Below are positions 1 to 25,232 of a stretch of DNA of 25,232 bases, one piece after another (within the stretch, counting starts at the first letter, position 1; every line of letters starts with the position of its first letter). The DNA comes from a virus. Location: the IMG/VR virus record IMGVR_UViG_3300008110_001817, positions 1 through 25,232 of that record, one strand, 5' to 3'. Under the pieces are notes generated by a model. That model made no database searches. It was not told the origin of the DNA and worked only from the letters and a program-made list of their open reading frames with translations. The position numbers and the translations under genes are program-made.

Positions 1-58
1 AGAGAATTATCAGAGGTCGCACAATATAGAAAATTAGAAATGCTTCAATATCTTTCAT
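1..58 (-). CDS. Small hypothetical protein, 3' end outside the window
   Basis: A reading frame opens at 58 with an AGGAG Shine-Dalgarno (SD) seven bases upstream and stays open to the window edge. The visible residues begin MKDIEAFLIFYIV and are hydrophobic, so this may be a small membrane protein. The SD lies inside the last codons of the gene at 62-163, so the two are probably translationally coupled. No function recognised. Confidence 0.5.
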   Translation of the reverse strand, partial: MKDIEAFLIFYIVRPLIIL

Positions 59-61
59 TGC

Positions 62-163
62 TTAACTCCTGTATTGTCGCATAACATATAAGACTATACC
101 CATAGAGATACTCACTCCAACGGCGACACCAAAGAAAAATGTAGTAAATGCTAATAGTGTCAT
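62..163 (-). CDS. Small single-pass membrane protein (33 aa)
   Basis: The ATG at 163 has a good SD (AGGAG, then six bases). The longer frame upstream to 277 overlaps the zinc-ribbon gene and is not needed. The peptide MTLLAFTTFFFGVAVGV is almost wholly hydrophobic and ends in a short basic tail (MRQYRS), which fits one transmembrane helix. It follows directly after the zinc-ribbon gene. Function unknown; such tiny membrane peptides are common in phage early regions. Confidence 0.55.
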   Translation of the reverse strand: MTLLAFTTFFFGVAVGVSISMGIVLYVMRQYRS

Positions 164-164
164 A

Positions 165-452
165 TCAATCTCCTGAATCGATTTGGTATCTATCTGAACA
201 ATGAACACAGAAATACTCAGTAAGACACCTTCCAACCGTTTTTGAAGTATATGAATGCTTACAGGGACTTCCGTCAATACTCAGTTTTACTTTACCAGAA
301 GGACTACCGAACATATACTGACCACCACAGTTATTACAACCGAATGTATCGGTAGTCTTATCATAACCTGCAATGACATGCTTATACTTAGAATCTCCCG
401 CAGGAACTCTCTTAGTTCCATCACAGACGGGACAAACACCAACATTACTCAT
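165..452 (-). CDS. Zinc-ribbon protein of unknown function (95 aa)
   Basis: The protein begins MSNVGVCPVCDGT. A CPVC pair near the N-terminus is followed about 30 residues later by CNNC. A second C-x-H and FCVHC group lies near the C-terminus, so two zinc sites are likely. The ATG at 452 is chosen because AGGAGT sits at SD distance; an in-frame TTG six bases upstream is less likely. Its 5' leader carries a nine-bp inverted repeat (472-514) that ends about 20 bases before the start codon and could affect translation. A nucleic-acid-binding or regulatory role is inferred from the zinc motifs only. Confidence 0.75.
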   Translation of the reverse strand: MSNVGVCPVCDGTKRVPAGDSKYKHVIAGYDKTTDTFGCNNCGGQYMFGSPSGKVKLSIDGSPCKHSYTSKTVGRCLTEYFCVHCSDRYQIDSGD

Positions 453-471
453 AACCAACTCCTAGAAACAA

Positions 472-514
472 TTTCCTGGCCGAAAAATTTTTTGTGACGA
501 CCGAAGCCAGGAAA
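472..514 (-). repeat. Inverted repeat in the leader of the zinc-ribbon gene
   Basis: TTTCCTGGC at 472-480 pairs perfectly with GCCAGGAAA at 506-514, with a 25-base AT-rich loop. It lies between the gene at 614-760 and the zinc-ribbon gene, just upstream of the latter's SD. It may be a 5'-UTR structure or an operator. There is no U-run right after the stem on the minus strand, so it is not a classical terminator. Confidence 0.55.
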
Positions 515-543
515 ACAGAAAATGCCACAGAAAAACAAACAGC

Positions 544-586
544 AAAGGATTGTTGAGCAAAAGTAGACCTGCTATAACAATCCTTT
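544..586 (-). terminator. Long inverted repeat, possible terminator after the gene at 614-760
   Basis: AAAGGATTGTT (544-554) pairs perfectly with AACAATCCTTT (576-586), and an inner AGCA/TGCT pairing extends the stem. On the minus strand the stem is followed by GCTGTTTGTTTTT, a loose T-rich tract. This fits a weak intrinsic terminator or processing site. An alternative role as a regulatory hairpin cannot be excluded. The 459-613 interval holds only this and the repeat at 472-514. Confidence 0.4.
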
Positions 587-613
587 TCCGACTGTTCCAC
601 CGCTACTTTTCGC

Positions 614-760
614 CTAGGCAAAAGTGTCGCTATAATTACTCAGCACCTCTATGATAGCCGCTTCAGTCATCTCAAACCGATTAGCTAGTTCCATAATTGT
701 CAAGCCTTCATAGTCATAGGCTTCACAGATATCAATCACCAATTCTTTAAGTTTACCCAA
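614..760 (-). CDS. Small helix-turn-helix-like protein, TTG start (48 aa)
   Basis: A strong SD (AAGGAG) lies seven bases before a TTG at 760 and no ATG is suitably placed, so TTG is the likely start. The peptide has two predicted helices separated by a turn (EGLTIMELANRFEMTEAAII), which resembles the HTH of sigma region 4 or small phage regulators. It overlaps the 3' end of the tiny frame at 753-842. It could be a small DNA-binding regulator, by inference only. Confidence 0.55.
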   Translation of the reverse strand: MGKLKELVIDICEAYDYEGLTIMELANRFEMTEAAIIEVLSNYSDTFA

Positions 761-842
761 CGAAATGCTCCTTTAGTATCGTCATATATTCATTAAGCAT
801 CACCAACAGCGGATAGATGCTCATCATTTCACCAATTATCAT
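753..842 (-). CDS. Tiny hypothetical ORF (29 aa)
   Basis: The ATG at 842 overlaps the TGA of the gene at 839-1168 as ATGA, which is the usual arrangement in this genome. The peptide starts MIIGEMMSIYPLLVML and has no recognisable motif. It fills the gap between its neighbours and overlaps the next TTG start by eight bases. It may mainly serve to couple translation of the downstream gene. Confidence 0.35.
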   Translation of the reverse strand: MIIGEMMSIYPLLVMLNEYMTILKEHFVG

Positions 843-1168
843 GCAAATGCTCCATTCAATTCGGAATATTCTATCACCGGTTCTTTACTGGTAATCTCAC
901 CATCAAATTCCAATTGAGACTTTTCGAACCAGGAGAGGTAATCATCGCTCTCCATGGACCAATCAAGGATGTATTCACGGCAGTATTCATTGTCCGTTTC
1001 CACATTGGCCATAGAGACCACCTCTTGGTAATCAATATTCAGCGGAACATTGGTGATTTTATACTCGCTACCGCCTTTCATCTTCCAATACTGTGGACAT
1101 TCACCTGTACCATCCCAATCGTGGGCGCCATAGTTCTCCATGTATTGTGTGCGAATAACGAGCATCAT
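839..1168 (-). CDS. Conserved phage hypothetical protein (109 aa)
   Basis: The protein begins MMLVIRTQYMENYGAHDWDG and continues with GECPQYWKMKGGSEY. I recognise this type as a widespread phage and prophage protein of unknown function. It is acidic with many aromatic residues and has no catalytic motif I can name. An AAGGA SD precedes the start. Two adjacent ATGs are possible starts. It lies 17 bases downstream of the basic protein at 1186-1455 and probably shares its promoter at 1491-1519. Confidence 0.75.
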   Translation of the reverse strand: MMLVIRTQYMENYGAHDWDGTGECPQYWKMKGGSEYKITNVPLNIDYQEVVSMANVETDNEYCREYILDWSMESDDYLSWFEKSQLEFDGEITSKEPVIEYSELNGAFA

Positions 1169-1185
1169 AGTGATTTTCCTTTAAA

Positions 1186-1455
1186 TTAAGCAGCCATTTT
1201 CAAGACGGTTACTTTGGATGGTTTCTTAGCGGCTTTGCGAGCAGCAGTACCAACAGGGTTCTTTAGCGAAGCAAGTTTAGCTTCCAACTTGGCGATACGA
1301 GCGGCTTTCTTAGCAGCACGGTCATACGCTTTGTTTTCACGAGCAATTTGTTTAGCGGCTTTATCAGCAGCCTTAGCAACTTTACGAGCAGCATCTCGCT
1401 TCTGAGCCAATGTAAGACCGTTAACAGAAGCACAAGCAAAAGTGAAGTTCGACAT
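1186..1455 (-). CDS. Lys/Ala-rich basic protein, histone-like (89 aa)
   Basis: The N-terminus is MSNFTFACASVNGLTLAQ. Most of the rest is dense in Lys, Arg and Ala, with repeated AARKVAKAADKAAK-type segments and a KKPSKV tail, which gives a strongly positive low-complexity helix. The composition resembles histone H1 tails and bacterial Lys/Ala-rich DNA-binding proteins. DNA binding or condensation is inferred from composition. The start at 1455 is chosen for its AAGGA SD; an ATG further upstream at 1479 adds MINCKGKN without a good SD. A TTGACA promoter lies directly upstream, so strong early expression is likely. Confidence 0.65.
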   Translation of the reverse strand: MSNFTFACASVNGLTLAQKRDAARKVAKAADKAAKQIARENKAYDRAAKKAARIAKLEAKLASLKNPVGTAARKAAKKPSKVTVLKMAA

Positions 1456-1490
1456 ATTTTTTCCTTTACAATTAATCAATCAGTATGGAC

Positions 1491-1519
1491 AGTATCTCAT
1501 AGGAATGCCGAATTGTCAA
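1491..1519 (-). promoter_or_regulatory. Sigma70-type promoter for the basic protein gene
   Basis: On the minus strand TTGACA (1519-1514) is followed by a 17-base spacer and GATACT (1496-1491), with a perfect -35 and four of six -10 bases. The predicted start near 1484 leaves a leader of about 29 bases with an SD before the ATG at 1455. It probably drives 1186-1455 and 839-1168. Confidence 0.65.
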
Positions 1520-1544
1520 CCAGCAGGAACCATTTATTTGTGGT

Positions 1545-1562
1545 TGTTGCAGGAATACAACA
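1545..1562. repeat. Hairpin repeat, copy A (TGTTGCAGGAA)
   Basis: TGTTG at 1545-1549 pairs with CAACA at 1558-1562 around CAGGAATA. The first 11 bases recur exactly at 2282-2292 in another hairpin. Both copies lie 26-30 bases upstream of a minus-strand TTGACA promoter, so this could be an operator or regulator-binding element. The 1456-1579 interval holds only this and the promoter. Confidence 0.5.
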
Positions 1563-1579
1563 GGCAAGTTAGTGTTCAC

Positions 1580-1777
1580 TTACTTTAGGTCCCAATAGAA
1601 CAGGCCGTCACAATCGTCACCACCAGGGTCAGGCCCAAAAGCCCGTGGACCGAGACTTAACATATATGCATCAAGTTCCGCTTCCTCTAGTTTATCGACC
1701 AGGGCTGCGACCTCATCTTCCATGGTTTCTTCAGCAATTTCCCGGCATAGGTCGTTTATTTCATCAAGCGTAGGCAT
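1580..1777 (-). CDS. Small acidic hypothetical protein (65 aa)
   Basis: The peptide MPTLDEINDLCREIAEETME is rich in Glu and Asp and probably starts with a long helix. It ends with a Gly/Pro/Asp-rich segment and FYWDLK. Its first 14 bases overlap the 3' end of the gene at 1764-1961. No family recognised. Acidic proteins of this size are often phage inhibitors of host proteins, but nothing here shows that. Confidence 0.6.
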   Translation of the reverse strand: MPTLDEINDLCREIAEETMEDEVAALVDKLEEAELDAYMLSLGPRAFGPDPGGDDCDGLFYWDLK

Positions 1778-1961
1778 TCATTACTCCATAGTCAGCAATA
1801 ATTTCATCATCATCAATCAGCACAATATCCCGTGGCGTATCGCTGAACGGAAGATATATTGATTCCGCAGCCGCCACTTTATACTGCACTTTACCACCAT
1901 ACTTAACACGGGACTCTAGTACCACACCAGAAAAGACTACGCCACAATAGACGGCTTTGAT
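1764..1961 (-). CDS. Conserved phage hypothetical protein with apparent ATC start (65 aa)
   Basis: The frame is open between a TAG inside the preceding gene and a TGA at 1764. It has no ATG, GTG or TTG near its 5' end. A strong SD (AAGAAGGA) sits six bases upstream of an ATC at 1961. Starting there gives MKAVYCGVVFSGVVLESRVK, then YGGKVQYKV, which looks like a family of small phage beta proteins I recall as beginning MKA.YCG. Without ATC the first start would be GTG at the second VV, which would lose the conserved N-terminus. ATC is a rare initiator; a base error or a mutated ATG is the alternative. It overlaps 1580-1777 by 14 bases. Confidence 0.6.
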   Translation of the reverse strand: MKAVYCGVVFSGVVLESRVKYGGKVQYKVAAAESIYLPFSDTPRDIVLIDDDEIIADYGVMNAYA

Positions 1962-1974
1962 AGTGCTTCCTTCT

Positions 1975-2217
1975 TTATCGCACCACCTCTAAGACCTCAT
2001 AACTCAATTCAACTTCGGGATTCTCACGGAGGAAAGAATAGAGAGTCCAGTCGTGGTTCTCTTTACGGGCTCTGCTTAGGTGCTTTTGTACCCGCACCTT
2101 TACAGACCGCAGAAAAGCCTGACCTTGTGCAACAGTAAGACCAATATAGGAATCGCCAGTCTCCGCTGTTATTGCATAGAGAACATAATTCCGGTCTGAG
2201 CGCTTTTTTCTCATCAT
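1975..2217 (-). CDS. GIY-YIG-like small protein (80 aa)
   Basis: After a basic start (MMRKKRSDRN) comes YVLYAITAETGDSYIGLT, which matches the paired GIY...YIG strands of GIY-YIG nucleases. It is followed by a helix with RVQKHLSRARKENHDW, where Arg and His could be catalytic. At 80 residues it contains little more than the catalytic core, so it is either a minimal nuclease or a decayed homing enzyme. A consensus promoter ends six bases upstream of the ATG, which predicts a leaderless mRNA. No SD is visible. Confidence 0.65.
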   Translation of the reverse strand: MMRKKRSDRNYVLYAITAETGDSYIGLTVAQGQAFLRSVKVRVQKHLSRARKENHDWTLYSFLRENPEVELSYEVLEVVR

Positions 2218-2223
2218 GTAGCC

Positions 2224-2252
2224 ATTATATGCCTAAATGAGGATATTGTCAA
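2224..2252 (-). promoter_or_regulatory. Perfect consensus sigma70 promoter, predicted leaderless
   Basis: TTGACA (2252-2247), a 17-base spacer and TATAAT (2229-2224) on the minus strand match the sigma70 consensus at all 12 bases. The standard +1, seven bases after the -10, falls on 2217, the A of the ATG of the GIY-YIG-like gene. It should be a very strong early promoter for the genes at 2217-1580. Confidence 0.85.
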
Positions 2253-2281
2253 GCCTTCGCTAACCTATTGATTCCGTTAGG

Positions 2282-2299
2282 TGTTGCAGGAAAGCAACA
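2282..2299. repeat. Hairpin repeat, copy B (TGTTGCAGGAA)
   Basis: TGTTGC (2282-2287) pairs with GCAACA (2294-2299) around AGGAAA. It shares its first 11 bases with the hairpin at 1545-1562. It lies between two divergent consensus promoters (2224-2252 minus and 2318-2346 plus), next to a shorter CTAAC/GTTAG inverted repeat at about 2259-2279. An operator is plausible. Confidence 0.5.
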
Positions 2300-2317
2300 G
2301 TCGCACAGCGGTATCAC

Positions 2318-2346
2318 TTGACTTTTCGGTGGTTCTGAGGTATAAT
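2318..2346 (+). promoter_or_regulatory. Strong plus-strand sigma70 promoter facing the 3' end of a minus gene
   Basis: TTGACT (2318-2323), a 17-base spacer and TATAAT (2341-2346) match 11 of 12 consensus bases on the plus strand. The predicted start is 2353. The first transcribed bases form GTGGT...ACCAC (2353-2376) followed by TTTT (2377-2380), so a very short RNA is possible. Otherwise the transcript would run antisense into the gene at 2370-2681. No plus-strand gene follows. Confidence 0.65.
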
Positions 2347-2369
2347 GGAAGGGTGGTCGAGGGCGGGTT

Positions 2370-2681
2370 TCACCACTTTTCAGCGTGGTCGTATCCCTCT
2401 GGGAGTTCGGGAAAATCTGGAAGGTCTACTGCAAAATCTTCTATTGTAACGGGCATCGGTTCATCATTACGCATTGCAGAAGCCCTTAGTGATTGTCTCT
2501 GAGCATTAGCAAGACCCTCTGGTGAGTTCTGATATTCATTGACGGACTTCGTTATCTTCTTTACGGTCTCGGTGGTTTGTTGGCGAGTAGAATTGGCACA
2601 AGACTGAGAGCAGAATACGCCCTTTTTACGATGGTCACTATAACATACGGGACATTGTTTTAATTTATACTGGTTTGGCAT
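2370..2681 (-). CDS. Zinc-finger-like phage protein (103 aa)
   Basis: The N-terminus has CPVC at about residues 9-12 and CSQSC at about 24-28, a likely four-cysteine zinc site. It is followed by a helical Thr/Lys/Gln-rich middle with TRQQTTETVKKITKSVNEYQ, and then an acidic tail with Pro. The CSQSCAN element resembles zinc knuckles next to NUMOD-type segments in phage homing endonucleases, but no nuclease core is present. Its start codon and first 11 codons lie inside a 62-bp tandem duplication, so there is a second start region just upstream that leads to a stop after 27 codons. It follows the HNH gene at 2783-3382. Function unknown. Confidence 0.65.
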   Translation of the reverse strand: MPNQYKLKQCPVCYSDHRKKGVFCSQSCANSTRQQTTETVKKITKSVNEYQNSPEGLANAQRQSLRASAMRNDEPMPVTIEDFAVDLPDFPELPEGYDHAEKW

Positions 2682-2771
2682 CGGAAACCTATACTCGGAA
2701 TATGTTCAGCGGGACATTGTTTTAATTTATACTGGTTTGGCATCGGAAACCTATACTCGGAATATGTTCAG
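2648..2771. repeat. Perfect 62-bp tandem duplication over a gene start
   Basis: 2648-2709 and 2710-2771 are identical over 62 bases. Each copy holds the same leader, ATG and first codons of the zinc-finger-like gene on the minus strand. The upstream copy opens a frame starting MPNQYKLKQCP that stops after 27 codons. Identity of the copies suggests a recent event, or an assembly artefact. Confidence 0.95.
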
Positions 2772-2782
2772 TTACTACCTAT

Positions 2783-3382
2783 CTATACTGGTACATTTAT
2801 TCTTTGGTAGTTTTCTTTTATATGTTTTTTGATGGAATTGACATGTCTCCACGGACTATCGCCACTTCCTCTCATATTGCTCTCTATGTAGCATCTTAAA
2901 TCATACTTGGATATAGGTTGAATACTCTTACTTTTACAACGGGAAAGGTAACTATGATAACATGCGGTGAGTTCGGTTTTTTCCCATTCTTCCAGTCCTT
3001 TATTGGCATGGAGATTATCTTGCCTTTGTTGTTTTCTATGAATTTCTAATGCTATACTGATTCTCTCATTTCTTAGCATATTCTTATTGTCTATATGCCA
3101 TTTGAGTGACCAATTTAGCATGGAACTTTTCTCTAAATTACAGTCGCCGCATAATATTTGTAGATTATCTTTATTCAGCCTATCTTCGAAAAAATAACGG
3201 ATAGGTCGTATATGGTCTACATGAAGATTGTTCTCGGAACCGCAAACGGGACACATGGGGGTCAATTCTCTTTTGACTTGTTCTCTCAGTTCTTTCCATT
3301 CTTTGGAATTATAAAAGGTGTGTAATTTATTCTCAAATTCTTTGTTGGAATAATCGTTTCGAACCCGTGTCGGAACTTTCAT
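2783..3382 (-). CDS. HNH endonuclease (199 aa)
   Basis: This is an HNH nuclease with the zinc-stabilised fold: CPVC (residues 44-47), VDHIRPI (55-61, with D56-H57 the catalytic pair), N73 in NKDNLQIL, and CGDC (78-81). The C-terminal hundred residues are basic with several aromatics and probably bind DNA. The ATG at 3382 overlaps the preceding TGA as ATGA; the longer frame from 3424 would run into that gene. It probably makes a site-specific DNA break, either as a homing endonuclease or in phage DNA processing. Its position at the end of the small-gene operon, next to a tandem duplication, suits a mobile nuclease. Confidence 0.85.
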   Translation of the reverse strand: MKVPTRVRNDYSNKEFENKLHTFYNSKEWKELREQVKRELTPMCPVCGSENNLHVDHIRPIRYFFEDRLNKDNLQILCGDCNLEKSSMLNWSLKWHIDNKNMLRNERISIALEIHRKQQRQDNLHANKGLEEWEKTELTACYHSYLSRCKSKSIQPISKYDLRCYIESNMRGSGDSPWRHVNSIKKHIKENYQRINVPV

Positions 3383-3585
3383 ATCGGTACTCTTATCTCT
3401 AATGCCCAATGGATTATCTTCCAATCCTCTATACAGGATTCTTTGTTTATCTCTGATTCTTTACCTATCTCCCTCATACGGGAGCACCAATAATCATAGT
3501 AGGACTTTAATACTTCCTCTTCGGTCAGTATCTCTACAATATCATTATTATTCTCGTCAGGATAAGCAATCTCAAATAATCTCAT
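3379..3585 (-). CDS. Conserved phage hypothetical protein (68 aa)
   Basis: It begins MRLFEIAYPDENNNDIVEIL and contains EEEVLKSYYDYWCSRM and CIEDWKIIHWA. I recognise this Trp/Tyr-rich pattern as a small protein found in many tailed phages, with no known role. It is acidic. The SD is weak, but the start lies two bases after the preceding stop and the ending overlaps the HNH gene by four bases, so it is embedded in the operon. Confidence 0.7.
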   Translation of the reverse strand: MRLFEIAYPDENNNDIVEILTEEEVLKSYYDYWCSRMREIGKESEINKESCIEDWKIIHWALEIRVPI

Positions 3586-3586
3586 A

Positions 3587-3763
3587 TCAATACTCTATCT
3601 GAGCGCCGGTAAATCTGGTCTCACTATTATGTTTCGCAGAAAAGGATATCGTCACAATATACGGTTTTCTCTTGAGCCATAACTTGAATATACGCCAGAC
3701 AAAGGACAGGTTAGTCGGAATCTCTTGTCGGAGACTATATTGTTTCCATTGATTGTTTGTCAT
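3587..3763 (-). CDS. Small basic hypothetical protein (58 aa)
   Basis: The frame runs from an ATG at 3763, which overlaps the TGA of the preceding gene as ATGA, to a TGA at 3587. The product begins MTNNQWKQYSLRQEIPTNLS, then FVWRIFKLWLKRKPYIVTIS. It is basic with one amphipathic or membrane-associating stretch (FVWRIFKLWL). No family recognised; gene reality rests on the coupled start and the tight packing. Confidence 0.55.
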   Translation of the reverse strand: MTNNQWKQYSLRQEIPTNLSFVWRIFKLWLKRKPYIVTISFSAKHNSETRFTGAQIEY

Positions 3764-3993
3764 ATAAAATCGTAGGTCTTTTCAAATATGGACTTATCGC
3801 AAATATACAGTTCTCCGTCAATACCTTTCATTAGATAATCTCCAGACTTTCCTTGCTTATAGTTCCCTTCTAGGGTATTGACACGGAAATTCTCTTGGAT
3901 TTGTTTAGCATGAACGGTGATAGGTCTCTTTACGCAAGGTGACATATTCTCAACAGATTCATAAGTATCAAAGGTTTTCATTGTTTGTTCCAT
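3760..3993 (-). CDS. PGDYG-like domain protein (77 aa)
   Basis: The core is RPITVHAKQIQENFRVNTLEG, then GKSGDYLMKGIDGELYICDK and IFEKTYDFI. This strand pattern, with GDYL...G..GELYICDK..FE.TYE, matches the small PGDYG-type domain found alone or fused in many phages, whose function is unsettled. The ATG at 3993 has GGGAG at SD distance; an ATG four codons later is also possible, and a longer frame from 4011 is unlikely. It overlaps the previous gene by 26 bases. Confidence 0.7.
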   Translation of the reverse strand: MEQTMKTFDTYESVENMSPCVKRPITVHAKQIQENFRVNTLEGNYKQGKSGDYLMKGIDGELYICDKSIFEKTYDFI

Positions 3994-4132
3994 GTTCAAC
4001 TCCCATTTCATATGCGGCTTGAAGCCACTTCATTATATCTTTGTCGGACATGCCATTGTCCCATTCCGATAAGAACCTTTCCATACGGGTGCCATAGTTC
4101 TCTATCTCATACATCCATTCTTCAAAGGTCAT
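3968..4132 (-). CDS. Small hypothetical protein (54 aa)
   Basis: This short frame starts at 4132, with its ATG overlapping the preceding TGA, and ends at 3968 inside the next gene. The product begins MTFEEWMYEIENYGTRMERF and contains WDNGMSDKDIMKWLQAAYEMG, so it is helical and acidic. The DKDIMKWLQAAYEMG segment resembles short helical modules common in phage hypothetical proteins. No function assigned. Confidence 0.6.
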   Translation of the reverse strand: MTFEEWMYEIENYGTRMERFLSEWDNGMSDKDIMKWLQAAYEMGVEHGTNNENL

Positions 4133-4302
4133 TTCTTTGTCCTATTTGATTCTTTAATGAATTCTACGATATTCTTGGCCGTATTGAGGTGGCGTTGCTT
4201 ATACTCAAGGTGTTCGGTAATCCAATTGGTGACAATTCCATCGACTACGGCATCTTCATAGCCTGGATGATACGGTGCTTCTTTGACATAATCATTGGTC
4301 AT
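4129..4302 (-). CDS. Small hypothetical protein (57 aa)
   Basis: The frame runs from an ATG at 4302, 11 bases inside the previous gene, to a TGA overlapping the next ATG. It begins MTNDYVKEAPYHPGYEDAVV and ends in a charged helix (NIVEFIKESNRTKK). No motif recognised. Overlaps at both ends are typical of this operon and support it as a gene. Confidence 0.6.
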   Translation of the reverse strand: MTNDYVKEAPYHPGYEDAVVDGIVTNWITEHLEYKQRHLNTAKNIVEFIKESNRTKK

Positions 4303-4537
4303 AGTTATAGTTCCTTTCCGGTATATTCTTTAGGTCGCCGGTCTGATACCCTTTGTCGGACATATTCTCGGCCGCCTTTTCTAATTCTTCATCATAAGTT
4401 GGTACGGTCATCCATTCGGACCACCAATAGTTTTCATAGGGACCGCCATGGTCTTTAAATACTCTATACTGCAAGGTCATTGACTTATGGGTCGGAGATA
4501 TTCTCTTGGCAACCCACCTTAATTCGACATTTTTCAT
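4292..4537 (-). CDS. Hypothetical protein (81 aa)
   Basis: The product starts MKNVELRWVAKRISPTHKSM and has YRVFKDHGGPYENYWWSEWMTVP, a Trp/Tyr-rich beta segment, then an Asp/Glu-rich helix. Its ATG overlaps the previous TGA. It looks like a small beta-sheet domain with a helical tail. I recall similar W-S-E-W-M-x-V-P proteins in phages but know no function. Confidence 0.65.
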   Translation of the reverse strand: MKNVELRWVAKRISPTHKSMTLQYRVFKDHGGPYENYWWSEWMTVPTYDEELEKAAENMSDKGYQTGDLKNIPERNYNYDQ

Positions 4538-4746
4538 TTTCTTTCCTTATTGATATACAGGCTGAAATCCCTCTCAGCGGAAATCAATCGGTTTTCTAAT
4601 TGAATTACTCTCTGACGGAGGCGGAGGTATTTGACAAACAATAGTATAATCAGGCCCACGGCAATCGTAAATGATGCACCCCAACCTACGATTATTCCAT
4701 AAGTCCAGTACCATAAACTATCAATTGCGGCCTGTAATATACTCAT
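4534..4746 (-). CDS. Membrane-anchored coiled-coil protein (70 aa)
   Basis: One strong transmembrane segment (about residues 14-38, including IIVGWGASFTIAVGLIILLF) is followed by a basic heptad-like helix, KYLRLRQRVIQLENRLISAE. The layout suggests an inner-membrane anchor with a cytoplasmic coiled coil. Both ends overlap neighbours by four bases. It could be a membrane-acting early protein such as a superinfection or host-takeover factor; that is inference. Confidence 0.65.
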   Translation of the reverse strand: MSILQAAIDSLWYWTYGIIVGWGASFTIAVGLIILLFVKYLRLRQRVIQLENRLISAERDFSLYINKERK

Positions 4747-5234
4747 TTTAACACTTCATTCGGAAATTCATCGGTCGGTTCAAAGACATATTCTCTCTTT
4801 GGTACATACGGAAATTCAATTGGCACTTGTGAATTGCCGCCAGTATAGTGGGACTTGAACGGTTCTCCATTCTCATCCTTATACCAATTCCAAAAGACTT
4901 TCGCATCAATGTCATAAGGTTGACCATCGAATCGGTCTTTATTTTTGAATACATGGCTACATCGTTTATTCTGATACATGCCATCACCCACTTCGACCCA
5001 CTCCCAATCTTCACCGGTCAATGGCACTACGGGTTCAAAACTGGCCAATTTCTGAAATAGGTTAATGGCATAAGGTGCGGAAGAACCAGAATGTCCTTCG
5101 TCCGCAAATACATCAAGCAGTTTCATTACATGTTTACAGATTGCTTCCTGCATTTCATCACAATATCGGCCGTTCTCATCAACCCACTTTGCGGCTCGAA
5201 ATTCGGTCATTGCATGTATTTGATAGTTATTCAT
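4743..5234 (-). CDS. Conserved phage hypothetical protein (163 aa)
   Basis: The sequence includes ADEGHSGSSAPYAINLFQKL, then FEPVVPLTGEDWEWVEV and NKRCSHVFKNKD. These blocks are well conserved in a widespread phage protein family that I recognise but that has no established function. It is acidic and rich in aromatics. The start at 5234 has a GAGGA SD placed in the end of the previous gene, and the stop overlaps the next ATG. It is the second-largest product of this operon. Confidence 0.75.
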   Translation of the reverse strand: MNNYQIHAMTEFRAAKWVDENGRYCDEMQEAICKHVMKLLDVFADEGHSGSSAPYAINLFQKLASFEPVVPLTGEDWEWVEVGDGMYQNKRCSHVFKNKDRFDGQPYDIDAKVFWNWYKDENGEPFKSHYTGGNSQVPIEFPYVPKREYVFEPTDEFPNEVLK

Positions 5235-5235
5235 T

Positions 5236-5565
5236 TTATTTCCTCAATTCAAAAATATAGTGACCACCACGGCGAGATTGAACCCATGTCAGCGCCCACA
5301 GTAAATGATTCTCCTGAAATGCTCGAATAATATCTTCATTTCCAGACCATCCTGCGGTCGAAATGAAATATCTTTGGCGAGGCGTATCATATTGCATACC
5401 GGTGTAATTATCTTCGGACACTTTTTCTTCACGCCAATAATCATCATAGGCCCATAGGTGCCGCATAAACGCAAAACAACCTTCGATATCAGCATAATCC
5501 CATTTGGTGATTTTATGCAATGCCTCGGCAGTCGGATAACCGTCCTCATCAAAATAATCATCCAT
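5236..5565 (-). CDS. Conserved phage hypothetical protein (109 aa)
   Basis: It starts MDDYFDEDGYPTAEALHKI and ends with GNEDIIRAFQENHLLWALTW and RRGGHYIFEL. This family, with a DEDGYPT start, a GWSGNE middle and an RRGGHY end, is common in phages and prophages, and its function is unknown to me. The ATG at 5565 is preferred because it forms a TAATG overlap with the previous stop; an ATG two codons upstream is the alternative. Confidence 0.75.
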   Translation of the reverse strand: MDDYFDEDGYPTAEALHKITKWDYADIEGCFAFMRHLWAYDDYWREEKVSEDNYTGMQYDTPRQRYFISTAGWSGNEDIIRAFQENHLLWALTWVQSRRGGHYIFELRK

Positions 5566-5765
5566 TACCATTCTCCATAGGCCTTACTAATCAAATATTG
5601 TTGCACTCTCATTGGGTCAACATCGGCCGGGTGCGCCATATCAAAACCTTTATTGGGACTATGCCACCACCTCTCGACCAATTCTTTACTGCCAAGCATG
5701 GCGAATAATAGTGTATCATTTTCCAACTTTAATTTGTTCGGTTGAATAGGTTGGGTTTGTTCCAT
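5565..5765 (-). CDS. Small protein with DUF2384-like (MbcA/ParS) C-terminal pattern (66 aa)
   Basis: The C-terminal part, FAMLGSKELVERWWHSPNKG followed by FDMAHPADVDPMRVQQYL, has the order G.KE.A..W...PN.....P........YL. That order recalls the toxin-binding domain of MbcA/ParS antitoxins (DUF2384). No toxin gene of that type is adjacent, so an antitoxin-like decoy or an unrelated conserved phage protein is equally possible. The start overlaps the previous gene by 37 bases. Confidence 0.6.
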   Translation of the reverse strand: MEQTQPIQPNKLKLENDTLLFAMLGSKELVERWWHSPNKGFDMAHPADVDPMRVQQYLISKAYGEW

Positions 5766-6184
5766 TCTTTTAATCTCTCATTTGGTACAGTATAACACAA
5801 TGCGCCTTCCCATTGTGGATTATTATACCACGCATCGGCTGGTAATGTCAATAGTTCTTCGGTGTTTAGTAGAATATATTGCCCATTAAAACAATCAAAG
5901 CAGGCAATGTAATAAGTGTATTCGGCATCGGTCTTGACCTTAGACTTCTTTATGTCAATCTTACCGCCTTTGAAACCCGACTGCACTTCCACATAGATTT
6001 TCTTTTCATGGTCGACCAAGTCAGGGTCGGACTTGCGGGAGAATGTATCAGGATTCGATAGGTCGTCAGCACCATTCTGAGATAATGTGCAATGTAATTC
6101 TTCTTCGAGCAATGGTTTAAACAATGCGGAGGACAGATACCTCAGGTGCTCTGCCGTGATTGGAAAGGGAATAGAGAATATCAT
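5729..6184 (-). CDS. Putative PD-(D/E)XK-like nuclease or nuclease-fold protein (151 aa)
   Basis: The central segment SDPDLVDHEKKIYVEVQSG has the order D...(I/V)YVEVQ on adjacent strands. This matches the PD-(D/E)XK nuclease core in its E-x-Q variant. It is followed by a basic GGKIDIKKSKVK and then EYTYYIACFD, the next core strand. Such proteins cleave or bind DNA. The N-terminus overlaps the preceding gene by 68 bases, long for this genome, so the true start may be a TTG just after residue 30. The call is inferred from one motif block. Confidence 0.5.
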   Translation of the reverse strand: MIFSIPFPITAEHLRYLSSALFKPLLEEELHCTLSQNGADDLSNPDTFSRKSDPDLVDHEKKIYVEVQSGFKGGKIDIKKSKVKTDAEYTYYIACFDCFNGQYILLNTEELLTLPADAWYNNPQWEGALCYTVPNERLKEWNKPNLFNRTN

Positions 6185-6401
6185 GGCTCAGTATCGTATG
6201 ATAAGCCTCAAGGACGATTCTCTCAAAGTTTTGTTGTGGGTAAGGTAGTGTGGTTTGAATACGGCTGAATATCTCAATCAGCCGTTCATTGTAAGATTCA
6301 ATTAATTCAAAGTTAATTGATACAATGTCCTTGCCTGTCAGGAAGTCTTTGGTGTCGTTGGCATTAGAGAAACCTAATGACGACCTGTAATATTTGCTCA
6401 T
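6117..6401 (-). CDS. Hypothetical protein (94 aa)
   Basis: It begins MSKYYRSSLGFSNANDTKDF and contains a helical centre, SINFELIESYNERLIEIFSR. The ATG overlaps the preceding TGA as ATGA. The last 23 codons lie over the start of the next gene, so either this C-terminus is dispensable or the next gene begins further in. No family recognised. Confidence 0.6.
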   Translation of the reverse strand: MSKYYRSSLGFSNANDTKDFLTGKDIVSINFELIESYNERLIEIFSRIQTTLPYPQQNFERIVLEAYHTILSHDILYSLSNHGRAPEVSVLRIV

Positions 6402-6637
6402 GCTTCATAATCTAGTAATGTTCTATCCTGAATGTCCCAATAGTTACCAATTGCCGTCTTGGCAAAATCTAGTGTGACATAACGACCCAAGTATTTTTCT
6501 TCATTAATGATTATTGCAACCGCCACAAAGATTTTGGTGTGTGCAATTTTATGCACTTGACCTACAATCAGGCCATTTTCATCTCTAAAGTAATAATGAC
6601 AATCATGGTCAGCGTCCTTCCATGAATATGCGGTCAT
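6398..6637 (-). CDS. Hypothetical protein (79 aa)
   Basis: The product, MTAYSWKDADHDCHYYFRDE and onwards, has alternating hydrophobic strands (GLIVGQVHKIAHTKIFVAVA) and a helical C-terminus. It resembles small phage beta-sheet proteins, but I cannot name it. It overlaps both neighbours by four bases, so it is translationally coupled in the operon. Confidence 0.6.
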   Translation of the reverse strand: MTAYSWKDADHDCHYYFRDENGLIVGQVHKIAHTKIFVAVAIIINEEKYLGRYVTLDFAKTAIGNYWDIQDRTLLDYEA

Positions 6638-6798
6638 TGAACGCCTTCTTCAATTTCCCTCGCATAATGTTGTAGTAGGTTTTTATATGCTACCATAACA
6701 GAATGTGGTACAACCTGACCATACGATTCAATCTCTTGCCCTATCGCCTTGGCCAGTTCACGGGATAATCTCAATTCTTCAATATAATTACTATTCAT
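6634..6798 (-). CDS. Small helical hypothetical protein (54 aa)
   Basis: The frame from an ATG at 6798, eight bases inside the previous gene, to a TGA overlapping the next ATG encodes MNSNYIEELRLSRELAKAIG and a second helix, MVAYKNLLQHYAREIEEG. It looks like a two-helix bundle. No function recognised. Confidence 0.6.
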   Translation of the reverse strand: MNSNYIEELRLSRELAKAIGQEIESYGQVVPHSVMVAYKNLLQHYAREIEEGVQ

Positions 6799-6982
6799 TT
6801 TCATTTCCAATGTTTGGTTCTCTAATTATAATGGGAACCGCAGGTTGTCTCAATACTTCTTCGGCAATCTGTTCAAGTGATTTACCTTTTTTCTTTGGCT
6901 GACCGCCATTTTGATATGTTTTCGGATTCATCCAATCTGGCAAAGGTTCATCATCAGGTTCACCCCAATAATTATTTGGCAT
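6791..6982 (-). CDS. Small hydrophilic hypothetical protein (63 aa)
   Basis: The peptide starts MPNNYWGEPDDEPLPDWMNP, then a basic QPKKKGKSLEQIAEEVLRQ helix and a hydrophobic AVPIIIRE. The first half is Pro/Asp-rich and probably unstructured, which could suit a partner-binding peptide. Its start overlaps the previous gene by 11 bases. Confidence 0.55.
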   Translation of the reverse strand: MPNNYWGEPDDEPLPDWMNPKTYQNGGQPKKKGKSLEQIAEEVLRQPAVPIIIREPNIGNENE

Positions 6983-7142
6983 TTCTTTTTTCCTCTTTAT
7001 ATTCTTGCCAGATTTCGTTATATAACATGTAAATCATTATAGGCATCTTAAAGAATATCATCACCATTATCGTAAAACACAATAAAAATGGCGATGCGGC
7101 CAATAAACATAGGCCCAACACCCATTCTTTTATCTTATTCAT
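6972..7142 (-). CDS. Small membrane protein (56 aa)
   Basis: Starting at the ATG at 7142, the product is MNKIKEWVLGLCLLAASPFL, then CFTIMVMIFFKMPIMIYML and a charged tail, EIWQEYKEEKRNAK. One or two membrane helices are predicted. A longer frame from 7202 is rejected because it would overlap the Cys-rich peptide gene. A purine-rich AAAAGGAAAAT precedes the ATG. Function unknown. Confidence 0.6.
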   Translation of the reverse strand: MNKIKEWVLGLCLLAASPFLLCFTIMVMIFFKMPIMIYMLYNEIWQEYKEEKRNAK

Positions 7143-7233
7143 ATTTTCCTTTTTTGCAATTGCATGGTAATCGACCTTGTTTGCAATCACCACTACAACC
7201 ACTCAAACAGAAAGTTAAGAATCGATTCCACAT
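7135..7233 (-). CDS. Cys-rich micropeptide (32 aa)
   Basis: A 33-codon frame from an ATG at 7233 encodes MWNRFLTFCLSGCSGDCKQG and ends RLPCNCKKGKYE. The C..C...C.QGR..C.C pattern occurs in very small phage proteins that I recall from other genomes, and it could bind a metal ion. It sits exactly between neighbours and overlaps the next start by eight bases. Role unknown. Confidence 0.55.
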   Translation of the reverse strand: MWNRFLTFCLSGCSGDCKQGRLPCNCKKGKYE

Positions 7234-7238
7234 AACTT

Positions 7239-7517
7239 TTATTTTTTCTCCCATTTTAACCCCAAACATTTATAGATTATACGGCTACACAGGTTAGGTG
7301 TCTCTTTAACCTTGACAACAGTAGTATCTATATCTAAGTTCAAATGGGAAGCGGTGATACTGACCGTTCCTGTATCCCATGCGCCTACTGTATAGGTTAT
7401 GCCGTTTGTATCGATTGGTACTGAAAAATTAGGTTTTTCACATTCATCATAATTTAGGTCAAGAGGTATTTGTTCAGTTAAAGGCCAGAAAAATTTTATC
7501 TCTTGTTGGTACATCAT
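7239..7517 (-). CDS. Hypothetical protein (92 aa)
   Basis: The product begins MMYQQEIKFFWPLTEQIPLD and includes a beta-rich segment, YTVGAWDTGTVSITASHLNL. Its C-terminus is basic with two Cys. The start overlaps the previous TGA as ATGA. No family recognised. Confidence 0.6.
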   Translation of the reverse strand: MMYQQEIKFFWPLTEQIPLDLNYDECEKPNFSVPIDTNGITYTVGAWDTGTVSITASHLNLDIDTTVVKVKETPNLCSRIIYKCLGLKWEKK

Positions 7518-7654
7518 TTGGTCGACCCACCATAAACTTGTGATTCTAACTCAGCACACCTTTCTCTTAGCCTCTCGACCTCTTTTTCAAGGATTTCGAT
7601 ATAATTTTCTAATTGTTTGATTTCACCTGGAAATCTTTCGACAGCGTTTAACAT
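7514..7654 (-). CDS. Short coiled-coil protein (46 aa)
   Basis: The peptide MLNAVERFPGEIKQLENYIE continues ILEKEVERLRERCAELESQV, a clear heptad run with Leu and Ile at a/d positions. It probably forms a dimeric coiled coil. The ATG forms a TAATG overlap with the previous gene and the stop overlaps the next ATG. It could be a dimerisation or decoy peptide; this is inference. Confidence 0.65.
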   Translation of the reverse strand: MLNAVERFPGEIKQLENYIEILEKEVERLRERCAELESQVYGGSTK

Positions 7655-7923
7655 TAGTGAATACTCCTATCTTTTTCCCATTGGTCATGGTCTTTTTGCA
7701 AAATAACTTCTAATAGTTTATAGAAATTGTTCTCATTTTTCAATTCGATATTCATTCGTAGAATTCTTGCCATGAATATGCCATTTATTTGTGAGGCGGA
7801 TAATTCATATTTTTCGGCCACATTAAACAAGTATTCATCTAGTTCTACGGCCACATTTTGAATTTTTTCAAACCTTGCTTCGTCTTCCCACTTACTCATC
7901 ATTTCATCACGACCACTTGACAT
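7654..7923 (-). CDS. Helical hypothetical protein (89 aa)
   Basis: The ATG at 7923 has GGAGAAAT at SD distance; a longer frame to 7959 is not needed. The product starts MSSGRDEMMSKWEDEARFEK and contains VELDEYLFNVAEKYELSASQ, then INGIFMARIL. It is mostly helical, acidic at the start and basic in the centre. No family recognised. It overlaps the metallopeptidase gene by 17 bases. Confidence 0.6.
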   Translation of the reverse strand: MSSGRDEMMSKWEDEARFEKIQNVAVELDEYLFNVAEKYELSASQINGIFMARILRMNIELKNENNFYKLLEVILQKDHDQWEKDRSIH

Positions 7924-8329
7924 TATATTTCTCCGTATATTGTAGCATGAGTAAATCACTCACATCGTGGGCTTCTATCTCCCATGGTTGTTCGTGATAA
8001 TTTAAATTACTGGAAAAAAACTTACCACACCAGTATGTGGCCTGTTCATTGAGTTCTCCGTAGGCATATTGCTTGACATGCACCATTTCATGGGCAAGGG
8101 TATGAATTATCTCCTTGTCACTCTGACCACGGCATATTTCAAGTAGAAACTCTCTAGGTTTGCCTGATTTGTTGTAATCTTCAACATCGGTAAGACCTAG
8201 AAAATCCATGCTTTTGCGAAACCTCACATGGACAATTATATGTCGTTTAAGTTGATTTGTCAATAGTGCATCGGCAAAAAAGTCCAATGCGAGGAGTTGT
8301 TGACGGTTGAGTTTGCCTTTGACTATCAT
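7907..8329 (-). CDS. SprT-like zinc metallopeptidase domain protein (140 aa)
   Basis: The motif TLAHEMVHVKQYAYGE (HExxH at residues 80-84) followed by PWEIEAH near the C-terminus gives the two His and a likely third ligand, Glu or His, of an SprT/WLM-type zinc protease. The length fits a single minimal domain. Family members cleave proteins cross-linked to DNA or process other proteins; the phage role is unknown. It is the first gene of the small-gene operon. An extended -10 promoter ends six bases before the ATG and no SD is visible, so the mRNA may be leaderless. Confidence 0.75.
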   Translation of the reverse strand: MIVKGKLNRQQLLALDFFADALLTNQLKRHIIVHVRFRKSMDFLGLTDVEDYNKSGKPREFLLEICRGQSDKEIIHTLAHEMVHVKQYAYGELNEQATYWCGKFFSSNLNYHEQPWEIEAHDVSDLLMLQYTEKYNVKWS

Positions 8330-8335
8330 TGTGGT

Positions 8336-8344
8336 AGTATATCA
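8336..8344 (-). promoter_or_regulatory. Extended -10 promoter, predicted leaderless
   Basis: On the minus strand TG-A-TATACT (8344-8336) is a good extended -10. There is no -35 match at the usual spacing. The standard +1 falls on 8329, the A of the metallopeptidase ATG, just as at 2217. It would drive the operon from 8329 towards 2783. Confidence 0.55.
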
Positions 8345-8370
8345 CATGCAAATAATTTATTGCGGCAAAG

Positions 8371-8396
8371 TAAAAACCCTGCGACTAGGCAGGGTT
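8371..8396 (-). terminator. Rho-independent terminator
   Basis: AACCCTGC (minus, 8396-8389) pairs with GCAGGGTT (8382-8375) around a six-base loop and is followed by TTTTTA. This is a compact GC-rich stem with a U-tract, pointing in the minus direction. It ends transcription of the tail-fibre and micro-ORF unit before the small-gene operon begins. Confidence 0.9.
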
Positions 8397-8404
8397 GGGA
8401 TTAA

Positions 8405-8464
8405 TTAAATGGCGTTCTCGGTTACTTCGATTTTGTCTATGATTACCTGTTTTGTTAATGCCAT
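8405..8464 (-). pseudogene. Truncated remnant of a small phage protein (19 codons)
   Basis: A strong SD (GGAGAAGT) precedes an ATG at 8464 that encodes MALTKQVIIDKIEVTENAI and then stops. This is the characteristic N-terminus (M..TK...IDKIEV.EN) of a common phage protein of roughly 80 residues that normally continues with QVR-type sequence. Here a TAA cuts it at 19 codons and a terminator follows at once. It is either a decayed gene or a retained leader peptide. The intact SD suggests it is still translated. Confidence 0.55.
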
Positions 8465-8480
8465 TTTACTTCTCCTTTTT

Positions 8481-8510
8481 AAAAATCCGACTACACTAAT
8501 CTGGTGTAGT
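8481..8510 (-). terminator. Probable intrinsic terminator after the tail-fibre-like gene
   Basis: ACTACAC at 8510-8504 pairs with GTGTAGT at 8496-8490 on the minus strand, with TA/TG partial extension, and is followed by CGGATTTTT. It starts just after the stop at 8515. The stem is short and the U-tract is offset by four bases, so termination may be partial. Confidence 0.6.
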
Positions 8511-8514
8511 TATA

Positions 8515-9333
8515 TTAAGATGATGTGTAATAAGTTACCGTAAATTTAATTCTTCCAGAGGAATTAAAATTACTGCCAGTTCCAATACCACCTGCGGTGA
8601 AAGAACTATTTCGACCAAACAATTCATTACCAATATTATCCAAATATAAGTTGGCAGTAAAAGCGGTACATTCACTAAGTGAAGCTATTGCAACAGAATC
8701 AATAGGAAATGGAAAACCTCCAATTGCCCATCCAGAACCTGCGCCTGTATAAGATATTCCTGTAGCATCAACTACATAATTTATATGTACCAAACGGCCA
8801 ACTTTAATATAAGAACCTGTTTTGGATCCAGTCCAAGTCCACCTAACAGGACTTACAGTCCAAGTTCCTTCTTCATAATCATCTAGTGTATTTGCATCGG
8901 CTGAAGCTTGTTGCGTGCCGTTAAATTTGATGCCTTGATTTGTATATATTAAACCGTTACCATTAACCCAATAATTGACTGCACCGCCTTGACTGCGGCC
9001 TTCATACATGTACCAATTAGCGCCTGTTCCATTTTCACTTTGCACACGAACACAAGAACTGGCATATGAGGTGTCACTGGAATAAACACCAATACCAACT
9101 TGTCCGGTACCAGATATGGTACGAATACCCAATCTTTCGTCCCAAACAGCACTGGTAACACCAATAAAAGTATTACCGGTGGAATTAACACGCACACGCT
9201 CTGTATTTGCGGTTCGGATTGAAACTGTGTTTGCTGACGGTGAATAAACTGCGGTGTCTCTGGCACTCGCAAAGTCCTCAATGATAACAGAGTTATTGGC
9301 GATTGAAGGACCTGTAATTCGGCTTAATGGCAT
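8515..9333 (-). CDS. Tail-fibre-like virion structural protein (272 aa)
   Basis: The product is Ser/Thr/Gly/Asn-rich and beta-structured. It starts MPLSRITGPSIANNSVIIED, has repeated strand-turn units such as FIGVTSAVWDERLGIRTISG, and contains ASADANTLDDYEEGTWT. That last element is a signature I recognise from phage and cyanophage fibre or receptor-binding proteins. The C-terminal third (GRLVHINYVVDATG onward) is also fibre-like. A late-type promoter motif lies about 39 bases upstream and a terminator follows, so it forms its own late unit. Host recognition is the probable role. Confidence 0.75.
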   Translation of the reverse strand: MPLSRITGPSIANNSVIIEDFASARDTAVYSPSANTVSIRTANTERVRVNSTGNTFIGVTSAVWDERLGIRTISGTGQVGIGVYSSDTSYASSCVRVQSENGTGANWYMYEGRSQGGAVNYWVNGNGLIYTNQGIKFNGTQQASADANTLDDYEEGTWTVSPVRWTWTGSKTGSYIKVGRLVHINYVVDATGISYTGAGSGWAIGGFPFPIDSVAIASLSECTAFTANLYLDNIGNELFGRNSSFTAGGIGTGSNFNSSGRIKFTVTYYTSS

Positions 9334-9371
9334 AATAGATTACCCATGAATGGTTATTATAATTTATAGTC

Positions 9372-9380
9372 TATTTATGT
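9372..9380 (-). promoter_or_regulatory. Late-type promoter motif ACATAAATA
   Basis: ACATAAATA on the minus strand (9380-9372), followed by GACTATAAATT, lies about 39 bases before the tail-fibre-like gene. The same nonamer precedes the virion gene at 22435 and also occurs at 17528. It resembles the T4 late -10 element TATAAATA with one base changed. Confidence 0.6.
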
Positions 9381-9382
9381 AA

Positions 9383-9667
9383 TCAGAGGTCGTAAACCTC
9401 TCCGGCATCTAATTCTACCACAATGTTAATGAAACTGACGGCTTCATCTTCATGTGGGAAATACCGAACGATTGTCTGGCCAGTATGCCTGGAGACTACG
9501 AATAATAGGATATTGGAATCTCTATATTGAGAGAACTTAATAATCCAGCCATTTCTTTCGACTGGATGCCAAGATTTGGTCTTAGAAGCCACTTCAAGGT
9601 GACGCTTCGTTGGAATTAATCGGGTTCTCGGTTGCATATTCTTATGTATGCAACCTGAGAACCTCAC
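9383..9667 (-). CDS. Hypothetical protein (94 aa)
   Basis: The GTG at 9667 overlaps the previous TGA as GTGA and gives MRFSGCIHKNMQPRTRLIPT. An ATG at 9637 is the alternative start. The body contains VERNGWIIKFSQYRDSNILL and RHTGQTIVRYFPHEDEAVSF, an alternating beta/alpha pattern. No family recognised. It is basic at the N-terminus. It precedes the tail-fibre-like gene but is separated from it by the late promoter. Confidence 0.6.
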   Translation of the reverse strand: MRFSGCIHKNMQPRTRLIPTKRHLEVASKTKSWHPVERNGWIIKFSQYRDSNILLFVVSRHTGQTIVRYFPHEDEAVSFINIVVELDAGEVYDL

Positions 9668-9750
9668 TTTGCTGGTGTTGGAACTGGTACTTTTCCGTTA
9701 ACCCATTCCCAATCTTCATCGGTCATTGGGCGCCAGTTATTTACTTGCAT
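9664..9750 (-). CDS. Tiny hypothetical protein (28 aa)
   Basis: A 29-codon frame from an ATG at 9750 encodes MQVNNWRPMTDEDWEWVNGK and ends VPVPTPAK. The MTDEDWEWV segment resembles the start of several phage hypothetical proteins (compare GEDWEWVEV in the gene at 4743). It overlaps neighbours by 10 and 4 bases. It may be a real micropeptide or a remnant. Confidence 0.45.
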   Translation of the reverse strand: MQVNNWRPMTDEDWEWVNGKVPVPTPAK

Positions 9751-9875
9751 TGCTCATACTCTTTCATAATCTCAATGGCTTTCTTATGGTCTCCCATTCG
9801 AGCATGCATTGAGGCAGCACGAGCATAACCAATTCCCTTAAAGAATAGATAGATGCCTCTTAAAGTTTTTTTCAT
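9741..9875 (-). CDS. Small basic hypothetical protein (44 aa)
   Basis: The ATG at 9875 overlaps the TGA of the phasin-like gene as ATGA. The peptide is MKKTLRGIYLFFKGIGYARA, then ASMHARMGDHKKAIEIMKEY. The second part resembles a short TPR-like helix pair (A...AR.GDH..AIEIM). No function known. Confidence 0.55.
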   Translation of the reverse strand: MKKTLRGIYLFFKGIGYARAASMHARMGDHKKAIEIMKEYEQCK

Positions 9876-10096
9876 TTTGTAGAAAAAACTTTCTTAGCGT
9901 CAATATTCATTAATGCAGTACCAACTGTGGTATAGAAATTCAAAGTTTCTTGTGTAAGTTTTTTTGCAAAGGATGCTTGTGCATCGATATAAGTTTGCAA
10001 TGGTTTTGCAAGATTCTCATCTGTTACAAAAGTTTTGACAGTTTGAGTTTTTGCGTTTTGAACGGCATCAATAGCCGCATTGAAGATTTGAAACAT
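9872..10096 (-). CDS. Phasin-like small protein (74 aa)
   Basis: The sequence MFQIFNAAIDAVQNAKTQTV, then PLQTYIDAQASFAKKLTQET and NFYTTVGTALM, is amphipathic and helical. It resembles proteobacterial phasins, which coat polyhydroxyalkanoate granules, in its repeated A/Q/K helices and the YIDAQ..FAK...E pattern. It has an SD (AAGGAGC) and a leader that includes a 12-bp hairpin (10131-10166). If the resemblance is real, it might act on host storage granules. A structural or regulatory helical protein is the alternative. The family call is weak because the protein is short. Confidence 0.5.
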   Translation of the reverse strand: MFQIFNAAIDAVQNAKTQTVKTFVTDENLAKPLQTYIDAQASFAKKLTQETLNFYTTVGTALMNIDAKKVFSTK

Positions 10097-10130
10097 AGTG
10101 TGCTCCTTAATTAAGCGAGTTTATAAATTG

Positions 10131-10166
10131 ATAAGACTGTGACCCTAGAAGGCATCACAATCTTAT
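10131..10166 (-). repeat. 12-bp hairpin between phoH and the phasin-like gene
   Basis: ATAAGATTGTGA (minus, 10166-10155) pairs with TCACAGTCTTAT (10142-10131), with one G-U pair, around a 12-base loop. No U-tract follows on the minus strand. It may protect or separate transcripts, or it may be a 5' structure for the gene at 10096. A GACTAAATAAG element lies just upstream. Confidence 0.6.
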
Positions 10167-10224
10167 TTAGTCAATTATATTGCATTGCAACATGGTTTAG
10201 AGGCAAAGGTCTAAGAATCTCACC

Positions 10225-10965
10225 TTATGAAATGTTATCTTCGTATCGCATTTTGGCAAGAATGTAATCTTTGACCAATGACGAACGGACAATATCATCG
10301 GCAGTAAATTCAATTCTGGTAAATGCCTTCATGTGCATCGCTATATCAAAGAATTTTAGAATACCTGATACATCATTCTTTTTCTTATTCAGGTCGGTTT
10401 GTCGATAGTCACCACACCAGATAATCTTTGACCTGTAACCAACACGGGTCATCACGGTGTCGATTTCTTCAAAGGTCATGTTCTGCATCTCATCAACAAT
10501 AATGATGGCGTCATCGAATGACATGCCTCGGATAAATGATGTGGAAATAAATTCAATGTGGTGTTGTTCTTCTAATCTATCCCATGCATCGTGACGACCA
10601 AATAGTGTATGACAGATTTGGCGATATGGTTGTTGATAGATATCCATTTTTTCGTTTACATCACCAGGTAGATGACCAATCTCACGGCTTTGCACCGCAG
10701 ACCTTACGACAATGATTTTGTTAAATGGGTTTGATTTGTCAAGGACTTCTTCGATTGCTTTATATAATGCACAGAATGTTTTACCTGTGCCTGCAACACC
10801 GTGAAGTGCAATGAAGTAGTCTTGTCTTTTGTAGGCATCAAAAAATAGTTTTTGATTTTGTGTGAGAGGTTCGAATGTTTTTAAGTCATCAATCCGTAGT
10901 TTCAGATGATTGGTTTGTTTGGCCGCTGTGTTAATGATTTCGGTGTTTGCTTTGTTCCTAGCCAT
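10225..10965 (-). CDS. phoH: PhoH-like P-loop ATPase (246 aa)
   Basis: Walker A is GVAGTGKT at residues 56-63 and Walker B is AIIIVDEMQNM at about 153-163. They are followed by WCGDYRQTDL at 183-192, the standard PhoH sequence. The length matches phage PhoH proteins. Host PhoH is linked to phosphate starvation and RNA metabolism; the phage role is unsettled, though the gene is very common in marine and freshwater myoviruses. An AAGGAA SD precedes the ATG. It ends the replication and nucleotide block, 69 bases after the GIY-YIG gene, and is followed by a hairpin region. Confidence 0.93.
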   Translation of the reverse strand: MARNKANTEIINTAAKQTNHLKLRIDDLKTFEPLTQNQKLFFDAYKRQDYFIALHGVAGTGKTFCALYKAIEEVLDKSNPFNKIIVVRSAVQSREIGHLPGDVNEKMDIYQQPYRQICHTLFGRHDAWDRLEEQHHIEFISTSFIRGMSFDDAIIIVDEMQNMTFEEIDTVMTRVGYRSKIIWCGDYRQTDLNKKKNDVSGILKFFDIAMHMKAFTRIEFTADDIVRSSLVKDYILAKMRYEDNIS

Positions 10966-11034
10966 TTGTTTCCTTTGTTAGGCAATTTTGGTTAATTTTT
11001 ACCTTTTTTCGAACTTACTAGGTTCTAATTTTGT

Positions 11035-11463
11035 CTAAGTATTGGTGTCCTCCGTTAAATGTTTCATTACATGGTCCTTCCTAATCTTACAAGAAACCCA
11101 TTCATTGTAATACCCATCATTCAGTAGTGCATGTCTGCTGAATATCTCAAAAGTCTCCCAATAAGAACATTCACTTCTGGTTTTGCAAAGATGTAGAATC
11201 TCACGGGTATAGTTTTCACTCCCGTTCTGCTTAACTTCTTCTTGTAATTTTTTGTTGGAACCCCAATACTTTTCCCAATCAGAGGACTTACGAATCTTCT
11301 TTCGTTTGCCCTTGACTTGGCGAGTGGCCGCTTTGGTAAAGAATTTCTTACCAATGTATTTGCGGCCTGTTGGGTTATGTGTAATAAGATAGACAAATCC
11401 GAAATTGTCTTTTATATCTTCTTCTGTAAATTCTTGCGGTGTATTATGAAAGTACCATGTCAT
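11035..11463 (-). CDS. GIY-YIG endonuclease-like protein (142 aa)
   Basis: NFGFVYLITHNPTGRKYIGK (residues 20-39) is a clear GIY-YIG core, here VYL...YIG. It is followed by a basic stretch, KGKRKKIRKSSDWEKYWGS, a helix with NYTREILHL and CKTRSECSYWET (the Glu is a likely metal ligand), and a C-terminal basic segment. This order matches the SegE-like family of free-standing GIY-YIG enzymes in T4-like phages. It may be a homing enzyme or a DNA repair/recombination nuclease. It follows the zinc-ribbon ORF by eight bases. Confidence 0.8.
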   Translation of the reverse strand: MTWYFHNTPQEFTEEDIKDNFGFVYLITHNPTGRKYIGKKFFTKAATRQVKGKRKKIRKSSDWEKYWGSNKKLQEEVKQNGSENYTREILHLCKTRSECSYWETFEIFSRHALLNDGYYNEWVSCKIRKDHVMKHLTEDTNT

Positions 11464-11471
11464 ATGGTTAC

Positions 11472-11621
11472 TTATTCATCTTCATCCTCAATTTCATCGA
11501 TATCGACAATCATTTCACAACAAAATGGGCAATAATGTGGTGCATCTTCTACGGCTTCTTCGTTATACTTGACCGTAAATTCAGAACCACAATTATCGCA
11601 ACTATGATGCAAGGATGCCAT
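11472..11621 (-). CDS. Small zinc-ribbon protein (49 aa)
   Basis: The ATG at 11621 overlaps the stop of the nuclease gene as TAATG. The peptide MASLHHSCDNCGSEFTVKYN, then HYCPFCCEMI, has two CxxC pairs that form a zinc ribbon. A strongly acidic tail ends DEIEDEDE. The fold suggests binding to nucleic acid or to RNA polymerase, but the acidic tail could also mimic DNA. It is similar to small zinc-ribbon proteins in other T4-like phages. Confidence 0.7.
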   Translation of the reverse strand: MASLHHSCDNCGSEFTVKYNEEAVEDAPHYCPFCCEMIVDIDEIEDEDE

Positions 11622-12055
11622 TAGTTACACCATGATTGTTTCGCATCGCCATAGTATTCTCTGGCGAATCCGTTTTGAATCAATAAAGTTCTAAGCGATT
11701 GACCATCTAAAACGATATCGCCCAATACACGACCGCCGAATTTATCCCAGCCGTAAAGCGTAACCTGACGCTTAAGGGACTTTGCGACTGCGTTTTTTGT
11801 AAATTCAGAAGCGGCTTTTCCTCTTGCATCTTCTGAAGGACATTGTGCTCTGTGTCCTTTTTCTGGCGTATCGACTCCATAAACTCTGACGGCAAGTTCA
11901 GGTTTAAGTGGTGCAGGTAAAAAGGGTGCCGCTATGACAACAGTATCACCGTCATTTACTCTGACGACCTGTGCATCATAGGTTACTCCTTGTGGTGCTT
12001 TTTGTGCGAACACTATCGTAGGCACAAGCATTAAAATTAGTAATAGTTTTTTCAT
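11621..12055 (-). CDS. Secreted staphylococcal-nuclease-like protein (144 aa)
   Basis: A clean signal peptide (MKKLLLILMLVPTIVFAQ) is followed by an SNase/TNase domain: VNDGDTVVI, VRVYGVDTPEKG (the Arg, Asp and Glu positions of the catalytic site) and GWDKFGGRVLGDI. The protein probably degrades DNA or RNA in the periplasm. The ATG at 12055 is chosen because the signal peptide starts there; a longer frame from 12100 would overlap the carrier gene. A secreted nuclease in a phage could help exclude competing phage DNA or recycle nucleotides, but that is inference. Confidence 0.88.
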   Translation of the reverse strand: MKKLLLILMLVPTIVFAQKAPQGVTYDAQVVRVNDGDTVVIAAPFLPAPLKPELAVRVYGVDTPEKGHRAQCPSEDARGKAASEFTKNAVAKSLKRQVTLYGWDKFGGRVLGDIVLDGQSLRTLLIQNGFAREYYGDAKQSWCN

Positions 12056-12069
12056 TTTGTGTCTCTCTT

Positions 12070-12399
12070 TTATATTGCAAATGATGAACCGCAACCACAC
12101 TTGTTAGTTGCATTTGGATTTTCAATTACAAAGTTTGAACCCATTAATTCTGTTTTATATTTGATTGTTGCACCTTGTAAATATTGCATACTCATTGCAT
12201 CAACCAATACTTGAATCTTCTCATTAATGGAAAATTCAAAGTCATCTTCGTTCTTTTCCCAATCCCATGTGAATCCATATGAAAAACCAGAACAACCGCC
12301 ACCTTGAACAAAGATTCTTAATCCTTTAATGTTCGGATCATTCTCGTCTATGTATAAGTCAGTTATTTTATCTTTAGCAGACTCATCTAATGTTATCAT
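12070..12399 (-). CDS. A-type iron-sulfur carrier (IscA/ErpA/HesB family, 109 aa)
   Basis: The three conserved cysteines are present: C36 in VQGGGCSGFSYGF and C101/C103 in NKCGCGSSFAI at the C-terminus. The length is normal for the family. These proteins deliver Fe-S clusters or iron to target enzymes. The ATG follows the desaturase stop directly (TAAATG), and the operon also holds nrdB and the desaturase, both di-iron enzymes. That suggests it supports iron cofactor supply during infection. Whether it resembles IscA or ErpA more closely cannot be told from the sequence. Confidence 0.92.
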   Translation of the reverse strand: MITLDESAKDKITDLYIDENDPNIKGLRIFVQGGGCSGFSYGFTWDWEKNEDDFEFSINEKIQVLVDAMSMQYLQGATIKYKTELMGSNFVIENPNATNKCGCGSSFAI

Positions 12400-13095
12400 T
12401 TAATTCGCTAATTTAAAGAACTTGAATATGTTGTACCACATCCAACCTATATCAAACTCCCACCATTTATTACTTAACTTAGGACTTGCAGGTGAATTGT
12501 GATGATTATTATGTAGTTCTTCGCCACCGATAATAATACCGATAGGGAGAATATTAGTGGATTTATCTTTTGTATTCCAATTTCGATAACCGATGCAATG
12601 ACCTACGCCATTGATAACACCTGCTGCCCAAAAAGGAATCCAAGCCATCTGAATCAACCAGATAACTATACCCCAACCATTAAACATTAATGTATTGAAT
12701 ATCAGTAATAAAGTAAAACCGACTTTACTATATTTACTGTAAACATTATTTTCGACCCAATCATCAGGTGTGCCTACGCCGTAGATTTTAACCATCTGTT
12801 TATCTTCGGCTGATTTTGCATATAACTTTGCACCACCATATAACATTTTCAAAAGACCTTCGTTATGTGGTGAGTGTGGGTCACCTACTTTATCTGTATT
12901 GGCGTGGTGTTTACGATGAACTGCAACCCATTCTTTTGTGACCATGCCAGTTGTTAACCACAACCAGAAACGCATGAAGTGACCTAATACAGGAGAAAAC
13001 TCAATACCTCGATGTGCTTGTCCTCTATGCAAAAACAGCGTCACACAAATAATTGTAATGTGTGTGCATACAAGCAGGTAGATTAGTTCTATCAA
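12400..13095 (-). CDS. Acyl-lipid or acyl-CoA fatty acid desaturase (231 aa)
   Basis: All three histidine boxes of membrane di-iron desaturases are visible: HRGQAHRG (residues 23-30), HRKHHANTD (60-68) and ELHNNHH (193-199), along with NGVGH at 162-166. Hydrophobic segments between them fit four transmembrane helices. It introduces a double bond into fatty acyl chains in the membrane, most like delta-9 type enzymes. It is shorter than typical host enzymes of about 300 residues. The start is TTG at 13095, overlapping the nrdB stop as TTGA. It is an auxiliary metabolic gene; a likely aim is to change membrane fluidity. Confidence 0.93.
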   Translation of the reverse strand: MIELIYLLVCTHITIICVTLFLHRGQAHRGIEFSPVLGHFMRFWLWLTTGMVTKEWVAVHRKHHANTDKVGDPHSPHNEGLLKMLYGGAKLYAKSAEDKQMVKIYGVGTPDDWVENNVYSKYSKVGFTLLLIFNTLMFNGWGIVIWLIQMAWIPFWAAGVINGVGHCIGYRNWNTKDKSTNILPIGIIIGGEELHNNHHNSPASPKLSNKWWEFDIGWMWYNIFKFFKLAN

Positions 13096-14081
13096 GCGGC
13101 TTTACCCCACACATCATCCCAATTTCCTGACAAGGCACCCTTGGCATAATCGGTCACTCGGTTCTCAAAGAAGTTACCATGCACAGGTGAGTTGACCATT
13201 TCTTCAACCCATGGCAATGGATTCTTTTTAACCTTAAAGATACCTTTGAGACCAAGACTAATCAATCTGCGGTCTGCAATATATCGGATATACTTTTTAA
13301 CATCTTCACTACTTAGGCGTTGCATGTCGCCCATTTGAAATGCGAGGTCGATAAACTTATCTTCTAATGTAACCATTCTTTCAGCAATAGTATATAATTC
13401 ACCTTTGAGTTCATCGTTCCAAATTTCTTTGTTTTCTTCAATGTAAGTTCTAAACAATTTAATCATGGATTCAGTATGCATGGTTTCATCAACGATTGAC
13501 CATGTAACGATTTGACCCATGCCTTTCATTGTGCCGTTGCGAGGGAAGTTCAACAACATGATGAATGATGAGAACAATTGCATACCCTCAGTAAATGCGG
13601 AGAATACTGCAATGTGTTTTGCGGTGTTTTGTTTCGTAGAGTTTTGGCCTGCAATGTCTATCACATAATCGTGTTTCTGTCTCATCGCATCATATTCTAA
13701 GAATTGATTATACATGGTATCTGGTAGACCCAATGTTTCAATAAGGTGTGAATATGCGGCAATATGCAATGCTTCACGAGCTGCAAAACCTAACAACATC
13801 ATTCTTACTTCTGGTTGTGGAAAATATGGTAGATAGTTTTTTACATAACCACCTGCAACATCCACATCACCTTGTGTAAAAAATCTAAAGATGTGTGTGA
13901 GAAATTGTTTCTCACTTGCAGTTAATCTATTCTTCCAATCTTTTACATCTTCGAGCATCGGTACTTCGGTGTGAAGCCAATGAATTTGTTCGTGTTTTAG
14001 CCACGCCTCGTATGCCCATGGATAATAGAAAGGTTTAAAACTCTGTCTTTCATCCATTAAATCGTGTTTCTTCTTTACCAT
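13092..14081 (-). CDS. nrdB: Ribonucleotide reductase class I beta subunit (329 aa)
   Basis: The ligands of the di-iron tyrosyl-radical site are all present: an Asp in TQGDVDVAGGY (72 or 74), E103, H106 and Y110 in AAREALHIAAYSHL, E165 in FTEGMQLF, and E199 and H202 in VDETMHTE. Y110 aligns with the radical tyrosine of class Ia enzymes. It works with NrdA to make deoxyribonucleotides for phage DNA synthesis. The SD (GAAGGA) lies within the codons for the displaced nrdA tail. The stop overlaps the desaturase start. Confidence 0.95.
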   Translation of the reverse strand: MVKKKHDLMDERQSFKPFYYPWAYEAWLKHEQIHWLHTEVPMLEDVKDWKNRLTASEKQFLTHIFRFFTQGDVDVAGGYVKNYLPYFPQPEVRMMLLGFAAREALHIAAYSHLIETLGLPDTMYNQFLEYDAMRQKHDYVIDIAGQNSTKQNTAKHIAVFSAFTEGMQLFSSFIMLLNFPRNGTMKGMGQIVTWSIVDETMHTESMIKLFRTYIEENKEIWNDELKGELYTIAERMVTLEDKFIDLAFQMGDMQRLSSEDVKKYIRYIADRRLISLGLKGIFKVKKNPLPWVEEMVNSPVHGNFFENRVTDYAKGALSGNWDDVWGKAA

Positions 14082-15787
14082 TTATTATCCTTCGCATGCC
14101 AGGCATACTTCTTCAGATGCCAATTGTTTAGTCCTTGTTTCCATGCCTGATAATGAACTGCATGTAAATATTTCACATTGGTGTCAGGCCTGAAAAACAA
14201 GTTGATGCTTTGCGCCTGGTCAATGAAACTTTGTCTGTTAGCTGCATGGTCAACAATCCATCTTTGGTCAATTTCCATAGAGGTTTTATACACATCTTTT
14301 GACCATTCATCCAAAAAGTCGAGATGTTGGATTGACCCATCGTTTGCAATGATTGAGGACCAAATCTCATTGTAGTCGAGTTTAGTGTCTGCATCACATT
14401 TCTCCTTGATAATCTTATCGAGGTATTTGTTTTTGTTTAAATGTGAACCACTCAGAGTATCTTGTCTGTATGCGTTAGCTCTAAAAGGCTCAACAGAAGG
14501 AGAGGTATTCCCCATGAGAATGGAAGAAGAAGCATTGGGTGCCACAGCCATAACATGTGCAAACCTACGACCAGTACCAACACAATCAGGTGCTTCGCCT
14601 CTTTCACTACCCAATTTAAGATTTGCGGCATCTAGTCCCTCCCTAATGTGTTTGAACATTTTAATATTCGCACCAGTTGCCATTGGTGATTCCCATGCAA
14701 GGTTGTTCTTTTGTAGATATGCATGAAATCCTAACGCACCAATTCCAATACTGCGTTCACGACTGGCTGAGTAAATGGCACGCTTAACGGCGGAAGGTGC
14801 ATTATCAATAAAATACTGAAGAACATTATCAAGCATTTCTGCAACATCAGCAAGGAAAAGAGGATTGTTTTTCCACTCATCGAAATACTCCAAATTCAAA
14901 GATGATAGACAACAAACTGCCGTTCTTTTTTTATCTGTTGGTAGAATAATTTCACTACACAAATTAGATTGTTTAATTGATAGACCTAATTTCTTTTGAA
15001 ACTCTGGCATCAATCGATTACTTGTATCAATGAAATGCAAATATGGTTCACCTGTTTGCATACGAATTTCTAAAACTCGTTGCCATAATTCTTTTGCAGA
15101 TACAACCTCTCTTACTTCACCACTATGCGGGTCTTTGAGTTCCCATGAATCATCTGCACTTGGGTCTAACATACACTTTTCAATGATATGCATGAAGTCA
15201 TCGGTGATGTTAATGCCATGGTGTAAATTTTGGCAACGCATGTTTTGGTCGCCAGTTGGTTTTCTCATCTCCAAAAATATAAGAATGTCTGGATGACTGA
15301 TATCAAGATAAGCAGCGTAACTACCCCGTCTAGTGCGTCCTTGGCGATAAGCAAGAGAAGAAGCGTCATAAGTCCTAAGATGAGGCATAACGCCGACACT
15401 TTTATCATCAGCACTACGAATACCAATACCGATTCCAACCCCACCACCTAGCATTGAGAGCCAGTTAACTTCCGCCAAACAGTCAACGAGACCTTCCGCA
15501 GAATCATCCAAATACGGAAGAAAACATGAAATAGGAAGACCACGCTTAGACCTACCAAAAGATAAAATGGGAGTAGAATAAGAAAGCCAATGTCGAGAGC
15601 TATACTCATATAACCTCTGCGAGTGTTCACTAGACGACCCAAAATGTTTAGAGACATATGCAAACCTTTCTTGCGGAGAAATTTCATCTTCTCGCATGTA
15701 ACTTTCTTTTAATCTTTTGATTCCTAGTTCATCGAACAAATTATCCCGAGAATAGTCAACCGTGATGCCATGAATTATATCAGACAT
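14075..15787 (-). CDS. nrdA: Ribonucleotide reductase class I alpha subunit, C-terminus disrupted (570 aa)
   Basis: Active-site residues are recognisable: C88 in GLPISCFL, N275-C277-E279 in KQSNLCSEIILP, and C292/C293 in TAVCCLSSLN. NTSPSVEPF is also present. There is no ATP-cone at the N-terminus, and the protein is shorter than the roughly 760 residues of the E. coli enzyme. The family normally ends with a GxKTLYY stretch and a mobile CxxC tail. Here AWKQGL is followed by NNWHLKKYAWHAKDNKW: no YY and no cysteines. The expected tail appears in the -1 frame at 14132-14085. As read, the protein would lack the radical-transfer tyrosines and the re-reducing cysteines and should be inactive. SD TTGGAG precedes the ATG. 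Confidence 0.92.
   Translation of the reverse strand: MSDIIHGITVDYSRDNLFDELGIKRLKESYMREDEISPQERFAYVSKHFGSSSEHSQRLYEYSSRHWLSYSTPILSFGRSKRGLPISCFLPYLDDSAEGLVDCLAEVNWLSMLGGGVGIGIGIRSADDKSVGVMPHLRTYDASSLAYRQGRTRRGSYAAYLDISHPDILIFLEMRKPTGDQNMRCQNLHHGINITDDFMHIIEKCMLDPSADDSWELKDPHSGEVREVVSAKELWQRVLEIRMQTGEPYLHFIDTSNRLMPEFQKKLGLSIKQSNLCSEIILPTDKKRTAVCCLSSLNLEYFDEWKNNPLFLADVAEMLDNVLQYFIDNAPSAVKRAIYSASRERSIGIGALGFHAYLQKNNLAWESPMATGANIKMFKHIREGLDAANLKLGSERGEAPDCVGTGRRFAHVMAVAPNASSSILMGNTSPSVEPFRANAYRQDTLSGSHLNKNKYLDKIIKEKCDADTKLDYNEIWSSIIANDGSIQHLDFLDEWSKDVYKTSMEIDQRWIVDHAANRQSFIDQAQSINLFFRPDTNVKYLHAVHYQAWKQGLNNWHLKKYAWHAKDNKW
14085..14132 (-). other. Displaced NrdA C-terminal redox tail in the -1 frame
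   Basis: In the -1 frame relative to nrdA the sequence reads TKQLASEEVCLACEG and then two tandem stops, TAA TAA, directly before the nrdB ATG. CLACEG is the CxxC-type tail that ends phage NrdA proteins. This strongly suggests that nrdA originally ended here and that a deletion plus frame change lies just upstream, near 14130-14140. Confidence 0.75.
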
Positions 15788-15808
15788 GTATAATGCTCCA
15801 AATTGTTA

Positions 15809-16480
15809 TTATTGTTTTTCTACAAACTCTTTCGCCATCGGAAATACTTTGGCGATTACTTCAGCACATTTCTGTGCGATTTGCATGTGTTCTTTCTGTG
15901 TGCCGTTTGCCGAACGGAGTTGTATGTAGTGAATCCAACTACGCAAAGTTCCATTCATATACAAACGAGAGACAGTATTGCCTTCGGGCAGAACAGCCCT
16001 GGCCTGCTCTTTTGCGATACCCTTTGCAACTGCCCATTCATAAACTTCTAGTGCGTGTGCAATGAGTTCCTTTTGTTTCATTCTCCATTCATCACCAATT
16101 AAAGCCTGTCCCAAAGTACCATCCAATGCAATACTGTTTTGTCTATTTTTTGGGTCTTGTAGTCTGGCTTCTCTGAGAACAAAGGATAAATCTTTGGTTG
16201 GGTCTGCGTATCGTTGTGAAAATTCTTGGAAAGAAAAACTACGATGGCGCAACATTTGTCTGGCTATATCCCTTGTGGTTTCAATTTCTAAACACATGTT
16301 CACCATTTCAAGTGGAGACCAGTGCTGATTCTTAATGAGATAACGAATTAACTTCTCGCTTGTTTCTTTATTTGACTGATTACCTGGGTTTGATACCCTT
16401 GCACAAAACGCCACTAACTCTGTGGTGTTCTCCGCAAAATAACTCTCAGGTTGCGAATAACTAATCAATTCTACTTTCAT
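15809..16480 (-). CDS. thyX: Flavin-dependent thymidylate synthase ThyX (223 aa)
   Basis: The signature RHRSFSFQEFSQRY is at residues 78-91, matching the ThyX motif RHR..S.N..S.R(Y) with Gln in place of the usual Asn. The length is normal. It converts dUMP to dTMP using FAD, NADPH and methylene-tetrahydrofolate, and supplies thymidylate for phage DNA. It starts one base after the primase stop and lies upstream of nrdA, so the operon provides replication priming and nucleotide supply together. Confidence 0.95.
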   Translation of the reverse strand: MKVELISYSQPESYFAENTTELVAFCARVSNPGNQSNKETSEKLIRYLIKNQHWSPLEMVNMCLEIETTRDIARQMLRHRSFSFQEFSQRYADPTKDLSFVLREARLQDPKNRQNSIALDGTLGQALIGDEWRMKQKELIAHALEVYEWAVAKGIAKEQARAVLPEGNTVSRLYMNGTLRSWIHYIQLRSANGTQKEHMQIAQKCAEVIAKVFPMAKEFVEKQ

Positions 16481-16481
16481 A

Positions 16482-17513
16482 TTATACTTTCTTCCACATG
16501 TTAAACTTCAACTGCGCTTCAATGCCTTTGAATGTGTTACTACTTATAATTTCTTCTACCTCATCCTGAGACTTTCCGGATAAAATAATTTCATTTATAT
16601 CTTTACCTTGAATCGTGTTTGGCCATATTACTACATCATACTTCAACCCGATTGCATTTTGCATCATCTTTACAATTTCTTTGTTGCGAGGTTCGTTATC
16701 AAAGATTAAAACTATTTTATCTGATGAAATTTCGTCTGCACAAAGAACCAAGTTTGCATCGCCAGAGGCAATACAGTTTTTGATGAATAATGAATCAAGT
16801 GGACCTTCTACGATTCTAACTGGTTGATTTAAGTCAACCCTGTCCATACCATAAATTAATTTCTTTTGACTATCATTTGTGCGAATAGTAACATAACGGA
16901 GTGTTTTGTCACCAGTTTCTAATGCACGACCTGATACTGCAATTAACTCATTATACTCATCATAAAATGGAATTACAAGCCTTGCATCATCAACTATTTG
17001 CTTGCCATGATTTGGTACGATTGTCGTTACAAATTGATTATAATGCTTTGTAAACATCAATTTGTCGTGAAATTTTAAGGGTATGCTTCTCTTTGTCGCA
17101 TATTCTAAACAAAAATGTCCACTTGGCAACTTGTTGAGCCATTCGCCGTGTTCGAACACCTTTTGTTTGTCGAGTTTATCAAACCGTGGCGGTTGTATGT
17201 TGAGGATTGTGTTCGCACTATGGGAGTTATTGGTTTCACCTGATTTGTATTTTTCGAGAACGAATTCTCTATGTAGGGATTCGTCCACGGCTTTAATGAA
17301 GTTACCAACACCGATACTTACTCCACAGTTATGGCAACGATAGAATAGATTGTTGCCTTTGGGAAAAACATAACCTCTCGCCTTTGTTTTGTTCTTTTGA
17401 GAATCGCCACAAATAGGGCAAGAGAAATTCCATAGGTAATCTTTCTTCTGCTTAAAATTACGCAAGCGAGAAGAAAGTAACCTTACATACTTAGATTCTA
17501 CGGGCAATGACAT
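16482..17513 (-). CDS. DNA primase, T4 gp61-like (343 aa)
   Basis: An N-terminal zinc site has CPIC (32-35) and CHNC (60-63). The catalytic Toprim region follows with IVEGPLDSLF (234-243, metal-binding Glu) and KIVLIFDNEPRNKE (266-279, acidic pair). This matches T4 gp61 in size and order. It makes RNA primers for lagging-strand synthesis with the replicative helicase, which is not in this window. A promoter lies at 17583-17612, with a hairpin leader between it and the start. Confidence 0.9.
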   Translation of the reverse strand: MSLPVESKYVRLLSSRLRNFKQKKDYLWNFSCPICGDSQKNKTKARGYVFPKGNNLFYRCHNCGVSIGVGNFIKAVDESLHREFVLEKYKSGETNNSHSANTILNIQPPRFDKLDKQKVFEHGEWLNKLPSGHFCLEYATKRSIPLKFHDKLMFTKHYNQFVTTIVPNHGKQIVDDARLVIPFYDEYNELIAVSGRALETGDKTLRYVTIRTNDSQKKLIYGMDRVDLNQPVRIVEGPLDSLFIKNCIASGDANLVLCADEISSDKIVLIFDNEPRNKEIVKMMQNAIGLKYDVVIWPNTIQGKDINEIILSGKSQDEVEEIISSNTFKGIEAQLKFNMWKKV

Positions 17514-17527
17514 ATAAACTCACATTA

Positions 17528-17536
17528 ACATAAATA
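17528..17536 (+). promoter_or_regulatory. Late-type promoter motif on the plus strand
   Basis: ACATAAATAGG lies 70 bases upstream of the HNH homing gene and has the same orientation. It is the third copy of the nonamer seen at 9372-9380 and 22466-22474. If used, it would place the homing endonuclease under late control, with a leader that runs through the primase promoter. Confidence 0.45.
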
Positions 17537-17539
17537 GGT

Positions 17540-17570
17540 GTAGGTCGCCGAATTGGGAGTTCGCACCTAC
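17540..17570 (-). repeat. Hairpin in the primase leader
   Basis: GTAGGT (17570-17565, minus) pairs with ACCTAC (17545-17540), and CGAA pairs with TTCG inside. It lies between the promoter at 17583-17612 and the primase start at 17513. There is no U-tract, so it is a 5'-UTR structure rather than a terminator. It could also form in a plus-strand transcript. Confidence 0.5.
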
Positions 17571-17582
17571 TCTATGTCTAAC

Positions 17583-17612
17583 ATTCTAACACGGAGACAC
17601 AGCTAATGTCAA
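17583..17612 (-). promoter_or_regulatory. Sigma70-type promoter for the primase operon
   Basis: TTGACA (17612-17607), an 18-base spacer and TAGAAT (17588-17583) on the minus strand match 11 of 12 consensus bases. The predicted +1 is about 17576. The -35 overlaps the ATG and second codon of the plus-strand HNH gene, so expression of the two may interfere. Confidence 0.65.
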
Positions 17613-18040
17613 CAAAAACGCTTCATAAACATCATATTGTACCGAAATACATGGGCGGTACTGATGAACCATCTAATTTAGTAAAACTCACCATCGAAGA
17701 ACATGCAGATGCCCATAAGATTTTATGGGAAAAATATGGCAATTGGCAAGATTATTTAGCATGGCAAGGCTTATTAAAGAGAATCGACAAAGAAGAATTA
17801 CTTAGACTTAAATCTCATTATTCGAATATTGGTAAAATCAAATCACCTGAACATAGACAAAAACTTAGTGAGTCTTTAAAAGGTTTTAAACATTCAGACG
17901 AAACAAAAAAGAAAATGTCTGAATCTGGAAAAGGCAATCAAAACAGAAAAGGTAAACCTATGTCAGATGAGCTTAGAAAATTATACTCTCAAAGACTAAC
18001 AGGTGTCAAGCGAGGACCTTACAAAAAACGAGTTATTTAA
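17606..18040 (+). CDS. HNH homing endonuclease with NUMOD3-like repeats (144 aa)
   Basis: This is the only plus-strand gene. The nuclease core is HKHHIVPKYMGGTDEPSN (residues 7-24, H9/H10 and N24), then LVKLTIEEHADAH with H33 and H37. The C-terminal half has repeated basic NUMOD3-like segments (SPEHRQKLSESLKGFKHSDE, GNQNRKGKPMSDELRK), which bind DNA. The fold and size match free-standing homing endonucleases. It converges with the coiled-coil gene and overlaps it by eight bases. It probably spreads between phages by cutting near the primase promoter. Confidence 0.9.
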   Translation: MSTKTLHKHHIVPKYMGGTDEPSNLVKLTIEEHADAHKILWEKYGNWQDYLAWQGLLKRIDKEELLRLKSHYSNIGKIKSPEHRQKLSESLKGFKHSDETKKKMSESGKGNQNRKGKPMSDELRKLYSQRLTGVKRGPYKKRVI

Positions 18041-18470
18041 AAAGTGTACCGAGTACCGTCAAGTCAACATGCCCGATTACCCAACCCAATGCGATTGCCG
18101 CACCGAGAATCATCCACTTGTATTTTTCAATTTCAGATAACATTTCAGGCAATCTGTTCTTGTCTTGTTGTTTGTGGTTGATTAGGTCGTTTCGAAGTGC
18201 ATCGATCCTAGCTGAAATGTGCCTTTCAACTTGGTCAATTCTATCGTGCAAATCTCTGATATCATCTTTCAAATCGGTTTCTACTTTCTCATGTTGTTCG
18301 TGTCTCTGTTCATGCAAAGTAATCATTTGCATGATGTTCACATTTAACTCCTGAATCTTTGCAATCGATTCAGAAAGTTTTTCACAAAGTCGGTCAGTCT
18401 GTTCAACATCTTTGCCGAGCAGACCGACCTTCAGTTCCAATTCGTGAAGTTTTTGTTCTTCAGGATACAT
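18033..18470 (-). CDS. Coiled-coil protein with C-terminal membrane anchor (145 aa)
   Basis: The body is a long coiled coil (HELELKVGLLGKDVEQTDRL, later HEQHEKVETDLKDDIRDLHD). The C-terminus has one transmembrane helix, WMILGAAIALGWVIGHVDL. The arrangement suggests a tail-anchored membrane protein, as in some phage lysis-cassette or holin-accessory proteins. It lies next to the exported peptide and holin-like genes, so a lysis role is plausible. The ATG at 18470 follows a TTG that is less likely. Its 3' end overlaps the plus-strand HNH gene. Confidence 0.7.
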   Translation of the reverse strand: MYPEEQKLHELELKVGLLGKDVEQTDRLCEKLSESIAKIQELNVNIMQMITLHEQRHEQHEKVETDLKDDIRDLHDRIDQVERHISARIDALRNDLINHKQQDKNRLPEMLSEIEKYKWMILGAAIALGWVIGHVDLTVLGTLFK

Positions 18471-18473
18471 CAA

Positions 18474-18680
18474 TTATTTCTTTTTCTCTGGTACAGGAGT
18501 GCCTTCTAACTTCTTATGCACTTTAATTTTTTTACATTCTTGCACAGGTTTGCCATCTTTACCTTTGATAACTTTACCTGCTTTATCCACTTTATCATTA
18601 CAAACTTCTTTCATTTCGCCACCGGCAAAGGATGATACTGCAAAAAGTGAAAGAATAGAGGCGATAATTAGATTTTTCAT
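18474..18680 (-). CDS. Small exported protein with signal peptide (68 aa)
   Basis: A signal peptide (MKNLIIASILSLFAVSSFAG) is followed by a short, very basic mature part with two Cys (EVCNDKVDKAGK, QECKKIKVHKKL). The two cysteines could form a disulphide in the periplasm. It lies between the holin-like gene and the coiled-coil gene. A lysis accessory role is possible; otherwise the function is unknown. Confidence 0.65.
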   Translation of the reverse strand: MKNLIIASILSLFAVSSFAGGEMKEVCNDKVDKAGKVIKGKDGKPVQECKKIKVHKKLEGTPVPEKKK

Positions 18681-18913
18681 TGTTCGGTTTCCTTTTTATC
18701 TTTTTTAGCAAATTTTTCTGATGCCGTAAATCCAAGTCCGGCGACTACAATATACATCATCGCTTCATATACATTTGGGTCAACTTTGTAATCCCAAACT
18801 AAATCACCGATGAATCCTGCGGCACACAATATAAATGCAGCAATGGTGACGGCTCGCTTACTGCTAATGCCGTCATCGGTGCCATCAGTAAATAATGTGT
18901 GTAGTAATTTCAT
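18677..18913 (-). CDS. Holin-like membrane protein (78 aa)
   Basis: Two hydrophobic segments (KRAVTIAAFILCAAGFIGDL and YEAMMYIVVAGLGFTASEKF) are separated by a short polar loop, with a charged C-terminal tail, KKDKKETEQ. This fits a small two-helix holin. The start forms a TAATG overlap with the endolysin stop, the classic endolysin-holin pairing in reverse order. Holins release the endolysin through the inner membrane. Not proven by motif. Confidence 0.6.
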   Translation of the reverse strand: MKLLHTLFTDGTDDGISSKRAVTIAAFILCAAGFIGDLVWDYKVDPNVYEAMMYIVVAGLGFTASEKFAKKDKKETEQ

Positions 18914-19518
18914 TAATGACCACCCATTACATGTAGTGCATGGTTGTAGTGTTTAATGCGGTCTTCCAAACCAATGTAACCACCATTGATACGGCGTGTA
19001 AGTTCTTTGATATCACCTGCATCTGCCCATTTGTTTAGACCATTTGATTCCCAGAACCAACATGCAGACTGAGCGGCACCTTCAAATGTTGCAAGATAAG
19101 CAGGAACATCTTCAACAGGTGTTTCAATACTATCAGCAAAGGCTTTATAATTGTTTTTACCTGTCAATTGAATCAGGCCACGACCACAATATCTGAAGCC
19201 ATCACCTGTTTCTGGTGCACCGTTACCCATACGATTTGCATAAACAAGGTTTGCAATTGCTTCTTGTTTATTTGGCATAGATGCATATTGTCTTGCCATT
19301 TCATCGGTTGGGAAATACTTTGGGAAAATCTTACGCAAAGTTTCTGCTCTGTAATTTAAATTTTCTTTCAATGCAATAAAACCACCAGATTCGTGGGCGC
19401 ATTGTGCGATAAATGCGGCGATTCTTTGTGGTGTATTAATATCGTAGTCCGGCAATAACTGTGCCAATGCCTTATGCCAATGTTCAACATAAGGATTTTT
19501 TGGTAATAACTGGCGCAA
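18913..19518 (-). CDS. Endolysin, glycoside hydrolase family 19 (at least 201 aa)
   Basis: AQCAHESGGF (E43 is the likely proton donor), YANRMGNGAPETGDG, FRYCGRGLIQLTGKNNY and SACWFWESNGLN form the standard GH19 chitinase/lysozyme order. It should cleave peptidoglycan at lysis; there is no signal peptide, so a holin is needed. The annotated start is a TTG at 19518 without an SD. The frame stays open to a TAA at 19540, and the residues upstream read RKLSLDQ, which look like the true N-terminus (expected MKLSLDQLRQLLP) with the ATG missing. The start region therefore seems to have been lost in a junction deletion. Confidence 0.88.
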   Translation of the reverse strand: MRQLLPKNPYVEHWHKALAQLLPDYDINTPQRIAAFIAQCAHESGGFIALKENLNYRAETLRKIFPKYFPTDEMARQYASMPNKQEAIANLVYANRMGNGAPETGDGFRYCGRGLIQLTGKNNYKAFADSIETPVEDVPAYLATFEGAAQSACWFWESNGLNKWADAGDIKELTRRINGGYIGLEDRIKHYNHALHVMGGH

Positions 19519-19691
19519 TTGGTCGAGTGATAATTTTCTTTATATTGCAATTCTTCTGCGTTCATTGAAACTGCTTTTTCTACTTCTAATCCCTCTAACA
19601 AAACTTTATATTCTGTCGCACTAATTTGTCCTGCATTATAAAGTGAGGTGTATTCTTCGTATGACTGTGCAATTTGTTCTAAATGATTCAT
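19368..19691 (-). CDS. Small phage protein whose C-terminus runs out of frame into the endolysin gene
   Basis: Residues 1 to about 50, MNHLEQIAQSYEEYTSLYNA, then GQISATEYKVLLEGLEVEKA and MNAEELQYKE, match a small phage protein type I recognise (EY..LY..G.I...EY..LLEGL). Those proteins normally end about 20-25 residues later. Here the frame continues for 50 more codons over the endolysin gene in another frame and gives an unlikely tail. The true gene is probably truncated near 19540, at the same place where the endolysin start is missing. Confidence 0.6.
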   Translation of the reverse strand: MNHLEQIAQSYEEYTSLYNAGQISATEYKVLLEGLEVEKAVSMNAEELQYKENYHSTNCASYYQKILMLNIGIRHWHSYCRTTILIHHKESPHLSHNAPTNLVVLLH

Positions 19692-20092
19692 CTTGGTTTC
19701 TTTCCTATGACTTTTTGGGCCACTTCAGCAGAGCGACTAATTTGTTGTAACTTGAGTTTGCAAAAAGTTTCAGATACATTAGAATCTTTAGCATACAATT
19801 CCCTTCCTTGTTTAGTGAGTTCTACTAAGTTACCTGCTAACTTAGCGGTTTCTACATTACGAGGAATATTTGTAGTAAAATTTCTCAATTCAACTGCGGT
19901 AAAATACAGGACATCCGCATTTTGTTTTGATTTAACTTGGTCTTTACATTCTTCTACTGAAAGGTCTGCTTTAGTTTTGATTCTGTTCACCATTGCATAT
20001 TCATTAGTGTCATAACCTGCCATTAAATATGCATCAATTAATGTGCAACCTGATAATGTAGATACTAACGCCAGAGCAATTACAATTTTCAT
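19688..20092 (-). CDS. Lipoprotein of unknown function in the lysis region (134 aa)
   Basis: MKIVIALALVSTLSGC is a short signal peptide with a lipobox (LSGC), so the mature protein should be lipidated at Cys16. The rest is helical and basic (NVETAKLAGNLVELTKQGRE, KLQQISRSAEVAQKV). The start overlaps the TGA of the o-spanin-like frame as ATGA. It could itself serve as an outer-membrane spanin partner, but it lacks the Pro-rich region typical of Rz1. Confidence 0.7.
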   Translation of the reverse strand: MKIVIALALVSTLSGCTLIDAYLMAGYDTNEYAMVNRIKTKADLSVEECKDQVKSKQNADVLYFTAVELRNFTTNIPRNVETAKLAGNLVELTKQGRELYAKDSNVSETFCKLKLQQISRSAEVAQKVIGKKPR

Positions 20093-20283
20093 TTTATACT
20101 ATCCGATATTTGTTTTTGTTGTTTATACCACTCAACCCATGCATCAACTTTCAATTTACATTCGTGGTATTGGGTGTAGTTTTCAGCGACAACTTCAATT
20201 ACCTTACTCAATCTCTTTTCATTTTCATCTGTTTGTTTCAAGTCTGGACATGCCTGTTTTAATTCATAATTTTTTCTACTTCT
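20089..20283 (-). pseudogene. o-spanin-like frame without start codon
   Basis: The frame is open from a TAA at 20286-20284 to a TGA at 20089 that overlaps the lipoprotein ATG as ATGA, so this frame was coding. It reads YELKQACPDLKQTDENEKRL, then VVAENYTQYHECKLKVDAWV and EWYKQQK. This resembles the C-terminal part of small phage lipoproteins related to o-spanins (CP.L....ENY..YHEC....W..WY..QK). There is no ATG or GTG, and no signal peptide or lipobox; a TTG at 20241 without an SD is the only candidate start. It lies in the -1 frame of the upstream i-spanin-like gene. It may be reached by frameshift at GAAAAAATT or be a remnant of a deletion. Confidence 0.55.
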
Positions 20284-20642
20284 TTAATTTTTTCTTTAAC
20301 GATTACTTCTTGTTCTTTGACAACTTTTACTTTGTCAACATATACAGTTTTAATTTGTGTATTTACTTCTTTAGATTGTTGTTCTGCAAGTTTGACTTTT
20401 TCTTCAAACTTTTGTGCTTCTGCAATCCACTCTTGTGATGCAAAGTTATAACCTTCTGCAAACAATCCAACAACAAACAAAATCCCTGCGACTGCTTTAA
20501 TAATATTACCATATGCACCTATGAAAGGAATTTTAGATGCAAGACCGCCTATAACTAGACCAACAACACCCGCAATAAAAACTGCATGAATCACAAATGT
20601 AATCCATGCGGCAGGTATGAAAGACAAGAAAAAATAACTCAT
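20259..20642 (-). CDS. i-spanin-like membrane coiled-coil protein (127 aa)
   Basis: The N-terminus has two hydrophobic segments (SFIPAAWITFVIHAVFIAGV and IIKAVAGILFVVGLF). They are followed by a long charged coiled coil (EEKVKLAEQQSKEVNTQIKT, then VYVDKVKVVKEQEVIVKEKI). This matches phage inner-membrane spanin-like proteins that usually end with EVEK(V/I)I plus a Cys-containing tail. Here the protein stops at KIMN, exactly at the junction with the o-spanin-like frame. Its C-terminus may therefore be shortened, or extended by frameshifting. Confidence 0.65.
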   Translation of the reverse strand: MSYFFLSFIPAAWITFVIHAVFIAGVVGLVIGGLASKIPFIGAYGNIIKAVAGILFVVGLFAEGYNFASQEWIAEAQKFEEKVKLAEQQSKEVNTQIKTVYVDKVKVVKEQEVIVKEKIKEVEKIMN

Positions 20643-20872
20643 TGTTTTCTTACGAACATCTTAAAGGGTATAATTTTTTTCTTGGTCATCTTTTTTACAC
20701 CTGGCTCGCCTTGTTGACCAACACCAAGACCTGCAATTTTACCATCACCTACATTGTTTACGGGAACATCTTCTTTCAATTTCTTTTTACGACCCTGACA
20801 ATGAGCCCGTTGCGAAAATCCTTTTGGATTATTGCAATCAATACTTCGTTTGTATTTGTCTGACCAGGTCAT
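20639..20872 (-). CDS. Basic phage protein with CNNPKGFSQRAHC motif (77 aa)
   Basis: The N-terminal third, KRSIDCNNPKGFSQRAHCQG, is a motif I recall from marine and freshwater T4-like phages, where it also occurs inside virion proteins. The Cys and His residues could bind zinc. The remainder is basic and Gly-rich (GDGKIAGLGVGQQGEPGVKK). DNA packaging or internal head association is possible. It is coupled to both neighbours by ATGA overlaps. Confidence 0.65.
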   Translation of the reverse strand: MTWSDKYKRSIDCNNPKGFSQRAHCQGRKKKLKEDVPVNNVGDGKIAGLGVGQQGEPGVKKMTKKKIIPFKMFVRKQ

Positions 20873-21261
20873 TTAATTTTCCTTAAAACTTCTGCTATTT
20901 CCATATTAACGGGAATGTCAGAAGAAAAAATATCTTGTCCTTTTACACTCTTGATTCTTTCGGGCATATAATTTAAAAACAACAAATATGTTTTTAATAC
21001 CGAATAGTCATCTTTAGCCATTTTGAAAAACAATGTTCTGGTCGTAACTTCAGGACCAAAAACATTATAGAGAACCACCAAGTGATTCAAAACCAATTGT
21101 TCTCTCAATTCACCCATTTTGCGATATCTACGAAATAATCGTTTAAGATAATTAAATCGTTTCATATCGTCTTTAAACTCACTCATAATGCAATTTGGTT
21201 TATCATAAGCCTTTACCAAATACAACATTATGTTTTCATTTGTCAAATCATCAAAGGACAT
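20869..21261 (-). CDS. Conserved T4-like phage protein of unknown function (130 aa)
   Basis: The segment DDMKRFNYLKRLFRRYRKMG, ELREQLVLNHLVVLYNVFGP, TTRTLFFKM is a well-conserved helical core. I recognise it from many T4-like cyanophages and pelagiphages, where it lies near structural genes. The protein is basic in the first half. Function not known. It forms a TAATG overlap with the preceding acidic protein, which may be its partner. Confidence 0.75.
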   Translation of the reverse strand: MSFDDLTNENIMLYLVKAYDKPNCIMSEFKDDMKRFNYLKRLFRRYRKMGELREQLVLNHLVVLYNVFGPEVTTRTLFFKMAKDDYSVLKTYLLFLNYMPERIKSVKGQDIFSSDIPVNMEIAEVLRKIK

Positions 21262-21635
21262 TATTCTTCTTCTTCGTCTGTCTCCTCATCCGACATTAGT
21301 TCTTCCATGCGTTCTTCATCGCCAACTTCAGCGTAAAACTCATAACGACCATCATCGGTGGGACTATACAAAATGTAAATATTTGTTTTGTCTAAATCAA
21401 CAATCACTTCTTCTCCATCGGGGCTGGTACCGTAAAGTGCAGATAAATCTAAATCGAAATCATCTAACACTTTACGGATTGCCAGTATACCACTTTCTGG
21501 AGAGATAAAGGTATCATCCAACTCATTCGCTAGACGAAAGTTTATTTGTGAAAAGTCCTCTGATTGTTCAGATTCCATTTCTTCTTGGTCATTTTCAACC
21601 AAGGACATTTCATCTAGGTACTGTTTAAATTTCAT
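21261..21635 (-). CDS. Conserved acidic T4-like phage protein (124 aa)
   Basis: It begins MKFKQYLDEMSLVENDQEEM and contains LANELDDTFISPESGILAIR and LYSPTDDGRYEFYAEVGDEE, and it ends in a run of Glu and Asp. These blocks recur in T4-like phages next to the basic conserved protein, as here. The charge contrast between the two neighbours suggests that they may form a complex. Function unknown. Confidence 0.75.
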   Translation of the reverse strand: MKFKQYLDEMSLVENDQEEMESEQSEDFSQINFRLANELDDTFISPESGILAIRKVLDDFDLDLSALYGTSPDGEEVIVDLDKTNIYILYSPTDDGRYEFYAEVGDEERMEELMSDEETDEEEE

Positions 21636-21637
21636 AA

Positions 21638-22435
21638 TTATTCTGCAAAGTTGGTGTCATCTGCACCGTCACCAGTCATTGAACCCATCGCAACTAATGT
21701 TTCGATTTGAACACGACCTGCACGACCGCCTGTACCTTCTTTACGCAATACCCAACCTGCGTGAGCACCTTTGTTTGTTGCATCTTGACCATCAAGAGCA
21801 ATAGTGATAACTGAACCTGTACCACCTGCACCACCAACTGTCAGACCTACTGTTGATGAATTATAATCTTCACCTGCAGCAGTAACTTTTGTCGAACCTA
21901 CACCCAATGACAAGTTTGCTCTGAAACCAAAACCAGAACCTGTGTTAGATGTGAATGGGTTGTTTGTTAATGTTGGAACTGCGGTGTAATCACCAACTGT
22001 TGAAATTGTGACACCAGTAACATTACCACTTCCGTTAACAGAAGTAATTGTTAATATTGCAGAAGTTCCTGTACCGCCTGTTGCAGTAAAGGTGTTACCT
22101 ACTGCATAACCAGTACCTTCAGCAGTAATTGATGCGGCAACAACTTTTGCGTTAGCAATTGCAGTTGCTTGTGTTGTGTTAGCACCAGTAATTGTAATTG
22201 TTGGGCGAGCGGTAAAACCAGAACCCGCTTCAACGATTGTTAATGATGCTACATTACCTACGCCTACTGTTTCGTCTGGTGATACACCAAAGACACCTAA
22301 TTCGATGCCCGAAACAAAAACATCGGCTGTTGTGTTTCCGTATAATGTTGAACCATTAGCGGAAACGCCGAGGCCAGAAGCAACCGCATTTTTAGGTGCG
22401 CCTGCCGCTTGGTCTACATTTGTCCATAAAGCCAT
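21638..22435 (-). CDS. Virion structural protein with Gly/Thr-rich beta repeats (265 aa)
   Basis: It begins MALWTNVDQAAGAPKNAVAS. The centre has repeated beta units with the pattern V..(L/I)TI...G.GY(T/A)..PT.T (ASLTIVEAGSGFTARPTITI, AASITAEGTGYAVGNTFTAT, GVTISTVGDYTAVPTLT). The C-terminus, HAGWVLRKEGTGGRAGRVQ, ETLVAMG, is a block I know from T4-like cyanophage structural proteins. A late-type promoter lies about 31 bases upstream and an SD (TTAGGAGAG) precedes the ATG. Probably a late decoration or tail-associated protein. Confidence 0.8.
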   Translation of the reverse strand: MALWTNVDQAAGAPKNAVASGLGVSANGSTLYGNTTADVFVSGIELGVFGVSPDETVGVGNVASLTIVEAGSGFTARPTITITGANTTQATAIANAKVVAASITAEGTGYAVGNTFTATGGTGTSAILTITSVNGSGNVTGVTISTVGDYTAVPTLTNNPFTSNTGSGFGFRANLSLGVGSTKVTAAGEDYNSSTVGLTVGGAGGTGSVITIALDGQDATNKGAHAGWVLRKEGTGGRAGRVQIETLVAMGSMTGDGADDTNFAE

Positions 22436-22465
22436 TTTTCTCTCCTAAGAATTGTTTTTATATGA

Positions 22466-22474
22466 TATTTATGT
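22466..22474 (-). promoter_or_regulatory. Late-type promoter motif ACATAAATA
   Basis: ACATAAATA on the minus strand lies about 31 bases before the virion gene at 22435. It is identical to the nonamer at 9380-9372, which precedes the tail-fibre-like gene. A TTGACA touches it upstream, but with wrong spacing to any -10, so the nonamer itself is the better candidate. Confidence 0.6.
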
Positions 22475-22486
22475 TGTCAATCAAAA

Positions 22487-23542
22487 TTACATTTTAACTT
22501 CAGATTTGCTGATAATTGGATCTTTTTGAAAAGTTTCAGCAGATTCTTTTTTCTTTTTAGCAACACCTTTGACAATCTGAGCCTTCTTAGACATTTCTTC
22601 TTCTTTGATAGGCTTTTTCATTTTTTCAGATTGTTTTTGCATTGCCATTCTTGCAAGGTGACGAGCAGTAGAATAACCCTCGCCATGCTTACCCGCAACT
22701 ACCATCTTCTTTCTTGGTTTTGGATCGGGGTCAAATGGAGGTTTTTCGTTTGATTCTGAAACAGATTTCCAACCACCACCCATTTCTTTGTATTTCTTTG
22801 CAGCCCAACCGTTTGCATATGCAGATGGATAAACATCAAACTTGGCCTTTGCTTGTGATTTTGCTTGGGCCCATTTCTCTGGTGAAGTTGGAACATTTTT
22901 CTCATCAATTTGTTCCATTTCTTCATTCATATGACCATACTTCTTTTTGTACCAGTCAGGCATTCCACTTGTTTTGCGAAAATGTCTTACTGTTGCAGAA
23001 TCATTTGCTTGGTCACGATACTTGTTTTCAGCAGTAGTATTGTGTGACTTCATTGCTTCTGCCGCTTTGTGTGCATCTTTAGCAATGTATTCTAATTCAG
23101 CATTTGTTTTCTTATGATACTCATGTCCTTCTAAAGGATGGCGTTGTGATGGACGACCTTCTTGCATAACTTCTTCACTCATTTCAGAGGCCATGTAGTT
23201 AGCAACAGTTGAAATGTAATCTTCTGCTTTAGTAATCTTAGATTGAACCCATTCTGGCAAATTGTCTGCATCATCAATCATGTCATGCATTTTTTGTGCA
23301 TTGGCAATAATTGAACGCAAATCAGATTTGGCCATATCACCTTCTTGGTCATATTCACCAATATCGGTTTTATCTTTAATTTCTTCTTGCATTGCCATTT
23401 TTTTCACATGTTGTAATTGTTGATTGTATTCTTTTTCACCAACAGTATAATGACCCTCATCATCGGTTGATTTATGAGGTTTGTCTCTAGTTTCGCCTTT
23501 GGCGTAACGAATGCTTTTGAAAACATCAGATACTTTTTTCAT
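22487..23542 (-). CDS. Putative internal virion or prohead protein (351 aa)
   Basis: The protein is charged, mostly helical and low in hydrophobics, and starts MKKVSDVFKSIRYAKGETRD. Conserved blocks are MAKSDLRSIIANAQKMHDMI, WVQSKITKAEDYISTVANYM, and SPEKWAQAKSQAKAKFDVYP, SAYANGWAAKKYKEMGGGWK. I recognise the last two from structural proteins of T4-like marine phages. Runs such as MSEEVMQEG and EEMEQIDE resemble acidic sites cut by prohead protease. It ends two bases before the late unit at 22435. Internal head protein or scaffold is the best guess. Confidence 0.65.
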   Translation of the reverse strand: MKKVSDVFKSIRYAKGETRDKPHKSTDDEGHYTVGEKEYNQQLQHVKKMAMQEEIKDKTDIGEYDQEGDMAKSDLRSIIANAQKMHDMIDDADNLPEWVQSKITKAEDYISTVANYMASEMSEEVMQEGRPSQRHPLEGHEYHKKTNAELEYIAKDAHKAAEAMKSHNTTAENKYRDQANDSATVRHFRKTSGMPDWYKKKYGHMNEEMEQIDEKNVPTSPEKWAQAKSQAKAKFDVYPSAYANGWAAKKYKEMGGGWKSVSESNEKPPFDPDPKPRKKMVVAGKHGEGYSTARHLARMAMQKQSEKMKKPIKEEEMSKKAQIVKGVAKKKKESAETFQKDPIISKSEVKM

Positions 23543-23543
23543 C

Positions 23544-24767
23544 TTAGTCTTTCATTGCTTGTTTAGTTGCGGTTGCATACATTACAGATTTGGCTTTTTC
23601 ACCATATCTTTGTTTGAAACCTTCAAGACCTTTTTTCATACTTTTTACAATTTCTTCACGCTTTTTCATTTCAGCATCGGTCATTTCTTTTTCGTCAATC
23701 TGTTCTTCAGATTCTTCTTTTCTTAATTGACTTAGAACTTCACCGGCTTTCTTTTGTTTTTGTGCTTGAAATGCTCTTTCTTTTGATTGAACATCTTTAA
23801 CTGTGCTTACTGCACTTTTCACAACATTTTTAACACCACTCATAAGACCTTCTTCGATGTTATCAATTCGAACACCATTGGCCTTGTCAGCATCAATAAC
23901 TGCAATTTCAGTTTCTTCATTCTTTACTGCTTGAATCGCACCTTGTGCCAAATTAGGTTGTTTTTTCTTACCTTCGGCCTTTGCTTTGTTATCTTCTAAC
24001 TCCGCATTGTATTGGTCGTTGGTTGGTTCTTCTTTAACTAATGCTTCTGAAAGACCTTTAAGACCTTGTTCTTTATAAACACTTAAAAGACCAGAGAACG
24101 ATTCGTTAACACGGGAAGAACGAACATAGTTTTGACGAGCACCGTATTTTTTACGAGCAGGTTTTTTAGGCTTCGAATCACTCTTAGCCATTTCATTTTC
24201 TTTATCATAATCTGTTTCGCCATACTCCGCACCTTTTGCAGTACCGTATGTGCCTTTGTGAACATATTTACCACCTTTTGATTCGTATTCCTGAATCTGT
24301 TCAACTTCTTCTTTAATTTTTTTGGCAAAGTGTTTTCTGGCTTCAGCTTCATGTTTCGCAACATGAGTGTTTGTCATTTTTTCTCTGTCAGGGTGGCCAA
24401 TAAATTTTTCATGAGGTACGCCTGCAATACTACTTACACGATGGTGTAATTTTCCAGCTGAGGTGTGGAATTCCAATCTGCCAACATGTTCACCATTATG
24501 GTGGATTGGAAAATCTTTAGTTTCCGCTGCGGCACGACCTAATTTGTAAGTTGAGGCTTCACCAATATTTTCAACTTCTTCTTTTTTTACTTCAGCAGGT
24601 TTTTTACCTGCACGAAGATGTTTAAAATCTTCGGAATCAATCTTGTTGTTTTTATTTACATCAATCTTATGTTGGTCGCCTTTTAAAGCTTCACTTACAG
24701 TCTCGCCAGCCAAAATTTTGGCAACGGCATCTGCAACATTACGAGTTTTTTGGTTGTCGAAATGCAT
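23544..24767 (-). CDS. Putative internal virion protein with EF-hand-like loop (407 aa)
   Basis: Near the N-terminus, DVNKNNKIDSED (residues 36-47) matches a canonical EF-hand calcium-binding loop (D-x-N-x-N-x-K-I-D-x-x-D). The middle is charged and low in complexity with many Lys/Glu segments. The C-terminus, EEIVKSMKKGLEGFKQRYG, EKAKSVMYATATKQAMKD, is a block I recognise from the ends of many T4-like phage structural proteins. The gene starts after a TTAGGAG SD. It is a likely head-interior or scaffold protein, processed by protease. Calcium binding is a prediction. Confidence 0.65.
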   Translation of the reverse strand: MHFDNQKTRNVADAVAKILAGETVSEALKGDQHKIDVNKNNKIDSEDFKHLRAGKKPAEVKKEEVENIGEASTYKLGRAAAETKDFPIHHNGEHVGRLEFHTSAGKLHHRVSSIAGVPHEKFIGHPDREKMTNTHVAKHEAEARKHFAKKIKEEVEQIQEYESKGGKYVHKGTYGTAKGAEYGETDYDKENEMAKSDSKPKKPARKKYGARQNYVRSSRVNESFSGLLSVYKEQGLKGLSEALVKEEPTNDQYNAELEDNKAKAEGKKKQPNLAQGAIQAVKNEETEIAVIDADKANGVRIDNIEEGLMSGVKNVVKSAVSTVKDVQSKERAFQAQKQKKAGEVLSQLRKEESEEQIDEKEMTDAEMKKREEIVKSMKKGLEGFKQRYGEKAKSVMYATATKQAMKD

Positions 24768-24787
24768 AGTTTTCTCCTAAGTTTTTT

Positions 24788-25232
24788 TTAATAAATTTCT
24801 CGCCATTGTAAGGCAGCAGCAACCGTTGCAACTGCTTGAGCGGCTGTTGTAATTGTTCTTACCACTACTACATATACTTCTGAATTTGTTGAATCATAAT
24901 TCTGCACAATAATATTTTTCTTTGCTGAAGAAATTCCTCCAGTGCTTACTGGTGATAGTGCATTTTGTGAAGCTCCTGCTGGAACAAATCCAGACAGAAG
25001 TATATCACCATTTGCAGTAACATATGTGTCGGCGTTAACACAATATTCACATCCACTATCCGAATCTGCTGAGTTCCAAACAATTGCTCCTGTGTTGTTT
25101 GCCAAACTAGCAGCAGTTGGTAATTTTATAATTTTAAAAAGAATACTGTTTGTTTCTGCATACATCGAAAGATTTTCTAATTTCACACTTAATCGGTTAG
25201 GATAAGTTTTAAAAGTATTCTTTAATCTTAGT
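24788..25232 (-). CDS. Phage structural-type protein, 5' end outside the window
   Basis: The frame stays open to the window edge. Upstream of an in-frame GTG at 25186 it reads RLKNTFKTYPNRLSVKLENL, so the real start lies beyond 25232. The body has SILFKIIKLPTAASLANNTG, then GDILLSGFVPAGASQNALSP and VRTITTAAQAVATVAAALQW. The Ser/Ala/Thr-rich beta composition and its position before the other virion genes suggest a small virion protein. No family name is certain. Confidence 0.6.
   Translation of the reverse strand, partial: LRLKNTFKTYPNRLSVKLENLSMYAETNSILFKIIKLPTAASLANNTGAIVWNSADSDSGCEYCVNADTYVTANGDILLSGFVPAGASQNALSPVSTGGISSAKKNIIVQNYDSTNSEVYVVVVRTITTAAQAVATVAAALQWREIY

Follow-up and report, generated by a model that had tools for sequence, protein, structure and literature searches.

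A start-less o-spanin frame behind a truncated i-spanin gene in a metagenomic viral contig is most likely a false junction

The window analysed here is an entire virus record of 25,232 bases, which represents a genome fragment. At positions 20089-20290 it has an o-spanin-like reading frame that has no start codon and continues, in the -1 frame, where an i-spanin-like gene ends. The locus raises the question of whether both frames are read as one fused spanin, e.g., by a -1 frameshift on a run of six A residues (A6), or whether a piece of DNA is missing between them; both readings were offered in a preliminary description of the sequence. Two-component spanins of the Rz/Rz1 type occur in separated, overlapped, and embedded architectures, and in u-spanins the lipobox is N-terminal and the transmembrane (TM) domain C-terminal (Kongari et al. 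2018, PMC6139136). The features of the locus are:

20266..20642, minus strand: truncated i-spanin-like gene with N-terminal TM region and coiled coil (PHROG 1152 and alignment to relatives)
20265..20266, minus strand: join J1, about 174 bp missing, or 150-153 bp compared with more distant relatives (multiple alignment)
20089..20265, minus strand: remnant of an 89-aa o-spanin lipoprotein, of which residues 32-89 are left (alignment to L002/G004/G005 o-spanins; PHROG 4952)
19688..20092, minus strand: intact 134-aa lipoprotein, its start sharing ATGA with the stop of the o-spanin (conserved among relatives)

The arrangement of the frames on the minus strand is as first described. The o-spanin-like frame is open for 64 codons (20092-20283) and bounded upstream by TAA at 20284-20286. 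It contains no ATG or GTG, only TTG at 20154, 20211, and 20241, and its stop (TGA, 20089-20091) overlaps the ATG (20092) of the 134-aa lipoprotein as ATGA. Reading across GAAAAAATTATGAATTAA, it continues the i-spanin-like ORF (20259-20642) with a frame offset of -1. The claim that the frame was coding was also borne out, because the residues after the junction match the o-spanins of relatives: they align to residues 32-89 of intact o-spanins of 87-89 aa, with 59-88% identity. The same match rules out a chance open frame. Residues 1-31 are gone and with them the start codon, signal peptide, and lipobox, which a two-component o-spanin has as its own; the o-spanin of an intact relative matches PHROG 456 (Rz-like spanin).

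The i-spanin-like gene has a weak match to PHROG 1152 (Rz-like spanin, E=4e-4) and, as far as residue 123, is 57-62% identical to i-spanins of 149 aa that are intact in close relatives. Its 127-aa ORF covers residues 1-123 of these proteins, and it has the N-terminal TM (judged by eye only) and the periplasmic coiled coil that characterize an i-spanin. Authentic i-spanin sequence stops at 20266, and the onward reading to TAA at 20259 is due to chance.

The seven closest relatives with lysis genes (L002/G001, L089/G002, L114/G003, L087/G004, L088/G005, L095/G006, and L091/G007) were compared. Their gene order is i-spanin, o-spanin, lipoprotein, a 69-aa gene, and GH19 endolysin. In the multiple alignment all seven have 150-174 bp exactly at 20266/20265, and this segment codes for the i-spanin end and the first 31 residues of the o-spanin, including its start, signal peptide, and lipobox. 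The spanins of the intact relatives belong to the two-component type described in the catalogue of Kongari et al. (PMC6139136): an i-spanin having a coiled coil and an N-terminal TM precedes an o-spanin lipoprotein with an ATGA overlap, and the PHROG matches to Rz-like spanins are weak. In the window, by contrast, each of the two genes is incomplete, and the o-spanin is left with neither start nor signal peptide nor lipobox. The 134-aa lipoprotein was considered as a replacement o-spanin and rejected, as the relatives have it beside an intact o-spanin.

The junction itself was found nowhere else. A 24-mer spanning it had no match among viral contigs, and none of 96 distinct relatives that code for both spanins shares the junction. 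In 92 of the 96 the o-spanin is complete, has its start and lipoprotein signal, and adjoins or overlaps the i-spanin; in 58 the two genes fall into the overlap class of 1-4 bases. When the relatives were screened for the lipobox, a strict motif missed 17, and a looser motif left four without it. Three of these have the o-spanin C-terminal domain in the i-spanin frame, and one has a 57-bp gap. The preliminary description had looked to relatives for a conserved junction; relatives with an intact separate gene and no shared junction, the outcome that it had itself set against the fusion, are what was found.

The join J1 is one of several lesions in this contig, the others being:

19535..19536, minus strand: join J2, loss of 57-71 bp that include the 69-aa gene end and the endolysin start (alignment to relatives)
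14129..14130, minus strand: join J3, 94 bp missing near the nrdA 3' end (alignment to relatives and G008)
6141..6142, minus strand: join J4, 26 bp missing within a 231-aa gene, gene-breaking (comparison with G008)
1978..1979, minus strand: join J5, loss of 92 bp covering one gene's end and the start of the next, gene-breaking (flanks otherwise identical to G008/L144)
1393..1394, minus strand: 39-bp in-frame deletion (relative to G008 and G001)
2648..2771, minus strand: 62 bp duplicated exactly in tandem (not in G008 or G009)

At J2 the GH19 endolysin has lost its ATG start, and the frame change at J3 costs nrdA its C-terminal LASEEVCLACEG reading. The 57-71 bp of J2 and the 94 bp of J3 are present in all seven relatives, and the window alone is without them. 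Private deletions within the 7.4 kb shared with these relatives number three in the window (J1, J2, and J3) and zero in each relative. The exact tandem duplication was not found in any of the nine relatives checked. The sequences nearest to the window at J1 and J2 are about 72-83% identical at DNA level, and searches with the window i-spanin, lipoprotein, and endolysin as queries recovered no near-identical contig across either join. DNA similarity to isolated phages consists of short matches outside the spanin genes. Amid the minus-strand genes, a plus-strand ORF of 144 aa at 17606-18040 resembles an HNH homing endonuclease (KHHIVPKYMGG motif, by eye only).

Contig G008 (L221) is nearly identical to the window at 987-14344, with 99.0% identity over 12,731 columns and identical runs of up to 2,149 bp; it ends at window position 14344, and J1 and J2 lie beyond its reach. 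Nothing is missing from it at J3, J4, J5, or the 39-bp site, and the duplicated 62 bp are there in a single copy. The four deletion joins that it resolves have 0, 0, 1, and 0 bases of microhomology, and deletion by slipped strands or microhomology was rejected on this ground. J3 and J4 sit at patches of clustered strain divergence. No isolated indels of 1-9 bp separate the window from G008, the sole small gap being one of 2 bp inside a divergent patch. G008 has a gene-breaking 125-bp loss of its own opposite window position 4943, where the gene is intact (163 aa) in the window and G009; therefore, such losses recur in these contigs.

With high probability, the feature at 20089-20290 would be a false junction, produced when contig ends were abutted in the assembly or scaffolding of a metagenomic viral contig, and most likely it is not a real fused-protein feature. 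Deletions whose joins share next to no microhomology, found along with an exact duplication of some 60 bp, point to abutted ends, as a gap between such ends drops sequence and an unrecognised overlap doubles it. Separately assembled pieces would have been abutted with about 174 bp dropped at J1 and 26-94 bp at four or more joins, and a 62-bp overlap of contig ends would have been doubled at another. The contig is like known assembly or scaffolding joins in metagenomic contigs in its nearly blunt losses, which range from tens of bases to a couple of hundred, its exact overlap duplication, and its joins at strain-divergent patches, a likeness at the level of the contig sequences. No N runs occur in the 1.57 Mb of fetched loci, and therefore stripping of scaffold gaps is not directly demonstrable. 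More probably, assembly rather than the phage is the cause, and J1, which lies outside G008, would share it with J3-J5. The phage behind the contig has a T4-like genome of the freshwater myovirus type, and its spanins very probably form a normal two-component pair, as in the relatives. The intact pair would comprise an inner-membrane i-spanin of about 149 aa and, after an ATGA overlap, an o-spanin lipoprotein of about 89 aa. A 57-bp in-frame gap relative to L010/L014/L015, which deletes the o-spanin lipobox, was seen in L007:1480-1735 (contig 3300008267_003449) and may be an artefact of the same kind.

Real, recent non-homologous deletions in a defective phage, or in a variant that lost its spanin pair, endolysin start, and nrdA tail, are less likely than an assembly join and on the whole improbable. 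The junctions do read as clean sequence, and the stop-free remnant is still coding-like, as expected from a very recent deletion. Such an origin, however, would require several independent gene-breaking deletions within 25 kb, two of them in lysis genes, in a contig which shows no other small indels across 12.7 kb compared with G008 and no decay of its own other genes, and which also has the exact 62-bp duplication. Moreover, G008 is free of every lesion testable there, yet has its 125-bp loss. The deletion alternative of the preliminary description holds in that it named the segment missing relative to relatives, but the deletion is probably not biological, because no fewer than five comparable private deletions occur in the contig, which also has an exact tandem duplication. 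If the deletions were real, the spanin remnants would be non-functional.

Homopolymer runs are prone to sequencing error, and the two frames are only one base apart at the A run, where a one-base error could have split a truly single in-frame fused gene. This explanation is very improbable: it leaves the 150-174 bp present in all seven relatives unaccounted for and the other lesions unexplained, and it is already contradicted by the relatives.

The least credible explanation is that ribosomes shift by -1, or a polymerase slips, on the A6 run, and that a fused i-spanin/o-spanin of a new kind results. The frames do differ by -1 at this run, but the zero-frame codons GAA AAA ATT form no slippery heptamer X XXY YYZ, and no stimulatory structure was predicted in the RNA downstream (-4.9 kcal/mol, z +2.16), 199 of 200 shuffles folding at least as well. 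In G001 and G002 the identical A6 site (GAAAAAATTAT) lies in the intact i-spanin and is read straight through. Heptamer, downstream structure, and conservation of the junction, which mark a programmed -1 frameshift, are all absent. The product would also be without the lipobox required for the outer membrane. Unimolecular spanins such as T1 gp11 are single proteins across both membranes, as the proposed fusion would need to be; in the putative window fusion, however, the remnant begins past the lipobox and the TM is N-terminal. With heptamer, RNA structure, and conservation lacking, and with a product devoid of a lipobox, fusion by frameshifting is very unlikely, and the proposal found no support. 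That the junction is real, and that a -1 shift across it yields a membrane-anchored i-spanin with the o-spanin C-terminal domain as a one-chain variant of the spanin pair, is accordingly given almost no credence.

Among the relatives, the C-terminal domain which is part of the o-spanin in 92 others is found in the i-spanin frame at three loci:

L031:2456-3052: long i-spanin with the o-spanin C-terminal domain in the i-spanin frame
L225:1777-2373: the same arrangement
L022:154-744: the same arrangement

These i-spanins have 196-198 aa, and a short, lipobox-bearing lipoprotein o-spanin is embedded in each in the +1 frame. They come from three samples and represent two lineages, the other two long i-spanins being 97% and 38% identical to that of L031. 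The change of frame comes after a conserved PPMLK (CCTCCRATGTTAAAG). No spanin family mixing embedded members with overlapped or separated ones was reported by Kongari et al. (2018, PMC6139136), and the three loci are a natural frame capture linking the overlapped and embedded architectures, which were not found within one family in that study. An isolated phage, Pseudomonas phage Bise (OR683401.1, L303:1210-1707), codes for an i-spanin-like protein that ends in a similar domain (VVENYATYHEVAEQLKALQSWV), and an o-spanin-like ORF of 60 aa is embedded there in another frame at 1481-1663.

It would be a false discovery to take the feature at 20089-20290 for a new type of spanin. Abutted contig ends can produce start-less, frame-shifted gene fusions in uncultivated viral contigs, and several private near-blunt deletions together with an exact tandem duplication in one contig, when compared with a near-identical contig, serve as a practical test for them. 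The natural case worth study is found among the relatives, where the i-spanin frame takes in the C-terminal domain of the o-spanin.
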